From assembly GCF_900104775.1 (NCBI RefSeq), contig NZ_FNSA01000003.1:4402001-4466000 (forward strand): 64,000 nt of DNA, written 5' to 3'. The DNA comes from Tsukamurella tyrosinosolvens (GTDB taxonomy: Bacteria; Actinomycetota; Actinomycetes; Mycobacteriales; Mycobacteriaceae). Shown piece by piece: positions 1 to 64,000 of the stretch. Each line of letters begins with the position of its first letter. The stretch's first letter is position 1. The notes under the pieces are model-generated. The model did no database searches. It saw nothing but the letters and a program-made list of their open reading frames with translations, and was not told where the DNA came from. Position numbers and translations under genes: made by a program.

Positions 1-1221
1 GTGCCGGTGAAGCTCAGCGCCCAGGAGGTCGAGGAGCACTACGAGGGCTTCTCCAACGGCAGCCTGTGGCCGCTGTACCACGACGTCATCGTCAAGCCGG
101 AGTACCACCGCGAGTGGTGGAACACGTACGTCGAGGTCAACCGGCGGTTCGCCGAGGAGACCGCCAAGGTCGCCGCCGAGGGCGCGACCGTGTGGGTGCA
201 GGACTACCAGCTGCAGCTGGTCCCGAAGATGCTGCGGATGCTGCGGCCCGACGTGAAGATCGGCTTCTTCCTGCACATCCCCTTCCCGCCCGTCGAGCTC
301 TTCATGCAGATGCCGTGGCGGCGCGAGATCATCGAGGGCATCCTCGGCGCCGATCTCGTCGGCTTCCACCTGCCCGGCGGCGCCCAGAACTTCCTCTACC
401 TCGCCAGCAAGCTGGCCGGGTACCCCACCAGCAAGAACTCGATCGGCGTGCGGTCCAAGTTCGGCGTGGTCACCGTCGGCTTCCGGTCCGTGCGGGTGGG
501 CGCCTTCCCGATCTCGATCGAGTCCGCCGAGCTCGCGGCCACCGCGAAGCTCCCCGAGACGAAGCAGCGGGCGCGGGCGCTGCGCAAGGAGCTCGGCAAC
601 CCCGAGAAGATCCTGCTCGGCGTCGACCGGCTCGACTACACCAAGGGCATCGACGTGCGGCTGCGCGCCATCGGCGAGCTGTACGCCGAGGGGCGGCTGG
701 ACCCGGAGCGGCACGTCTTCGTGCAGCTGGCGACCCCGTCGCGCGAGCGCGTCGAGTCCTACAAGGTGATGCGCGACGACATCGAGCGCCAGGTCGGCCG
801 CATCAACGGCGACTTCGGCCGCGTCGGCCGGCCCGTCGTGAGCTACGTGCACCGGCCCGTGCCGCGTCGCGAGCTGCTGGCCTTCTTCGCCGCCGCCGAC
901 GTCATGCTCGTGACGCCGCTGCGCGACGGCATGAACCTCGTGGCCAAGGAGTACATCGCCTGCCGCAACGACTCGACGGGCGCGCTGGTGCTCAGCGAGT
1001 TCACCGGCGCCGCCGCCGAACTCCGGCAGGCCTACCAGTGCAACCCGCACGACCTCGAGGGCGTGAAGAACGCCATCGACGAGGCCGTGCACCAGGAGCC
1101 CGAGGAGGGCAAGCGCCGCGTGCGCACCATGCGCCGCCAGGTCCTGCAGTACGACGTCGACCGCTGGGCCCGCTCCTTCCTGCAGACGCTCGCCGGCACC
1201 GTCGACGAGACGCGGGGATGA
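1..1221 (+). CDS. otsA: Trehalose-6-phosphate synthase OtsA, 5'-truncated by window edge
   Basis: Glycosyltransferase family 20 enzyme that joins UDP- (or ADP-) glucose and glucose-6-phosphate to trehalose-6-phosphate in the cytosol. Visible motifs are [42 protein letters not shown] and LSEFTGAA. Only about 406 residues are present against roughly 480-500 for the family. The missing part is the N-terminal end with the glycine-rich nucleotide-sugar loop, so the GTG at position 1 is not the real start and the gene begins outside the window. Its stop overlaps the otsB start (ATGA), so the two are translationally coupled. Confidence 0.96.
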
Positions 1222-1991
1222 GCCTGCCCGGCTCGGTCCGCGACGCCCTCGGGCGGTTCGCCGCGCTGCCGACGGTGCTCGTGGCCACGGACTACGACGG
1301 GGTCGTCGCGCCGATCGTCGCCGACCCCGCGGCCGCGTTCCCGCTGCCGGGGACCGTCGCCGCGCTGGAGGCGCTCGCCGGGCTCCCCGGGGTGACGGTG
1401 GCGGTGGTGTCCGGCCGCGACCGCGCGACGCTGGGGCGGCTGTCCGGTGCCGGCGAGGGCGTCGTGACCGTCGGGAGCCACGGCGCGGAGTGGGCGGAGG
1501 GTTTCGAGGCCGCCCTCTCCGCGGAGCTGGTGGAACTGCGGTCGACGGTGCTCGCCGACCTCACCGCGATCGCCGAGCGCTTCCCCGGCGCGGCCGTCGA
1601 GCCGAAGCCGCTTGGCGCCGCGCTGCACGTGCGCAACGTCGTGGATCCGGCCGCGGGGCCGGTCGCGCTGGAGGAGGCCCGACGGGGCCCCGCCGCCCTG
1701 TCCGGCGTGCACGCCACGGAGGGCAAGGCCGTGCTGGAGCTGACGGTGCTCGACGCCTCCAAGGGCCGGGCGCTGCAGACGCTGCGCAAGCGCACCGGCG
1801 TCGCCGCCGTGCTGTACCTCGGCGACGACGTCACCGACGAGAAGGCCTTCGCGGTGCTCACCGGCGCCGACGACGTGTCGGTCAAGGTCGATCCGGATCC
1901 CGCCGTGGCCACCGGCGCCCGCTTCCGCGTCGACGGCCCCGCCGATGCGCGCGCGGTCTTCGAGGAACTGCTGGCGCTGCGTCGCGGCTGA
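1218..1991 (+). CDS. otsB: Trehalose-6-phosphate phosphatase OtsB
   Basis: HAD-superfamily phosphatase, 257 residues, that removes phosphate from trehalose-6-phosphate to give trehalose, a compatible solute and mycolic-acid carrier in this group. HAD motif I is DYDGV (nucleophile Asp25, acid/base Asp27). The VSGRD motif II, the ASKGRAL lysine region and the metal-binding [10 protein letters not shown] motif follow in order. The ATG start overlaps the otsA stop, which fixes the start. The pair forms the complete two-step OtsAB pathway. Confidence 0.95.
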
Positions 1992-2012
1992 CTCGGGCCT
2001 GATTCGCGGCCG

Positions 2013-2029
2013 GCCGGGATCCGCCCGGC
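2013..2029. terminator. Hairpin between convergent otsB and transglutaminase gene
   Basis: A six-base-pair GCCGGG/CCCGGC stem around a five-base loop lies in the 48-base gap between two convergent stops. It has no T-tract, as is common in high-GC actinobacteria, and could serve both directions. Confidence 0.45.
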
Positions 2030-2039
2030 ACGCGCCTGC

Positions 2040-2831
2040 TCAGGCGATGGGGATGAGCGTGCGGGGGTCGTCGGCGGGGAGGGGCGCGGCGGATTCGGCG
2101 GTCACCGTGAGGCGGTCGAAGCGGATGGAGCCGCCGTGGTTGTCGAGGAAGGCGATGTCGGCGGCGTCGCGGCCGGTGGCGATCCGCACCATCGCGGCGC
2201 GGGGGGCGAGGCCGGTCCCGTCGAGCACCCACCAGCGGCCGTCGACCATCACCTCGGCGACGGCGTGGAAGTCCATCGGGTCGCAGCCGGGCGCGAAGAC
2301 CGCGCTCATCCGGGCGGGCAGCTTCAGGGCGCGGAGCAGCGCGATCGTCAGGTGCGCGTAGTCGCGGCAGACGCCGGCGGAGGCGAGCAGGGTGTCGGAG
2401 GCACCGTCGGCGGAGCGGCTGGCGCCCGGCAGGTAGTCGAGCCGGCTCGCCACGAACTCGCGCACCGCCACAGCACGTTGTGCATCGCCGGTCACGCCCG
2501 CGAACTGCTTCGCGGCGTAGCCGTAGAACCGGTCCACCTCGCAGTAGCGCGACGGTCGCAGATACACCGACCGCAGGTACTCGTCGGCCGGCTCCGGCGC
2601 GGCGAAGCCCGCGACCTGCGCGTGGTACTCCAGCAGCACGGTCCCCGCCCCGGCGTCGACGCGGTGGATCCGGCCGCCGTGCGGCCCGACGACCTCGCGG
2701 ACCGGCAGCGGCGCACCGTCGAGCGTGACGGCGAGCGACTCCTGCACCTGCAGGCCCGGCACCCGGGCGACGGTGGCCTGATACTCCAGCACGGTGGGGG
2801 TGAGCACGGTGCACGCCACCCGCGCGGACAT
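2040..2831 (-). CDS. Transglutaminase-like (cysteine protease fold) protein
   Basis: About 263 residues. The N-terminal half is a beta-rich region typical of actinobacterial transglutaminase-like proteins. The C-terminal half holds the papain-like triad: Cys in AGVCRDYAHL, His in DFHAVAEV, and Asp in LDGTGLAP. Related proteins are often annotated as transglutaminase family; the substrate is unknown and protein cross-linking or peptidase activity is only inferred. I prefer the internal ATG at 2831 because a GTG start at 2885 would overlap the upstream L,D-transpeptidase gene by 34 bases. That GTG has no clear ribosome-binding site either, and GGAGG sits directly against the ATG, so the start is uncertain. 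Confidence 0.8.
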   Translation of the reverse strand: MSARVACTVLTPTVLEYQATVARVPGLQVQESLAVTLDGAPLPVREVVGPHGGRIHRVDAGAGTVLLEYHAQVAGFAAPEPADEYLRSVYLRPSRYCEVDRFYGYAAKQFAGVTGDAQRAVAVREFVASRLDYLPGASRSADGASDTLLASAGVCRDYAHLTIALLRALKLPARMSAVFAPGCDPMDFHAVAEVMVDGRWWVLDGTGLAPRAAMVRIATGRDAADIAFLDNHGGSIRFDRLTVTAESAAPLPADDPRTLIPIA

Positions 2832-2851
2832 CCTCCGCGCGCCGGGGACGA

Positions 2852-4036
2852 TCAATTCTTCGCTAGCGCCGACATCGATTGCCACGTGGGCCAGTCTAGG
2901 GTCCAGTCGTAGATGTCCCCGTCGGCCTCCGAGAGCTCGATCGACGTGCCCGTGACCTCGACCGGGTCTCCGAACAACGCGCTCTGGAAGTAGCGCTGCG
3001 CGTCCTCGAGCGAGAGGTTGATGCAGCCGTTGGTCACGTTCGAGGCGCCCTGGTTCCCGACGGTGTTCGGGTTGGCGTGGATGAACTCGCCGTTGTTGGA
3101 GATCCGCACCGCCCAGCGTTCGCGCACGTTGAAGTACCCGGCGGCGGGGTTGGACATGGCGAAGTCCTCGTGCTTCTCGCTCACCACGTGGATGCCCGAG
3201 CGCGTGACGTTGCGCGGCAGGTCGCCCTCGCCGTACGAACAGGGGAGGTCGAGGTGCACCTGGTCGCCGCGCATCACGAGGATCCGGTGCGACGGGGCCG
3301 AGGCCTTGACGATCTGCGACCGGCCGACGACGAAATCACTGGTCACGTCGCTGGCGCCGTACTGGCCGCCGCCGTGGTCGAGGCCGTAGAGCTTGGCGTT
3401 CATCGCGACCTTGGTGCCCGGCGTGAAGTACTCGCGCGGCCGCCAATGCGCGCGCGAGCCGTTGTCCTCGGGCAGCCAGGCCCACGCGCCCTCGGTGTGC
3501 GGGGTCGTGGTGACCTCGAGGGCCTTCTCGACGGCCGCCTTGTCCTCGACGGTGCCCGCGAACTTGAGGATGAGCGGCGCCGCGATGCCGACCTCGGCAC
3601 CGTCGGCGATGTTGACCTGGACCGACATCGTGGCGTCGGGCGAGACCACCGCGACCTCGCCGTCGAGGCTCGACCACGTACCGCCCTCGCCGTCGGCGGC
3701 GCCGGACCAGCGGTACGTCGCGCCGAAGCCGAGGGGCTCGGCGGTCGAATAGGTCACACCGTCGGGCGACGGGGTCAGTTCGACCTTTTTGCCCGACTGC
3801 GTGTTGGTCAGTGCGACGCCCGGGCGGAAGGTGCCGCCGCGCACGCGCACGGAGACGGTGTCGCGGGGGCCGATCTTCTTCCCGGCCGCGGGCGCGTACT
3901 CGAAAGTGGGGGCATCGGCCCTGGTCTCGCCGATGCCGCCGTCACGGGTGCAGGCGGTCGCGGCGACGGCCACCGTCGCCGCGGCACCGCCGAGGAAGGC
4001 GCGCCGACGCACCGGCGCACGAAAGATGTCGAACAC
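2852..4036 (-). CDS. L,D-transpeptidase lipoprotein (LprQ/LdtMt5-like)
   Basis: 394 residues from a GTG start. A twin-arginine RRRAFLGG segment leads into a hydrophobic stretch ending in a lipobox-like ATAC, so the protein is probably exported and lipid-anchored. Two Ig-like beta domains precede the C-terminal YkuD catalytic domain, with SGIHVVSEK, a His in FIHANP and the catalytic Cys338 in TNGCINL. L,D-transpeptidases form 3-3 cross-links between meso-diaminopimelate residues in peptidoglycan. The place next to murB matches my recollection of lprQ (Rv0483) beside murB in M. tuberculosis. A Trp-rich tail (DWTLDWPTWQ) follows the catalytic domain. Confidence 0.92.
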   Translation of the reverse strand: MFDIFRAPVRRRAFLGGAAATVAVAATACTRDGGIGETRADAPTFEYAPAAGKKIGPRDTVSVRVRGGTFRPGVALTNTQSGKKVELTPSPDGVTYSTAEPLGFGATYRWSGAADGEGGTWSSLDGEVAVVSPDATMSVQVNIADGAEVGIAAPLILKFAGTVEDKAAVEKALEVTTTPHTEGAWAWLPEDNGSRAHWRPREYFTPGTKVAMNAKLYGLDHGGGQYGASDVTSDFVVGRSQIVKASAPSHRILVMRGDQVHLDLPCSYGEGDLPRNVTRSGIHVVSEKHEDFAMSNPAAGYFNVRERWAVRISNNGEFIHANPNTVGNQGASNVTNGCINLSLEDAQRYFQSALFGDPVEVTGTSIELSEADGDIYDWTLDWPTWQSMSALAKN

Positions 4037-4046
4037 TGTATGAATT

Positions 4047-5108
4047 CTACTGGCGCAGCGGGGGAAGCTCCGCACCCACGAGCACGGGCTCGGGCCGCAG
4101 CTCGACGCCGAACCGGGCGAACACCCCATCCCGGACCTCGCCCGCGAGGTCGAGGAGTTCCGCGGTCGTGCCGGTGCCGCGGTTGGTCAGCGCGAGGGTG
4201 TGCTTCGTCGAGAGGGAGACGCCGGTGCGGCCGCCGTCGTAGCCCTTGCGGAAGCCTGCCCGCTCGATGAGCCAGCCGGCGGAGAGCTTTACCCCGTCGG
4301 GCGCGGGGTACTGCGGCGTGCTCTCCCCCGTCGCCTCCTCGATGCGCAGCACCGTCGCCGCGGCGACCGCGGCCGGCACGACGGGGTTGGTGAAGAAGGA
4401 GCCGACGCTCCAGGTGTCGTGATCGGCGGGGTCGAGGACCATGCCCTTGCCGCGGCGCAGGCCGAGAACGGCGCGGCGCGCGTCCGCGGGGTCGACGGTG
4501 CCGCCGGGCTCGACGCCGAGCGCCCGGGCGAGCTCGCCGTACCGGATCGGGGCGGAGGCACCGTCGGACAGGGCGAACCGCACCCGCAGCACGACGTCGG
4601 CGGGGCCGGAGGTGGCGTCGTGCTGCTTGAGCCGGGAGGTGCGGTACGCGAGGCCCAGCGTCTCGGGTGCGACCCACGCGGTCTCGCCGGTGGCGCGGTG
4701 GAACAGCTCGACGGCGTCGAGCCACGCGGACACCTCGACGCCGTACGCCCCGACGTTCTGCACCGGCGTCGCGCCCGCGGAGCCGGGGATGCCGGAGAGG
4801 CACTCGAGGCCGCCGAGCCCGGCGTCGACCGACGCGGCGACCACGTCGTCCCAGACCGCGCCCGCGTCGGCGGTGAGCACGGTCCCGTCGACCGAGATCG
4901 TGTCGTGCGCGAGGTGCACGACGGTCCCGTCGAAGCCCGCGTCGGCGATCACCAGGTTGGACCCGCCGCCGACCAGCAGCACCGGCTCGCCGGCGGCGTC
5001 GCAGCGCGCGACCGCCTCCGCGACCGCCGCGGCGGAATCGCAACGCAGGTAGGCGCGGGCGGGGCCGCCCAGGCGCAGCGTGGTCAACTCCGATAGCAGT
5101 TCAGGCAC
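4047..5108 (-). CDS. murB: UDP-N-acetylenolpyruvoylglucosamine reductase MurB
   Basis: Cytosolic FAD enzyme of peptidoglycan precursor synthesis. It reduces UDP-GlcNAc-enolpyruvate to UDP-MurNAc with NADPH. About 353 residues. It shows the FAD-binding GGGSNLV loop, the SGIPGSAGATPVQNVGAYG segment, and the catalytic Ser in SVGSFFTNP. The predicted start is a GTG read as VPELLSELTTLRLGG; in-frame sequence upstream of it is only a shadow of the opposite-strand genes. It ends ten bases before the L,D-transpeptidase start, so two cell-wall genes probably share a transcript. It diverges from the DUF2505 genes. Confidence 0.95.
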   Translation of the reverse strand: MPELLSELTTLRLGGPARAYLRCDSAAAVAEAVARCDAAGEPVLLVGGGSNLVIADAGFDGTVVHLAHDTISVDGTVLTADAGAVWDDVVAASVDAGLGGLECLSGIPGSAGATPVQNVGAYGVEVSAWLDAVELFHRATGETAWVAPETLGLAYRTSRLKQHDATSGPADVVLRVRFALSDGASAPIRYGELARALGVEPGGTVDPADARRAVLGLRRGKGMVLDPADHDTWSVGSFFTNPVVPAAVAAATVLRIEEATGESTPQYPAPDGVKLSAGWLIERAGFRKGYDGGRTGVSLSTKHTLALTNRGTGTTAELLDLAGEVRDGVFARFGVELRPEPVLVGAELPPLRQ

Positions 5109-5132
5109 CCCGCAACGGTAACGTGTCCGGCT

Positions 5133-5660
5133 ATGACCACCCGTCTCGAGCGCTCGCTCGACTACGCCACCAGTCCGGCCGCGCTGCACGCCGCGTTCAC
5201 CGACGATGCGTACTGGCCCGCCCGCGTGGCCGAGGTCGGCGGCGAGGGCGCCCGCGTCGCGGAGCTGTCCATCACCGGCGAGGGCGCCGGGCGCTCCGTG
5301 CGCGTGCTCGTGGTGCACGTGATCGGCGAGGACAAGCTGCCGCCCGTCGTGACCGCGATCCGCCCCGGCGGCCTGGAGATCCACCGCGTCGAGGAGTGGG
5401 GCCCGTTCGACGGCACGCGCTGCGAGGGCCGCTTCTCCGCCGAGATCCAGGGCGTTCCCGCGCAGCTGTCCGGCACGGCAGTCCTGGAGGCGGGCCCCGG
5501 CTCGGACGGCTCGGCCGCGCGCATCACCGCGGACGGCGAGGCCAACGTGTCCATCCCGTTCGTCGCGAAGAAGGTCGAGTCGCTGGTGGTCGAGAACCTG
5601 CAGGAGCTCATGGAGAGCGAGCGGGAGTTCACCCTGCAGTGGATCGCGGAGCATCCCTGA
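5133..5660 (+). CDS. DUF2505 family protein (first of a tandem pair)
   Basis: 175 residues with no signal peptide. The arrangement of strands and the closing helix fit the DUF2505 / SRPBCC-like (START) fold of actinobacteria. The C-terminal part contains VSIPFVAKKVESLVVENLQ, matching the conserved helix of the family. No biochemical role is established. It is divergent from murB, a pairing also found in mycobacteria as far as I recall (Rv0481c/Rv0482). It is followed after 18 bases by a paralogue. Confidence 0.85.
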   Translation: MTTRLERSLDYATSPAALHAAFTDDAYWPARVAEVGGEGARVAELSITGEGAGRSVRVLVVHVIGEDKLPPVVTAIRPGGLEIHRVEEWGPFDGTRCEGRFSAEIQGVPAQLSGTAVLEAGPGSDGSAARITADGEANVSIPFVAKKVESLVVENLQELMESEREFTLQWIAEHP

Positions 5661-5678
5661 CCGGTAAGGTTCCCCCAC

Positions 5679-6188
5679 ATGGCACGACGTCTCAGCTACT
5701 CGGCGCGCTTCCCGTTCCCCGCCGACGTCTTCTACAACGCGTACTCCACCAAGGAGTACTGGACCGAGAAGATGACGGACTTCCGCAACCTGACCCCGCT
5801 GTCGGAGCTCTCCGAGTTCGACGTCGACGACGAGGGCATCACGGTCGTCCAGAAGCAGAACCTGCCGCACGAGTACCTGCCGCCGATCGCGCAGGGCGTC
5901 GTGAAGAAGGACATGATCATCACGCGCGAGGAGTTCTACGGCGCGTGGGACGGCGAGAGCTCGATCGGCGACTACAAGGCGTCGATCCCCGCGGGCCCCG
6001 GCTCGCTCAAGGGTGAGGCCTCGCTGTTCAACACCGAGACCGGCTGCACCATGCGCTACACCACCGTGGTGAAGGTCTTCGTGCCGTTCGTCGGCACCAA
6101 GCTGGAGCAGCTCATCCTCATCAACCTGGTGGATCTGTTCCGCGCCGAGGCCGAGTACCTCAAGTACTGGGTCGACAAGAACGACTGA
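5679..6188 (+). CDS. DUF2505 family protein (second of a tandem pair)
   Basis: 169 residues, same fold family as the gene before it. It shares the start pattern (basic N-terminus, F/Y-rich first strand, YNAYSTKEYW) and the closing segment VPFVGTKLEQLILINLVDLF. The sequences have diverged a lot, so the duplication is old. Function is unknown; a hydrophobic ligand pocket is possible from the fold. It is followed after four bases by a methyltransferase gene and is likely in the same transcript. Confidence 0.85.
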   Translation: MARRLSYSARFPFPADVFYNAYSTKEYWTEKMTDFRNLTPLSELSEFDVDDEGITVVQKQNLPHEYLPPIAQGVVKKDMIITREEFYGAWDGESSIGDYKASIPAGPGSLKGEASLFNTETGCTMRYTTVVKVFVPFVGTKLEQLILINLVDLFRAEAEYLKYWVDKND

Positions 6189-6192
6189 CCCC

Positions 6193-6960
6193 GTGCCCTC
6201 CCCCGAGGGGCGGATCACCCGCGGCACGACCGGTCTCAACCGGCTGCGCCGCAGCGATCGCTGGTCGGTGCACTCCCCGCTGGTGGCCGCGGCAGTGGCC
6301 GGGCCGTCGCCGCTCGCCGTCGACGTGGGCTACGGAGCCCGCCCGGACACCACCCTCGAATGGGCGTCCTGGCTGCGGCGCGTCGCCCCCTCCGTGCGGG
6401 TGACGGGCCTGGAGATCGACCCCGCCCGCGTCGTCCCCGGCCGCGACGGCGTGGAGTTCGCCCGCGGCGGCTTCGAGCTCGCGGGGCTGCGCCCGAACCT
6501 GGTGCGGGCCTTCAACGTGCTGCGCCAGTACGACGAGTCCGAGGTGGCCGACGCCTGGGCGACGGTGGTCTCGCGGCTCGCGCCGGGCGGTGTCTTCGTC
6601 GAGGGCACGTGCGACGAGCTGGGCCGCCGGTGCTGCTGGCTCACCCTGGACCGCTCCGGCCCGCGGACGCTCACGCTGGCCTGGCACCCCGGATACACCG
6701 GCCACCCGTCGGACCTGGCCGAGCGGCTGCCGAAGGCGCTGATCCACCACAACGTGCCCGGCGAGAAGATCCACACCCTGCTCACGCTGGCGGATCGATG
6801 TTGGGACGAGGCCGCCGGCTACGCGCCCTACGGCAACCGGATCCGCTGGCGCGCGGCGGGGATCGCGCTGGCCGAGCGCACCGGCGGCGCCGCCCGCCCG
6901 CCCCGTCGCCCGGTGCGCGACAACCTGCTCACGGTCGATTGGTCCTTCGTCGCGCCGTAG
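6193..6960 (+). CDS. SAM-dependent methyltransferase-like protein
   Basis: 255 residues from a GTG start. It contains the SAM-binding motif I variant VDVGYGARPDTT, the acidic end of strand two in GLEIDPARV, and a post-motif region NVLRQYDESEV. The later APGGVFVEGTCDELGRRC resembles motif III. The substrate cannot be told from sequence. It directly follows the DUF2505 pair and probably closes that operon, because a long palindrome follows. Confidence 0.75.
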   Translation: MPSPEGRITRGTTGLNRLRRSDRWSVHSPLVAAAVAGPSPLAVDVGYGARPDTTLEWASWLRRVAPSVRVTGLEIDPARVVPGRDGVEFARGGFELAGLRPNLVRAFNVLRQYDESEVADAWATVVSRLAPGGVFVEGTCDELGRRCCWLTLDRSGPRTLTLAWHPGYTGHPSDLAERLPKALIHHNVPGEKIHTLLTLADRCWDEAAGYAPYGNRIRWRAAGIALAERTGGAARPPRRPVRDNLLTVDWSFVAP

Positions 6961-6962
6961 CG

Positions 6963-7038
6963 GCTCACGATGTCGACTTCTGGAGCGCCGGAGGTGTCCT
7001 GACGCACGTCCATGTGCCCAGAAGTCGAGATCGTGAGC
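6963..7038. repeat. Long intergenic palindrome A (related to palindrome C)
   Basis: Two 21-base arms (6963-6983 and 7018-7038) match at 20 of 21 positions around a 34-base loop. The left arm begins GCTCACGATGTCGACTTCTG. It lies between the methyltransferase stop and the nitrilase gene. The arm core and part of the loop (AGGTG ... GCACGT) recur in palindrome C at 28.7 kb, so this may be a dispersed element rather than a simple terminator. Confidence 0.8.
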
Positions 7039-7077
7039 GCTGAACCTTATCGAGCACGAGTCAGTAGTGTGGTGCGC

Positions 7078-7893
7078 ATGACATCGCTGACCGTCGCGCT
7101 GGCGCAGATCGAGGCCACGACCGACCCGGCGGCCAACGCCGCGCTGGTCGAGGACGGTCTACGCCGCGCCGCGGAAGCGGGCGCGGCGCTCGCCGTCTTC
7201 CCCGAGGCCACGATGTGCCGGTTCGGGGTGGTGCTCGGCCCCGTCGCGGAGCCGCTCGACGGGCCGTGGGCGACCCGCGTCGCGGCGGCCGCGCAGGCCA
7301 CCGGCGTGCACGTCGTCGCGGGTATGTTCACCCCCGCCGCCGACGGCCGCGTCCGCAACACGCTGCTGTCCGCGTCCCCCGACGGCACCCGCACCGCGTA
7401 CGACAAGATCCACCTCTTCGACGCCTTCGGCTTCGCCGAGTCGCGCACCGTGGAGCCCGGGGAGCGCGCCGTCCTCGTGGACGTCGACGGGGTCACGGTC
7501 GGGCTGAGCACCTGCTACGACCTGCGCTTCCCGGCCCTCTACCAGGGGCTGGCCGACGCCGGTGCCCGCGTGATCGTCGCGCCCGCGTCGTGGGGCGACG
7601 GCCCCGGCAAGCTCGACGCCTTCACCACGCTCGCCCGCGCGCGGGCGCTCGACTCCACCACCTACGTCGTCGCCGTCGACCAGGCGCGGCCGTCCGACCC
7701 GGAGCCCGGCCCCGCGCCGCGCGGGGTGGGCGGCTCGCTCGCCGTCGGGCCCGACGGTGCGGTGCTCGCCTCCGCCGGCGACGGGCCGGAACAGATCGTC
7801 GTCGACCTGCCGCTCGGGCGCGTCGACGAGGTGCGGGCCGCGCTGCCCGTGCTCGCCAACCGCAGGGACTTCACCGTCGCCACCCAGGGATGA
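7078..7893 (+). CDS. Carbon-nitrogen hydrolase (Nit/omega-amidase family)
   Basis: 271 residues covering one complete nitrilase-superfamily domain. The catalytic triad is Glu43 (FPEA), Lys110 (YDKIHLFD) and Cys146 (STCYDLRFP). IHLFDAFGF is typical of the Nit branch. Known Nit enzymes clear damaged metabolites such as deaminated glutathione or act as omega-amidases; the mycothiol-using actinobacterial version has no assigned substrate here. The ATG at 7078 lines up with homolog starts. The locus matches my memory of Rv0480c. The stop overlaps an alternative start of the next gene. Confidence 0.9.
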   Translation: MTSLTVALAQIEATTDPAANAALVEDGLRRAAEAGAALAVFPEATMCRFGVVLGPVAEPLDGPWATRVAAAAQATGVHVVAGMFTPAADGRVRNTLLSASPDGTRTAYDKIHLFDAFGFAESRTVEPGERAVLVDVDGVTVGLSTCYDLRFPALYQGLADAGARVIVAPASWGDGPGKLDAFTTLARARALDSTTYVVAVDQARPSDPEPGPAPRGVGGSLAVGPDGAVLASAGDGPEQIVVDLPLGRVDEVRAALPVLANRRDFTVATQG

Positions 7894-7910
7894 GGAACAA
7901 TCTAACGCCG

Positions 7911-8933
7911 ATGGACACGAACCCGAACGCCCCGCAGAACCCCGGCCCCCCGAACGGCCCGCAGGATCCGAACCTGACGCGGCCGATCTCCCCCGCCGAC
8001 CGGCAGCCGCCGCAGGCCCCGCAGCAGCCGCAGGGCCCCGGCCCGCAGGACGGCCTGACCCGGCCGATCGAGTCCGCGGCGCGGCCGTCGGGCGCGCACG
8101 CGCGCCCGGAGCCGGGCCAGCAACCGCCCGTGCCGCCGGTGCCGCCCACCCAGATCCCGCCCGGCGGACCGTCGGGCCAGGGCGGTCAGGGCGGACCCGC
8201 CAAGCCCGCCAAACAGCGCTCCACGGGCAAGCTCATCGGCCTGGCCGCCGCCGGCATCGTCGCGGTCCTGGTGATCGTGCTCGTCGGCTCCGAGCTCTAC
8301 ATCCGCAACCACGTGCAGAACTGCCTCGCGGACAACATCAAGAAGGGCACCAGCGCCACCGACGTCAAGGTCAGCTTCGAGAAGACGCCGATGCTGATCC
8401 AGAACGCGAGCGGCAAGATCCCGTCGATCGACATCCAGGTCGACGGCATGCAGGGCACCTCCGGCCTGAACGCGCACCTCCTCCTCAAGGGCGTCGAGCC
8501 CAGCGGCGACAACAAGATCGACGACGCCACGATCCTCGGCACCTTCACGGCCGACGGCATCAAGAACAAGGTCGTCAGCTCGCAGGTCATCTCGGACCCG
8601 AAGGTCACGCTGAACACCGCCGCGAACCAGATCGAGATCAGCGGCACCGCCGTCATCCTCCCGGTCACGGTGAACCTCAAGCCGACCATCAAGGACAACA
8701 AGGTGGTGCTCACGGCGAGCAAGGCCTCGGTCTTCGGCATCGGCGTCCCCGACGACCTGGCGCAGCAGCTCATCACCGCCGTCGCGGACATCCCCACCCC
8801 GAAGGGGCTCACCGCCAGCGACCTGAAGATGACCGACGAGGGCATCTCGCTGCGCTACTCGGGCCAGAACGTCCTCCCGAAGGACATCGAGAGCGGCTCC
8901 GACGTCGGCGCCACGAGCTGCTCAGTCGTGTGA
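7911..8933 (+). CDS. DUF2993 (LmeA-like) membrane-anchored protein
   Basis: About 340 residues. The N-terminal 105 or so are Pro/Gln/Gly-rich and probably cytosolic. They are followed by one transmembrane helix (LIGLAAAGIVAVLVIVLVGS) and an extracytoplasmic DUF2993 domain. DUF2993 includes LmeA, which affects mannan elongation of lipomannan in mycobacteria; whether this one does the same is inference. An alternative ATG at 7890 overlaps the nitrilase stop and adds seven residues, so the start is ambiguous. The stop overlaps the P450 start. Confidence 0.85.
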   Translation: MDTNPNAPQNPGPPNGPQDPNLTRPISPADRQPPQAPQQPQGPGPQDGLTRPIESAARPSGAHARPEPGQQPPVPPVPPTQIPPGGPSGQGGQGGPAKPAKQRSTGKLIGLAAAGIVAVLVIVLVGSELYIRNHVQNCLADNIKKGTSATDVKVSFEKTPMLIQNASGKIPSIDIQVDGMQGTSGLNAHLLLKGVEPSGDNKIDDATILGTFTADGIKNKVVSSQVISDPKVTLNTAANQIEISGTAVILPVTVNLKPTIKDNKVVLTASKASVFGIGVPDDLAQQLITAVADIPTPKGLTASDLKMTDEGISLRYSGQNVLPKDIESGSDVGATSCSVV

Positions 8934-10237
8934 ACCCGCTGAGCGCCGCCCGGGCGGACCTGCGACTGCGGGTCCGCTGGGCGGTGCTGCACGGGCTGCC
9001 GCGCTACGCCCTCCCCCGCCGCGCGGCCCGCGGCGACACCATGGCCGAGCTGCTGCTCGGCTACCGCGGCGCGCCCGGCGGCCAGTACGCGAAGCTCGAC
9101 CGCATCCGCGAGCAGGGCCGGATCATCGGCAGCGAGGTCGGCGCGGCGACGGCCGACCACGCGCTCTGCCGGGCCGTGCTGCGCGACCCGCGGTTCGCCA
9201 CCATCCAGCCGCGCGACTTCGGCTTCCCGCGCCCTCTCATCCCCGTTCTGGAGCGGACGGACCCGCGGCTGCCGAACCCCGTCGAGCCGCCGTCGATGCT
9301 GGTCACCGAGCCCCCGGCGCACACCGCGTACCGGCACCCGATCGCGCGGACCTTCACCCCGAAGGCGATCGCGACGCTCACCGACCGCGCGCGGACCGTC
9401 AGCGAGCGGCTCCTCGACGAGCTCGCCGAGACGCCCCACCCCGACCTCGTCACGGGCTACGCCGCCCGGCTCCCGGTGGCGATGATCGGCCGGCTGCTGG
9501 GACTGCCCGAGGCCGACGACGAGTACATGCTCGAGTGGGGCGAGGCCGCCGCGCCGCTGCTCGACACGGGCCTCGACTGGCCGGTCTACAAGCGTGCGCA
9601 GGACGCACTGCGCGGCCTCGACGACTACCTCACGGCGCACTTCGCGCGGGTCCGGGCGAATCCGGACGCCGACGATCCGTTCGCGCTCCTCGCCGCCTCG
9701 GGCGAGCTCACCGACCGCGAGCTGGTGACGAACGCGGCGCTGCTCATCGGGGCGGGCTTCGAGACGACGGTGAACCTCATCGGCAACGGCATCGTCGCGC
9801 TGCTGGAACACCCGGCGCAGCTGGAGCGGCTGCGGGCGGAGCCCGACCTGTGGCCGAACGCGGTCGAGGAGATCCTGCGCTACTCCAGCCCCGTCCAGCG
9901 CACCGCGCGCGTGGCCCGGGAGGCCGGTGAGATCGAGGGCGTCGCGTTCGCCGAGGGCACCGTCGTGTCCCTGCTGCTGGCCGGCGCGAACCGCGACCCG
10001 GCCGTCTTCGACCGGCCGCACGAGTTCGACGTCGCGCGCCCCGACGCGAAGAAGAACGTCTCCTTCGGCTACGGCATCCACGCCTGCATCGGCGCCGCGC
10101 TCGCCCGGATGGAGGGCGCCGTCGCGCTGTCCGCGCTGTTCGAGCGGTACCCCGGACTCGCGCTCGACGGGCCCGGCACGCACCGCGGCCTCGCGACGCT
10201 GTACGGCTGGGCCGCCCTGCCCGCCAAGCTGTCCTAG
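8930..10237 (+). CDS. Cytochrome P450
   Basis: 435 residues, soluble bacterial type. The I-helix oxygen-binding motif is GAGFETT, the ExxR motif is EEILR, and the heme-binding loop is FGYGIHACIGAALAR with the thiolate ligand at Cys386. The GTG start overlaps the DUF2993 stop (GTGA), which fixes the start and implies co-translation. No ferredoxin or reductase is adjacent, so electrons must come from partners elsewhere. Substrate is unknown. I do not recall a P450 at this place in the mycobacterial gene order, so it looks like a lineage-specific insertion. Confidence 0.93.
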   Translation: MNPLSAARADLRLRVRWAVLHGLPRYALPRRAARGDTMAELLLGYRGAPGGQYAKLDRIREQGRIIGSEVGAATADHALCRAVLRDPRFATIQPRDFGFPRPLIPVLERTDPRLPNPVEPPSMLVTEPPAHTAYRHPIARTFTPKAIATLTDRARTVSERLLDELAETPHPDLVTGYAARLPVAMIGRLLGLPEADDEYMLEWGEAAAPLLDTGLDWPVYKRAQDALRGLDDYLTAHFARVRANPDADDPFALLAASGELTDRELVTNAALLIGAGFETTVNLIGNGIVALLEHPAQLERLRAEPDLWPNAVEEILRYSSPVQRTARVAREAGEIEGVAFAEGTVVSLLLAGANRDPAVFDRPHEFDVARPDAKKNVSFGYGIHACIGAALARMEGAVALSALFERYPGLALDGPGTHRGLATLYGWAALPAKLS

Positions 10238-10238
10238 C

Positions 10239-10264
10239 CCGACGGGGCCGGGCGGCACCGTCGG
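10239..10264. terminator. Hairpin between convergent P450 and deoC
   Basis: A seven-base-pair CCGACGG/CCGTCGG stem in the 43-base gap between convergent stops. It has no T-tract and could serve both directions. Confidence 0.4.
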
Positions 10265-10280
10265 ACAAGGGGACCCGGCG

Positions 10281-10973
10281 CTACTCCGGGAAGCCGGCGA
10301 GCACCGCGCGGCTGCCGGAGAGGCCGAGGCGGCTCGCGCCCGCGTCGATCATCTCCTGCGCCGCCTCGGCGGAGCGGATGCCGCCCGAGGCCTTGACGCC
10401 GACGTCGGGCCCGACGGCCGCGCGCATGAGCGCCACCGCCTCCGCGGACGCGCCGCCCGACGGGTGGAAGCCGGTGGAGGTCTTGACGAAGGTCGCGCCG
10501 CCCTTGACGGACCGCGTGCACACCTCGGTGAGCAGGTCGGCGTCGCCGAACTCGAGCAGCGCCGCGGACTCGACGATCACCTTGAGCACGGGGTCGGCGC
10601 CGATGGCCTCGCGGACGGTGAGCACGTCGGAGAAGACGCGGTCCAGGTCGCCCGCCAGCGCGAGCCCGACGTCGATCACCATGTCGACCTCGTGCGCGCC
10701 CTCCTCGATCGCCATCCGCGCCTCGGCGGCCTTGATGAGGGTGTGGTGCTTGCCGGACGGGAAGCCCGCGACGACGCAGAGCTTGGGGGCACCCGGCCCG
10801 GCGGCCTGCGCGTCGATCGCGGCGCGCAGCGGCAGCATCGACGGGGACAGGCAGACCGCGTAGACGCCCAGGTCCAGGCCCTCGGCGTAGGCCGCGGCGG
10901 CGGCGGCCTCCGTGGCCTCGGGCTTGAGCAGCGTGTGATCGACGAGGGCGGCGACTTCGGAGCGTGTGAGCAC
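10281..10973 (-). CDS. deoC: Deoxyribose-phosphate aldolase DeoC
   Basis: 230 residues from a GTG start ([20 protein letters not shown]). It splits 2-deoxyribose-5-phosphate into glyceraldehyde-3-phosphate and acetaldehyde, closing deoxynucleoside breakdown. The [11 protein letters not shown] start, the VVAGFPSG segment, the active-site FVKTSTGF lysine (Schiff base) and VKASGGIR are all present. It is divergent from purU with about 20 bases between the starts. Confidence 0.95.
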
Positions 10974-10992
10974 GTCTGAGACGATACCGGGC

Positions 10993-11868
10993 GTGACCCG
11001 CGATACACGCTACGTCCTCACGCTCGGCTGCCCGGACACCACCGGCATCGTCGCGCGCATCTCGACCTTCCTCGCCGACGTGGGCGGGTGGATCGTCGAG
11101 GCCGGCTACCACTCGGACCAGGACTCCGGCTGGTTCTTCACCCGCCAGGCCGTCCGCGCCGACAGCGTCGCGATCCCGCTCGACGAGCTGCGGGCGCGTT
11201 TCGCGGCCGAGGTCGCCGCCGAGCTGGGCCCGGAGACCGAGTGGCGGCTGACCTCGAGCGCGGAGCCGAAGGACATCGTCGTGCTGGTCAGCAAGGAGGG
11301 GCACTGCCTGCACGACCTCGTCGGCCGGGTGGCCACGGGCGAGCTGAACGCGCGGATCGCCGCAGTGATCGGCAACCACGAGGACCTGCGCGACTTCGTG
11401 GAGCGGCTCGACATCCCCTTCCACCACGTGCCCTTCCCCGGGCCGGGGCAGGACAAGTCGGCGGCCTTCGCTCGCGTCGCGGAACTCACCGATGCGCTGG
11501 ACCCCGACGCCGTGGTGCTCGCGCGGTTCATGCAGGTGCTCCCGCCGGAGCTGTGCGCGGCGTGGGCCGGGCGGGCGATCAACATCCACCACAGCTTCCT
11601 GCCGAGCTTCATCGGCGCGCGGCCGTACCACCAGGCGTTCGCGCGCGGCGTGAAGCTGATCGGCGCGACCTGCCACTACGTGACGGCGGACCTCGACGCG
11701 GGCCCGATCATCGAGCAGGACGTCGCGCGCGTGGACCACGCCGACGCCGCGTCCGACATGGTGCTGCGCGGCCGCGACATCGAGAAGGTCGTGCTGGCCC
11801 GCGGCCTGCGCTGGCACCTCGAGAACCGAGTGCTGGTGCACGGCCGCAAGACCGTCGTCTTCTCCTGA
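10993..11868 (+). CDS. purU: Formyltetrahydrofolate deformylase PurU
   Basis: 291 residues. It hydrolyses 10-formyl-tetrahydrofolate to formate and tetrahydrofolate, balancing one-carbon pools. An N-terminal ACT domain ([20 protein letters not shown]) precedes a formyltransferase-fold domain with [19 protein letters not shown] and the catalytic Asp region [15 protein letters not shown] choose the GTG at 10993; an earlier ATG at 10966 would overlap the divergent deoC start. A long palindrome follows the stop. Confidence 0.93.
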
Positions 11869-11880
11869 CCCGCTCCCGGC

Positions 11881-11943
11881 AATTGAACACCGTTTCTGTC
11901 CGGCGCGACCTGCGGTTTCGCCGTACAGAAACGGTGTTCAATT
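11881..11943. repeat. Long intergenic palindrome B, probable bidirectional terminator
   Basis: Perfect 19-base arms AATTGAACACCGTTTCTGT (11881-11899) and its reverse complement (11925-11943) surround a 25-base loop that itself holds a short CGGCG/CGCCG stem. It fills the gap between the convergent purU and hydrolase genes. It is AT-richer than the surroundings, which is unusual for this genome. Confidence 0.8.
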
Positions 11944-11955
11944 CCCGACGGGGCG

Positions 11956-13008
11956 CTACTCCGGCGCCCCGGTGGTGACGGGGCGGCCGTCGAGGATGGA
12001 GTCCAGGAGGGCGTTGAACTTCTCCGGCTGTTCCAAGGGCAGCATGTGGCCGGAGTCGCGGATCACGGCGAAGCGGTCGAGCTTCCCGGCGACGCGGAGC
12101 TCGCCGGCGATGATGTCGGCGTCCGCGGGCGGGGTGAGGTGGTCGAACTGGCCGACCGCGACCGACGTGGGGATCGTGATCTTGCGCAGGCCGGCGGTCA
12201 CGTCGACGTTCGCGAGCACGTGGCCCCACTCGGCGCGCACGTCCGACGGGCAGGAGGCGACCATGTCCTCGGTGTACTTCACCGCGCCGTAGGAGGCGTA
12301 GCCGCACAACGCGGTGTACCGGATCACCGCGGTGTGCGCGCGGTTGTGCCGGACCTTGACGTTGGCGCCGAGGATCCCGTCGCCCACCTTCTGCGTGAGC
12401 CGCGGCGCGACGCGCGGCAGCGCGGCGAGCGGCGTGGCGCCGGCGAAACCGGCGACGGCGTCGCGCGCGTAGGTCGAGGAGAGCACCGCGTGGTGGGCGC
12501 GCTCGGCGACCTCGTCGGTGTACTTGTCGGCCCACGCCATGATGGTGATCGCGCCCATGCTGTGCCCGACGAGCAGCGCCTTCTTCCCCGCCGGTACGTG
12601 GGCGGCGAGCACGGCGTGCAGGTCGTCGGCGAGGACGCCGGCGGAGAACGCGAAGGCGCCCGCCTCGGACTCGCCGTGGCCGCGCTGGTCGTAGGCGACG
12701 ACGCGGTGGCCGCGCGCGACGAGGTGCTCGACCTGCCGCGGGAAGTTGGACAGGTTGCAGGTCCAGCCGTGGATGAGCACGGCGATCGGCCCGTCCTCCG
12801 GACCCCACACCCTGGTGTGCAGACGGGTGCCGTCGCCGGAGACGACGACGCCGTCCTCGTGCGGGCCGTCGTAATCCTCGATCAGCTTGGCGTTCGCCGG
12901 CTCCGCCGGGGACGACAGCGCGTAGGCGGCGACGCTCGCGGCGATGGCGGCGGCACCGGCGCCGAGGGCACCCGCGGTGCCGACGACGAGCTTCCTGGAG
13001 ATCTTCAT
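11956..13008 (-). CDS. Alpha/beta hydrolase with N-terminal membrane/signal segment
   Basis: 350 residues. The first 30 form a basic end plus hydrophobic Ala-rich segment (signal peptide or anchor), so the enzyme is likely exported or membrane-tethered. The hydrolase core has the oxyanion motif HGWTCNLS, YDQRGHGES, the nucleophile elbow GHSMGA, an Asp in VGQFDHLTPP and the catalytic His in DSGHMLPLEQP. Substrate is unknown; homologs in mycolic-acid bacteria are annotated as lipases or peroxidases on weak grounds. Confidence 0.85.
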   Translation of the reverse strand: MKISRKLVVGTAGALGAGAAAIAASVAAYALSSPAEPANAKLIEDYDGPHEDGVVVSGDGTRLHTRVWGPEDGPIAVLIHGWTCNLSNFPRQVEHLVARGHRVVAYDQRGHGESEAGAFAFSAGVLADDLHAVLAAHVPAGKKALLVGHSMGAITIMAWADKYTDEVAERAHHAVLSSTYARDAVAGFAGATPLAALPRVAPRLTQKVGDGILGANVKVRHNRAHTAVIRYTALCGYASYGAVKYTEDMVASCPSDVRAEWGHVLANVDVTAGLRKITIPTSVAVGQFDHLTPPADADIIAGELRVAGKLDRFAVIRDSGHMLPLEQPEKFNALLDSILDGRPVTTGAPE

Positions 13009-13032
13009 ACGAGCAACCTTACTAACTAATAC

Positions 13033-13332
13033 TCAATAGCGCGGCCGTCGGACCTCGTCGAGTTTCGGCTTCACGTCGAGCAGGTACACCAGGATGCCGA
13101 TGGCACCGATCACCGTGCCCATGTAGTTCAGGCCCGCCAGGACGAGCACCTCGCAGGCGACCAGGGTGATCACCCAGTAATTCTTCTGCCACTTCCCGGC
13201 GGCGGTGAAGGCGTCGGCCGGCGCACGCAGGGCGTGGATGAGGCAGAACGCACCCGTCGCGAGCAGCGCGACCGTGACCAGGAGCGAGGCGAGCAGGCTG
13301 AGAGTGCCGAATCCGTAGAGGAGGACGTCCAT
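13033..13332 (-). CDS. DUF2516 small membrane protein
   Basis: 99 residues with about three hydrophobic helices (residues about 8-32, 50-70 and 72-88) and a charged C-terminal tail. It matches the actinobacterial DUF2516 family, found next to hbhA in mycobacteria (Rv0476, from memory). Function is unknown. It is separated from hbhA by a strong hairpin, so it probably has its own promoter. Confidence 0.85.
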   Translation of the reverse strand: MDVLLYGFGTLSLLASLLVTVALLATGAFCLIHALRAPADAFTAAGKWQKNYWVITLVACEVLVLAGLNYMGTVIGAIGILVYLLDVKPKLDEVRRPRY

Positions 13333-13349
13333 GACACCAGCCTAAAGGT

Positions 13350-13382
13350 CGGGCGCCCGGCGGCAGTGCCGCCGGGCGCCCG
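13350..13382 (-). terminator. Strong terminator hairpin after hbhA
   Basis: Perfect 15-base-pair stem CGGGCGCCCGGCGGC around an AGT loop, 24 bases past the hbhA stop in the minus direction. No T-tract is present. Confidence 0.7.
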
Positions 13383-13405
13383 GGGTGGAGCTGAGGGGGT
13401 GACGA

Positions 13406-14035
13406 TCAGGCGTCGGCCTTCTTCGCGGCGGCCTTGGGGGCGGCCTTCTTGACCGCGGTGGCGGCCTTCGCGGTGGTCTCCTCGACGGCGGCCTCGGCCT
13501 TGTCGGCGGCGGCCTCGACCTCGTCGCCCGCGCGGCCGACCAGCTTGGCGGCGCGCTCGCCGACCTGCTTGGTGGCGGTGGCGACCTGGCCCAGCGAGGA
13601 CTCGGTCAGCTCGACGGCCGAGTTGTAGGCCTTGGTGGCCTGCTCGGTGGCGTCCTCGATCACGGAACCGGAGGTGAGGCGCTCGAAAGCGGTCTCGCCG
13701 CGCTCGGCGAGCGACTCGTAGATGTCGGTGGCGACCTGGATGTAGGCGGCGGCGACCTTGCGGAGCTCGTCGGCGGTGAACTTGGCGCGCAGCTCGTCGA
13801 CGTCCTTGGGCAGGCCGTCCTTGGCCTCGGTCAGCTTGGTCTGCGCGGAGCCGGCGGCCTCCTCGACCTTGGCCTGGGCCTCCTCGACCTTGGTCTGGAA
13901 GTCCTTGGACGCGTCGGTCGCGGCGGCGCGCAGCTTCTCGACGACCTCGGAGACGGCCTCGTAGGCGTAGTCACCGGCGCCGAGGGCCGCGAACAGGGGG
14001 GTCTTCAGGTCGTCGAGGGTGTTCTGCTCGGTCAT
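13406..14035 (-). CDS. hbhA: Heparin-binding hemagglutinin-like protein HbhA
   Basis: 209 residues with no signal peptide. The middle is a long Ala/Glu/Lys-rich coiled coil (about residues 25-110). The C-terminal 30 residues are repeats of Lys, Ala and Pro (AVKKAAPKAAAKKADA), the part that in mycobacteria binds sulfated glycans and is methylated on lysines. The gene overlaps the upstream XRE regulator gene by four bases (ATGA). In non-pathogenic relatives this protein may serve lipid-inclusion or membrane roles rather than adhesion. Confidence 0.9.
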   Translation of the reverse strand: MTEQNTLDDLKTPLFAALGAGDYAYEAVSEVVEKLRAAATDASKDFQTKVEEAQAKVEEAAGSAQTKLTEAKDGLPKDVDELRAKFTADELRKVAAAYIQVATDIYESLAERGETAFERLTSGSVIEDATEQATKAYNSAVELTESSLGQVATATKQVGERAAKLVGRAGDEVEAAADKAEAAVEETTAKAATAVKKAAPKAAAKKADA

Positions 14036-14412
14036 GGGGTGATCTCCTTCAATGCAGTCTCGTTCTCGCGGCGGAAGCTCTCGTAGATCTCGAGGAGAGC
14101 CTGCTTCTGCCGTTCGGTGATGGTCGTGTCCGCGATCAGCGCGTCGCGCACCGGGGATTCCGGCCGCTCCTCGAGGATCCCGGCCTGCACGTAGAGCACC
14201 TCGGCCGAGAGCCGCAGTGCTTTGGCGATCTGCCCGAGCACGTCGGCCGACGGTCGTCGGAGCCCCCGCTCGATCTGGCTGAGGTACGGGTTGGAAACCC
14301 CCGCCCTCTCGGCCAGCTGCCGGATGGACACCTCTGCCGCGAGACGCTGCGCCCGGATGAACGCTCCGATGTCGGATCCCGAATTCTCCACGGTCTCTTC
14401 GTCGCTCGTCAT
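14032..14412 (-). CDS. XRE-family transcriptional regulator upstream of hbhA
   Basis: 126 residues. An N-terminal helix-turn-helix (about residues 13-67) contains IRQLAERAGVSNPYLSQIERG, trimmed here to the core LAERAGVSNPYLSQIE. The C-terminal part, with RQKQALLEIYESFRREN, is probably an oligomerisation helix. It overlaps hbhA by four bases, so the two are co-translated. The equivalent mycobacterial gene at this site is Rv0474 by my recollection. The promoter contains GCTAGC-type palindromes that may be its own operator. Confidence 0.9.
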   Translation of the reverse strand: MTSDEETVENSGSDIGAFIRAQRLAAEVSIRQLAERAGVSNPYLSQIERGLRRPSADVLGQIAKALRLSAEVLYVQAGILEERPESPVRDALIADTTITERQKQALLEIYESFRRENETALKEITP

Positions 14413-14445
14413 ATCCGGTCTCCCGTCTGCGCGGCTGATTCCACG

Positions 14446-14486
14446 CTAACAGCTAGTGCTAGCTCTTGCAAGCAGTTTGCTAGCAG
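14446..14486. promoter_or_regulatory. GCTAG-rich repeats upstream of the XRE gene
   Basis: Within 41 bases there is an AGCTAG-TG-CTAGCT inverted repeat (14451-14464), a GCTAAC on its left, and TTGCAAGC and TTTGCTAGCAG on its right. The density of GCTAG-type words in a GC-rich genome suggests an operator, possibly for the XRE protein itself. This is inference from pattern only. Confidence 0.4.
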
Positions 14487-14497
14487 GGTGATTCCAA

Positions 14498-15841
14498 TCA
14501 GAAGAAGATCTGCGTGATCGAGTAGATCACCAGGCCCGCGATCGAGCCGACGACGGTGCCGTTGATCCGGATGAACTGCAGGTCACGGCCCACCGCGAGC
14601 TCGATCTTGTCCGAGGCCTCGTCGGCGTCCCAGCGCGCGACGGTGTCCGTGATGATCGATGTGATCTGGCTCGCATAGTTCTCGACGAGGTGCCGCACCG
14701 ACCGGTCGACCCAGAAGTCGACCTTGTCGCGCAGCCCCTGGTCGTCGCGCAGCCGCACGCCGAACCGGGCCGCCGACTCGCTGAACTTCTCCCGCAGCGT
14801 GGAGTCCGGGTCCTCGACGGAGGCCTCGATCATCCGCTTGGCGGCCCGCCACGCCGCCTGCGCCGCGGTACGCACCTCCTCGCGGCCCATGAGCTCGGCC
14901 TTGACGTCCTCGACCTTGGCGATGGTCCGCGGGTCGTGCTGCAGGTCGGAGGCGAAGTCCCAGAGGAAGGTGCTCATGGCCTGCCGCACCTCGTGGTCGG
15001 GGTCGCTGCGCACCTTCCAGGTGAATTCGACGAGCTCGCGGTAGATCCGCTCCCCCAGCAGCGAGTTGACGAACTTGGGCGACCACTGCGGACCGTCGGT
15101 GTCGACGATCTTGTCGATGACGCCCTGGCTGCCCAGGGCCCAGTGGTGGGCGCGCTCGGCGAGCAGGTTGATGAGCGGCAGCTGCCGCTGCTCCTGCAGG
15201 AGCGTCTCCACGAGGCGCCCGATGGGCGGGCCCCACTCCGGCTCGGCGAGCCGCTTGATGATCGTCGAGTTGAGCACCGCCTCGACGTCCTCGTCGCGCA
15301 GCACCTCGCTCATGACCTTGACCAGCTTCGCGGCCTCGCCGCCCAGCTTCTGCGAGTTGTCGGGGTCGGCCATCCAGTTGGCGACGCGGCCGCTCAGGTC
15401 GAGCGAGCCCACCTTCTCCGCGATCACCTCGGGGGTGAGGAAGTTGCTCTCCACGAAGCCGCCGAGCGCGTCGCCGAGCTGGTCCTTCTTGCGCTTGATG
15501 ATCGCGGTGTGCGGGATCGGCAGGCCCAGGGGGTGCCGGAACAGCGCGGTCACCGCGAACCAGTCGGCCAGGCCGCCGACCATGCCCGCCTCGGCCGCGG
15601 CCTTCACGTAGCCGACCCACGGGCCGGCGATGGAGAGGTCGGAGCCCTTCGTGTCGAGGTACTCGCAGAACAGGTAGATGACCGCCGCGCCGATGAGGAA
15701 CGAGAGGGCGAGCGCCTTCATCTTGCGCAGGTCGCGCTTCTTCTGCTCGTCGGGCGTGCCGCCGAACGGACTCGCCGGGACGCGGGACGTCGAATCGGTC
15801 CCGGACGACTGCGGGGTACCCGCGGGAGATGACACCGTCAC
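14498..15841 (-). CDS. DUF445 family membrane protein
   Basis: 447 residues. A disordered N-terminal region of about 40 residues precedes a membrane segment (MKALALSFLIGAAVIYLFC). The long DUF445 body follows, containing GMVGGLADWFAVTALFRHPLGLPIPHTAIIKRKK in pieces (key part GLADWFAVTALFRHP). A C-terminal hydrophobic segment ends the protein. Homologs occur widely but have no firm function; membrane association at both ends is typical. It is divergent from a PPK2 gene with 50 bases between starts. Confidence 0.88.
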   Translation of the reverse strand: MTVSSPAGTPQSSGTDSTSRVPASPFGGTPDEQKKRDLRKMKALALSFLIGAAVIYLFCEYLDTKGSDLSIAGPWVGYVKAAAEAGMVGGLADWFAVTALFRHPLGLPIPHTAIIKRKKDQLGDALGGFVESNFLTPEVIAEKVGSLDLSGRVANWMADPDNSQKLGGEAAKLVKVMSEVLRDEDVEAVLNSTIIKRLAEPEWGPPIGRLVETLLQEQRQLPLINLLAERAHHWALGSQGVIDKIVDTDGPQWSPKFVNSLLGERIYRELVEFTWKVRSDPDHEVRQAMSTFLWDFASDLQHDPRTIAKVEDVKAELMGREEVRTAAQAAWRAAKRMIEASVEDPDSTLREKFSESAARFGVRLRDDQGLRDKVDFWVDRSVRHLVENYASQITSIITDTVARWDADEASDKIELAVGRDLQFIRINGTVVGSIAGLVIYSITQIFF

Positions 15842-15891
15842 GAGTCGATCTTGCCCGAAGATCGGGGCGGCGCGCCGGATAGGGTGACTCC

Positions 15892-16746
15892 ATGGCGAAC
15901 GACAAGGGTTGGTCCGGTTCCGCGTCCGCAGCTCTGCGCTGGCAGCCGGGGTCCACGGTCCAGGACATCGACACCTCCGGCAAGCCGGGTTTCGACGGGG
16001 ACAAGGCCCTCGGCGAGCAACTGCTCGCCGAGCGCGGCCAGCGGCTCTCGGAGCTGCAGGAGCTGCTCTACGCCAACGGCCGCGCGGGCGATCACCGCTC
16101 GGTGCTGCTGGTGCTCCAGGGCATGGACACGGCCGGCAAGGGCGGCATCGTCCGGCACGTGATCGGCATGGTCGACCCGCAGGGCGTGAAGACCGCGTCC
16201 TTCGGCAAGCCGACCGAGGAGGAGCTCGCCCACGACTTCCTGTGGCGCATCCACCAGCAGACCCCGAAGGGCGGCCAGATCGGCGTCTTCGACCGGTCGC
16301 ACTACGAGGACGTGCTGGTGGTCCGCGTGCACGACCTGGTGCCGCCGGCCGTCTGGGAGCCGCGCTACGACATCATCAACGACTTCGAGGAGGACCTCAT
16401 CGCCACGGGCACGACGATCGTCAAGTGCGCGATGTTCGTCTCCCTCGACGAGCAGAAGAAGCGGCTCGCGGAGCGGCTCGACCGCCCCGACAAGTACTGG
16501 AAGTACAACCCCGCCGACATCGACGAGCGCGGCTACTGGCCGAAGTACCAGGAGGCCTACCAGGCCGTGCTGGACCGCACCAGCGTCGACGGCGCGCCGT
16601 GGCACATCATCCCGGCCGACCGGAAGTGGTTCAGCCGCCTCGCGATCACCGAGCTGCTGATCGAGGCCCTCGAGGGCCTGAACCTCGACTGGCCGCCCGC
16701 CGACTTCGACGTCGAGCACGAGAAGGCACGCCTCGCGAAGGCCTGA
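15892..16746 (+). CDS. Polyphosphate kinase 2, class III-like (polyP:nucleotide phosphotransferase)
   Basis: 284 residues, one PPK2 domain. Walker A is GMDTAGKGG, Walker B is FDRSHYEDVLVVRV, and a lid region KRLAERLDRPDKYWKYN follows. The SHYEDV signature and length fit the class III enzymes that phosphorylate AMP and ADP from polyphosphate, rather than class I. It probably recharges nucleotides from stored polyphosphate. A second PPK2 of a different class lies at 39.2 kb. Confidence 0.88.
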   Translation: MANDKGWSGSASAALRWQPGSTVQDIDTSGKPGFDGDKALGEQLLAERGQRLSELQELLYANGRAGDHRSVLLVLQGMDTAGKGGIVRHVIGMVDPQGVKTASFGKPTEEELAHDFLWRIHQQTPKGGQIGVFDRSHYEDVLVVRVHDLVPPAVWEPRYDIINDFEEDLIATGTTIVKCAMFVSLDEQKKRLAERLDRPDKYWKYNPADIDERGYWPKYQEAYQAVLDRTSVDGAPWHIIPADRKWFSRLAITELLIEALEGLNLDWPPADFDVEHEKARLAKA

Positions 16747-16797
16747 CGGTTCAGCCCGACCGGGCCCTCCGACGACGGGCGCGAGGCGGTGGCGCTC

Positions 16798-17385
16798 TCA
16801 CGTGGGACGGCTCGTGTGGATGCCCTCGTCGAGGACCTCGCGGAGCGACACGGCGACGGCGTGGAGGCAGGTCGCGAAGTCCCTCTCACCGCCCCCTTCA
16901 GACCAGCGGTCGAGCGCGTCCTGGGACGCGACGGTGGCGATCTGCGCCGTGAGTCTCGCGCGGTCGTCGTCGACACCCCGTTCCAGGAGTGCGTCCTGGA
17001 TCGCGCTCGTGACCACGGCGAATTTGGTGCGTTCCCGCTCCTGAAGCTCAGGACTGGAGGCGATGACAGTACGGCGCCGAGCGGTGCGCTCGACGTGCTC
17101 GGCAAGCGCAGCGCCGACCTGAGTGAGAGCCTCGAAGGCCGCCGCCAGAGGAGGCACGGCGGGGTCGGCGTCCAGAACCGCGGCACGGACGGCGGCGGGC
17201 AGCCGGTCCGAGCCGGCGAACAGGACCTCGCGCTTGTCGGGGAAGTAGCGGAAGTACGAGCGGCGGGTGAGCCCGGCCCGCTCGGCGATCTGCGTCACCG
17301 TCACGTTGTCGTATCCGTGCTCCAGGTAGAGCTCGAGCGCCGCACGGATGAGGCGCTCTTCTGTTCCGGGATCCCATCTCGCCAT
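16798..17385 (-). CDS. TetR-family regulator
   Basis: 195 residues from ATG (a GTG one codon upstream is also possible). The N-terminal helix-turn-helix contains VTQIAERAGLTRRSYFRYFPDK. The C-terminal ligand domain is unassigned. The gene is divergent from a saccharopine-dehydrogenase-like gene, and the shared promoter has a near-perfect inverted repeat. It probably represses that neighbour and itself, which is a common arrangement. Confidence 0.9.
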   Translation of the reverse strand: MARWDPGTEERLIRAALELYLEHGYDNVTVTQIAERAGLTRRSYFRYFPDKREVLFAGSDRLPAAVRAAVLDADPAVPPLAAAFEALTQVGAALAEHVERTARRRTVIASSPELQERERTKFAVVTSAIQDALLERGVDDDRARLTAQIATVASQDALDRWSEGGGERDFATCLHAVAVSLREVLDEGIHTSRPT

Positions 17386-17407
17386 CACCGGACGATAGCA
17401 AGTGATG

Positions 17408-17454
17408 ACTCACTGTGTCATCGCGGTGCTAGAGTCAGTGATGACACAGTGAGA
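17408..17454. promoter_or_regulatory. Probable TetR operator in divergent promoter
   Basis: ACTCACTGTGTCATC (17408-17422) and GATGACACAGTGAGA (17440-17454) form an inverted repeat matching at 14 of 15 positions, 17 bases apart. Further GTGATGA/CATCAC words flank it. The site lies between the TetR start at 17385 and the divergent gene at 17529. Confidence 0.65.
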
Positions 17455-17528
17455 CATCACTGTGGGGCGACCGTCGCACGTCGACGACGCGGGCGATCGC
17501 CACCTCGACGGCACGACAGGAGAGACTC

Positions 17529-18644
17529 ATGACCGACACCACCCGGAGCGCGCGATCCGAGGAGATCTGGATCCTCGGGGCGAGCGGGCGCATAGGGAGC
17601 GCCGTCACCGCCGACCTCGCCGCCCGCGGACTCACGCCCGTCCTCGTCGGACGCGCCGCCGACGGCGACCGGTTGCGCAGGACCACCGCGGACATCGGGA
17701 GCCGAACCGTCCTTGCGAACGGCATCGACGACATCGCGACCGAGATCGCCCGGCAGCGACCTGCCGTGGTATTCAACGGCATCGGGAACTACGTCGAGAC
17801 GGCCCCGGTCATCGCCAGGGCGTGCATGCCCGGCGGGCACTACCTCGACCTGGCCGCAGACCTGACCGCCGTCCCCCGGCTGCTCGACCTGGACGGGGAG
17901 GCGCAACAGGCGGGCAGCACGCTGGTGACCGGATCGGGCTTCGGCGTGCTGGCCACCGAAGCCGTCGTGATCAAGCTGTGCGAGGACCGCCCGACCCCCG
18001 CCGCCGTGCGCGTCGACGCGCTCGCCTCGGTGTCCCTCAGCGCCGGAGTCGTCGGGGCCGCCTTCGCCGCCTCCATGATCGACATGTTCGCCACCGGGGG
18101 ACGTCGGTACACCGACGGACGCATGGTCACCGCACGCCTCGGCGCCGACCTCCAGAACCTCACCCTCCCCGACGGGGAACAGGCGACGTCCGCGGGCGCT
18201 CCCACCGCCGAACTCCTCGCCGCCCACCGGGCCAGCGGTGCGCCGTCCGTCACCGCGACCACCGGCGTGGCTCCGACCTCGCGCGCCGTGCGAGCCGTCG
18301 CCCCTCTCGTCGGAACGCTGCTGTCCATCGGGCCGCTGCGCCGCCTCGCCCTCAGCCGGGTGTCCAGGGCCACGATGAAGGATTCTCCGGCCCCTCGCCG
18401 TCACTCGTGGGGACACGCGGTAGTCACCTGGGCGGACGGCACGCGCCGCGAGGGGTGGCTGCGCGCCGAGGACGGCATGGCCTACACCGCCTCGGTGGCC
18501 GCTTCGGTGGCCGCCCACCTCGCCCGCGGCGACGGTCGGCCGGGCGCCTACACACCCGGCGTCCTGTTCGGCGCCGACCTCGCCGAGGAGGCGGGCGGAC
18601 GGTTCCTCCTCGACATCGCAGCCGGGAGCGGACCCGCCGTGTGA
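17529..18644 (+). CDS. Saccharopine dehydrogenase-like NAD(P)-binding protein
   Basis: 371 residues. The Rossmann start is WILGASGRIGSAVTADLAARG (core GASGRIGSA), followed by VVFNGIGNYVETAPVIARACMPGGHYLDLAAD in parts (core GGHYLDLAAD). This is the pattern of the saccharopine dehydrogenase / trans-acting enoyl reductase superfamily. AGGAGAG six bases upstream supports the ATG. The true reaction is unknown. The divergent TetR regulator suggests induction by a small hydrophobic ligand. Confidence 0.85.
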   Translation: MTDTTRSARSEEIWILGASGRIGSAVTADLAARGLTPVLVGRAADGDRLRRTTADIGSRTVLANGIDDIATEIARQRPAVVFNGIGNYVETAPVIARACMPGGHYLDLAADLTAVPRLLDLDGEAQQAGSTLVTGSGFGVLATEAVVIKLCEDRPTPAAVRVDALASVSLSAGVVGAAFAASMIDMFATGGRRYTDGRMVTARLGADLQNLTLPDGEQATSAGAPTAELLAAHRASGAPSVTATTGVAPTSRAVRAVAPLVGTLLSIGPLRRLALSRVSRATMKDSPAPRRHSWGHAVVTWADGTRREGWLRAEDGMAYTASVAASVAAHLARGDGRPGAYTPGVLFGADLAEEAGGRFLLDIAAGSGPAV

Positions 18645-18666
18645 ACGACGCGCCGGTGCGATACCT

Positions 18667-19896
18667 CTAGGCCAAGCGCTCTGCCCGGCGCTTGCCGGAC
18701 CACAGCTCCTCGACGACGACCTGCACGAGCAGCGCGATCGCGCTCCACACCAGCGCGGCCAGCGGCGTTGCCCCGGCGGCGACGGCCGCGACGCCGGCGC
18801 CGAGCAGGGCCAGGGTGATGCCGACGGTGACGGCGCGGTGGCCGTCGAACCCGGTGAGGTAGGCGTCCATGATCTCGATCCCGAGCACCGCAGCCGCGAG
18901 CGGAATGACGAACGCCGACGCGACCACCACGTTGCTCACGTGGGCCTCGTGCGAGATGCCCAGTGCCTCGACGTGCAGGCCGGCGCCGAAGGCGGCGATC
19001 GCCATGAAGATCGCGATGTGCCCGTAGCCCCAGGCGAAGCACTTGTTGGTGTTGCGGACCAGCGCGTGCCCGACGGGGATCGAGAAGTAGATCCACCAGA
19101 TCGACAGGTTGAGCACCATCGCCGCGACGCCGAGCACGGCGATGTCGAGGCTCCAACCCTGCGCCTTGAGCAGCGCCTGCAGCGCGACGACGGTGCCGAC
19201 CACACCCTCACCCAGGGTGATGATGGTGAGCAGGCCGTACCGCTCCGCGATGTGGTGCGGGTTCCACGGGGTGCGCTGGCGCCGCTCGGCGACGTACGGC
19301 CCGCCGAGCTCCACGACGTACAGGATCAGGCCGGCCGCGATGATCTGCCCCAGCGTCAGCGGCGCGAACGCCGTGATCAACCAGCCGATCTGCGCGATCG
19401 TGATCGCGATGATGTAGGTGACCGCGGCGGTGCGGTACTGCGGCGAGGAGATCGCGACGCGGGTCCACTGCGCGAGCAGCGCCACGCGCATGACCACGTA
19501 GCCGATGACGAGCACCGTGTTGTTCGGCCGGTCGCCCGCGGTGATCGACGTGAAGAAGGGCTCGATGCCGAGGGCCATGATGCAGACGCCGATCATCTGC
19601 AGCATGGTCACGGCGCGGAAGAGCCAGTCGTCGGTGTCGAACGCCGAGGCCATCCACGTGAAGTTGATCCACGCCCAGATCGCGGCGAAGGCACAGAACC
19701 CGAAGCCGAGGAAGGCCGTGAAGTAGTGCGCCTCCGCGATGGCGTCCGCCAGCTGCACCCCGGCGAGGGAGAAGACCACCACGAAGGTGAGGTCGAAGAA
19801 CAACTCCAGCGTGGTGGCCGTGCGGCCCTCCTCGTGGGGGTCGCGCCCCGCCATGCGGGTCAAGCGGCGGCGCACCGCCGACGGTCCATCGGTCAC
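18667..19896 (-). CDS. Low-temperature-requirement A (LtrA) family membrane protein
   Basis: 409 residues with about ten to twelve transmembrane helices. Family markers are TTLELFFDLTFVVVF near the N-terminus, WAWINFTW, and HHIAERYGLLTIITLGE in the middle (core AERYGLLTIITLGE). LtrA was named from a Listeria cold-growth mutant, but its function is not known. The GTG at 19896 is preceded by AGGAG at seven bases, which decides the start over a longer frame. Confidence 0.9.
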   Translation of the reverse strand: MTDGPSAVRRRLTRMAGRDPHEEGRTATTLELFFDLTFVVVFSLAGVQLADAIAEAHYFTAFLGFGFCAFAAIWAWINFTWMASAFDTDDWLFRAVTMLQMIGVCIMALGIEPFFTSITAGDRPNNTVLVIGYVVMRVALLAQWTRVAISSPQYRTAAVTYIIAITIAQIGWLITAFAPLTLGQIIAAGLILYVVELGGPYVAERRQRTPWNPHHIAERYGLLTIITLGEGVVGTVVALQALLKAQGWSLDIAVLGVAAMVLNLSIWWIYFSIPVGHALVRNTNKCFAWGYGHIAIFMAIAAFGAGLHVEALGISHEAHVSNVVVASAFVIPLAAAVLGIEIMDAYLTGFDGHRAVTVGITLALLGAGVAAVAAGATPLAALVWSAIALLVQVVVEELWSGKRRAERLA

Positions 19897-19983
19897 GGAA
19901 GATCTCCTGCTCGTCGCTCGAGTTCGTGATCGCACGAAACGTCGATCATCGTAGGCCGGGTGGACCGCCGGCGCGCGCTGATG

Positions 19984-20733
19984 TCAGCGCGTGGTGTAGC
20001 CGCCGTTCGCGAACAGCGTCTGACCGGTGATCCAGTGGCCGTCGGTGGAGAGGAAGTCGACGATCGGCGCGATGTCCTCGATGAACGTCAGGCGGTTGCC
20101 CATGCCCTGCGACTTGTGGAACTCGACGCGCTCCGGCGTCTCCTGGCCGTAGAAGAAGGGCGTGTCCATCGGACCGGGGGCGATGGCGTTGACGCTGATC
20201 CCGCGGACGCCGAACTCCTTGGCCGCGGCGCGGTTGAAGTGCTCCACGGGCGACTTGCCGCCCGCGTAGGTGGAGTAGCCGTCGGTGAAGGCGCCGAGCA
20301 GCGCGGTGACGATGGTGATGAGCGTGCCGTCGTCGTTGAGCGTGCGGCCCGCCTCCTTGATGAAGAAGTACGCGGCCTTCGCGTTGATGTCCAGCATGGA
20401 GTCGTACTCCTCCTCGCTGGTCTCGAGGATCGGCTTGCGCAGCACCTTGCCGACGGTGTTCACGGCCACGTCGACGCCGCCGAACTCGGCGACGGCCGCA
20501 TCGAACAGCTCGGTGACCTTGGCGGGCGCGGTCAGGTCGCCCTGGAAGAGCAGCGCCTTGCCGCCCGCGGCCTCGACGGCGGCCGCGGTCTCGCGCGCCT
20601 CCGCCTCCGACGACGGGCTGTTGTAGTGCACGACCACGTTCGCGCCCAGGCCGGCGAGGTGGCGGCTGACCAGGCCACCGAGGTTCTTGCCGCCACCGGC
20701 GACGACCGCGGTCTTCCCTGCGAGCTTCGTCAT
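19984..20733 (-). CDS. Short-chain dehydrogenase/reductase
   Basis: 249 residues. Cofactor-binding glycine motif GGGKNLGG, NNAG-like motif (here VNTVGKV), catalytic Ser region ITIVTAL, YxxxK in YSTYAGGKSPVEHF, and the PG motif IAPGPMDT. It ends in WITGQTLFANGG, typical of classical SDRs. The N-terminal GGGKNLGG resembles fungal-type or FabG-like reductases acting on quinone or keto substrates. GGAG lies at a good distance before the ATG. It is divergent from a LysR gene that probably controls it. Confidence 0.88.
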   Translation of the reverse strand: MTKLAGKTAVVAGGGKNLGGLVSRHLAGLGANVVVHYNSPSSEAEARETAAAVEAAGGKALLFQGDLTAPAKVTELFDAAVAEFGGVDVAVNTVGKVLRKPILETSEEEYDSMLDINAKAAYFFIKEAGRTLNDDGTLITIVTALLGAFTDGYSTYAGGKSPVEHFNRAAAKEFGVRGISVNAIAPGPMDTPFFYGQETPERVEFHKSQGMGNRLTFIEDIAPIVDFLSTDGHWITGQTLFANGGYTTR

Positions 20734-20799
20734 GGATGTCTCTCCTTCGTCGAATGGGGATACCCTTTGCAATACCCAACGTACGCAGCAAACACACAA

Positions 20800-20840
20800 G
20801 CGACAATCGAATCTTTCCGAAGGATTCACCACTGTTACTT
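20800..20840. promoter_or_regulatory. Candidate LysR-type binding site
   Basis: GAATC-TTTCCGAAG-GATTC is a five-base inverted repeat with a nine-base centre, in the 123-base gap between the divergent SDR and LysR genes. Its spacing suits a LysR dimer. Only the repeat itself is seen. Confidence 0.4.
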
Positions 20841-20856
20841 GTGGAATGCTGGTGGG

Positions 20857-21741
20857 GTGACCACCCCTGATCTCCGCCGGCTCGAGCAGTTCGTCGCCGC
20901 GATGGAGGAGCCGTCCCTCGCCGCCGCGGCCGCCCGCCTGCACCTGAGCCAGCAGGCCCTCTCGGCGGCGCTGCGTCAGCTCGAGCGGGAACTCGGCACG
21001 CCGCTGTTCACGCGGTCCGGGCGCCGCCTCGCCCCCACCGCCGCCGCCCGGTCCCTGTACGACGGAGCGCCGTCCGTCCTGTCCGGCGCCCGCCTCCTCG
21101 CGGCCCGCGCCCGCGCGGCGGGTGCGGAGCGGCCGAGGGTGTTCGTGGTGGGCCGCAGCCCCGCGGTCACCGCCGACGAGGCCTACGAGCTGCTCGAACC
21201 GCTCATCGACCGGCCGGAGTCGCCGTCGATCACCGTCCGCGAGCTGTTCCCGTCGGCGATGACCGACGAGCTGGAGCAGGGCACCGTCGACCTGGTGCTG
21301 CGCCGGGGCGTCGCCCTCCCGGACCGGCTGGCCGGGGTCACGCTCACCTACCACCGGATGCGGGTCGCGCTGCACCGCGATCACGAGCTGGCGGGCCGGA
21401 CGTCGCTCGCGCTGGCGGACCTCGCGGGCTCGCCCATCGTGGTGTGGGCACCGCCGCACGCGTCGTTCTACACGGACTTCCTCGTCGCGCAGTGCCGACG
21501 CGCGGGCTTCGAACCGGACCTGCTAGTGAACCGCGTGCAGGGCACGCCGCCCGCGACGGCGGTGCTGACCTCGCCGCACGCGGCGGCCTTCGTCACAGAT
21601 CCGGCGGGGCCGCGGTCCGGCGGGCGGGTCGTGGTCCTGGACCTCGACGACGCGCCGCAGGTCCCCGTCCAGGCGCTGTGGCTGCCGCACACGACGGACC
21701 CGCTCCGCGCGGAGCTGCTCGCCGCCTATCCGCCGGCGTGA
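20857..21741 (+). CDS. LysR-family regulator
   Basis: 294 residues from GTG (VTTPDLRRLEQFVAAMEE). The N-terminal winged helix-turn-helix has AAARLHLSQQALSAALRQLE, followed by ELGTPLFTRSGRRLAPT. The periplasmic-binding-protein-like effector domain occupies residues about 90-290. It is divergent from the SDR gene and is likely its regulator; the inducer is unknown. Confidence 0.92.
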   Translation: MTTPDLRRLEQFVAAMEEPSLAAAAARLHLSQQALSAALRQLERELGTPLFTRSGRRLAPTAAARSLYDGAPSVLSGARLLAARARAAGAERPRVFVVGRSPAVTADEAYELLEPLIDRPESPSITVRELFPSAMTDELEQGTVDLVLRRGVALPDRLAGVTLTYHRMRVALHRDHELAGRTSLALADLAGSPIVVWAPPHASFYTDFLVAQCRRAGFEPDLLVNRVQGTPPATAVLTSPHAAAFVTDPAGPRSGGRVVVLDLDDAPQVPVQALWLPHTTDPLRAELLAAYPPA

Positions 21742-21754
21742 CCGTCGGGCCGGG

Positions 21755-22507
21755 TCAGCCGGGCTTGCGGGCGGTGACGAACTGCCCCTGCCCGCTGACG
21801 GTCTGCTGCACGTCGACGAGGCCGTACTCGCGCAGCCAGCCGGTGATCTCGTCCTTGCCGAACCAGCGGAAGCCGGAGACCCGCTCCGCGGTCGACGACC
21901 CGAGGACCGACGTGAGCGGCGTCTGCAGCGAGGTGAACAGCGCGACGCGGCCGCCGGGCTTCGCGACGCGGCAGATCTCGCGGACCGCGAGCCGCGGCGC
22001 CGGGATCAGGTACAGCGCGGCGAGGCAGACCACGGTGTCGAAGGTGTCGTCGGGGAAGGGCACGTCGAGCGCGCTGCCACGGACGTAGGCGACGCGGTCG
22101 TCGGCGTTGTCGCGGACGGCGCGCTGCAGCATGGCCTCGGAGACGTCGAGGCCGACGACCACGCCCTCGCCGCTGAGCTTGCGGGCCAGCGGCTTCGTGT
22201 AGAGGCCGGGGCCGCAGGCGACGTCGAGCAGCTTCTGGTCGCCGCGGCCCGTGAGCTCGTCGAGCAGGACGTCGGTGCGGCTGAGCGTGCCGCTGCCACC
22301 GAGGCTGAACAGGCGGGTGAACGCGGGCCGCCACGCCTTCTCGTACACCGCGGCCAGCGCCGGGTTGTGCATGAGCGCGTTGCTCAGCCCCGTCGGCCTC
22401 GCGCTGTCGGGCGCGAGGACGTCGAGGTAGCCGTGGCTGCGGTCGGGCTCGCGGCCGAGCCGGCCCGGGTCGAGCAGGGCCTCCACCCGGTCGAGTGCGC
22501 TGGTCAT
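21755..22507 (-). CDS. Class I SAM-dependent methyltransferase
   Basis: 250 residues. SAM motif I is LLDVACGPGLYT, motif II/III are VVGLDVSEAMLQ and FDTVVCLAALYLIPAP, and the post-motif is KPGGRVALFT. It has the Methyltransf_11 pattern of small-molecule or lipid methylases, similar in layout to ubiquinone/menaquinone or tetrapyrrole methylases. The long N-terminal part (first 90 residues) is atypical. Substrate is unknown. It converges with the LysR gene. Confidence 0.85.
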   Translation of the reverse strand: MTSALDRVEALLDPGRLGREPDRSHGYLDVLAPDSARPTGLSNALMHNPALAAVYEKAWRPAFTRLFSLGGSGTLSRTDVLLDELTGRGDQKLLDVACGPGLYTKPLARKLSGEGVVVGLDVSEAMLQRAVRDNADDRVAYVRGSALDVPFPDDTFDTVVCLAALYLIPAPRLAVREICRVAKPGGRVALFTSLQTPLTSVLGSSTAERVSGFRWFGKDEITGWLREYGLVDVQQTVSGQGQFVTARKPG

Positions 22508-22572
22508 GCGGCCACGCTAGCGCGCCGCCCTCCGGGCCGGGTCGGATCGCGGACCGTCTCCCGGCCCCTCCC

Positions 22573-22635
22573 GACTTAACAGCGTTAGCCCATGCCGCTT
22601 CCTGGGGAAACGTCTGCATCTAACGCTGCTAAGTC
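22573..22635. repeat. Long intergenic palindrome D
   Basis: Arms GACTTAACAGCGTTAG (22573-22588) and CTAACGCTGCTAAGTC (22620-22635) pair at 15 of 16 positions. ATGC/GCAT extends the stem after a bulge, and the loop contains TTCC-TGG-GGAA. It lies just past the end of the minus-strand flavoprotein gene (its last bases overlap the stop) and upstream of the methyltransferase, so it may terminate the former. Confidence 0.65.
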
Positions 22636-23593
22636 ACGCCGGTCGGCGGTCGAGGGTCGCTGCGTCCATGTCCGCCGCGATGTCGCGCTGGAGCAGGTGC
22701 GCGCTGATCGCCATGGCCGCGACGGACCCGGCCCCGGCCGCGACGATGACCTGCGCCATCGGGTTCACGACGTTGCCCGCCGCCCACACTCCCGGCTGCC
22801 CGGCGACCGCACCCATCGGGTCGACGGGGACCGTCGGGAAGGGGCCGGCGTCGCCGCGCTCGGCGCCGAGCTGCAGCAGCAGCTCGTCCTGCGGCACGAA
22901 CCGCGGACCGACGAAGACGGCCTCGCGCTCGATCTCGGTGCCGTCGGCGAGGCGGACGGCCCGCAGCGCGTCCCCGTCGACGACGAGCCCCGCCACCGCA
23001 CCGTCGACGATGCGGGTGCCGCGCGCCTCGATCGACGCCCGATCGGCGTCGTCGATCTCGAGGCCGTTGGTGAAGAACACCAGGTCGCGCGACCACTGTG
23101 GGATCATCAGCGCCTGGTGCACGGACATGGCGGCGTTGTCGCCGCCGAGCACCGCCAGCGGCCAGTCGCGCACCTCGTAGCCGTGGCAGAAGGGGCAGTG
23201 GATGGCGTCGCGGCCGAAGCGCTCGGCGACGCCGGGGACGTCGGGCAGCACGTCGGTGAGGCCGGTCGCGACCAGCAGGGTGCGGGCGCGCAGCACCTCG
23301 TCGCCGACGGTCACCTCGACGAGGTCGCCGGAGCGGCGCACCGCGGTCGCCGCGCCGTCGAGGATCCGCACGCCGTAGGCCTGCGCCTCGCGGCGGCCGA
23401 TGGCGAGCAGCTCGGCGGGGTTCAGCCCGTCGTGGCCGAGGTAGCCGTGCATGTGCTCGGCGGGGGCGTTGCGGGGCGCGCCCGCGTCGACGACGGTGAC
23501 CGCCCGTCGCGCCCGGCCGAGGACCTGCGCGGCGGTGAGCCCGGCGGCCCCGCCGCCGACGATGACGGTGTCCAGGATCTGCGTTTCGTTCAT
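22634..23593 (-). CDS. Thioredoxin-reductase-like FAD oxidoreductase
   Basis: 319 residues. FAD-binding GGGAAGLTAAQVLGRARR at the N-terminus, a redox CPFC pair in IHCPFCHGYEV, the NAD(P)-binding loop AVLGGDNAAMS, and the closing FAD contact GVWAAGNVVNPMAQV. This is the thioredoxin-reductase / low-molecular-weight flavoprotein pattern, but the second glycine motif is atypical (GGDNAA), so NADPH use is uncertain. Similar proteins act with thioredoxin-like partners or in dithiol natural-product synthesis; no such partner lies here. GGTGG precedes the ATG. Confidence 0.82.
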   Translation of the reverse strand: MNETQILDTVIVGGGAAGLTAAQVLGRARRAVTVVDAGAPRNAPAEHMHGYLGHDGLNPAELLAIGRREAQAYGVRILDGAATAVRRSGDLVEVTVGDEVLRARTLLVATGLTDVLPDVPGVAERFGRDAIHCPFCHGYEVRDWPLAVLGGDNAAMSVHQALMIPQWSRDLVFFTNGLEIDDADRASIEARGTRIVDGAVAGLVVDGDALRAVRLADGTEIEREAVFVGPRFVPQDELLLQLGAERGDAGPFPTVPVDPMGAVAGQPGVWAAGNVVNPMAQVIVAAGAGSVAAMAISAHLLQRDIAADMDAATLDRRPA

Positions 23594-23617
23594 GGATCCA
23601 CCGTGCTCCAGAAACAG

Positions 23618-23649
23618 CTGAACCGGCAAGTTTCCTTGCCGGTTCAGCA
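23618..23649 (-). terminator. Terminator hairpin after fadB2
   Basis: Perfect 14-base-pair stem GCTGAACCGGCAAG with a four-base loop, GAAA when read on the minus strand, followed there by TGTTTCT. It lies between the fadB2 stop and the next minus-strand gene, and is the most classical intrinsic terminator in this region. Confidence 0.75.
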
Positions 23650-23671
23650 ATTGTTTCGCTGCGGGCGAACC

Positions 23672-24541
23672 CTACTTGGCGGGGTACTCGTAGATTCCGC
23701 GGCCCGACTTCTTGCCGACGTAACCGGCCTCCACCAGGCGCAGCAGCAGCGGCGGCGCGGCGTAGGTGGGCTCCTTGTACTCGGCGTACATCGCGTCGGC
23801 GATGAACTTGACCGTGTCCAGGCCGACGAGGTCGGCCAGCTTGAGCGGGCCCATCGGGTGCGCGCAGCCGAGCATCATGCCCTTGTCGATGTCCTCGGCG
23901 GTCGCGAAGCCCGACTCGTACATGCGGATCGCCGAGAGCAGGTACGGCACGAGCAGCGCGTTGACGATGAACCCGGAGCGGTCCGTCGCGCGCACGACCT
24001 GCTTGCCCAGCACCTCGGACGCGAACTGCTCGGCGCGAGCGGCCGCGGCCTCCGACGTCGACAGCGAGCTGATCACCTCGACCAGCGGCAGCACGGGCAC
24101 CGGGTTGAAGAAGTGCAGGCCCAGCACGCGGCCGGGGTTCTTCGTGGCGGTGGCGATGCGCTGGATCGGCAGCGAGCTGGTGTTGGACGCGAGCACGGCG
24201 TCGGGGTCGGTGACGACCTCGTCGAGCTTGCCGAAGACCTCCGCCTTGACGGCCTCGTTCTCGACGATCGCCTCGACCACCAGCTGGCGGTCCGCGAAGT
24301 CGGCGAGGTCGGTGGTGAACGTCAGCCGCTCGGCGGCCTGGTCGCGCTCGCGCTCGGTGATCTTGCCGCTGGACACGGCGCGGTCCAGCGACTTGAGGAT
24401 GCGGGCGCGGCCGCCGGCCGCGAGCTCCTCGGTGGCCTCCCAGACCAGCACGTCGGCACCCGCGCGGGCGGACACCTCGGCGATGCCGCCGCCCATCTGA
24501 CCCGCGCCGACGACGCCGACCCGCGAAACTGCTTCGCTCAT
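23672..24541 (-). CDS. fadB2: 3-hydroxybutyryl-CoA dehydrogenase FadB2
   Basis: 289 residues. NAD-binding GVVGAGQMGGGIAEV, catalytic His in GLHFFNPVPVLPLVEV, and FIVNALLVPYL before the C-terminal helical domain. It oxidises (S)-3-hydroxybutyryl-CoA to acetoacetyl-CoA or runs in reverse. It sits 157 bases downstream of aceA, as in mycobacteria (icl1-fadB2), linking short-chain fatty-acid oxidation with the glyoxylate shunt. A terminator lies between them, so it may have its own promoter. Confidence 0.94.
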   Translation of the reverse strand: MSEAVSRVGVVGAGQMGGGIAEVSARAGADVLVWEATEELAAGGRARILKSLDRAVSSGKITERERDQAAERLTFTTDLADFADRQLVVEAIVENEAVKAEVFGKLDEVVTDPDAVLASNTSSLPIQRIATATKNPGRVLGLHFFNPVPVLPLVEVISSLSTSEAAAARAEQFASEVLGKQVVRATDRSGFIVNALLVPYLLSAIRMYESGFATAEDIDKGMMLGCAHPMGPLKLADLVGLDTVKFIADAMYAEYKEPTYAAPPLLLRLVEAGYVGKKSGRGIYEYPAK

Positions 24542-24623
24542 AAGAACTTCCTAACGTAACAACGACTAGAGGTGAGACGGAGGTAACTCTGCAGGGGTAC
24601 GCCCAGAACGTACCCACATACGC

Positions 24624-24661
24624 CGCAGGCGGCCCGCGACGAAAGTCACGGACCGCCTGCG
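24624..24661 (-). terminator. Terminator hairpin after aceA
   Basis: CGCAGGCGG and CCGCCTGCG arms pair over nine bases with a 20-base inner part that can pair further. It starts 38 bases past the aceA stop on the minus strand. Confidence 0.6.
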
Positions 24662-24698
24662 ATCGGCTAGATTCCCGGAGAGGCGGGCCTGCCAGTTC

Positions 24699-25991
24699 CT
24701 AGTGGAACTGGCCCTCCTCGGTGGAGCCCTTCAGGGCGGCCGTCGAGGTGTTGGGGTCGACGGTGGTGGCGATGCGGTCGAAGTAGCCGGCGCCGACCTC
24801 GCGCTGGTGCTTGGTGGCGGTGTAGCCACGGGCCTCCGACGCGAACTCGCGCTCCTGCAGGTCGACGTACGCCGTCATGCCCTCGCGGGCGTAGCCGTAG
24901 GCCAGGTCGAACATCGAGTGGTTGAGGGCGTGGAAGCCGGCCAGCGTGATGAACTGGAAGGTGAAGCCCATCGCGCCGAGCTCCTTCTGGAACTTGGCGA
25001 TGGTCGCGTCGTCCAGCGCCTGCTTCCAGTTGAAGGACGGCGAGCAGTTGTAGGAGAGCAGCTGGTCCGGGAACTCGGACTTGACGCCCTCGGCGAACTT
25101 CTTGGCGACCTCGAGGTCCGGAACGCCGGTCTCCATCCAGATCATGTCCGCGTACGGCGCGTAGGCCTTGGCGCGGGCGATGCAGGGCTCGATGCCGTTC
25201 TTGATGTTGTAGAAGCCCTCGGCGGTGCGCTCACCGGTCACGAACGGCTTGTCGCGATCGTCGACGTCCGAGGTGATCAGGGTGGCGGCCTCGGCATCGG
25301 TGCGCGCGATGACGACGGTGGGCGTGTTCGCCACGTCGGCGGCCAGGCGGGCCGAGGTCAGGGTGCGGATGTGCTGCTGGGTGGGGATGAGCACCTTGCC
25401 ACCGAGGTGGCCGCACTTCTTCTCCGAGGCGAGCTGATCCTCCCAGTGGGTACCGGCGGCACCCGCGGCGATCATGGCCTTCTGCAGCTCGTAGACGTTC
25501 AGGGCGCCACCGAAGCCGGCCTCGCCGTCGGCCACGATCGGCACGACCCAGTTGTCGACGGACTTGTCACCCTCGACGCGGGCGATCTCGTCGGCGCGGA
25601 GCATGGCGTTGTTGATGCGACGCACGACCGACGGCACCGAGTTGGCCGGGTACAGCGACTGGTCGGGGTAGGTGTGGCCCGAGAGGTTCGCGTCACCGGC
25701 GACCTGCCAGCCGGAGAGGTAGATCGCCTTGAGGCCGGCGCGCACCTGCTGCACGGCCATGTTGCCGGTGAGGGCACCCAGGGCGTTGATGTAGGAGCCG
25801 TCACCCTTGGTGACGCCGTCCCACAGGATCTCCGCGCCGCGGCGAGCGAGGGTGTTCTCCTCGACGACGCTGCCCTGCAGCTCGGCGACCTGCTCGGCGG
25901 TGTACTCGCGCGTGATGCCCTTCCAACGCGGGTTGGTGTCCCAATCCTGCTGGATCTCGGCGGCGGTCCGCGGCTGTCCGACGGTGCTCAT
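24699..25991 (-). CDS. aceA: Isocitrate lyase
   Basis: 430 residues from the ATG with GGGGAG upstream; a longer frame to 26036 is less likely by family length. It splits isocitrate to glyoxylate and succinate, the first step of the glyoxylate shunt needed for growth on acetate or fatty acids. The catalytic loop KKCGHLGGK (Cys193), [21 protein letters not shown] and the C-terminal SPSFNW motif are all present. It is divergent from a RamB-type regulator across a 402-base promoter region. Confidence 0.97.
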
Positions 25992-26393
25992 TGGCTCCCC
26001 GTTCTTCTCTGCGTCGATGTGGATCTGATCGGCCACCGGGAGGCTGAGCGAGGGTTATCGCTAACCCGATTCGCAGTCCCGGCGTTGCGCCTTCGCCTAC
26101 TGTGCCACACCTAAAGCCGCAGGCCAAGGCGGTCGAGTATGCCAAAGCAAGCCATGAAATCACAGCGATCCTGCTAATCCTGCGAAGGTCCGCAGCGAAC
26201 CTCGCCGGAAAAAGTACGCCCGTACTGGGAGTTTGCGGGCCCGGGGTTCCGGGCCCCGTCGCCCGTTCCCGACGGTCCGCCGCCGCCCCGTTGCGCGACG
26301 CGGGCTCCCCGGTGTGACACACCTCACTGCAAAGGTTCGCCCGAACCTCCGGAACCGGGCGGTAGCTGGGCGTCCGGGACTAAACTTCGCTCC
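25992..26393. promoter_or_regulatory. aceA/ramB divergent promoter region
   Basis: No credible gene is seen in these 402 bases. The region holds a GGGTTA-TCGC-TAACCC inverted repeat (26052-26067) near aceA. Near ramB it holds GGTGTGACACACC (26311-26323), a TGTGA-N6-TCACT CRP/GlxR-like site, ACTGCAAAGG, and the palindrome AGGTTCGCCCGAACCT (26333-26348). In Corynebacterium, aceA is controlled by RamA, RamB and GlxR, so these are reasonable candidate sites. Confidence 0.6.
26313..26328. promoter_or_regulatory. CRP/GlxR-like site near ramB start
   Basis: TGTGACACACCTCACT matches TGTGA-N6-TCACA at nine of ten conserved positions. It lies 66 bases before the ramB start. Assignment to a cAMP-receptor-type regulator is by motif only. 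Confidence 0.5.
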
Positions 26394-27794
26394 ATGTCCA
26401 AGACCTTCGTGGGGGCACGGCTCCGTGGCCTGCGCAAGGAGCGCGGGCTGTCGCAGGCGTCGCTGGCGGAGGCGCTCGAGATCTCGCCGTCGTACCTGAA
26501 CCAGATCGAGCACGACGTGCGGCCGCTCAGCGTGCCCGTCCTGCTGAAGATCACCGACGTCTTCGGCGTCGACACCTCCTTCTTCAACTCGCAGGACCAG
26601 ACGCGACTGATCGCGGAGCTGCGCGAGGTCACGATGGACGTCGACGCGCCCACCAGCACCGACGAGCTGTCCGAGCTGGCGCGCGATCACCCCGGCTTCG
26701 CCCGCGCCATGGTCGCGCTGCACCGCCGCTACCTCGGCGCCGCCGATCAGCTGGCCCAGGTCACCGACGGCCGCAACGACCCCGGCGCCCGCGGCGCCAT
26801 CCCCAACCCGCACGAGGAAGTGCGCGACTTCTTCTACCAGCGGCAGAACTACTTCCACGAGCTCGACGTCGCCGCCGAGGAGCTCACCGCGCGGATGCGC
26901 ATGCACAACGCCGACGTCCGCACCGAGATCGTGACCCGCCTCGAGGCCGTGCACAACGTCTCCATCCGCCGCCGCGTCGACCTCGGGGAGACGGTGCTGC
27001 ACCGCTACGACCCCCGCACCCGCGTGCTGGAGATCAACCGCCACCTCTCCGGCGGGCAGCAGGTCTTCAAGATGGCCGCCGAGCTCGCCTACCTCGAGTG
27101 CGGCCGGGAGATCGACGCCCTGGTCGACGGTGCCGGGTTCGGCTCGGAGGAGGCGGGGCGGCTCGCCCGCCTCGGGCTCGCCAACTACTACGCCGCGGCC
27201 GTCGTGCTGCCTTACACGCAGTTCCACGGCGCCGCCGAGGAGTTCGAGTACGACATCGAGCGGCTCTCCGCGTTCTTCTCAGTGAGCTACGAGACCATCG
27301 CGCACCGGATGTCCACACTGCAGCGCCCCAACCTGCGCGGCGTGCCGCTCTCCTTCGTCCGCGTCGACCGCGCGGGCAACATGAGCAAGCGGCAGAGCTC
27401 CACCGGCTTCCACTTCTCCGCCTCCGGCGGCACCTGCCCGCTGTGGAACGTCTACGAGACGTTCGCGTGGCCGGGGAAGATCATCACGCAGATCGTCGAG
27501 ATGCCTGACGGCCGCAACTACCTGTGGGTCGCGCGCACCGTCGAGCGGCGGGCCGCCCGGTACGGCCAGCCCGGCAAGACCTTCGCCATCGGCATCGGCT
27601 GCGAACTGCGGCACGCGCACCGCCTGGTCTACGCCCGCGGTCTCGATCTCTCCGACGCCAACGCCACCCCCATCGGCGCCGGCTGCCGCGTCTGCGAGCG
27701 CGCGGGCTGTCCCCAGCGCGCCTTCCCGGCCATCGGCAAGGCCTTGGATATCGACGAGCACCGCTCCACGATCTCGCCCTACCTCGTGCGTTGA
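26394..27794 (+). CDS. ramB: RamB-type regulator (XRE + short-chain fatty acyl-CoA regulator domain)
   Basis: 466 residues. N-terminal XRE helix-turn-helix (about residues 8-65, LSQASLAEALEISPSYLNQI). A middle region resembles an IrrE/ImmA peptidase-like domain, but with AAELAYLE in place of HExxH. The C-terminal regulator domain (about 300-466) has conserved cysteines in GAGCRVCERAGCPQRAFP. In Corynebacterium and mycobacteria RamB represses glyoxylate and acetate genes. Its position divergent from aceA supports the same role here. Confidence 0.9.
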   Translation: MSKTFVGARLRGLRKERGLSQASLAEALEISPSYLNQIEHDVRPLSVPVLLKITDVFGVDTSFFNSQDQTRLIAELREVTMDVDAPTSTDELSELARDHPGFARAMVALHRRYLGAADQLAQVTDGRNDPGARGAIPNPHEEVRDFFYQRQNYFHELDVAAEELTARMRMHNADVRTEIVTRLEAVHNVSIRRRVDLGETVLHRYDPRTRVLEINRHLSGGQQVFKMAAELAYLECGREIDALVDGAGFGSEEAGRLARLGLANYYAAAVVLPYTQFHGAAEEFEYDIERLSAFFSVSYETIAHRMSTLQRPNLRGVPLSFVRVDRAGNMSKRQSSTGFHFSASGGTCPLWNVYETFAWPGKIITQIVEMPDGRNYLWVARTVERRAARYGQPGKTFAIGIGCELRHAHRLVYARGLDLSDANATPIGAGCRVCERAGCPQRAFPAIGKALDIDEHRSTISPYLVR

Positions 27795-27822
27795 GGCGCC
27801 CACCGAACGGTAGCGTCGGGTC

Positions 27823-28347
27823 ATGACACCGCGCGTGACTCCCGGCGGACTCCGCCAGCTCGGCCCGATCAACTACGCCATCGCCAAGATCGGCGCGAAG
27901 GCCATTCGCGCCGACGACATGCACCTGTTCTCCACGCTCGGCCGCACCAAGCGGCTGTTCGTCGGCTGGCTCGGCTACTCCGGCATGCTGATGCCCTTCG
28001 GCGCCCTCAAGCGCTCGGAGTCGGAGACGGTCATCGTCCGCGTCGCCTTCCTGCGGGAGAGCGCCTACGAGCTGGGCCATCACCGCCGCATCGGCGCGCA
28101 GGCGGGGCTCACGGAGACGCAGTTCGAGCGCATCTTCGACGGCTCGGGCTGGGACGAGCGCAGCGCAGCGCTGCTCGCCGTGGTCACCGAGCTGGTCGAG
28201 GACAAGGCGGTCACCGACGAGTCCTGGGCCCGTCTCGCCGCGTTCTACGACGAACGCAAGCTGGTGGAGATCGTCATGCTTGCGACCAACTACGACGGCC
28301 TCGCCACCGCCATCGACGTGCTCGGCATCCAACCGGAGAAGCCCTGA
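27823..28347 (+). CDS. Carboxymuconolactone decarboxylase/AhpD-like protein
   Basis: 174 residues, all-helical. The family core is ESETVIVRVAFLRESAYELGHHRRIGAQAGL, of which RESAYELGHHRRIG carries the conserved Glu and His. The redox CxxC of AhpD is replaced (ESAYELGH), so peroxidase activity is not expected. Function is unknown; the homolog next to ramB in mycobacteria is Rv0464c by memory. Confidence 0.85.
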   Translation: MTPRVTPGGLRQLGPINYAIAKIGAKAIRADDMHLFSTLGRTKRLFVGWLGYSGMLMPFGALKRSESETVIVRVAFLRESAYELGHHRRIGAQAGLTETQFERIFDGSGWDERSAALLAVVTELVEDKAVTDESWARLAAFYDERKLVEIVMLATNYDGLATAIDVLGIQPEKP

Positions 28348-28349
28348 TC

Positions 28350-28703
28350 GTGCGGGTACACAAGGTGATCCCCAACATCACCGTCGACGACATCGCCACC
28401 GCGCGCGGCTTCTACGCGGACTTCCTCGGCCTCGACGACGAGGAGTTCAACCTCGGGTGGGTCGCCCGCTTCTCCTCCCCCGACCACCGCGCCAGCGTGC
28501 AGCTCGTGACCGGCGACCGGACCGCGGAGATCGACTCGGACCTGTCCGTGATGACCGACGACGTCGAGGCGGCCTACGCGGAGGCGCAGCGCTCCGGCTA
28601 CGAGATCGTCCACCCGCTCACCAGCGAGGAGTGGGGCCCGCGCCGGTTCTTCGTCCGCGCCCCCGACAGCACCGTCGTCAACGTCGTCGGCCACCCGCAC
28701 TGA
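28350..28703 (+). CDS. VOC (glyoxalase/bleomycin resistance) family protein
   Basis: 117 residues from a GTG two bases after the preceding stop, so co-transcribed. Two beta-alpha-beta-beta-beta modules are visible: VIPNITVDDIATARGFYADFL starts the first and VMTDDVEAAYAEAQRSGYEI the second. WGPRRFFVRAPDSTVVNVVGH closes the fold. Such proteins bind metal or small ligands; substrate is unknown. Confidence 0.87.
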   Translation: MRVHKVIPNITVDDIATARGFYADFLGLDDEEFNLGWVARFSSPDHRASVQLVTGDRTAEIDSDLSVMTDDVEAAYAEAQRSGYEIVHPLTSEEWGPRRFFVRAPDSTVVNVVGHPH

Positions 28704-28705
28704 CC

Positions 28706-28781
28706 GCTCACGATGTCGAGTTCTGCGGCACCACAGGTGCTCAGGAGCACACGTGACGCCGCAGAACTCGAATTCGTGAAC
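28706..28781. repeat. Long intergenic palindrome C (related to palindrome A)
   Basis: Arms of 24 bases (28706-28729 and 28758-28781) pair at 21 of 24 positions around a 28-base loop. The left arm starts GCTCACGATGTCGAGTTCTG, 19 of 20 identical to palindrome A. The loop shares AGGTG and GCACACGT with palindrome A. It lies between convergent VOC and ectD genes and may terminate both. Confidence 0.8.
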
Positions 28782-28783
28782 CG

Positions 28784-29656
28784 CTAGCGCGTCGCCAGGT
28801 ACTCCGGGCGACGGGCGTCTGCGGCGAAGGGCTCCTGCAGCCCGTTGGAGACGGCGTTGAACACGACGAACAGGTTCGACCGCGGGTACGGCGAGATGTT
28901 CCCCGCCGAGGCGTGCAGGCAGTTGCAGTCGAAGTACAACGCGCTTCCTGCACCGCCGGTGACCTGCTCGATCCCGTACTCATCGGCCATCGCGGCGATG
29001 TCCCGCTCCTCCGGCGTGCCGAACGGCGGCCGGTAGGACTTGAGCGATTCGCGGTGGTACTCGCCGGGCGTGCGCCCCACGCAGGAGACGAACCGGCGGT
29101 GCGAGCCGGGCATGATCATCAGCGAGCCGTTGAAGGGCGTGTTCGGCGTGAGCGCCAGCGAGACGCTCACCGCGCGCGGCGTGGGCATGCCGTCCTCGGC
29201 GTGCCAGGTCTCGAAGTCGCTGTGCCAGTAGAAGGGTCCGCCGGCGAAACCGGGCTTGAGGTTGACGCGGCTCTGGTGCACGTAGACGTCGTCGCCGAGC
29301 AGCTGTCGGGCCACGCCCGCGATCTCCTCGCGCGCGATGATCGACGCGATCTTCTCGCTGAGCTCGTGCACCGCGAAGACCGACCGCACGCTGCCGTCGG
29401 AGGTCTCGCGGATCACCCGCTCGTCGGTGCCGAGCCGCGTGGTCACCGCGTCGATCTCGGCGCGGACGTCGCGGATGTCGCCGGCGCCGAGCACGCCCTC
29501 CACGCTGCGGAAACCGCGGGCGGCGAAGTCGTCGACGGCACCGTCGGGCCAGGGGCCTGATCGTCCGGGCCAGACGACGGGGTCGTGTCGGTCGTGGATC
29601 TCGCTATGGTCGACGCGCGTCGGGTAGTGGTCGGTGAGCGTCGCTGCGTTGTTCAT
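28784..29656 (-). CDS. ectD: Ectoine hydroxylase EctD
   Basis: 290 residues, Fe(II)/2-oxoglutarate dioxygenase. The EctD signature segment WHSDFETWHAEDGMP holds the first iron ligands (His-x-Asp), and the distal His lies in NCLHASAGN. QSRVNLKPGFAGGPFYWH is also typical. The enzyme converts ectoine to 5-hydroxyectoine, a compatible solute for heat and desiccation. AAGGA six bases before the ATG fixes the start. No ectA, ectB or ectC is in the window, so substrate must come from genes elsewhere or from uptake. Confidence 0.9.
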   Translation of the reverse strand: MNNAATLTDHYPTRVDHSEIHDRHDPVVWPGRSGPWPDGAVDDFAARGFRSVEGVLGAGDIRDVRAEIDAVTTRLGTDERVIRETSDGSVRSVFAVHELSEKIASIIAREEIAGVARQLLGDDVYVHQSRVNLKPGFAGGPFYWHSDFETWHAEDGMPTPRAVSVSLALTPNTPFNGSLMIMPGSHRRFVSCVGRTPGEYHRESLKSYRPPFGTPEERDIAAMADEYGIEQVTGGAGSALYFDCNCLHASAGNISPYPRSNLFVVFNAVSNGLQEPFAADARRPEYLATR

Positions 29657-29819
29657 CGATTCCTTCCGTCCGGGCAGTGCGCTTTCCACTGCGTGCCTCG
29701 CGGCGCGGACGTGAAGACGGTGACCGATGCCCTTTCTCGACCCGGCGCCGTGGCCACGCCACGCCGCGATCCCGACCCTGCCAGGGTCCGGCACGAGTGT
29801 CCAACCCGCTGGAAGCGCA

Positions 29820-29857
29820 CGGCGGCCCGGCACCGTGGATCGGTGCCGGGCCGCCGG
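29820..29857 (-). terminator. Strong hairpin after lpd
   Basis: Perfect 16-base-pair stem CGGCGGCCCGGCACCG around TGGAT, just past the lpd stop on the minus strand and upstream of ectD. No T-tract. Nothing else is evident in the 213 bases between lpd and ectD apart from the ectD promoter. Confidence 0.7.
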
Positions 29858-29869
29858 GAAGCGCGATGC

Positions 29870-31252
29870 CTAGAGGTTGATCATGTGCCCCGCGAGGCCG
29901 TGGATCGACTCCTGCAGGCCCTCCGACAGCGTCGGGTGCGTGTGCACGTTGCGGGCCAGCTCGTTGACGGTGAGGTCCCACTTCTGCGCGAGGGTCAGCT
30001 CGGGCAGCAGCTCGGAGACGTCGGGACCGATGAGGTGGCCGCCGAGCAGCTCGCCGTACTTGGCGTCGGAGACCAGCTTGACGAAGCCGACGGCGTCGCC
30101 GAGGCCCTGGGCCTTGCCGTTCGCCGAGAACGGGAAGGTCGCGGTCTTGACGTCGTAGCCCTCGTCCTTGGCCTGCTGCTCGGTGAGGCCGAACGAGGCG
30201 ACCTGCGGCTGGCAGAAGGTGGCGCGCGGCATCATGCGGTAGTCGCCCAGCGTCTGGGTCTCCGCGCCGGCGATGGTCTCCGCCGCCACGACGCCCTGTG
30301 CCTCGGCGACGTGCGCCAGCTGGAGCTTCGCGGTGACGTCGCCGATGGCGTACACGCCGGGCACGTTGGTGCGCATGTAGTCGTCGATGGCGATGGCGCC
30401 GCGCTCGGTGAGGGCGACGCCCGTCTTCTCCAGGCCGAAGCCCTCGACGCGGGGCGCGAAGCCGATCGACATGAGGACCTTGGAGACCGTGATCTCCCCG
30501 GCGCCCTTCGGGCCGGTGTACTTCACGACGACCTGCGAGCCCTGGTCGTCGACGGACTCGACCTTGGTGGAGGTCAGGATGTTCACGCCCAGCTTCTTGT
30601 ACTGCTTGGCGATCTCCTTGGAGACGTCGGCGTCCTCGTTGGGCAGGGCGCGGTCCAGGAACTCGATGATGGTGACGTCCACGCCGTAGTTCTTCAGGAC
30701 GTACGCGAACTCCATGCCGATGGCGCCGGCGCCGACGATGGCGATCGACTGGGGCAGGTCGCGGGTGAGGATCTGCTCCTCGTAGGTGACCACGTTGTCG
30801 GACAGCGTGACGCCCGGGAGGAGGCGCACCGTCGAACCGGTGTCGATGATGATGTTGTCGCCCGTCACCGTCTGGTCGCCGACCTGGATGGTCTTGGCGT
30901 CTACGAAGGTGCCGTAGCCGTTGATCTCGGTGATCTTGTTCTTCTTCATCAGGAAGTGAACGCCCTTGACGATCCCCTCCGACACCTTGCGGCTGCGGTC
31001 GAACGCCGCCCCGAAGTCGAACGAGACGTCGCCGGAGATGCCGAACAGCTGCGCCTTGTGCGTGAAGGTGTGCGCCAGCTCGGCGTTCTTCAGGAGGGCC
31101 TTCGACGGGATGCAGCCCACGTTCAGGCACACACCGCCCCAGTACTTCTCCTCGATGACCGCGACCTTCTGCCCGAGTTGGGCGGCGCGAATAGCGGCGA
31201 CGTAGCCTCCTGGGCCGGCGCCGAGTACAACAGTGTCAAAGTGATCAGCCAC
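29870..31252 (-). CDS. lpd: Dihydrolipoyl dehydrogenase (E3)
   Basis: 460 residues from a GTG. FAD-binding [20 protein letters not shown], redox disulfide in [17 protein letters not shown]-binding [14 protein letters not shown], and the C-terminal catalytic pair in HTHPTLSE. It reoxidises lipoyl groups of pyruvate and 2-oxoglutarate dehydrogenases; in M. tuberculosis Lpd also serves the peroxynitrite reductase/peroxidase system. It is divergent from a prolyl oligopeptidase gene with about 30 bases between starts. Genes for E1 and E2 are not in the window. Confidence 0.95.
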
Positions 31253-31282
31253 GGCTTTCAGCCTAGCCCTAGTGTGGAGTCC

Positions 31283-33325
31283 ATGGACCAGTACGCATGG
31301 CTCGAAGAAGTGGAATCCGCCACTGCCCTGGATTGGGCGCGCGAACGCAACGCCGCGAGCACCGCGCGCCTGACCGGACCGAGGTTCGACGAGCTCGAGG
31401 CGGGCGTCCTCGCCATCCTCGACACCGACCAGCGCATCCCCTACCCGGTGCGCCGCGGCGAGTACCTGTGGAACTTCTGGCGCGACGCCGACCACCCGTA
31501 CGGCCTCTGGCGCCGCACCACCCTCGAGTCGTTTCGCACCGACAGCCCCGAGTGGGACGTCGTCATCGACGTCGACGCCCTCCGCGAGGCCGAGGGCGAG
31601 AACTGGGTGTGGGGCGGGGCCGCCGTCCTCCGCGCGGAGTCGCCCGACGGTGCGCGGTACGACCGCGCGCTCGTCTCCCTCTCCCGCGGCGGCGCGGACG
31701 CGACGGTCGTGCGGGAGTTCTCCATCTCGCGCCGGGAGTTCGTCGACGACGGCTTCTCCCTCCCGGAGGCCAAGAGCCGGATCTCGTGGATCGACAAGGA
31801 CACCGTGTACGTGGGCACCGACTTCGGGCCCGGCTCCCTCACCGATTCCGGGTACCCGCGGCTCGTGAAGCGCTGGCGCCGCGACACCCCGCTCGGCCAC
31901 GCGGACCTCGTCTACGAGGGCCACCACTCGGACGTCTCCATCGGCGCCGGTTACGACGACACCCCTGGCTACGAGCGGCATTTCGTCTCGCGCGCAATCG
32001 ACTTCTACAACAGCGAGATCTATCTTCTCGCCCCGGACACGCTGGCACTGGAGCGGATCGACGTCCCGACGGATTCCGACGCGGACGTGCACGAGTCGCG
32101 CCTGCTGGTGCGCCCGAAGTCCGCGTGGGAGCTGCCCACCGGGACGGTGCCCCCGGGCGCGTTGGTGGCCTTCGACTTCGACGCCTACCGGGCGGGCTCA
32201 CGCGACTACAGCACCGTCTTCACCCCCGACGCGCACACGGCGCTCGCGGGGTACTCGTGGACCAAGTCCTACCTCCTGTTGTCGACGATGCGGGACGTGC
32301 GCTCGGAGCTGCACACCCTCGAGCCCGGCACGTGGGAGACGCGGGAGACGCGCGGCTTCCCGGAGCTGGCCGAGATCGGCGTCTACTACACCGATCCCCG
32401 CGAGGGCGACGAGATCTTCGCCACCGCCAGCGGTTTCACGCTGCCGCCGACGCTGCTGCACGGCACGGCCGGCGGCTCGGTCGAGCCGCTGAAGTCCGCC
32501 CCCGCCTTCTACGACGCCACGGGCGTCACGGCCGAGCAGTTCTTCGCCACGAGCGACGACGGCACGCAGATCCCCTACTTCGTCGTGCGCAAGCCCGCGG
32601 ACGGGCCGCAGCCGACACTGCTCTACGGCTACGGCGGCTTCGAGGTCTCCCTCACGCCGGACTACACGGCGGTGTCCGGGACGTCGTGGATCGAGCGCGG
32701 CGGCGTCTACGTGCTGGCGAACATCCGCGGCGGCGGCGAGTACGGCCCCGACTGGCACACAGCCGCGTTGAAGGAGAACCGGCTGCGCGCGTACGAGGAC
32801 TTCGCCACGGTGGCGCGGGATCTCGTGGCCCGCGGCATCACCACGCGCGAGCAGCTGGGCGCCCAGGGCGGCTCGAACGGCGGTCTGCTCATGGGCGTGA
32901 TGTACACGCGGTACCCGGAGCTGTTCGGCGCCATCGTCTGTCAGGTTCCGCTGCTCGACATGCGGCGCTATCACCAGCTTCTCGCCGGGGCATCGTGGAT
33001 GGCCGAGTACGGCGACCCCGACGATCCCGCACAGTGGGCCTACATCAGCGAGTACTCGCCCTACCAGAACCTGCCAGCCGCGGATGCGGACCTGCCCGCC
33101 CTCCTGGTCACCACGTCGACCCGCGACGACCGCGTGCACCCCGGCCACGCCCGCAAGTTCGTCGCGGCGCTGCGCGAGCGCGGCATCGAGGTGGACTACT
33201 ACGAGAACATCGAGGGCGGCCACGGCGGCGCGGCCGACAACAAGCAGGCCGCCTTCAAGTCCGCCCTCGCGTACGAGTTCCTATGGCGGGAACTGGCACC
33301 GTCGACCACCGTCGACCCGACCTAG
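31283..33325 (+). CDS. Prolyl oligopeptidase family serine peptidase (S9)
   Basis: 680 residues with no signal peptide. An N-terminal beta-propeller (about residues 1-420) caps a C-terminal alpha/beta-hydrolase domain. The catalytic Ser531 is in [11 protein letters not shown], the Asp in [10 protein letters not shown], and the His in IEGGHGGA. It starts [12 protein letters not shown], as in family members that begin with the YxWLE pattern. It cleaves short peptides, probably after proline, in the cytosol; the physiological substrate is unknown. Confidence 0.92.
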
Positions 33326-33333
33326 GAGGAATC

Positions 33334-33636
33334 ATGCTCGCAGCATTCTCGATCAGCCCCATGGGCGGCGACCAGAGCGCCGACGGCGGTGTCGCCGCCG
33401 CCGTCGCGGAAGCGGTCGCCATCGTCCGCGCCTCCGGCCTGCCCAATGAGACCACGGCGATGTTCACCACCATCGAGGGCGAGTGGGACGAGGTGATGGG
33501 CGTGATCAAGGCGTGCGTCGACCGCCTCGCCGAGAGCGCCCCGCGCGTCTCCCTCGTCGTCAAGTGCGACATCCGCCCAGGCCACACCGGCCAGCTCACC
33601 GCCAAGGTCGAGCGGGTGGAGCGTCACCTGCGCTGA
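33334..33636 (+). CDS. Thiamine-binding / MTH1187-YkoF family small protein
   Basis: 100 residues, starting MLAAFSISPMGGDQS, one ferredoxin-like domain of the family that binds thiamine or hydroxymethylpyrimidine. TTIEGEWDEVMGVIKACVD and VSLVVKCDIRPGH are the conserved parts. AGGAGGA just upstream gives the best ribosome-binding site in the window. It follows the peptidase by eight bases and overlaps the convergent DoxX gene by 13. Confidence 0.85.
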   Translation: MLAAFSISPMGGDQSADGGVAAAVAEAVAIVRASGLPNETTAMFTTIEGEWDEVMGVIKACVDRLAESAPRVSLVVKCDIRPGHTGQLTAKVERVERHLR

Positions 33637-34061
33637 AGCCGGGCCTCGATGCCGAACGGCTCGTCGAGGGCGAACCGGCCCGGGCCGGCGCCCGCGAGGG
33701 CGAGGAGCACCAGGAGCAGCAACCACTCGGGGCTGTAGAAGAACTGACTCAGGAAGCCGGGGATCGTGGTCGACGCCTCGACCGCCGCGGGCCACACCGA
33801 GTAGTAGATCGCGCCGAGCATCGTGACGGCGAGGCCCGCGGCCGCGAACCGGGTGAGCAGCCCCAGCACGAGGAGCGCGCCCAGGACCAGTTCCGCCCAC
33901 GCCGTCACGGTCGACGCGAGGTCGGGTTCCGGGATCCCCCACGCGGCGAAGTCCGCCGCGAAGCGCTTCGGGTTCGCGACCTTCCCCCACCCGCTGAGGA
34001 AGAACATCACCCCGACGCTCGCCCGCGCCACCAGCAGCCAGAGATCCCTCGTCGTATCCAC
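33624..34061 (-). CDS. DoxX family membrane protein
   Basis: 145 residues with about four transmembrane helices. The family start LLVARASVGVMFFLSGWGKV and the second helix pair AWAELVLGALLVLGLLTRFAA (core LVLGALLVLGLLTR) match DoxX. DoxX proteins are small membrane subunits linked to quinone or thiol oxidation in some bacteria; no role is known here. Confidence 0.87.
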   Translation of the reverse strand: MDTTRDLWLLVARASVGVMFFLSGWGKVANPKRFAADFAAWGIPEPDLASTVTAWAELVLGALLVLGLLTRFAAAGLAVTMLGAIYYSVWPAAVEASTTIPGFLSQFFYSPEWLLLLVLLALAGAGPGRFALDEPFGIEARLQRR

Positions 34062-34119
34062 GCCCCCGAAGGTACGGAAGCCGAGGCCCCGTCGCAGCCG
34101 ACGCGGCCGGGTGGACCGT

Positions 34120-35532
34120 CTACGGCCTGCTCCGGACCTGGGTCATGACCACGAGTACAACCGCAACACCGGCGAGCCCCGCCGACCACAGCGCGGCCGC
34201 GGTCAGACCGCCTGCGAAGTAGACGGATCCGACCGCGGCCACCCCGATCGCACTGCCGACCTGGAACATCGTGGTGACCACACCGCTCGCCTCCGGCGCC
34301 CGCTCGGGTGCGACGGACCGTAACGCGTGTGTGAGGATCGGGCCGAACATCGCACCGGTCCCTGCCCCGAGGACGAGAAGCGCGAGGGCGAAACCGGCAC
34401 CGACCGAGGGGGATTGCGCCGCCCGCCACAGCAGGAGGTCGCCGACGACGATCACGACCGCCCCGAGGGCGACGAGCGGCCCCAGCAGCCGCGGCGGCAG
34501 TCGCTTCCACCCGACGGTGACCGCGACGAAGCCGGGAGTGAACCACAGGAACCACAGCCCCGACGCGAGCGGGCCGTAGCCGTGGTCGGCTTGAAGGAAC
34601 AGGGTGGTGGCGAAGAGGAATCCGGCGTAGTTCGCGAACACCAGCAGTACCACCGCCACGGCGGCCGAGAATCCCCTCGAGCGCACCAGGTCCCCTGAGA
34701 CGAGGGGGTTTCCACCGCGTCGGGCCACTCCGCGCTCGACCCAGACGAAGGTGGCGAGCGCGGGCACCGCGAGGACGAGCAGTCCGATCACCCAGGGCGC
34801 CCAGTCGTAGCTGCGTCCCAGGGTCAGCGGCGCGATGAGCAGCAGCAGCGCCACGGCGCCGGTCACGACACCCCCGACGTCCATGCGCGTCCCCGGATCA
34901 CCCTCGTCCGCGGCGAAGTACCGACGCAGCGCCAGCAGCAGCACGGCCCCGATCGGCAGGTTCACCAGGAACACGAGCCGCCAGCCGAGACCGGCGACGT
35001 CGAGCGAAACGAGCAGCCCTCCGCCGACCTGGCCGAGGATGAATCCTCCGGCGGTGGTGAGGCTGAACATCGACAGGGCGCGCGCCAGCGCGGGGCCGGC
35101 GTAGGTCCGCTGGATCAGGCTCATGACCTGCGGCATGATCGCCGCCGCGGTCACGCCCTGCACCACCCGCGCGGCGATGAGGACGGCCGCGTTCGGGGCC
35201 AGGCCGCAGGCGATCGAGGCGAGGACGAAGCCCACCGTCGCGGCACGCAGCGCGCGGACGTGGCCGTGACGGGCGCCCAAGCGCGACCCCGTGATGATGA
35301 GTGATCCGTATGCGAGCAGGTAGCCGCCCACGACGAACTGCAGCTGTGTCGGGGTCGCGGGGAGATCGCGCGCGATGGACGGCGCGGCGACGTTGACGAT
35401 GGTCGCGTCGATCATCGGCATCGTGGAGAAGCCCAGCAGGGCAAGGAGCTTGGCCGTACCTCCGCGTGACGACGGCAGGGCGGTGACGGACTCGTGGGCG
35501 ACGGTGCGATTCACGGTCACCACTCTTCGCAC
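34120..35532 (-). CDS. MFS drug-efflux transporter (DHA2, 14 helices)
   Basis: 470 residues with about 14 hydrophobic segments. Motifs of the DHA2 class are FSTMPMIDATIVNVAAPSI (core DATIVNVAAPSI) in helix 1, GSRLGARHGHVRAL between helices 2 and 3, and the motif-C-like GGFILGQVGGGLLV in helix 5. Proton-driven export of drugs or metabolites is the expected role. Start is ambiguous: GTG codons at 35532, 35523 and 35520 are all in frame. The gene is divergent from an XRE regulator, and CACCAGG/CCTGGTACC words between them may be an operator. Confidence 0.88.
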   Translation of the reverse strand: MRRVVTVNRTVAHESVTALPSSRGGTAKLLALLGFSTMPMIDATIVNVAAPSIARDLPATPTQLQFVVGGYLLAYGSLIITGSRLGARHGHVRALRAATVGFVLASIACGLAPNAAVLIAARVVQGVTAAAIMPQVMSLIQRTYAGPALARALSMFSLTTAGGFILGQVGGGLLVSLDVAGLGWRLVFLVNLPIGAVLLLALRRYFAADEGDPGTRMDVGGVVTGAVALLLLIAPLTLGRSYDWAPWVIGLLVLAVPALATFVWVERGVARRGGNPLVSGDLVRSRGFSAAVAVVLLVFANYAGFLFATTLFLQADHGYGPLASGLWFLWFTPGFVAVTVGWKRLPPRLLGPLVALGAVVIVVGDLLLWRAAQSPSVGAGFALALLVLGAGTGAMFGPILTHALRSVAPERAPEASGVVTTMFQVGSAIGVAAVGSVYFAGGLTAAALWSAGLAGVAVVLVVMTQVRSRP

Positions 35533-35637
35533 CGAGCCGGAACCGCACCAGGAGGCGGATCATCCTGGTACCACCGCCACCACCCACTCGGCCACGAGCG
35601 CCATGACAATCGCGGAGATCCGGGGAATGCTGTCGGG

Positions 35638-36477
35638 GTGAGTGGGGAACGGAGCAGCGAGCTGGGCGCGTTCCTGCGCGCCCGGCGCGACGCGCTGACG
35701 CCGGAGGACGTCGGCCTCCCCCGGACCGGCCCCCGCCGAGTCCCGGGACTGCGCCGGGAAGAGGTCGCGGCGCTCGGCGGCGTGGGCCTCACCTGGTACA
35801 CATGGCTCGAGCAGGGACGGCCGATCTCGGTGTCGACGCAGGTCCTCGATGCGCTCGCCCGGCTCTTCCGCCTCACGGGCGAGGAGCACGACTACCTCTA
35901 CCGCGTCGCCGGCGTGCCCGCCGCCCGGCCTCCGGACGCCCCTCCTGCCGCCGCGATCGACCCCGTCACCCGCCGGGTCCTCGACCGGTTCGGCACGACC
36001 CCCGCCGCCGTCTTCAGCGAACGGTACGACCTGATCGCGGCGAGCGCGGGCTTCCGCCTCCTGTTCCGCGGGATCGACGGCAACACCGGGCTGGACCGGA
36101 ACGCGCTCTACAAGATGGGCCGCGCCGCCGACACCCGGCACCCCGTGGCCGACCCCGACTACCTCGCGGCGATGGTCACCCAGGTCCGCCACGCGTACGG
36201 CCGGCATGTCGGCGAACCCGAGTGGGAGCGATTCATCGCCGAGATCACCGGCAGCAGCCCCGTCATCGCCGGTGCGTGGGAATCACAGGAGGTCGGCCAC
36301 GCACCGTCCGAGCACCGGTTCCGCTGCCCACCGGTCGGGTGGATCCGGTTCAGCAGCGCCCGCTACCTCCTCGACCGTTTCGACGGTGCGTTCCTCACCG
36401 TCTACCTGCCCCTCGACGACGACGCTCAGGAGCAGTTCGACGAGGTGGTCCGTCGCGGCGGCGTCAGCTTCACGTGA
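35638..36477 (+). CDS. XRE-family regulator with MmyB-like C-terminal domain
   Basis: 279 residues from GTG. N-terminal helix-turn-helix includes GLRREEVAALGGVGLTWYTWLEQGR, a hallmark of this actinobacterial family (core RREEVAALGGVGLTWYTWLE). The C-terminal MmyB-like ligand domain (about 110-270) includes FSERYDLIAAS and the VGWIRFSSARYLLDRFDG region. It is divergent from the MFS pump and probably controls it. Confidence 0.9.
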   Translation: MSGERSSELGAFLRARRDALTPEDVGLPRTGPRRVPGLRREEVAALGGVGLTWYTWLEQGRPISVSTQVLDALARLFRLTGEEHDYLYRVAGVPAARPPDAPPAAAIDPVTRRVLDRFGTTPAAVFSERYDLIAASAGFRLLFRGIDGNTGLDRNALYKMGRAADTRHPVADPDYLAAMVTQVRHAYGRHVGEPEWERFIAEITGSSPVIAGAWESQEVGHAPSEHRFRCPPVGWIRFSSARYLLDRFDGAFLTVYLPLDDDAQEQFDEVVRRGGVSFT

Positions 36478-36505
36478 AACCCCAGCTCGTGCGATACTGT
36501 GACGC

Positions 36506-37198
36506 ATGTTGCTCAAGAGGCGCCAGGTGCTGATGGGACTGGCTGCGCTGCCCGCCGCCGCGGTCGCCACGTCGGTGACCGTCCCGCACGCCGCCGCCGC
36601 GGACGCCGACAAGGCCCTCCTCGACGCCGCGGTCGCAGCCGCGCCGACGGCCCGCGAGGTGATCACGGTGGCGGCACCGTCGTTCTCCTCCACCGACGTC
36701 CAGGTCTCGGCGTGGGCACTGCTCGCGCAGGGCTGGACGAAGGTCTACGGGCCCGTCCCGGGCAAGGTCGGCCAGCAGGGCATCGGCGAGGGCAAGGACG
36801 GCGTGCCCCGCACCCCGTTCGGCGTCTTCACACTCGACCTCGCGTTCGGCCGGCAGGACAACCCCGGCACCACGCTGCCGTACACCAAGGTGACGAATCA
36901 GCACTGGTGGGACGGGAACGTCAACTCCCCCACCTACGACCGCATGGTCGTCCAGGCCGCCAGCCCGGGCCCCGAGAGCGAGAACCTCTACGACATCGGC
37001 CCCGTCTACGACTACGCCGTGCACTTCGACAACAACCCGAGCCACACGCCGGGCAAGGGCGGCGCGATGTTCCTCCACGTCACCGACGGCAAGCCGACGC
37101 TCGGCTGCGTCGCGATCAGCCGCGACGGCATGATCACGCTCCTGAAATGGCTGGCGCCCGCGCACAACCCGGTCCTCGTCACCGGCCTCACCGGCTAG
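36506..37198 (+). CDS. L,D-transpeptidase-family exported protein (YkuD)
   Basis: 230 residues. The start KRRQVLMGLAALPAAAVATS is a twin-arginine-like signal peptide with cleavage near HAAAA. The YkuD domain ends with a catalytic His in MFLHVTDGKPTLGCVAIS and Cys201. The substrate loop resembles small one-domain enzymes often called L,D-peptidoglycan transpeptidase family, distinct from the Ig-domain lipoprotein at 2.9 kb. Whether it cross-links peptidoglycan or attaches a protein is not known. Confidence 0.88.
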   Translation: MLLKRRQVLMGLAALPAAAVATSVTVPHAAAADADKALLDAAVAAAPTAREVITVAAPSFSSTDVQVSAWALLAQGWTKVYGPVPGKVGQQGIGEGKDGVPRTPFGVFTLDLAFGRQDNPGTTLPYTKVTNQHWWDGNVNSPTYDRMVVQAASPGPESENLYDIGPVYDYAVHFDNNPSHTPGKGGAMFLHVTDGKPTLGCVAISRDGMITLLKWLAPAHNPVLVTGLTG

Positions 37199-37203
37199 CA
37201 CAC

Positions 37204-37259
37204 CTTTCGAAGCGTTCTGCGACGAAAACCGCCACAGCGATCGCAGAACGCTTCGAAAG
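37204..37259. repeat. Long intergenic palindrome E, probable bidirectional terminator
   Basis: Perfect 19-base arms CTTTCGAAGCGTTCTGCGA (37204-37222) and its reverse complement (37241-37259) around an 18-base loop. It lies just past the L,D-transpeptidase stop, with a convergent hydrolase gene beyond. The remaining bases to 37431 hold nothing I recognise. Confidence 0.8.
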
Positions 37260-37431
37260 ATGTTCCCGCCGCTGGGATCACGCTCGCGCGGTACGCAGGC
37301 TATGCGCGGAGCGCATCACAAAGAACGTCGAACATGCCGCTGAGCAGTAGTTCATCGCGGTATGCGCGGCACGCATGGCTTCCCTGCGCAAGCGCCCACC
37401 GCAGGATTCCCGACGGTGCCCCAACCCACGG

Positions 37432-38262
37432 CTACACCCGCTGGGCGATCCACCCGGACAGCGCGGGGATCACGGCACCGGGCGAGAGGATCCACTGGTT
37501 GTGCCCCAGCGGATCCGCGATCCGCCGGTGCACGGACGACGGGAACTTCTCCCCCACGAACCGCGACTGCCGATCCGACACCAGCTCGTCGCCCGCGATG
37601 GCGACGGTGAGTACGGGCGTCCGCGTCCCCGCCAGCCGCGCCTCGTAGTCCACGTCCGCGCCGGCGACGTTGAAGTCGCCGGTCTGCACCAGGTGGTCGA
37701 AATCGGCCACGATCCCGGCGGGCACCTCGCCGAGGCCGTCGGGCCCGGACCAGTGGCCCCGTCGGGCGGCGGCGCGTGCGGCGACGGACGTCCCGATCCG
37801 CCGCGCGGTCCCGGACAGGCCGTCGAGTTTGTAATAGCCGGTGCCGCAGGCGACGAGGATCACCCCGGCCAGGTTCCGGCGGGCGCGCGCGGCGTACATG
37901 ACGCCCATCAGCCCGCCGAGGCTGTGCCCCAGCAGGATCCGCGGCGCACCGGGGAACTTCTGCCGCGCCAGGGCGGAGACGGCGGGGTAGTCCTCGACCA
38001 CCACGTCCTGGAAGCCGTGCGTGCCCGCCGCGCCGCGGGGCCGCGAATCGCCCTGTCCGCGCAGCTCGGCGACGACGGCGTTGAAGCCCGCGTCGATGAG
38101 CCCGCGTCCGAAGTCGTCGAAATAGCCGGCGGGCACGTTCACGCCGGGCCAGATCATCAGCACGGGCGCGGCCGGATCGGGCCCGCGGAAGATCCGGACG
38201 GGATTGGTGGTGCCGTCCTTGTACGTGAGCGTCGCGACGGTGGGCCGCGCCGTCGACGTCAC
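37432..38262 (-). CDS. Alpha/beta hydrolase
   Basis: 276 residues from a GTG that overlaps the stop of the upstream membrane-protein gene (GTGA), which decides the start. It shows WPGVNVPAGYF, ELRGQGDS, the nucleophile GHSLGG, and a late His in ADPLGHNQWIL. No signal peptide. Many such proteins are annotated as serine aminopeptidase S33-like lipases. Substrate is unknown. It converges with the L,D-transpeptidase gene across palindrome E. Confidence 0.83.
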   Translation of the reverse strand: MTSTARPTVATLTYKDGTTNPVRIFRGPDPAAPVLMIWPGVNVPAGYFDDFGRGLIDAGFNAVVAELRGQGDSRPRGAAGTHGFQDVVVEDYPAVSALARQKFPGAPRILLGHSLGGLMGVMYAARARRNLAGVILVACGTGYYKLDGLSGTARRIGTSVAARAAARRGHWSGPDGLGEVPAGIVADFDHLVQTGDFNVAGADVDYEARLAGTRTPVLTVAIAGDELVSDRQSRFVGEKFPSSVHRRIADPLGHNQWILSPGAVIPALSGWIAQRV

Positions 38263-39125
38263 CAGGCGCGCCGTTCCGCCCGCCGCGCGGCCACCGCACC
38301 GAGCCCGCCGAAGATCAGCCCCAGCAGCGCGAGCGCGCCGCCGACCGCGGCCTCGGTCATGATCCACGGCGTCAGGCTCTTCGTGACCTGGTCGAGCGCG
38401 GCGTCCACCACGGGGCTCAGCCCGCCGGTCCCGCTGCGGCTCGACACGTACGACGGGGCCGCCACGCACAGCATCCAGGTCACGCCCGCGGCGACGGCGA
38501 CGCCGAGCCCCAGATAGAACATCATGAAGCCGCGGCGATGCGCTGCCAGCAGCGCGAGCAGGGCCGCGGCGAGCGCCGTGAGCGGCGCGATCCACGCCGC
38601 CGACCGGATGGTGTCCGCGATGGACGCGTACCGTCCGGCCCGGAACAGGTCCCGGTTCGCGCCGGTCCCGGACAGGTCGATGGTGACCCGCTCCGGCACG
38701 GTCACCTTCACGTTGTTCGCAGCCGCGACGTCGCGGATCATCGGCGCGAGGTCGATCTCCGCGGTGGTGGCGCCGCGCAGCCGCTGCTCCGCAGTGGGCC
38801 GCACCAGCAGCCAGGTGTGGACCTGGCCCACGGCCTCGGTGAAGGCGCCCGGGAACTGCGGGCCGTGCACGTAGGTCGAGACGTAGGGCGTGATCGCGTC
38901 GAGCGGCGGACGGGCGTCGCCCTGCTCGGTGAGCAGCCGCTGCACCTGCTGGGAGATCTCCTGCGCCATCGCGTCCTGCACCGCGGGGTCGCGGCCCAGT
39001 GGCTCCATGAGCGTCATGAACTCGGCGCGGTCGAGCACCGTGTTCTTCGCCCAGGCGGCGGGGACCGCCACGAACGTGGCCGCGATCGCCACGAGAACGA
39101 GGAGGAAGGCCGTCAGAGAACGCAC
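38259..39125 (-). CDS. Hypothetical membrane protein with large extracytoplasmic loop
   Basis: 288 residues, unrecognised. The N-terminus (MRSLTAFLLVLVAIAATFVA) is a signal anchor. A loop of about 150 residues follows (it contains RDPAVQDAMAQEISQQVQRLL), then three more hydrophobic helices (about 185-275). This layout recurs in actinobacterial proteins of unknown function. It is translationally coupled to the hydrolase downstream, so the two may act together at the membrane. Confidence 0.75.
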   Translation of the reverse strand: MRSLTAFLLVLVAIAATFVAVPAAWAKNTVLDRAEFMTLMEPLGRDPAVQDAMAQEISQQVQRLLTEQGDARPPLDAITPYVSTYVHGPQFPGAFTEAVGQVHTWLLVRPTAEQRLRGATTAEIDLAPMIRDVAAANNVKVTVPERVTIDLSGTGANRDLFRAGRYASIADTIRSAAWIAPLTALAAALLALLAAHRRGFMMFYLGLGVAVAAGVTWMLCVAAPSYVSSRSGTGGLSPVVDAALDQVTKSLTPWIMTEAAVGGALALLGLIFGGLGAVAARRAERRAW

Positions 39126-39198
39126 GGCGACAACGGTACTCGACGGTGCCGCGCGGCCAGGTCCGCTCCGGTCCGCGCGCGGTGCGCTCCGCGCACCG

Positions 39199-40137
39199 TC
39201 AGTCGCTGATGAGGTCGCGGCCCCGGCCGACGATGAGCGGGTCCGGCCCGGCGGCCAGGACGTCCATGTCCTTGTTGTCGTAGTCGAACTTGTCGAGGAT
39301 GTAGCGCATCGCGTTGAGGCGGGCGCGTTTCTTGTCGTTGCTCTTCACGACGGTCCACGGCGCGTAGTCGGTGTCCGTCGCGGCGAACACCTCCTCCTTC
39401 GCCGCGGTGTACCCGTCCCACTTGTCCAGCGAGGCGAGGTCCATCGGCGAGAGCTTCCACTGCCGCACGGGGTCGATCTGACGGATCGCGAAGCGGGTCC
39501 GCTGCTCGAGCTGGGTCACCGAGAACCAGAACTTGGTCACATCGATGCCGTCCTCGACCAGCATCTTCTCGAACAGCGGCACCTGGTGCGTCCAGCGCTC
39601 GTGCTGCTCGTCGGTACAGAAGCCCATGACCCGCTCGACGCCGCCGCGGTTGTACCAGGAGCGGTCGAACAGGACGATCTCGCCCTTGGTCGGGAAGTGG
39701 TCGATGTAGCGCTGGAAGTACCACTCGCCGGCCTCGCGCTCGGTGGGCTTGACCAGCGCCACCACGCGCGCGCCACGCGGGTTGAGGTGCTCCATGAAGC
39801 GCTTGATGGTGCCGCCCTTGCCGGCGGCGTCGCGGCCCTCGAAGACGATGACCAGCCGCTGCCCGGTGTCCTTGACCCAGCGCTGCAGCTTGAGCAGCTC
39901 GATCTGCAGCAGGCGCTTGTCCCGCTCGTACTCGGACCGGGCGAGGCGCTCCGAGTACGGGTAGCCCTCGCGCCACGTGTCGACGACGTGCCGCTCGGGG
40001 GTGAGCAGCACCGGATCGTCGTCATCGTCGTCGTTCACGGAGAAGCCCTCGGTCGCCCGCAGGTCGACGATCTTCTGCAGCGCCTCGCGGCCGCTGACCG
40101 CGCTCAAGTCGATGCCCACGGGCAGGTCGAGATCCAT
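39199..40137 (-). CDS. ppk2: Polyphosphate kinase 2, class I
   Basis: 312 residues. Walker A GRDAAGKGGTIKRF, Walker B FDRSWYNRGGVERVMGF, and the lid LEQRTRFAIRQIDPVRQWKLS are typical of class I PPK2 that phosphorylates ADP or GDP with polyphosphate. An acidic NDDDDDD stretch precedes the core. It complements the class III enzyme at 15.9 kb, so the cell can make nucleotide diphosphates and triphosphates from polyphosphate. A GTG one codon upstream of the ATG is an alternative start. Confidence 0.92.
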   Translation of the reverse strand: MDLDLPVGIDLSAVSGREALQKIVDLRATEGFSVNDDDDDDPVLLTPERHVVDTWREGYPYSERLARSEYERDKRLLQIELLKLQRWVKDTGQRLVIVFEGRDAAGKGGTIKRFMEHLNPRGARVVALVKPTEREAGEWYFQRYIDHFPTKGEIVLFDRSWYNRGGVERVMGFCTDEQHERWTHQVPLFEKMLVEDGIDVTKFWFSVTQLEQRTRFAIRQIDPVRQWKLSPMDLASLDKWDGYTAAKEEVFAATDTDYAPWTVVKSNDKKRARLNAMRYILDKFDYDNKDMDVLAAGPDPLIVGRGRDLISD

Positions 40138-40224
40138 CACGGGCGGAAGGTTACGGGCAGGCACGGACCGGCGGGTGAACGTCGCGTGAACGCGGGGTGC
40201 GCTGTGATCGGTAAACTGTGCGGA

Positions 40225-40875
40225 ATGCCCACCACCGCCAACCGCGGACGCCGGCGCGCCGAACACCTCGGGCCCGAGCGTCGCCGCCCCCAGGTCCTCG
40301 ACGCCGCGCTGGAGATCGCCGCGCGCGACGGGCTCGCCGCCGTCACCATCGGCACCGTCGCCGACCGCCTCCAGGTCACGCGCCCCGTCATCTACTCGTG
40401 CTTCCCGGACCGCGTCGCGCTCATCACCGAGCTGCTCGACCGCGAGACCGAGACGATGATGACCTACGTCCTTACCTCGCTCCACAACGCCCACGGCGAG
40501 GACCCGGAGACCGCGTTCATCATCGGCATGCGCGGCCTGCTGGCCGCGGTGAACGAGCGGGCCGACACCTGGCAGCTGCTGTTCTCCGGCGTCACCGATC
40601 CCGAGGTCGTGCACCGCGTCCGCGGCGCCCGCGCGACGCTGGCGAAGCAGGCCGAGGAGTGGATCCGGCCCGCCCTCATCCGCTGGTGGGACATGCAGGA
40701 CCTCGACGAGAAGCTGCCCATGCTCATGGAGCTGTTCGTCTCCGCGTGCGAGGCCGCCGTCCGGTCCATGCTCGCCGGCCGCCCCGACGACGCCGGGCCG
40801 CAGTGGCGCGGCGACTCCGAGCGGATCGGGAAGTTCTACGGCTCCGCCGTCTACCGCGCCTTCCTCGGCGCCTGA
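40225..40875 (+). CDS. TetR-family regulator
   Basis: 216 residues. HTH region VTIGTVADRLQVTRPVIYSCFPDR. The C-terminal domain has the TetR_C pattern of ligand-binding helices. Target unknown: it is divergent from ppk2 with 87 bases between starts and is followed by the convergent siderophore operon. Confidence 0.9.
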   Translation: MPTTANRGRRRAEHLGPERRRPQVLDAALEIAARDGLAAVTIGTVADRLQVTRPVIYSCFPDRVALITELLDRETETMMTYVLTSLHNAHGEDPETAFIIGMRGLLAAVNERADTWQLLFSGVTDPEVVHRVRGARATLAKQAEEWIRPALIRWWDMQDLDEKLPMLMELFVSACEAAVRSMLAGRPDDAGPQWRGDSERIGKFYGSAVYRAFLGA

Positions 40876-40923
40876 CGGACCGCCGCACGGCGGACCGCCG
40901 TCACCCGACGGCCCGCGGCCACC

Positions 40924-42702
40924 TCACCGGTGCCGGCTCCACGCGGCCCACAGCTGGGCGTACCGTCCGCCCGCGTGGCGCAGCTCGTCGTGCGTGCCCT
41001 GTTCGACGACGGCGCCGCGCTCCATCACCAGGACCCGGTCGGCCCGGGCGGCCTGGCTGAGCCGGTGCGCCACGACGAGGGCGGTGCGCCCCGCGAGCGC
41101 GGCCTGCGCGGCCTCCTCGAGCGCGTCGGCATCGGCGCTGTCCGCGTCGGCGGTGGCCTCGTCGAGGATCGCCACGGGAGGATCCAGCAGCACGAGGCGG
41201 GCCAGCGCGAGCTGCTGCTCCCGCTGCGGCGTCAGGGCGTGGCCGCCGGCCCCCACCACGGTCTGCAGCCCGTCGTCGAGCAGCGCCACCCACTCCGCGG
41301 CGCCCACCCGCTCCAGCGCGGCGTGCAGATCCGCGTCGGACGCCGACGGCGCCGCCATCCGCAGGTCCTCGGCGAGGGTGCCCGCGAAGACGTGCACGTC
41401 CTGCGTGAGCAGCACCGGCGCAGCGGAATCCGGGAGGGTCTCCAGGTCCGTGCCGCCGATCCGGATCGTGCCCGCGGCGGGCACGTGCACACCCGCGATG
41501 AGCGCGGCGAGGGTGGTCTTGCCCGCGCCGGACGTGCCGACCACGGCCACCGTCTCCCCCGGCTCCAGCCGCACGGTCACCCCGTCGAGCACGCGGCGGC
41601 CGCCGCCGTAACCGAACGCGACCCCGTCGACCTCGACCCGGGGCGGGCCGTCGCTCACGTCCACCTCGCCCGACGGTGCCGGGCCCGCCGCCTCGGCCTC
41701 GCCGAGCCCGATCACGCCGACGATCCGCGCGAGCGAGGCGCCCGCGGACTGGATGTCGTCCATCACCATGAGCAGCGCGCCGATCGGCCCGAACAGGCGC
41801 AGGAACAACAGCATCGCGGTGGTGACGGCGCCGACGGTGACGACGTCCCCGTCGACGAGGGCGACGCCGAGCACGACGATCGTGGCCATGCCGACGAACT
41901 CGGCGAGGTTGACCCGGCCGAAGAGCCGATTCTGCACGATCCGGGCGCGCATGCTCCACCGCACCACCCGCCAGGAGCCGTCGCCGACCCGCAGGCTGGC
42001 GCGGTCCATGAGGTCGTAGGCGTGCACGGTGGGCAGGCCGCGGATGGAACCGAGCATGTGGTGCGCGCGCTCCGCCATGGCGGCCCGCTCGGACCGGTAC
42101 ACCGGCGGCGCGGTCCGCACGTACATGCGGGCGCCGAGCACGTAGACGGGCAGCACGACGAGCACCACGAGGAGGAAGCGCCAGTCGAGCGCGGCGAAGC
42201 CGGCGACGGTCACCGCCACGGAGAAACCGGAGCGGGCCAGTGCGGGGACGCCGCGCGAGATGGCCTGGCTGACCGCGCCGACGTCGTCGGTGGCGCGGGA
42301 GACGAGGTCGCCGGACCCGGCGTCCTCGACGCGGGCCTGGGACAGCCGCAGGGCGGCCCCGACCATCGACTCGCGCAGCCGGGCGAGCGCCGTCTCGAAG
42401 AGCCGCGCGGACAGGACGATGCCGATGCCGGTGAAGGCCGCGGAGGCGATCGCCGCGACGGCCATGAGCCCGCCGATCCGCAGCACGTCGGGGTAGCCGT
42501 GGCCGTCGAGGGCCACGTCGACCATGGCGCCGAAGCCCCACGGCACGGCGAGCCCGAGCGCGGCGCCGACGAGCAGGACCACGAAGACGAGCGCGAGCGC
42601 GCCGCGCTTCCCGGCGAGGAGGCCGCGGGCGAAGCGGAAGGTCTCGGCACCGTCGGCGACGGGTAGGGCACCGGCGACGGCGGTCGTGGTGGGGGCGCTC
42701 AT
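40924..42702 (-). CDS. ABC transporter half, exporter fold, complete Walker A/B but altered signature motif
   Basis: 592 residues. Membrane domain with about six helices (about 30-310), then an ATPase domain. Walker A is GTSGAGKTT and Walker B ends VAILDEATAD with the catalytic Glu, but the usual LSGGQ signature reads ALTPQREQ. It pairs with the upstream gene, whose ATPase domain shows the opposite defects. It is the last gene of the siderophore operon, overlapping its neighbour by four bases. It probably moves the siderophore: export, or IrtAB/YbtPQ-like import, cannot be told from sequence. Confidence 0.88.
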   Translation of the reverse strand: MSAPTTTAVAGALPVADGAETFRFARGLLAGKRGALALVFVVLLVGAALGLAVPWGFGAMVDVALDGHGYPDVLRIGGLMAVAAIASAAFTGIGIVLSARLFETALARLRESMVGAALRLSQARVEDAGSGDLVSRATDDVGAVSQAISRGVPALARSGFSVAVTVAGFAALDWRFLLVVLVVLPVYVLGARMYVRTAPPVYRSERAAMAERAHHMLGSIRGLPTVHAYDLMDRASLRVGDGSWRVVRWSMRARIVQNRLFGRVNLAEFVGMATIVVLGVALVDGDVVTVGAVTTAMLLFLRLFGPIGALLMVMDDIQSAGASLARIVGVIGLGEAEAAGPAPSGEVDVSDGPPRVEVDGVAFGYGGGRRVLDGVTVRLEPGETVAVVGTSGAGKTTLAALIAGVHVPAAGTIRIGGTDLETLPDSAAPVLLTQDVHVFAGTLAEDLRMAAPSASDADLHAALERVGAAEWVALLDDGLQTVVGAGGHALTPQREQQLALARLVLLDPPVAILDEATADADSADADALEEAAQAALAGRTALVVAHRLSQAARADRVLVMERGAVVEQGTHDELRHAGGRYAQLWAAWSRHR

Positions 42703-44408
42703 GCGCGCACCTCCGCTCCGGTGGGGCTCACGGTGAGCACGGTGTCGGCCGCGGCGATCAGCGTCGGGGATGCCGTGAAGACGACGGTCGCGAGGCCGGC
42801 GCGGGCGGCGCCCAGCCGGTCGGCGATCGCGGCCTCGGTGACGGAGTCGACCGCGCTGGTGGGGTCGACGAGCACGAGGGTACGGGTGTCGGTGGCGAGG
42901 GCGCGGGCCAGCGCGACGCGTTGCCGCTGGCCGCCGGAGAGCAGTCGGCCGGCCTCGCCGACGGACGTCCGCAGCCCGTCGGGCAGGACCTCGAGGACGT
43001 CGTCGCACGCGGCGGCGAGCAGGGCCGCGGCCACCCGGTCGGGCGCGCCGCCTGCGGCCACGTTCTCCTCGACGGTGCCCTCGAAGAGCGTCGTCGCGTG
43101 CGGCGCGACGCGCACGGTCCGCAGCGCGGCGGGCTGGGTGAGCGTGTAGAGGTCGGTGCCGCCGACGGTGACCGACGCGCCCGGTCGCGGCGCGCCGGTG
43201 CGCGCGAGCAGCGCGGTCGCGGCCGCGGTGGTCTCGGCGTCGCACACGACGGCGGTGACCCCGGTGGGCGGGAACTCCAGGTCGACGACGCCCTCCCCCG
43301 CGGGGACGCCGGTGAGGCGCACGGGGACCTCGTCCCCGTCGTGCGCGTGCAGGGTGCCCTCGTCGCGGGCGAAGGGCGCCTGCAGCACCATGAGTACGCG
43401 CTTCGCGGAGGCGTTGCCCGCGACCCAGAACTTGCCGACGTTGGTGCCCATGGCCTGCAGCGGCGCCATCACCACCTGGGTGAGGCCCACGACGGTGATG
43501 AGCTGCCCGACGGTGAGGTCACCGCGCACGGTCTGGATCCCGGCGAGCACGCCCACGAGCACCACGAAGACCGCGGCGACGGCCTCCATCGCGCCCACGT
43601 ACGCGCCCTCGGAGCGGCGGGCCCGGATGACGGCGGAGAGGGCGCGGGCGCTCGCGGACCGGTAGCGACGGTCCGCCTCGGCCTCGGCGTGCATGCCCTT
43701 GACCACGCGGAACCCGGCGACGAGGTCGGCAGCGGCGCCCGCGGCCTCGCCCGCGGCGCGCTGCTCGGCCTCGCTGCGGGCACGCAGCGCGCCGCCGGCC
43801 TTGTCCAGGCACCACAGCATCGCGGGTGCGCCGAGCAGCACGAGCAGGCCCAGCTGCCAGGAGATGGACAGCAGCACGACGCCGCAGAACACGATGGCCG
43901 CGAGCTCGCCGACGGGGTAGAGCCCGAGCGCGACCGACATCGCGAGCCGCTGCACGTCGGACGTGGCGATGGACAGCAGCACCCCGGGCGGGTGCCCGCC
44001 GCCGAGGCCCCGCGGATCGAGGATGCGGTCGGTCACCTGGGTGCGCAGCCGGTGCTGCACGGTGTTCATCCCGAGGAAGCCGATGCGCGAGCCGAACCGG
44101 AAGCTGAAGGAGAGGAAGGCGAACAGGACCGCGAGCACGAGCACCCAGCGGAGCGTGGCGGACCAGTCGCCGGTCCGGACGGCCCGATCGATCGCGAGGC
44201 CCATCACGACGGGGACGAGCGCCTCGCCGACCTGATGGCCGACGATGAGCAGACCCGCGGGCAGCGTCCGCGACCGGTCGCCGAGCATCGTCCGCAGCAC
44301 CAGCTGTCGCGGCGTCGTGTCGGCGTCGACCGCGATCGGCCGGTGGTCGGGCTGCTGTTCGGGCGCCTCGAAGAACACCGGCAGCCGGCTGCCGGTCCAG
44401 TCCGCCAC
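42699..44408 (-). CDS. ABC transporter half, exporter fold, Walker A lost
   Basis: 569 residues from a GTG two bases after the dhbC stop. Membrane domain (about 45-330) has the exporter-type six-helix layout. In the ATPase domain the Walker A position reads CDAETTAAATALL, with no Gly-x-Gly-Lys, so it should not hold ATP normally. The signature LLSGGQRQRVALARAL is intact, and Walker B has VLVDPTSAVD with Pro where the catalytic Glu should be. It therefore should form one working ATP site only together with the partner subunit at 40.9 kb. Confidence 0.88.
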   Translation of the reverse strand: MADWTGSRLPVFFEAPEQQPDHRPIAVDADTTPRQLVLRTMLGDRSRTLPAGLLIVGHQVGEALVPVVMGLAIDRAVRTGDWSATLRWVLVLAVLFAFLSFSFRFGSRIGFLGMNTVQHRLRTQVTDRILDPRGLGGGHPPGVLLSIATSDVQRLAMSVALGLYPVGELAAIVFCGVVLLSISWQLGLLVLLGAPAMLWCLDKAGGALRARSEAEQRAAGEAAGAAADLVAGFRVVKGMHAEAEADRRYRSASARALSAVIRARRSEGAYVGAMEAVAAVFVVLVGVLAGIQTVRGDLTVGQLITVVGLTQVVMAPLQAMGTNVGKFWVAGNASAKRVLMVLQAPFARDEGTLHAHDGDEVPVRLTGVPAGEGVVDLEFPPTGVTAVVCDAETTAAATALLARTGAPRPGASVTVGGTDLYTLTQPAALRTVRVAPHATTLFEGTVEENVAAGGAPDRVAAALLAAACDDVLEVLPDGLRTSVGEAGRLLSGGQRQRVALARALATDTRTLVLVDPTSAVDSVTEAAIADRLGAARAGLATVVFTASPTLIAAADTVLTVSPTGAEVRA

Positions 44409-44410
44409 CC

Positions 44411-45499
44411 TCAGCTCCGCGCGGTCTCGGTGAGCCGGAAGGGGCCCAGCACGGTGCGCAGCTTGTTGCGGGTCTCGGCCAGTTCGGCCTGCGGATCCGA
44501 CGCGCCGACGATGCCGCCGCCCGCGTAGGCGCGCAGCCGCGCACCGTCGAGCTCGGCGCACCGGATGCTGACCCGCCAGTGCCCGTCGCCGTTCGCGGCG
44601 GTCCAGCCGACCGCGCCGGCGTAGAAGCCCCGCTCGCCCTCGATGTCGGCGATGGCACGGGCCGCGGTGCGCCGCGGGAAGCCGCACACGGCGGGGGTGG
44701 GGTGCAGCGCGAGCGCGAGGTCGAGGGCGCTGGTCGCGGGGTCGGCGAGGCGGCCCTCGATCTTGGTGCCGAGGTGCCAGACGGGCCCGGCCCGGGTCAC
44801 CGACGGTGCGGCGGGCACGTCCAGCTCCGCGCACAGCGGCGCGAGCGCGGAGGCGATCTCGTCGACGACGTACGCGTGCTCCTCGCGGTCCTTCTCCGAG
44901 TCCAGCAGCCCCTCGGGCGAGGTCGCGGTCCCGGCGAAGGGGTGGCAGAAGACGGTGTTGCCCATCCGCCCGACGAGGATCTCGGGGCTCGAACCCACGA
45001 GCCAGCGGCCGCGGTGGGCGTCGCCGGCGGCGGCGAGGTCGACGGCGAAGGCATTGCCCTCGAGGTCGCGCTGCTCCAGGGCCGCGGCCACGGCGAGCGG
45101 ATCGAGCGGGGCGTCCGCCTCGAAGTCGACGGCGCGCGCGAGCACGACCTTCTGCAGGTCGGAGTCGTCGATGAGCGCGATCGCGCGGCGAACCCGGTCG
45201 ACGTGCTCGGCCGGCGCGGGGTGCTGGGCGGTCTGCGTCAACGTGGGCAGCTCGGCGGCGGCACCTCCGGCGGACGCGGGGACGTCGCCGAAGTGCTCCG
45301 GCACCGTCAGCGCGGCGGGATCGGCCAGGTCGAAGGGCAGCGCGCCCACGACGGCGGGGGCGGTGCCGGCGCGCAGCGCGGCGGCCGCGGCGTGCGGATC
45401 GACGAAGGTGGCCGCGGTGCCGCGGGCGGCGAGGCGCTGCCCGGCCGCGGTCAGCAGGAAGTGCGGATGGTCGCTCTCCCCGCTCGTGCTCGCCGTCAT
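44411..45499 (-). CDS. dhbC: Isochorismate synthase (DhbC/EntC)
   Basis: 362 residues, chorismate-binding fold. LQKVVLARAVDF, GSSPEILVGR, HPFAGTATS and GFYAGAVGW are family landmarks, and the Glu/Asp metal ligands follow. Converts chorismate to isochorismate. The presence of dhbB and dhbA next to it identifies the 2,3-dihydroxybenzoate pathway rather than salicylate synthesis. Starts with ATG overlapping the dhbB stop. Confidence 0.93.
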   Translation of the reverse strand: MTASTSGESDHPHFLLTAAGQRLAARGTAATFVDPHAAAAALRAGTAPAVVGALPFDLADPAALTVPEHFGDVPASAGGAAAELPTLTQTAQHPAPAEHVDRVRRAIALIDDSDLQKVVLARAVDFEADAPLDPLAVAAALEQRDLEGNAFAVDLAAAGDAHRGRWLVGSSPEILVGRMGNTVFCHPFAGTATSPEGLLDSEKDREEHAYVVDEIASALAPLCAELDVPAAPSVTRAGPVWHLGTKIEGRLADPATSALDLALALHPTPAVCGFPRRTAARAIADIEGERGFYAGAVGWTAANGDGHWRVSIRCAELDGARLRAYAGGGIVGASDPQAELAETRNKLRTVLGPFRLTETARS

Positions 45500-46119
45500 C
45501 GCAGTGCCTCCAGAACCTTGTCGGTAGTCTCCACTCTGCCGCATCGGCCCGCCACATAGGTGAGCGCGTTGGCGTGATCCTGTGCGGAGAAGTCGGCGAC
45601 GGCGTCGCGGACCACGTAGGGCTGGACGTCGCGCATGAAGGCGTCGAGCGCGGTGGTCATGATCCCGATGTGGGCGTAGATGCCGGCGATGACGAGCTGA
45701 TCGCGGCCCCAGGCCCGCATCCGCTCGGCGAGGTCCGACTTGGCGAAGGCGCTGTAGCGCCACTTGGTGAGCAGGACGTCGTCGTCGGCCGGGGTCAGCT
45801 CGGCGATGATGTCCTGGTTCGCGGTCTTGAGGCCGGGGCCCCAGAAATCGGTGAGCAGCGCGCGCTCCTCGGGGTCCTGGTCGCCGGGCTGCGCCGTGTA
45901 GACGACGGGCACGCCGGCGGCGCGGGCCGCGGCGCGCAGCGTCACGATGTTCGGCACGACGGTGCGCAGCGGCTCGGCGTCGCGCTCGAACGGGCCGACG
46001 AAGTGCTCCTGCATGTCGTGGATCAGCAGGACGGCGCGCGCCGGTTCCACGGTCCAGTCGACGGTGTCGGCGCACTCGATCTCGGGCAGGTCGTAGACGA
46101 CCGTTTTGGGCAGGCTCAC
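45496..46119 (-). CDS. dhbB: Isochorismatase without carrier domain
   Basis: 207 residues, isochorismatase domain only. Catalytic Asp in LLIHDMQ, Lys in [11 protein letters not shown], but the usual Cys position reads [11 protein letters not shown] (Ile), as in the isochorismatase PhzD. Makes 2,3-dihydro-2,3-dihydroxybenzoate and pyruvate. EntB and DhbB normally carry a C-terminal aryl carrier domain; it is missing here and is supplied by a separate gene at 53.0 kb. Overlaps dhbE and dhbC by four bases each. Confidence 0.92.
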
Positions 46120-47744
46120 AACTTCTCCTCGTTCTTCCGCGCCTCGTCCTGATGCCGGAGACGGTCCGCCAGCGCGCGCCGCAGTTCGCGGCGACTGATC
46201 TTGCCGACGCCCGTCGTGGGGAACTCGGCGACGAACTCCACCCGGTCGGGCACCTTGTACTCGGCCACGCCGCGGGCGCGGACGAACTTCTTCAGCTCGG
46301 GCACGGTCGGCCGCTCGTCCCCCGTGAGGACGACGGCGCAGGTGCGCTCCCCCAGGAACTCGTCGGCGACGGCCACGACGGCCGCGTCGATGACGAGCGG
46401 GTGGGCGAGCAGGTGGTTCTCCACCTCCTCGGCGGCGATCTTCTCGCCGCCGCGGTTGATCTGGTCCTTGGCGCGGCCCTCGACCACGAGGTGACCGCTC
46501 GGCAGCCGGCGCACGATGTCGCCGGTGCGGTAGAAGCCCTCGGCGTCGAAGGACTCGGCGTCGACTCCGCCCAGGTAGCCGCGGATCGTGTACGGCCCGC
46601 GGGTGTGCAGGTGGCCGGGCTCCCCCGCGGCGACGGGCGCGCCGTCGTCGTCGAGGACGCGCACCTCGTCGTCGGGCGAGATGGCGCGGCCCTGGGTGCC
46701 CAGGACGATGTCCTCGGGGTCGTCGTCGCGGGTGTAGTTGACCAGCCCCTCGGCCATGCCGAAGACCTGCTGGAGGCGGCAGCCGAGCTCGGGGGTCACG
46801 CGCCGCGCGGCCTCGGGCGGGAACTTGGCGCCACCCACCTGCAGGACGTCGAGGCTCGCCAGGTCCGCGGTCGCGGCGGGCGCGGCCTGCAGCCAGAGCA
46901 TCGCGAGCGGCGGCACCAGCGAGGTCATGGTCACCTTCTCCGCCTCGATCAGGGGGAAGGCCTTCGACGGTGCCGGGTCCGTCCCGAGCACGACGGTGCC
47001 GCCGGCCCAGAGGACGCCGAGGATGCCGGGGCTGCTCATGGGGAAGTTGTGCGCCACGGGCAGCACCACCAGGAAGCGAGTGCTGGGCCCGAGGCCGCAG
47101 ATCTTCGCGGACTCGCGCACGGAGTACAGGTAGTCGGCGTGGGTGCGCGGGATCAGCTTGGGCACGCCGGTGGTGCCGCCGGAGAGCTGCAGGAACGCCA
47201 GCCCTTCGGGGTCGACGGTGGCCGGCGGGCCGCCCGTGCCGTCACCGAACGGCGCGTCGTCGGCGACGAGGACGTCGACGCCGGTCTCCGCGGCGACCTC
47301 GGCGGCCAGCGCTCGGTGGTCGAAGCGATTGATCGTCGCCGCGGTGATCAGGGCCTTCGCGCCCGACGTGCGCACGAAGTGGACGAGCTCGCTGCGCCGG
47401 TGCGCGGGCAGCGCGAAGACGGGGACGGCCCCGATCCGGAACAGCCCGAACAGCACCGTGACGAACTCGGCGGTGTTCGGAAGCTGCAGCACCACCCGAT
47501 CACCCTCGGCGATCCCCCGGGCGCGCAGCCCCACGGCGGTCACTGCCGCCGCCGTGTCCAGCTCGCGGTAGCTCAGCCGCACCGGGTCGCCGGCGAGGTC
47601 CTGCGCGACGAGGGCCTCGGCGTCGCCGAAGCGCTCCGCGGCCTCGGGCAGGAAGCCGGCGAAGGTCTCGCCGGTCCAGTAGCCCGCCGCGCGGTAGCGC
47701 GCGGCGAACTCCTCCGGGAAGTAGCGGGTCTGCGTGGTGGTCAT
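46116..47744 (-). CDS. dhbE: 2,3-dihydroxybenzoate-AMP ligase (DhbE/EntE)
   Basis: 542 residues, stand-alone aryl adenylation enzyme. ATP-binding [16 protein letters not shown], the A5 region [12 protein letters not shown]7 YRTGDIVR and the A10 lysine in [11 protein letters not shown]. It adenylates 2,3-dihydroxybenzoate and loads it on the aryl carrier protein. The substrate pocket Asn/His seen in DhbE-type enzymes (here [11 protein letters not shown]) fits an aryl acid. It overlaps dhbA and dhbB by four bases. Confidence 0.95.
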
Positions 47745-48490
47745 ACGGTGGCGCCTCCGTCGACGGTGAGTACCTGCGCGGTCACGTGCCGCGCATCGGG
47801 CGAGAGCAGGTAGTCGATCGCGCCGGCGATGTCGTCGGCGTCGGCGATCCGCCCCAGCGGGATGCCCAGCCGGTGCCGGGCGAGGTCGCCGGCGATCGCG
47901 GCCTCCGCGGCGGCGGCGCCGCCGAAGGCGGTCTGCATGGGGGTGGCGGTGGAGCCGGGGGCGACCACGTTGATCCGCACGCCGCTGCCCGCGAGTTCGA
48001 GCGCGAGCGTCAGGGTCGCGCTGTGCGCCGCGGCCTTCGACGCCCCGTAGGCGCCGAGGCCGACGCGCGGGCCGTTCCCGGCGTTGGAGCCCACGACCAC
48101 GGCGGTGCCGGCGCCGCGCTCCGCCATGCGGCGGGCGGCCGCGGTGAGCACGTTCACCGTGCCCGTGAGGTTCACGGCCAGAGCGGCGGCCCAGTCCTCG
48201 GCGGCGGCGTCGAGGAGCGGTCCGGCGACGAGGATGCCCGCGCAGTGCGCGAGGGCGTCGACGGGGCCGCCGGCCTTCTCGGCGGCGTCGAGCGCGGCGG
48301 CGACGGCGGCCGCGTCGGTCACGTCGAGGACGTGCGAGGTGGCGGTGCCGCCCGCCTCGGTGACCGCCCGCGCGGTCGCGACGAGCCCGTCGGCGTCGCG
48401 GTCGGCGAGGGCGACGGGGCCGCGCCGCGCGAGCCGCAGGGCGGTCGCGGCGCCGATCCCGGAGGCGGCGCCGGTGATGAATGCGTGCAT
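47741..48490 (-). CDS. dhbA: 2,3-dihydro-2,3-dihydroxybenzoate dehydrogenase (DhbA/EntA)
   Basis: 249 residues, SDR family. [13 protein letters not shown] cofactor motif, catalytic Ser in [21 protein letters not shown], and [12 protein letters not shown]. Oxidises the dihydrodiol to 2,3-dihydroxybenzoate with NAD. It completes the DHB branch with dhbC, dhbB and dhbE. Starts 17 bases after the formyltransferase stop. Confidence 0.94.
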
Positions 48491-48506
48491 GTCTCGCTTC
48501 CCCGGA

Positions 48507-49445
48507 TCAGCCGAGATAGGCGCCGGAGTCGCCGAGGATCTTGGCGGCGGGGTGCTCGGCGCCGTCGGCGGTGCGCACCGTCTCGACGATGAGGGCGGGG
48601 TTCCCGCCGCGCCACGCGTCCTGCCCCGCGACCACGGCGATGCCGTCGCCGTCGGGAACGCAGACGCGGCCGGGCGTGCCCCCGTACCGCTTGGTGGAGA
48701 CGGAGGCTCGGGTGATCGCGAGCCGCTCGCCACGGAAGACGGTGTGGGCGTTGGGGTACGGATCGGACTGGGCGCGGATGAGGCGCTCGATCGCGTCGGC
48801 GGGCCACGACCAGTCGATGGCGCTGTCGGCGTCGGAGCGCTTGTGGAAGTACGTCGCGGCGGCGGGATCCTGCGGGATCGGCTGCGCCGTCCCGGCTTCC
48901 AGCTCGCCGAGCGACCGGGCGACGAGCGGGCCGATCAGGTCGACGGTGCGGTGGAACAGGTCGACGGTGCGGTCGGCGGGGCCGACGGCGACGGACTCCT
49001 GGGCGATGATCGGCCCGGTGTCGAGGCCCTCGTCCATCAGGTGCGCGGTGACACCCACGTGCGTCTCGCCGTTGATGAGCGCCCAGATCAGCGGCGAGAA
49101 GCCGGCGTAGCGCGGGAGCAGCGAGTCGTGGATGTTGAGGGTGCCCAGGCGCGGCATCGAGTAGATCGACGTCGGCAGCCAGGTGCGCCAGTTGTTGGCG
49201 ACGATGATGTCCGGCTCCGCGGCCGAGACCGCCTCGAAGAGGGCCTCGTCGGGCTTCTTCGCGAGGTGCACGGGCACGCCGCGTTCGGTGGCGAGTTCCT
49301 CGACGGAGTCGTTCCACATCATCTCGTACGGGTTGTTCGAGACGGGGTGGGTCACGGCGAGCGCGACCTCGTGGCCCGCATCGAGGACGGCCGACAGTGT
49401 GCGGTGGCCCCAGGTCTGGAAACCGAAGGTGACGACGCGCATCAT
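48507..49445 (-). CDS. N5-hydroxyornithine formyltransferase-like protein
   Basis: 312 residues. An N-terminal formyltransferase domain (NIHDSLLPRYAGFSPLIWAL and DTGPIIAQESV) and a C-terminal Fmt-like domain. It follows the N-hydroxylase with a four-base overlap. The pairing indicates formylation of N5-hydroxyornithine using 10-formyl-tetrahydrofolate, as in coelichelin and rhodochelin-type siderophores. It is not likely to be the housekeeping Met-tRNA formyltransferase, which sits by def genes. Confidence 0.88.
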   Translation of the reverse strand: MMRVVTFGFQTWGHRTLSAVLDAGHEVALAVTHPVSNNPYEMMWNDSVEELATERGVPVHLAKKPDEALFEAVSAAEPDIIVANNWRTWLPTSIYSMPRLGTLNIHDSLLPRYAGFSPLIWALINGETHVGVTAHLMDEGLDTGPIIAQESVAVGPADRTVDLFHRTVDLIGPLVARSLGELEAGTAQPIPQDPAAATYFHKRSDADSAIDWSWPADAIERLIRAQSDPYPNAHTVFRGERLAITRASVSTKRYGGTPGRVCVPDGDGIAVVAGQDAWRGGNPALIVETVRTADGAEHPAAKILGDSGAYLG

Positions 49446-50743
49446 GCTCCCTTCGCGGCCGCGAGGCCGCTGGTCAGGCTGGTGTCGGCGACGATCCCGT
49501 CGAGGATCTCGCCGGTGCGGACGGCGACGTTCGACAGCAGCGTCGAACCGAGGCCATGGGTGGATTCGGTGGCGCCCTGGACGTAGAGGCCCTCCAGCGG
49601 CTCGCCGTCGACGGCGAGGACGTAGTCGCGGCCGACCTGCAGGCGCTCCGGCGCGACGTCCCAGCCGGCGAGCACGTCGGTGACGCCGATGGAGCGGAAT
49701 CCGGTGGCGCACACGACGGCGGAGTAGTCCTCGCCGCTCGTCTCGCCGGCGATGCGGTCGCGCAGCGTGACCCGCACGCCGGTGTCGGACGCGACCGCCG
49801 AGGTGACGACGGTGGCGGGACGCATGAGCAGCCGGCGGTGGCCGGAGACCTTCTCCTGGTACTCGACGGCGTACAGCTCGTTGATCAGCTCCAGGTCGAC
49901 ACAGCCGTAGTTGGTGGTGGCGTGCCGGGCCATGAGCTCCGCGCGCACCTCGCCGGGCGCGTCGTAGAAGTCGTCGACGGCCTGGGGGTCGAAGACCCGG
50001 TTGGCGTACGGGCTGTCGTCGGCGGGCTGGAAACCGTAGGAGTTGAAGACGCTCTCCACCACCGCGTTCGGGTAGCTGCGGTGCAGGTGCTGGGCGACCT
50101 CGGCGGCGCTCTGCCCGCCGCCCACCACGAGGAAGCGGTGCGGGGCCGCGGGGTCCAGGTCGGCGGCGGCGAGGTGCTCGAGCAACCGGTGGTTGTGGAA
50201 CAGGCGCGGCCCGGCGGCGGCCCACTCGGGCAGCCGCTCGCGCAGTCCGGTCGCCACGACGACGGACCGCGCGCGCAGGGCGCCGTCACCGTCGGGCCCG
50301 GTGTACCGGACGAGCCAGCGCGCGCCGTCGACGGCACCGTCGATCCGTTCGACGGCGGTCACAGTGGTGCCGTAGTCGATCCGGGCGTCGACGCTCTCCG
50401 CCACCCACGAGAGGTAGTCGGTGAACTCGACCCGGGTCGGGAAGAACGTCTGGTGGTTGATGAAGTCGACGAGCCGGCCGCGGGCCTCCAGGTAGCTCAG
50501 GAAGGTGAACGGGCTGCGCGGGTTGCGGAGCGTCACCAGGTCCTTGAGGAAGGCGATCTGCATCGTCGCCCCGTCGAGGAGCATGCCGGGGTGCCAGGCG
50601 AAGGTGGGCTTGCGTTCGAGGATCGTCATCGACAGCGGCGGCAGGCCCGTCCGGTTCCGCTCATCGAGGGCCGCGGCGAGCCCCAGATTCGACGGCCCGG
50701 CCCCGATCCCGACCACATCGGCGATCGCGTGCTGCTGTCCCAT
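49442..50743 (-). CDS. L-ornithine/lysine N-monooxygenase (siderophore)
   Basis: 433 residues, SidA/PvdA/IucD family. FAD motif GIGAGPSNLGLAAAL, NADPH motif VVGGGQSAAEVAQHL and the ATGF motif (CATGFRS). FAD enzyme that hydroxylates the side-chain amine of ornithine (more likely than lysine, given the neighbouring formyltransferase). First gene of the minus-strand operon; GGGAG before the ATG. An IdeR-type box lies 25 bases upstream. Confidence 0.93.
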   Translation of the reverse strand: MGQQHAIADVVGIGAGPSNLGLAAALDERNRTGLPPLSMTILERKPTFAWHPGMLLDGATMQIAFLKDLVTLRNPRSPFTFLSYLEARGRLVDFINHQTFFPTRVEFTDYLSWVAESVDARIDYGTTVTAVERIDGAVDGARWLVRYTGPDGDGALRARSVVVATGLRERLPEWAAAGPRLFHNHRLLEHLAAADLDPAAPHRFLVVGGGQSAAEVAQHLHRSYPNAVVESVFNSYGFQPADDSPYANRVFDPQAVDDFYDAPGEVRAELMARHATTNYGCVDLELINELYAVEYQEKVSGHRRLLMRPATVVTSAVASDTGVRVTLRDRIAGETSGEDYSAVVCATGFRSIGVTDVLAGWDVAPERLQVGRDYVLAVDGEPLEGLYVQGATESTHGLGSTLLSNVAVRTGEILDGIVADTSLTSGLAAAKGA

Positions 50744-50767
50744 GTATCTCCCTCGTCGACGACCTAG

Positions 50768-50786
50768 ATAGGATAGGCATACCTGA
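50768..50786. promoter_or_regulatory. IdeR/DtxR-type iron box 1
   Basis: ATAGGATAGGCATACCTGA matches the TTAGGTTAGGCTAACCTAA consensus at about 14 of 19 positions. It lies between the hydroxylase operon and the divergent siderophore-binding lipoprotein gene, so iron should repress both. Confidence 0.7.
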
Positions 50787-50860
50787 AACTAGAGAAGTTT
50801 CGCCAGTCGAGGCAATGCCTGTGTCCAGTGACACAGGCACCTCGTGAAGAAGGAGACGCC

Positions 50861-51892
50861 GTGTTCCGGATACCCCGCATCACCCGATCGATCGTGACCA
50901 TCGCCGCCGCATCCGCCCTGCTCATGGGCACTGCGGCCTGCGGCTCGGGTTCGTCGAACGACGAGCACGCACAGCACGACGCGGGCTTCCCCGTGTCGAT
51001 CGCCTCGGCGCTCGGCACCACCGAGATCAAGGCCCGGCCGGAGCGCGTGGTCACCCTCGGTTGGGGCAGCACCGAGGCCGCGATCGCCCTCGGCGTGACG
51101 CCGGTGGGCATGCGCGACATGAAGTCGGAGCTCGGTAAGGACGGCGGCGGAATCATGCCGTGGGTGCAGGAGAAGCTCGGCGACGCCAAGCCGGTGCTGC
51201 TGCCCGAGTCGAGCCAGTCGCTGCCGCTGGAGCAGATCGCGGCGCTCAAGCCCGACGTGATCCTCGCGGTGCAGTCCGGCCTCACCGCGGACCAGTACGC
51301 GCAGCTGACCAAGATCGCGCCGACCGTCGCCCAGCCGGGCCGCAACTGGCAGACCTCGTGGCAGGACCAGACCACGCTCGTCGGCAAGGCCCTCGGTCGC
51401 GAGGCCGAAGCGAAGACCCTGATCACGGACACCGACAAGCGGATCGCGGACGTCAGGGCCGCGCACCCGGAGTTCGCCGGGAAGACGGTCGCGGCGGCCA
51501 GCGGCACCACGCCCGAGAGCCTCAATTTCTACTTCGACACCGACCCGCGGGTGCAGCTGCTGCAGGGATTCGGCTTCACCGTGCTGCCCGAGCTGGCGGC
51601 GCTGCGCGAGGCCACTCCGCCCGGCAAGTTCGCGGCGCCGGTGAGCTGGGAGAACGTGCCCAAGTACAACCCCGACGTGCTCACCTCGTGGTACCTCGAC
51701 GCCGCGAAGCGCGAGGCGACCGAGACCAATCCGTCGTTCGCGAGCCTGACGGCCGTGCAGCGCAAGGCCTACGTCCCGCTCACGGATCCGCCGCTCGTCT
51801 ACGCCGTCAGCTCGCCCAACGTCCTCGACGTGCCGTGGCTGCTGGAGCGCTACGTGCCGACCCTGTCGGCCGCCGCGAAGAACGCGGGCTGA
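50861..51892 (+). CDS. Iron-siderophore ABC transporter binding lipoprotein
   Basis: 343 residues from a GTG with AAGGAG at five bases, preferred over a longer in-frame start. Lipobox in MGTAACGSG. Two FecB-like lobes: VVTLGWGSTEAAIALG near the start and LPLEQIAALKPDVILAVQ. It captures the ferric siderophore outside the membrane for a FepDGC-type importer, whose permease genes are not in the window. Iron box 1 lies upstream. Confidence 0.93.
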   Translation: MFRIPRITRSIVTIAAASALLMGTAACGSGSSNDEHAQHDAGFPVSIASALGTTEIKARPERVVTLGWGSTEAAIALGVTPVGMRDMKSELGKDGGGIMPWVQEKLGDAKPVLLPESSQSLPLEQIAALKPDVILAVQSGLTADQYAQLTKIAPTVAQPGRNWQTSWQDQTTLVGKALGREAEAKTLITDTDKRIADVRAAHPEFAGKTVAAASGTTPESLNFYFDTDPRVQLLQGFGFTVLPELAALREATPPGKFAAPVSWENVPKYNPDVLTSWYLDAAKREATETNPSFASLTAVQRKAYVPLTDPPLVYAVSSPNVLDVPWLLERYVPTLSAAAKNAG

Positions 51893-51901
51893 TCCCGCGC
51901 C

Positions 51902-51931
51902 GCGCCGCCGGGCGGCTCCGTCCGGCGGCGC
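51902..51931. terminator. Hairpin between convergent binding protein and SIP genes
   Basis: Ten-base-pair stem GCGCCGCCGG/CCGGCGGCGC with a ten-base loop, filling most of the 46-base gap. Confidence 0.55.
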
Positions 51932-51938
51932 CACCGCG

Positions 51939-52835
51939 CTACAGCCCCGCGGCCTCGAGGGCCTGCTCGTAGAGGTCGGTGGCCTCGTCCCGGGACTTGC
52001 CCGCGGCGAGGGCCTCGGCGAACACGGCGCGCAGCCGCTCCTCCCCCGCCGCCTCGAAGCGCTTGGTCCACGCCTCGGCGTCGTGGCGCCAGTAGCCGAC
52101 GACGTCGGCGCGGTCGCGCGCCCACCCGAGGCCGCGCACGTGCTTCTTGGCGGCGCGGGTGTCGGCCGCCTCCCCGGCCAACCAGAGGTAGCCGTCGGTC
52201 GGCAGGTCGACGGCGCGCAGCGCCTCCGGCAGGCGGCTCGGCGCGGCGCCGTTCCCGGTGCCGATCAGCTCGATGATCTCGGTTCCGGGACGATCGGGGA
52301 GATAGGCGATCTCGGTGCGGTCGAGGACCTCGGCGATGACGGTGACGTCCACACCGGCCGGGGTCTCCTCGAGGATCCGGGCGAGCGCGGGCAGCGCGGC
52401 GAGGTCGCCCGCGAGCACGTGCCGCGAGGCGTCCGCCGCGGGGTCGTACCAGGAGCGGGGCCCGGCGGCGAGGAGTCGCCAGCCCGGGCGGGCGGCGCGG
52501 AACCAGTCGATCGCCGGCCCGTGGCCGTGCTCGGCCACGTCGACGAGCATGCGCCGGGTGGCGGGGTCGTACGCGCGCACCGAGTAGTTCCGGTGGCCGA
52601 GGCTGCGCTCGGGATCCGCGATCTCCCAGCCGCCCAGCGCGCCCGGATCGTCGGACGGGCGGGCGCTCAGCTCGGTGCCGTCCGGCGAGAAGTAGAAGGC
52701 GATGGACTCGTCCCCCGGCGCGATGGGCACGTAGCCCCCGGCGGTGCCGCCGCCCACCTCGAACTCGAGGCGCAGCAGGTTGTCCGCGACCTGCGAGGTC
52801 GCGGTGAGGGTCAGGACGAAATCGTTCCACTTCAT
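51939..52835 (-). CDS. Siderophore-interacting protein (ferric-siderophore reductase)
   Basis: 298 residues. FAD-binding HRNYSVRAYDP and the NAD(P)-binding C-terminal lobe with YLWLAGEA (SIP/ViuB family). Reduces Fe(III) in the imported siderophore to release Fe(II). In IrtA the same domain is fused to an ABC subunit; here it is separate. Shares iron box 2 with the NRPS operon. GGAG precedes the ATG. Confidence 0.92.
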   Translation of the reverse strand: MKWNDFVLTLTATSQVADNLLRLEFEVGGGTAGGYVPIAPGDESIAFYFSPDGTELSARPSDDPGALGGWEIADPERSLGHRNYSVRAYDPATRRMLVDVAEHGHGPAIDWFRAARPGWRLLAAGPRSWYDPAADASRHVLAGDLAALPALARILEETPAGVDVTVIAEVLDRTEIAYLPDRPGTEIIELIGTGNGAAPSRLPEALRAVDLPTDGYLWLAGEAADTRAAKKHVRGLGWARDRADVVGYWRHDAEAWTKRFEAAGEERLRAVFAEALAAGKSRDEATDLYEQALEAAGL

Positions 52836-52931
52836 GGGTCACTCCGGGCGGGTCGGGCCGCGGCGCGGATCGAGCACGCACCGCGGCGAACGGGACGGCG
52901 GCATGGTCCGGCAGGCGGGACGCCTCATCAG

Positions 52932-52950
52932 CAAGTGTAGGCTTACCTAC
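52932..52950. promoter_or_regulatory. IdeR/DtxR-type iron box 2
   Basis: CAAGTGTAGGCTTACCTAC matches the iron-box consensus at about 13 of 19 positions, with the AGGCTTACCTA half strong. It lies between the divergent SIP gene and the carrier-protein/NRPS operon. Confidence 0.6.
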
Positions 52951-52991
52951 CTGACCGCACCGCAGATTACCCCAAGGAGACGGTTTCCGAT

Positions 52992-53228
52992 ATGTCCACC
53001 TCCCCGCTGACCGCGGACCGCGTCCGCGCCGACGTCGCCGAACTGCTGCAGGTCCCCGCGCAGTCGATCGCGGACGACGACAACCTCTTCGACCTGGGCC
53101 TGGACTCGGTGCGGGTCATGACGCTGATCCAGCGCTGGCGCGACGCGGGCGCCGCCGAGCTCGAGTTCCCCGACCTCGCGGAGCAGCCGGAGCTCGCCCA
53201 CTGGCAGCGGCTCGTGGTCGGCGGATGA
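52992..53228 (+). CDS. Stand-alone aryl carrier protein
   Basis: 78 residues. One carrier domain with phosphopantetheine Ser in LFDLGLDSVRVMTL. DhbE should load 2,3-dihydroxybenzoate here, and the NRPS C1 domain should accept it. The stop overlaps the MbtH start by four bases. In EntB, DhbB and most relatives this domain is fused to the isochorismatase. AAGGAGA lies 11 bases before the ATG, slightly far. Confidence 0.92.
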   Translation: MSTSPLTADRVRADVAELLQVPAQSIADDDNLFDLGLDSVRVMTLIQRWRDAGAAELEFPDLAEQPELAHWQRLVVGG

Positions 53229-53425
53229 ACCCGTTCGACGAGCCGGACGCCGGCTTCCTCGTGCTGCGCAACGCGCTCGATCAGCGCTCGCTGTGGCCCC
53301 GCTTCGCGGAGGTCCCCGCGGGCTGGACCGTCGAATTCGGTCCCGCCGCGCGCGAGGACTGCCGGAGCCACATCGAGGCCACGTGGACGGACCTCCGCCC
53401 GCAGCGCGCCGACCTTCCCCGTTAG
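53225..53425 (+). CDS. MbtH-like protein
   Basis: 66 residues. NPFDEPDAGFLVLRN, SLWPRFAEVPAGW and WTDLRP are the MbtH hallmarks, with conserved tryptophans. It binds and supports adenylation domains of its NRPS. Overlaps the carrier-protein gene and is followed after 27 bases by the NRPS, so the three are one operon. Confidence 0.95.
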   Translation: MNPFDEPDAGFLVLRNALDQRSLWPRFAEVPAGWTVEFGPAAREDCRSHIEATWTDLRPQRADLPR

Positions 53426-53452
53426 CCGAATCACCGCCCAGGAGCCCCCGAC

Positions 53453-56400
53453 GTGACCCTCGCAGAGGCCGCCCCCTCCCCGGCTCCGGCCGGCACCGAC
53501 GCACCGGACCTGCTCCCGCTGACCGCGGCGCAGCACGGGATCTGGAACGCGCAACGGCTGGAACCGGATTCGCCGTACTACGTGGTGGGCGACGTGCTCG
53601 AGATCGTCGGCGACGCCGTCGTCGACATCGACGCCCTGCGCACGGCGATCGCCCGCACCGTCGCCGAGGCGGGCAGCCTGCGGCTGCGGGTGGCCGAGAC
53701 CCCGGACGGCCCGCGACAGTGGATCGACGACGGTGCCGCCCCGGCGCCGGACGTCGTCGACCTGCGGGACGAGCCGGACCCGCGGGCAGCAGCGGAGGCG
53801 GCCGTCGCCGCCGAGCGCGCCCGGCTCGCGGCGACGTGCGCGGGGATGACCGACCGCGACCTGTTCGCCTTCCGCGTGCTCCGCCTCTCGGACACCGAGG
53901 TCTGGTACACGCAGCTGGGGCACCACCTGGTCTTCGACGGCTACTCGGCCGCGATGCTCTCGCGCCGTGTCGCCGCGCACTACACGGCCCTCCGCACCGG
54001 CGCCGAGCCGCCGAAGTCGCCGTTCGGCTCGTTCGCCGATTTCGTCGCCGCCGATCAGGAGTACCGCGCGAGCGAGCGCCACGAGGCGGACCGCGCCTAC
54101 TGGCGCGACGAACTGACGCCCTTGCCCGAACTGCCGGAACGCCCCGGCGTCGACGGCCCCGCGGGCGAGGTCCGCACCGCGCGGACCGAGCTTCCGGCCG
54201 AGGTCTTCGACGCCCTGCGCCGGGTCGCCGACGAGTCCGGCACCACCTGGGGCGAGGCCCTCATCGCCTGCTACGCCGCCTTCCTGCACCGCACGCTGGG
54301 CGAGTCCGACGTGGTCTTCGCCATGCCGCTCATGTGCCGCAGCGGCGGCGTCGCGCTGCGCACCCCGGCGATGGCCGTGAACGTGCTGCCGCTGCGCCTA
54401 CCCGTGCGCGCCGACGACCGGCTCGCGGACCTGAGTGCCCGGGTCGCGGAGACCATGCGGCGCATGCGCGCCCACCAGCGCTACCGCGGCGAGGACCTCC
54501 CGCGCGACCTGGGCGCGCCGAACGTCGGCGCGCTGCTGCACGGGCGCGGCATCAACCTCAAGGCCTTCGACCTCACCCTCGACTTCGGGGGCTCCGAGGG
54601 CACGATGCGCAACGTCGCCGGCGGCCCGCCGGAGGACTACGGGCTCAGCGTGATCCCCACGTCGTCGGGCGGGCTGCTGCTGGGCTTCGAGGTGGACGCC
54701 CGCTCGGCGACGCAGGAGCAGGTGCAGGGCCGGCTCGACGCGGTGACCGCACTGATCACCGCACTGTCCTCGCCCGACGCGCCCGCGCTGGGCCAGGTGG
54801 AGCTGCTCCCGGAGGACCTGCGCACCGCCCTGATCGACCGCTCCCGCACACCGGAATCCGCGCACGCCCCGCAGGACGTGCCCGCCGCCCTCGACGCCCA
54901 GGCCCGCCGCGATCCCGAGGCGCTCGCCCTGGTCCACGGCGCCGAGCGACTCACCTTCGGCGAGCTCGCCGCGCGGGTGCACCGCACCGCCCGGTTGCTC
55001 CGCGCCGAGGGCGCCGGCGCCGACGACGTGGTGGCCCTGGCGCTGCCGCGCGGCGTCGACCTCGTCGTCGCGATCCTCGCGGTCCTCGACGCGGGCGCCG
55101 CGTACCAGTACCTGGACCCCGGGCACCCCGCCGCCCGGCACACCGAGCTGGTCGCGGACTCGCGCCCGGTGCTGCTGCTGACCGATGGCTCATCCGCTGT
55201 GCCCGAAAGGGTCCCGTCGATCATGCTCGACGCTCCGAACGTCCGCGCCCGACTCGAGGCGTTCTCCGGCGATCCGCTCAGCGAGTCGGAGCTCGCCGCG
55301 CCGCGGCACCCGGACCACCTCGCCTACGTCATCCACACGTCGGGCTCCACGGGCCGCCCGAAGGGCGTCGCGGCCCGCGCGGGCGGTCTCACCAGCCTGC
55401 TGCGGCACCACCGCGCGACGCTGGTGGATCTCGCCGTCGCCGGGGAGCCGGATCGTCGGCTGCGCTGCGCGCACACCTACTCCTTCTCGTTCGACGCCTC
55501 CCTCGACCAGCTGCTCTGGCTGCTGAGCGGCCATGCGCTGCACGTGTACTCGACGGAGACCGCGCGGGACGCCGACGCGCTGCTGTCCGCGTACCGCGCC
55601 GACCGCATCGACGTCGTGGACACCACCCCGTCGATGGCGGCGCCGCTCATCGACGGGGGCCTACTCGACGGCGAGCATCGCCCGTCGCTCCTGATCCTGG
55701 GCGGCGAGGCCACCGGTCCCGCGCTGTGGCGCCGGATCGCGGCCACCGGGGTACCCGCGGTCAACGTCTACGGCCCCACCGAGGCCGCCGTCGACGCCAC
55801 CGCCGCCGTCCTGGCGGGCGAGACGCCCGTCATCGGGCGGGCCGTGCCCGGGACCGCCGCCTACGCGCTCGACGGTGCGCTGCAACCGGTCCGGGACGGC
55901 GAGGTCGGCGAGCTGTACCTCGCCGGGCCGCACCTGGCCCGCGGCTACCTCGACCTGCCCGCCGCGACCGCGGAGCGGTTCGTCGCGGACCCGTTCGGCG
56001 AGCCCGGCTCCCGCATGTACCGCACCGGCGACCGCGTGCGGTGGGTCGGCGACGCCGACCGCGGCGGCTACGAGTACCTCGGCCGCGGCGACGGCCAGGT
56101 GAAGATCCGCGGCTACCGGATCGAGCTCGCCGAGGTCGAGACCGCCCTGGCCGCCGTCGCCGGCGTGACCAGCGCCGCCGCGGTCGTCCGCACGGACGCC
56201 GGCCGGGATCGCCTGGTGGGCTACGTGACCGGCGCCGTGACCGCCGACGGGGTCCGCGCCGCGCTCGGCGACGCCGTGCCGGAGCACATGGTGCCGTCGG
56301 CGGTGGTCGTGCTGGACGAGCTGCCGGTGACGATCAACGGCAAGCTCGACCGCGCCGCCCTGCCCGCGCCGGCGGTGCAGGCGGGCGGCCGCGCGCCGCG

Positions 56401-59400
56401 GACCGACCGCGAGCGGCTGCTCTGCGCGGTGGTCGCGGCCGCCTTCGACGTCCCCGAGGTGAGCGTCGACGACGACTTCTTCGGCCTGGGCGGCGACAGC
56501 ATCAGCGCGATCACCGTGTGTAGCGAGCTCCGGGCCGCCGGCCTCGACGTGCGCCCTCGGGACTTCCTCTCCGGCAGCAGCTTCGCGACCCTCGCCGCCG
56601 GAGCCACCGAGACCGGGACGCTGGACGCGGGCCCCGTCGTTCCGGCCGAGGGTGAGTTCCCCGCGCCGCCGATCGTCGCCGCGCTGCTCGATCTCACCGC
56701 GGATCGGCGGGACATCGCGGGCTACGCGCAGTGGATCGCCCCCGAGCTGCCCGCCGGCGCCACGGCCGCGACCGTGCGGGCCGCGCTGCAGTCGGTCGTC
56801 GCCGCGCATCCCGCGCTGCGGCTGCGCCTCTCGGGCGCCGCGACGCTCACCGTCGACGAGACCGCCCCGCCGCTCGAGGTCGGCGAGGGCGCGGGCACCG
56901 TCGAGGACGTGGCTGCCGACCTGGCCGCCGAGCTCGACCCCGCCGCCGGCGCCGTGCTCCGCGGGAGGATCGTGCGCGGCGACGGCGCCCCGGACCGGCT
57001 GGTCCTGGTGATCCACCACCTCGCCGTCGACGGAGTCTCCTGGCGCGTGCTCCTGCAGGACCTGCCGCAGGCGCACCGGGACGCCGCCGCGGGCCGCGCG
57101 CCCGCGCTGCGCGCCGAGGCGACGCCCTGGCGCGCGCACGCCCTCGCCCTCGCCGAGCAGGGCGAGAATGGCACGTACCGAGGCGAACTCGGCCACTGGC
57201 GGGCCGCGCTCGCCGACGCCGAGCGCCTCGGCGGGCGGCTGCTCGACCCCGCCGTCGACCGGGTCGGCACCGCCACGACCACGCGCACCCGCACCGCCGC
57301 CCCCGTCGCCTCGGCCGTCACCGACGGACTCGCCCACGCCTACCGCGCGAACGCGGAGGAGACCCTCCTCGCCGCCCTCGCCCTGGCGCTGCGCCTGCGC
57401 CGCCGCCGCGCCGGCCTCGCCCCGCAGCGGGCCGCCACGGTCACCGTCGAGGGACACGGCCGCGAGCAGGTGCTGCCGTCCGCCGATCTCGCGCGGACCG
57501 TCGGCTGGTTCACCGTGGAACACCCCGTCCGCCTGCCCGTCCCGCTGAGCGACGCGGACCTCGACGACGCCCTCGCCGGAGGCGACGCGGCCGGGCGGCT
57601 CGTCCGCGCCGTCAAGGAGGCCCGTCGCGGAGTCCCCGGCCGCGGCATCGGGTACGGCGTGCTCCGGCACCTCGACCCGGGGGCCGAGCCGCTGGGCGCG
57701 GCGCCGGACGTGGTCTTCAACTACCTGGGCCGGTTCGCCGCGCCCGACGACGGCTGGCGGCTCCCCGGCGACACGCCCTTCGCCGTGCTCGACCCCGCCG
57801 CGAAGGCGCTCGAACAGGTGCTCGCGATCAACTGCTTCGACGGCGCCGACGGACTCACCGTCGAGTGGACCGCTGCGGGCGGCGTGCTCGACGCGGCGAC
57901 GGTCGCAGAGCTGCAGGCGTGCTGGGCCGAGGCCCTGGCCGCGCTGGCCGCGCACGCCGAGCGGATCGGGCCCGACGGTGGCGGCCTGACCCCGTCGGAC
58001 CTGCCGCTCGTGACGCTGGACCAGGCCGACATCGACCTGCTGGAGCGGGACGGGCCGATCGCCGACGTCCTGCCGGCCACCGCGCTGCAGGTCGGCCTCG
58101 CGTACCAGTCCCAGCTGCTCGCCGACGGCGAGCCCGACGTCTACACGGTGCAGGCCGCGACCTACCTGGACGGCCCCGTGGATCCGGACCGGATGGCCGC
58201 CGCGGCCGCGGAGCTGCTGCGGCGCGTACCCGCGCTGCGCACGCGGCTCGGTTACACCACCTCGTCCGACGTGGTGCAGGTGGTCCCGGAGACGGTGCGC
58301 CCCGATGTCACCTTCGTCGATGTGAGCGACCGCCCGGATCCGGCGGCGGCGTTCGCCGAGATCGCCGCGGCAGAGCAGGCGCGCCGGTTCGACCCGTCGA
58401 CGGCGCCGCTCATCCGGTTCCTGCTGTGCCGCACCGGCTCCGACAGGTACCGCCTCGCCCTGACCAACCACCACTCGCTGCTCGACGGCTGGTCCATGCC
58501 GATCGCCGGCCGCACGCTGCTCGCGATCTACGCCGAACTGGGCGGCGGCCCCGCGGCGCCCGTCCCCGCTCCGCTCGACGGCTACTACCGCTGGCGCGCC
58601 GACCGGGACGTCCCCGCCGCCCGCGCGGCGTGGGCCGAGGAGTTGCAGGGCCTGGAGGCCCCGACGCTGCTGGCGCCCACGGGTTCCGGCGCCGCCGATG
58701 CCGCACCCGAGCGCATCCTGGTGGAGCTCGACGACGACCTGACGCGCGGCCTCGCCGAGCTGGCACGGGCCCGCGGCGTCACGCTGACCGGCGTCCTGCA
58801 CACCGCGTGGGGCCTGCTGCTGGGCCGCCTCACCGGGCGCCGCGACGTGGTCTTCGGCTGCCCCGTCTCCGGCCGCCCGGTGGAAGTGCCCGACGTGGGC
58901 ACGATGGTCGGGCAGCTCGGCGAGTCCATCGCGATCCGCGTGCGGGCGACGCCCGAGCAGCCCGTGGGCGAGGTCCTCGCGGACGTGCACCGCCGCGGAC
59001 TGGCACTCTCGGACCACCATCACCTCGGACTGGTGGAGATCACCCGCGCGGCCGGCCTCGGCGAGCTCTTCGACACGATGGTCGTCACGGAGAACTTCCC
59101 GCTCTCCGACCGGAGCGTGCAGCCGGTCGAGCCGGGGCTGGACCTCACGGGCGTGGACATCACCGACGCCACGCACTACCCGCTCACCGTGGTCGTCCTG
59201 CCCGGCGAGCGGCTCACGCTGGGCCTGGGCTACCGCACGGACGTGCTCTCCGAGGGGACCGTCCGGGCCTACGGCCGCTGGCTCACCCAGGTGCTGCGCG
59301 CCGTCGTGGAGGCGCCCGACACCCCGGTCGGCGCGATCGGCACCCTGCCCGCCGACGAGCGGGCGGCGATGCTCGAGCTGGGCGACGTGCCGCTCCGCGG

Positions 59401-62011
59401 CGCGTACGGGCCGCTGCTCCAGGAGTTCGGCACCCACGTCGCCGCGACGCCTGATCACCCCGCCGTCGTCTGCGAGGACCGGCAGCTGACCTACCGGGAG
59501 CTCGACGAGGCCGCGAACCGCCTCGCCCGCCGGCTGCACGCCGACGGCGTGCGGCAGCAGGACGTGGTCGCGGTCTTCGCCGAGCGCGGGCTGCCCTGGT
59601 ACGTCGCGGTCTTCGGCGTCCTCAAGGCGGGCGCGGTGTACCTGCCGCTCGATCCCTCGTACCCCGCGGCGCGCCTGCAGTTCCTCCTGGAGGACGCGGC
59701 ACCGTCGGCCGTGCTGACCTGTGGCGACGTGCCGGAGGCGGCCACCACCGCCGCCCCCGACGAGGTTCCCGTCCACGCCGTGGACCCGTGGGACACCGCG
59801 GGCGACGCGACCGACCCCGCGCACGCCCGGGCGGGCCTCACGCCGGACGCACTGGCCTACGTCATCTACACGTCGGGCACGACCGGGCGCCCCAAGGGCG
59901 TCGCGGTGAGCCACCGCGGCCTCCCCGACCTCATGGCCTTCGTGGTCGAGGTGCTCGGCTTCCGCCCCGACGAGCGGGTACTGCAGACGGGGTCGCCCAG
60001 CTTCGACATCTCGGTGCTCCAGGTGCTGGGTCCGCTGATGGCGGGCGCCACGTCCGTGATCGCGCCGGACGCCGTCCGCGTGCCGGGCGACGAGCTGCTG
60101 GACTACATCGAGCGGCAACGGGTCTCGGTGATCAACCTGCTGCCCTCCTTCCTCGCGGCGATGCCCGACCACGCCGAGGTGGACCCGTCCGTGATCTTCA
60201 TGGTGGGCGCCGAGCGCCTCGACCCGGAGCTCGCGGACCACTGGGGACGGGGCCGGCGCGCCCTGTTCAACTGCTACGGACCGACGGAGGCGACGATCAA
60301 CGCCGTCACCTGGCGGTACGAGCCCGACGACCCGGGGCCGCTGCCGATCGGCCGGCCCGATCCGAATCTGCCCTGCTACGTGCTCGACGAGGGCCTCAAC
60401 CCGGTGGGCACGGGCGTCCTCGGCGAGCTGTACCTCGCGGGCGACTCGCTGGCGCAGGGCTACCTGCACCGGCCCGATCTCACGGCGGCGACGTTCGTGG
60501 CGAATCCCTTCGGGGAACCCGGTTCCCGGATGTATCGCACGGGCGACCTCGTGGCATGGCGAGAGGACGGCACCCTCTCGTTCCACGGCCGCGCCGACCA
60601 CCAGGTGAAGATCCGGGGCCTGCGGATCGAGCTCGGCGAGATCGAGACCGCGCTCGCGCGGCAGCCCGGCGTGCGCGCCGCGGCCGTGCTGGTGCGCGAC
60701 GACCGGCTCGTCGGCTACCTCGTGCGCAACGACGGCGCGCAGCCCGATCCGGACGCGATCCGGACCGCCCTCGGCGCGGAGCTGCCGGCGCACATGGTGC
60801 CCGCGGCGTACGTCGTGCTGGACCGGCTCCCCCTGGGCCCCACCGGGAAGCTGGACCGGGACGCGCTGCCCGTCCCCGCCGCCCGCACCGATGCGGGCGA
60901 CGACCGCGCTCCCGCGACCGCGGCCGAGGAGGTCCTGCTGGACGTCGCCCGCGAGCTGCTCGGCGACGGCGTGCGCCTCGCCGATGACTTCACTGAGCTG
61001 GGCGGCGACTCGCTCATCTCCCTGCAGGTGGTCTCCCGGGCCCGGCGGCGCGGCTTCGAGCTCAGCGCGCGCGACGTCCTGGAGGGGCGCTCCATCGCCG
61101 GGATAGCGGCGCGCGCGGTCGCCTCCGCGGCGCCGGACGCACCGTCGGGCAGCGACTTCGAGCAGTTCCTCGACGTCCTGCGGCTGGACGGGACCGAGGC
61201 GGCGGACGTCTACACCGGGCGGCACCCGGCGAAGGTCGGCGTGCACACGTTCGGCGGCCAGATCCTGGCGCAGGCGATCGTGGCCTCGGGCGCGACGCTC
61301 TCGGGCACCGGTTGCCTGCCGCTGCACGCCGCGCACACCCATTTCATCGAACTCGGCACGGTCACGGAGGATCTCACCTATCGGGTGACACGGCTGCGGG
61401 ACGGCCGGGGTGCGGCGAACCGGCAGGTCACCGTCGAACAGGACGGACGGATCCTCGCGGTCATGACGCTCGCTTACCAGGCGGACGCCCCGAACCCGCT
61501 GGAGCACGCCGATCCCGCGCCGGAGGCCGGTGAGCCGTCGGCCCTCCCGACGATGGCGGAGCGCTTCGCCGGGCACGAATCGGCGTTGCGCACCCTCGTG
61601 GACGCCTCCCACCCCATCGACATGCGGTTCGCGTCGGACCCGGTGTGGGACAAGCGGGGCACCGAGGACGCGGAGAGCCGGGGCCTGGTGTGGATGCGCG
61701 CCGACGGCGCGCTGCCCGGCGATCAGGTGCTGCACGACGCCGCGCTGGCCTGGGCCTCGGACCTGACGGTGCAGGACCCGATCATCGCCCGGCACGGCCT
61801 GTCCTGGGGCTACGACCGGGTGGGGGCGGCGACGCTGAACCAGTCGCTGTGGTTCCACCGGCACACCCGGTTCGACGCGTTCCACCTCCTGGTCGTGGAC
61901 TCCCCCGTCGCGCGCGGCGGGCGGGGACTGACGACCGGGCACTTCTACGCCGACGGCGAGCTCGTGGCGACGGTGACACAGGAGGCCGTCGTGCAGGTCG
62001 TCCCGGACTGA
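53453..62011 (+). CDS. Two-module siderophore NRPS ending in a TesB-type thioesterase
   Basis: 2852 residues in one intact frame from a GTG with AGGAG upstream. Domain order: condensation (HHLVFDG at 157-163), adenylation 1 (SGSTGRPKG near 630), carrier 1 (Ser1016), epimerisation (HHLAVDG at 1188, GHGRE, FNYLGRF), condensation 2 (HHSLLDG at 1673), adenylation 2 (SGTTGRPKG near 2141), carrier 2 (Ser2520). A TesB-like double-hotdog thioesterase (about 2570-2850; Asp2770, Thr2794, Gln2843) closes the protein. Hand-read pocket codes are about DADDIGVVDK (acidic pocket, so perhaps Arg or another basic residue) and DILNMGCINK (similar to hydroxyornithine codes). Epimerisation makes residue 1 D. Product is probably DHB-D-residue-(formyl)hydroxyornithine. 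Confidence 0.93.
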
Positions 62012-62034
62012 ATCCCCAGGGACTGGAACGCGAA

Positions 62035-62068
62035 ACAGCCGCGGCCGGAGTGATCCGGCCGCGGCTGT
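62035..62068. terminator. Bidirectional terminator after the NRPS
   Basis: Perfect 15-base-pair stem ACAGCCGCGGCCGGA with a GTGA loop, between the convergent NRPS and the second binding-protein gene. Confidence 0.75.
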
Positions 62069-62084
62069 CGCGGTGTGGAGCGGG

Positions 62085-63071
62085 CTACTTCTTGAACATC
62101 TTCTCGACGACGTCGAGCGTGGCGATGGCCTTGTCGAAGTCGGGGCGCTGCACCCAGTAGGGCAGGTCAAATGCCCGGTTCGCGGTGAAGGCCGGGAGCG
62201 AGGCGTAGACCGGCTGCGAGCGCAGCGAATTCGCGTCGAAGGTCTGGCCGCTGAAGCCCACGATGAACACCGACGGCTGCGTCACCGTGCTGGGCAGCTG
62301 CTCCGGGGTGATCTCGTACGAGTCGCCGCCCGCGGTGTACGGCTTGAACTTGCCGCTCGCGAAGATCGGTGCGGCCTCGATACCCACCTTGGCGAACTCC
62401 GCGGGGACGCCGCGGTTCTCGATCAGGCCGTAGGCCTTACCCTGCGCGGTCATCGAGAGGAAGGCCACGGGGCCGGGGGGCGGCGTGATGCCGGCCTTGA
62501 CCTGCGCGATGCGCTCGTCGTACTTCTTCACGGCGTCCTGGTACACCTGCGGCTGGTCGAAGGCCTTGGCCAGGAACTCGAACTGCTGGTTCCAGCTCTC
62601 CGCCTTGTTGTCGACGACGAGGGTCGGCGCGATGGCCTTGAGCCGGTCGTAGGCGTCGTTGGTCTGCTTGAACGGGAAGCCGAGGCCGCCGCCGACGATG
62701 AGGTCGGGCTTCTCCGCGGCGATCGCCTCGAGGTCGTAACCGCCGGCCGGCCAGTGCATGAACTTGGTACCGGCCTTGGTGAAGTCGTCCTTCCACGCGT
62801 CGAAGGGCTGGGCCTTCGCCGGGTCGCGGTCGGTGTACTCGGTGACCATGGCGGTCACGGGCAGGCCGAGGTCGTACAGGTAGCCCGCGAGGTTGTAGTT
62901 CAGCAGCACGACGCGCTTCGGCTTGACCGGGATGGTCACGTCGCCCTTCACCGTGCTGACGGTGCGCGTCGCGGAAGCCTCGGTGCCGGAGTCGGTCGAG
63001 CCGCCCCCACACCCGGCGACCAGCCCGACGGCGCACAGGATGGCGACGAGGTATCGCACGTGCTTGGCCAT
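62085..63071 (-). CDS. Second iron-siderophore binding lipoprotein
   Basis: 328 residues. Signal peptide with lipobox VAGC at residue about 21. FecB-type lobes with VTIPVKPKRVVLLNYNLAGYLYDLGLP (core PKRVVLLNYNLAGY) and AAEKPDLIVGGG. It differs strongly from the protein at 50.9 kb, so it may bind another siderophore. AAAGGG upstream of the ATG. Iron box 3 lies 24 bases before the start. Confidence 0.92.
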   Translation of the reverse strand: MAKHVRYLVAILCAVGLVAGCGGGSTDSGTEASATRTVSTVKGDVTIPVKPKRVVLLNYNLAGYLYDLGLPVTAMVTEYTDRDPAKAQPFDAWKDDFTKAGTKFMHWPAGGYDLEAIAAEKPDLIVGGGLGFPFKQTNDAYDRLKAIAPTLVVDNKAESWNQQFEFLAKAFDQPQVYQDAVKKYDERIAQVKAGITPPPGPVAFLSMTAQGKAYGLIENRGVPAEFAKVGIEAAPIFASGKFKPYTAGGDSYEITPEQLPSTVTQPSVFIVGFSGQTFDANSLRSQPVYASLPAFTANRAFDLPYWVQRPDFDKAIATLDVVEKMFKK

Positions 63072-63094
63072 GAAGAAGCCCTTTCTCGGATTAT

Positions 63095-63113
63095 TTAGGA
63101 CAGGCTTATCAAA
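63095..63113. promoter_or_regulatory. IdeR/DtxR-type iron box 3
   Basis: TTAGGACAGGCTTATCAAA matches the consensus at about 14 of 19 positions, just upstream of the second binding-protein gene on the minus strand. Confidence 0.65.
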
Positions 63114-63153
63114 GCACATGACGCGACGTCCGAGGTATCCACCCCGACCCCCG

Positions 63154-63172
63154 TGAGGTTAGGGTAACCAAA
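63154..63172. promoter_or_regulatory. IdeR/DtxR-type iron box 4
   Basis: TGAGGTTAGGGTAACCAAA matches the consensus at about 16 of 19 positions, the best in the window. It lies 22 bases before the DoxX-like membrane gene. Confidence 0.75.
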
Positions 63173-63193
63173 GCCACTCGATACGGTGGTGCC

Positions 63194-64000
63194 ATGACCC
63201 GAGCAGACACCCCCACTCCCGCCCGCACGGTCGCGCGCACCGTCGCGCTCGCCGTCTCCGGCCTCGTCCTCGTCCTGTTCACAGCTGCGGTGCTGCTGTC
63301 CCAGATCTTCGCCGCGTTCTCGGCCGCGGCGCTGTTCACGCCCGCATGGCGGGCCGTCGGCGCCGTCGGGGCGCTGGTCACGGGCACCGATCCGGCGCCC
63401 GTCGACGTGGCGACCGGCAGCGACCTGGCGTGGGCATGGCAGTTCCATGCGGGCGCGCTCGTCCTCGGCGTCGCCGGGGGCCTCGCGTGGGGCGCGCTCG
63501 CCGTCCGGGCCGGCGACCGTGGTGCGGCCGGCGTGGACCGCGCCACCCGGGTACTGCGTGGAATCGCCTGCGGCGTCCTGGCGGTCGCCATGCTGCTCTA
63601 CGGGCTGGCCAAGGTGATCCCCGCACAGATGGGCCACATGAACCTCCCCGCCTACCAGCTGCAGGCGGTCGGCGACACCGAACCCTTCTCGCTGCTCTGG
63701 GGCTACATGGCCGCGTCCACGCCCTACACGGTCATCACCGGCGCCATCGAACTCACCGCGGGACTCCTGCTGATCGTGCCCCGCACCCGCCTCGCCGGCG
63801 CACTCCTGTCCGTCGTCGCGCTGACGCAGATCGTGCTGCTCAACCTGTTCTACGACGTACCGGTCAAGCTGCTCGCCGCCGAGCTCCTGGTGATCGCCCT
63901 GGTCCTGGTGTTCCCGCACCGCCGGGCGCTGCTGCGCGCCGTCCTGCCCGCCGGGGCGTCGACCGCGCGCCGCACGGGGACCGTCGTGGCGGCCGTCCTC
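63194..64000 (+). CDS. DoxX-like membrane protein, iron-box controlled, truncated by window end
   Basis: 269 codons without a stop up to the window edge, so the 3' end is missing. Starts MTRADTPTPARTVARTVALA. One helix near the N-terminus, then a cluster of helices with LLYGLAKVIPAQM, LLWGYMAASTPYTVITG, LTAGLLLIVPRTRLAGA and LNLFYDVPVKLLAAEL. The pattern resembles DoxX-type quinone/thiol membrane proteins, a moderate match. A strong iron box sits 22 bases upstream, and it diverges from the second binding protein, so it is probably part of the iron response. Confidence 0.75.
   Translation, partial: MTRADTPTPARTVARTVALAVSGLVLVLFTAAVLLSQIFAAFSAAALFTPAWRAVGAVGALVTGTDPAPVDVATGSDLAWAWQFHAGALVLGVAGGLAWGALAVRAGDRGAAGVDRATRVLRGIACGVLAVAMLLYGLAKVIPAQMGHMNLPAYQLQAVGDTEPFSLLWGYMAASTPYTVITGAIELTAGLLLIVPRTRLAGALLSVVALTQIVLLNLFYDVPVKLLAAELLVIALVLVFPHRRALLRAVLPAGASTARRTGTVVAAVL

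Follow-up and report, generated by a model that had tools for sequence, protein, structure and literature searches.

A TesB-type thioesterase as the putative chain-release domain of a catechol-hydroxamate siderophore NRPS in Tsukamurella

To our knowledge, the release domains of NRPSs form a short list that comprises the serine thioesterase (TE), the reductase and the terminal condensation domain, and the chemistry of release decides whether a linear, cyclic or reduced product is formed. Type I thioesterases, which close the final module behind the last carrier, work through a serine acyl-enzyme, whereas TesB enzymes are not known to form a covalent acyl-serine intermediate of the classic cyclisation or oligomerisation type, and cyclisation of the serine-TE type would therefore not be expected of them. 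Other hotdog thioesterases of biosynthetic pathways, such as the TE15 enzymes and YbdB/EntH, are single-hotdog proteins, the former being separate proteins; editing thioesterases usually act in trans, and Leduc 2007 is said to be the reference for proofreading by YbdB. Rhodochelin-type clusters combine dihydroxybenzoate with a hydroxamate and contain an ornithine hydroxylase and a formyltransferase.

In the accessible part of a 2014 review (PMC4147253), NRPS TE domains are described as alpha/beta hydrolases and hotdog chain terminators are named for enediynes only (TE15, e.g., dynemicin); the latter use a hotdog fold for chain termination, but they belong to a polyketide pathway and to a family other than the TesB-type domain described here. 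YbdB/EntH is a hotdog thioesterase of a dihydroxybenzoate siderophore (enterobactin) pathway (PMC7190597, accessible part), in which it is a separate editing protein and not a fused domain. The available portion of a 2004 hotdog survey (PMC516016) shows no NRPS domains in its table row for TesB-like proteins and records a protein from Ralstonia in which a hotdog is combined with two AMP-binding domains. Rhodococcus siderophore clusters are treated in general terms in the open part of PMC5550956.

The window analyzed here is a 64-kb stretch of Tsukamurella tyrosinosolvens DNA, in which a single open frame, starting with GTG at 53453 and closed by a stop at 62011, encodes an NRPS of 2852 aa. Two AMP-binding, three Condensation-family and two PP-binding stretches were detected by Pfam, followed by TesB families; by our reading of its motifs, the middle Condensation-family stretch is an epimerisation domain. 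The gene and its parts are as follows.

53453..62011, + strand: NRPS gene, C-A-T-E-C-A-T-TesB, 2852 aa, GTG start (Pfam; annotation of the matching region of T. tyrosinosolvens NCTC13231)
56417..56599, + strand: carrier domain T1, residues 989-1049 (best PF00550 stretch)
58061..59374, + strand: condensation domain C2, residues 1537-1974 (best PF00668 stretch; HHSLLDG motif at residue 1673)
59435..60850, + strand: adenylation domain A2, residues 1995-2466 (best PF00501/PF13193 stretches)
60902..61120, + strand: carrier domain T2, extent approximate (GGDS motif; phosphopantetheine serine S2520, codon 61010-61012)
61145..62008, + strand: TesB-type double-hotdog thioesterase domain, residues 2565-2852 (Pfam, NCBIfam, PDB sequence search, model)
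61232..61468, + strand: first hotdog, PF13622, residues 2594-2672 (Pfam)
61616..61987, + strand: second hotdog, PF02551, residues 2722-2845 (Pfam)
61760..61762, + strand: codon of D2770, aligned with Asp204 of E. coli TesB
61832..61834, + strand: codon of T2794, aligned with Thr228 of E. coli TesB
61979..61981, + strand: codon of Q2843, aligned with Gln278 of E. coli TesB

A preliminary description of this DNA had claimed that the frame continues after carrier 2 into a TesB-type domain, and had named S2520, D2770, T2794 and Q2843; alignment placed all four residues as stated. In addition to PF13622 and PF02551, Pfam matched PF20789 at residues 2709-2847, the best NCBIfam family for the isolated domain was tesB (182.4 bits, E 1.2e-53), and the PDB sequence search returned the TesB entries 4r4u, 4qfw and 1c8u, with matches that span almost the full domain (E 5.7e-33 to 7.1e-31). 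Two tandem hotdog halves (PF13622; PF02551/PF20789) and an Asp / Ser-Thr / Gln triad, both of which the TesB-like class requires, are present; the numbering Asp204/Thr228/Gln278 and the alternation of Ser and Thr at the catalytic site of this family are reported in the accessible part of PMC7190597. The score falls short of the tesB equivalog cut-off of 292.85 bits, and judged by sequence the domain is related to TesB without being its equivalog. The predicted structure of the domain alone, built from 11 sequences, was a good model with a confident TesB fold. Compared with acyl-CoA thioesterase II (TesB; E. coli 1c8u, Yersinia 4r4u; TE4), which is a free protein, the domain is fused to an NRPS carrier, differs near the active site and presumably receives a carrier-bound substrate rather than a CoA ester.

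The comparison of TesB with PF00975 proposed in the preliminary description came out for TesB, since PF00975 was absent from the seven families matched by the 2852-aa protein (Pfam, E <= 0.001); as a positive control, PF00975 was detected at the C-terminus of a TE-type Tsukamurella NRPS (L115). An overlooked PF00975 thioesterase was ruled out for both the NRPS and the window, as all 12 matches of this genome to that family (E <= 0.001) lie outside the window. No alternative release enzyme is annotated in the matching NCTC13231 region, and the earlier statement that the cluster holds no other release enzyme is supported as far as PF00975 in the window is concerned. The domain occupies the place of a type I thioesterase, from which it differs in having an unrelated fold and the residues Asp/Thr/Gln.

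The cluster annotation was carried over by position from T. tyrosinosolvens NCTC13231, the top record of the plasmid collection, whose TesB domain is identical (290/290 residues), and nine window proteins were checked with Pfam. The NCTC13231 'plasmid' records (L009 and L010) hold groEL, htpG and pyruvate kinase and look like chromosome assembly contigs. The genes around the NRPS are listed below.

40924..42702, - strand: ABC transporter ATP-binding protein (annotation by position)
42699..44408, - strand: ABC transporter (PF00664/PF00005; annotation)
44411..45499, - strand: isochorismate synthase (PF00425; annotation)
45496..46119, - strand: isochorismatase (PF00857; annotation)
46116..47744, - strand: AMP ligase, presumed DhbE-like for dihydroxybenzoate activation (PF00501; annotation)
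47741..48490, - strand: SDR oxidoreductase, presumed DhbA-like (annotation)
48507..49442, - strand: formyltransferase, presumed to N-formylate hydroxyornithine (PF00551/PF02911; annotated as methionyl-tRNA formyltransferase)
49442..50743, - strand: ornithine N-hydroxylase, SidA/PvdA type (PF13434; annotation)
50861..51892, + strand: iron-siderophore substrate-binding protein (PF01497; annotation)
51939..52835, - strand: siderophore-interacting protein (annotation)
52992..53228, + strand: stand-alone carrier, presumed aryl carrier for dihydroxybenzoate (PF00550; annotation)
53225..53425, + strand: MbtH-like protein (annotation; present in other clusters too)
62085..63071, - strand: second substrate-binding protein (PF01497; annotation)

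Dihydroxybenzoate genes, an ornithine hydroxylase, a formyltransferase and uptake genes are all found beside the NRPS, as in a catechol-hydroxamate cluster. By its gene content the locus is a dihydroxybenzoate-plus-hydroxamate siderophore cluster, and the NRPS line probably builds an iron-scavenging peptide. The cluster can be likened to those of the rhodochelin type, from which the TesB ending and the code of the first adenylation domain set the Tsukamurella locus apart.

All adenylation-domain codes were read by hand, at positions that we take to follow the GrsA numbering. A code for hydroxyornithine is DMENLGLINK; the nine-position code of A2 in the window is DILNMGCIN, and its substrate is possibly (formyl-)hydroxyornithine. 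The first adenylation domain of the TesB-type synthetase shows DADDIGVVD or a near variant in the ten readable copies, the code of L072 (G010) being unreadable where the frame is broken upstream. In L115, the one TE-type synthetase in which this domain was read, we recognized the published threonine code (DFWNIGMVHK; PMC4169593 and PMC12283262, accessible parts), while the strings 'DADD' and 'DILN' are absent from the available main text of PMC12283262. The A2 code varies between subgroups, being DVWNVGAVN in L073, L075 and L076. Identities of the subgroup to the window are 64% for C2-A2-T2 and 73-76% for TesB, and the two do not track each other; L074 is 86% identical in C2-A2-T2 and 73% in TesB, hinting at domain exchange.

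The fusion was found in 11 of 16 Tsukamurella genomes, including that of the window, with TesB domains 73-100% identical, and a twelfth genome (G007) contains a remnant. In one of the 11 copies, whose genome is 83% complete, the frame is broken upstream (1900 aa). A scan of species genomes, with patterns favouring the NRPS-type domain, yielded 13 loci, nine of them in Tsukamurella (frames of 1900-3018 aa) and four in other genera, where the gene is stand-alone (281-315 aa). The concern that a frameshift or sequencing error might underlie the preliminary description was removed: in other Tsukamurella genomes the same fusion is likewise encoded by a single open frame, which rules out an assembly artefact and shows that the fusion is not peculiar to one genome. 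In all 11 fusions TesB follows carrier 2, and the catalytic Asp and Gln are invariant, whereas Thr is present in ten and replaced by Ser in one. The TesB domain is under purifying selection, with dN/dS of 0.11-0.41 in all 45 pairs of ten domains (Nei-Gojobori; L075, near-identical to L073, was left out of this set and of alignments A2 and A3). These values are of about the same order as those of the preceding 1000-residue C-A-T stretch (12 pairs side by side), although they are higher in seven of the nine comparisons with the window. In G007, a decayed TesB-type NRPS (L079:8574-15128, - strand) lies beside a TE-type NRPS; A2 and most of TesB are gone in frame, and the last TesB residues are kept.

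SidA adjoins the formyltransferase in 14 of the 16 genomes, and a fifteenth has SidA alone. Ten of the 14 contain only the TesB-type NRPS, in G001 and G004 its place is taken by a different NRPS, about 2280 aa long, that matches PF00975, G008 has both types, and G007 combines the TE-type NRPS with the decayed TesB-type one. TE-type loci (L115, L116, L117 and L118) thus replace or neighbour the TesB-type synthetase in four genomes; full Pfam analysis of this type covered L115 (G004) only, in which one Condensation stretch passed. The two types are about 30-40% identical over shared domains, and the TE-type synthetase is therefore not an ortholog of the TesB-type. Because TE-ended NRPSs occur at the same locus in these four genomes, the alternative synthetases carry a TE or a TesB in the same terminal position.

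With respect to the origin of the domain, a tree of 55 TesB domains (11 from NRPSs, 15 stand-alone copies from Tsukamurella, 26 other family copies and three distant ones, with a midpoint root) grouped all NRPS copies in one clade (support 100/100). The Tsukamurella stand-alone genes formed another (99/94), and the two joined in a common clade (100/97) that excluded the 26 other family copies. L038 was omitted, as its slice lacks the FGGQ motif, while three other distant rows were retained; eight loci of an earlier TesB locus set were unused, L031 covering one of the same genes. Pyruvate kinase (pyk) lies within the fetched locus of 15/15 Tsukamurella and 26/26 other stand-alone TesB genes, and pyk-linked TesB is hence a conserved housekeeping gene. 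The tree, given its midpoint-drawn root, disfavours horizontal capture of a distant TesB, and points to probably one capture of the housekeeping thioesterase by the NRPS; we infer pyk-linked TesB as the donor. In Tsukamurella, the pyk-linked proteins are 53-56% identical to the NRPS domain, yet they are stand-alone. Twenty-two positions are fixed differently between NRPS and pyk-linked copies, and 18 positions were then compared across groups. Five residues, chosen after the differences were seen, occur in 11/11 NRPS copies and in 0/44 stand-alone rows (15, 26 and 3), namely H2598, E2633, L2634, W2767 and Q2774. W2767 lies three residues before and Q2774 four after the catalytic D2770, and such changes beside the active site suggest a dedicated substrate.

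Overall, we consider it probable that this two-module catechol-hydroxamate siderophore NRPS releases its chain through TesB, a captured housekeeping thioesterase that would give a linear acid product. This assignment draws on the TesB fold with its catalytic residues, the position after carrier 2 in every fusion, purifying selection, the lack of PF00975 in the window and of any other annotated release enzyme, the TE-ended NRPS at the same locus and the five residues common to all 11 copies. Hydrolysis of the peptidyl thioester on carrier 2, as put forward in the preliminary description, would be the best explanation. In the proposed scheme, the AMP ligase would activate dihydroxybenzoate for loading on the stand-alone carrier, module 1 would add an amino acid for epimerisation by the E domain, and module 2 would add ornithine, hydroxylated by SidA and probably formylated by the formyltransferase. 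As in acyl-CoA thioesterase II, D2770, T2794 and Q2843 would then activate water to hydrolyse the thioester that holds the peptidyl chain at S2520, and the product expected from this step would be the free linear acid, dihydroxybenzoyl-D-aa-(formyl-)hydroxyornithine. As to its origin, the pyk-linked housekeeping TesB may have been duplicated and, in a Tsukamurella ancestor, fused to the NRPS, after which the surroundings of its active site would have changed.

Several observations count against release by TesB. A hydrolase elsewhere in the genome, where the 12 PF00975 matches lie, could release the chain, and the predicted product would offer only four donor atoms of the classical kind, which may mean that a step is missing. 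Carrier docking is unsupported by the CP2-TesB didomain model, a poor prediction (pLDDT 50.7), and the raised dN/dS relative to C-A-T as well as the loss of the domain in one genome may also argue against a release function. The main rival, which we regard as unlikely, is a built-in editing thioesterase that would remove acyl groups stalled or misloaded on carrier 2 or on the aryl carrier, with release by another route. It has a biochemical precedent in a hotdog enzyme of a dihydroxybenzoate siderophore pathway, as YbdB proofreads 2,3-dihydroxybenzoyl-EntB and the TesB-like enzyme RpaL is promiscuous (PMC7190597, accessible part). Editing would leave the NRPS with no other release domain and the window with no PF00975 enzyme, TesB is fused in one frame rather than acting as a stand-alone protein in trans, and the shared changes beside the active site suggest a dedicated substrate.

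Release by transfer to an amine, an alcohol or CoA, or by joining of product units on the synthetase, is also conceivable, though improbable: the predicted product is only tetradentate and might bind iron better if its C-terminus were capped or another chain were added, and the changes at 2633, 2634, 2767 and 2774 could reshape an acceptor site, but TesB enzymes are hydrolases that are not known to form an acyl-serine intermediate of the classic kind, and transfer is less likely for such an active site. We think it very improbable that a fusion accident left the domain behind as an appendage that is degenerate or has a structural role only. In G007 the frame stays open without A2 and most of TesB, so that their loss is tolerated alongside a TE-type NRPS; there, however, decay seems to affect the synthetase as a whole, and elsewhere the catalytic residues are kept in 11/11 copies (Ser for Thr once), dN/dS is well below 1 and the TesB fold is predicted with confidence.

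Chain release by a TesB domain would make this family unusual among siderophore NRPSs, as the preliminary description had remarked, and the searches agree with that remark. In open-access literature (titles, abstract starts and some passages, mostly without subscription journals), no description of a TesB-ended NRPS was found, and the accessible parts of two Streptomyces genome papers only mention a tesB gene. Among the matches listed for 394 class genomes (profile A3), none outside Tsukamurella was a full-length carrier-TesB junction; at least two such rows were from Tsukamurella, and the other listed rows ended at position 104 or before. Across 397 order genomes the full-length junction was seen in three rows, all from Tsukamurella, the other rows ending at 97 or before; at most 11 candidates were scored per genome in either search, and diverged fusions could escape. 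A TesB search of these 397 genomes, with up to six candidates scored per genome, placed only Tsukamurella in frames above 700 aa among the matches listed. Likewise, C2-A2-T2 had no listed non-Tsukamurella match above 45% identity in 401 genomes of the family, with at most two candidates per genome scored in the rows shown, where diverged fusions could escape. In the plasmid collection 81 records matched TesB, with one annotated NRPS among the best 20 of the 81, and 58 viral-contig stretches fitted the TesB pattern, none of which was confirmed as a relative. Some of the nearest carrier 2 relatives outside Tsukamurella (L097, L098 and L099) are followed by an apparent epimerisation domain, not TesB.

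The TesB ending suggests a different route of product release, and we lean towards regarding it as a distinct class of NRPS terminator, in which a captured acyl-CoA thioesterase would carry out direct hydrolysis by water, without a serine acyl-enzyme, to give linear acids. If so, the free-standing TesB sister gene of the same genomes and the TE-ended synthetase of sister species would offer a way to test how an acyl-CoA hydrolase is converted into a domain for peptide release, two release chemistries that alternate between species would be naturally compared at one locus, and a compact serine-free hydrolytic terminator could become available for assembly-line engineering. For genome mining, the rule would be to search NRPS ends for TesB families. 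Another long NRPS frame of the same genome (L080) has, by our reading, a thioester-reductase-like C-terminus. An antisense open frame of 2169 aa (55661-62170, - strand) overlaps the TesB-type NRPS gene and is most likely a by-product of very GC-rich sequence.
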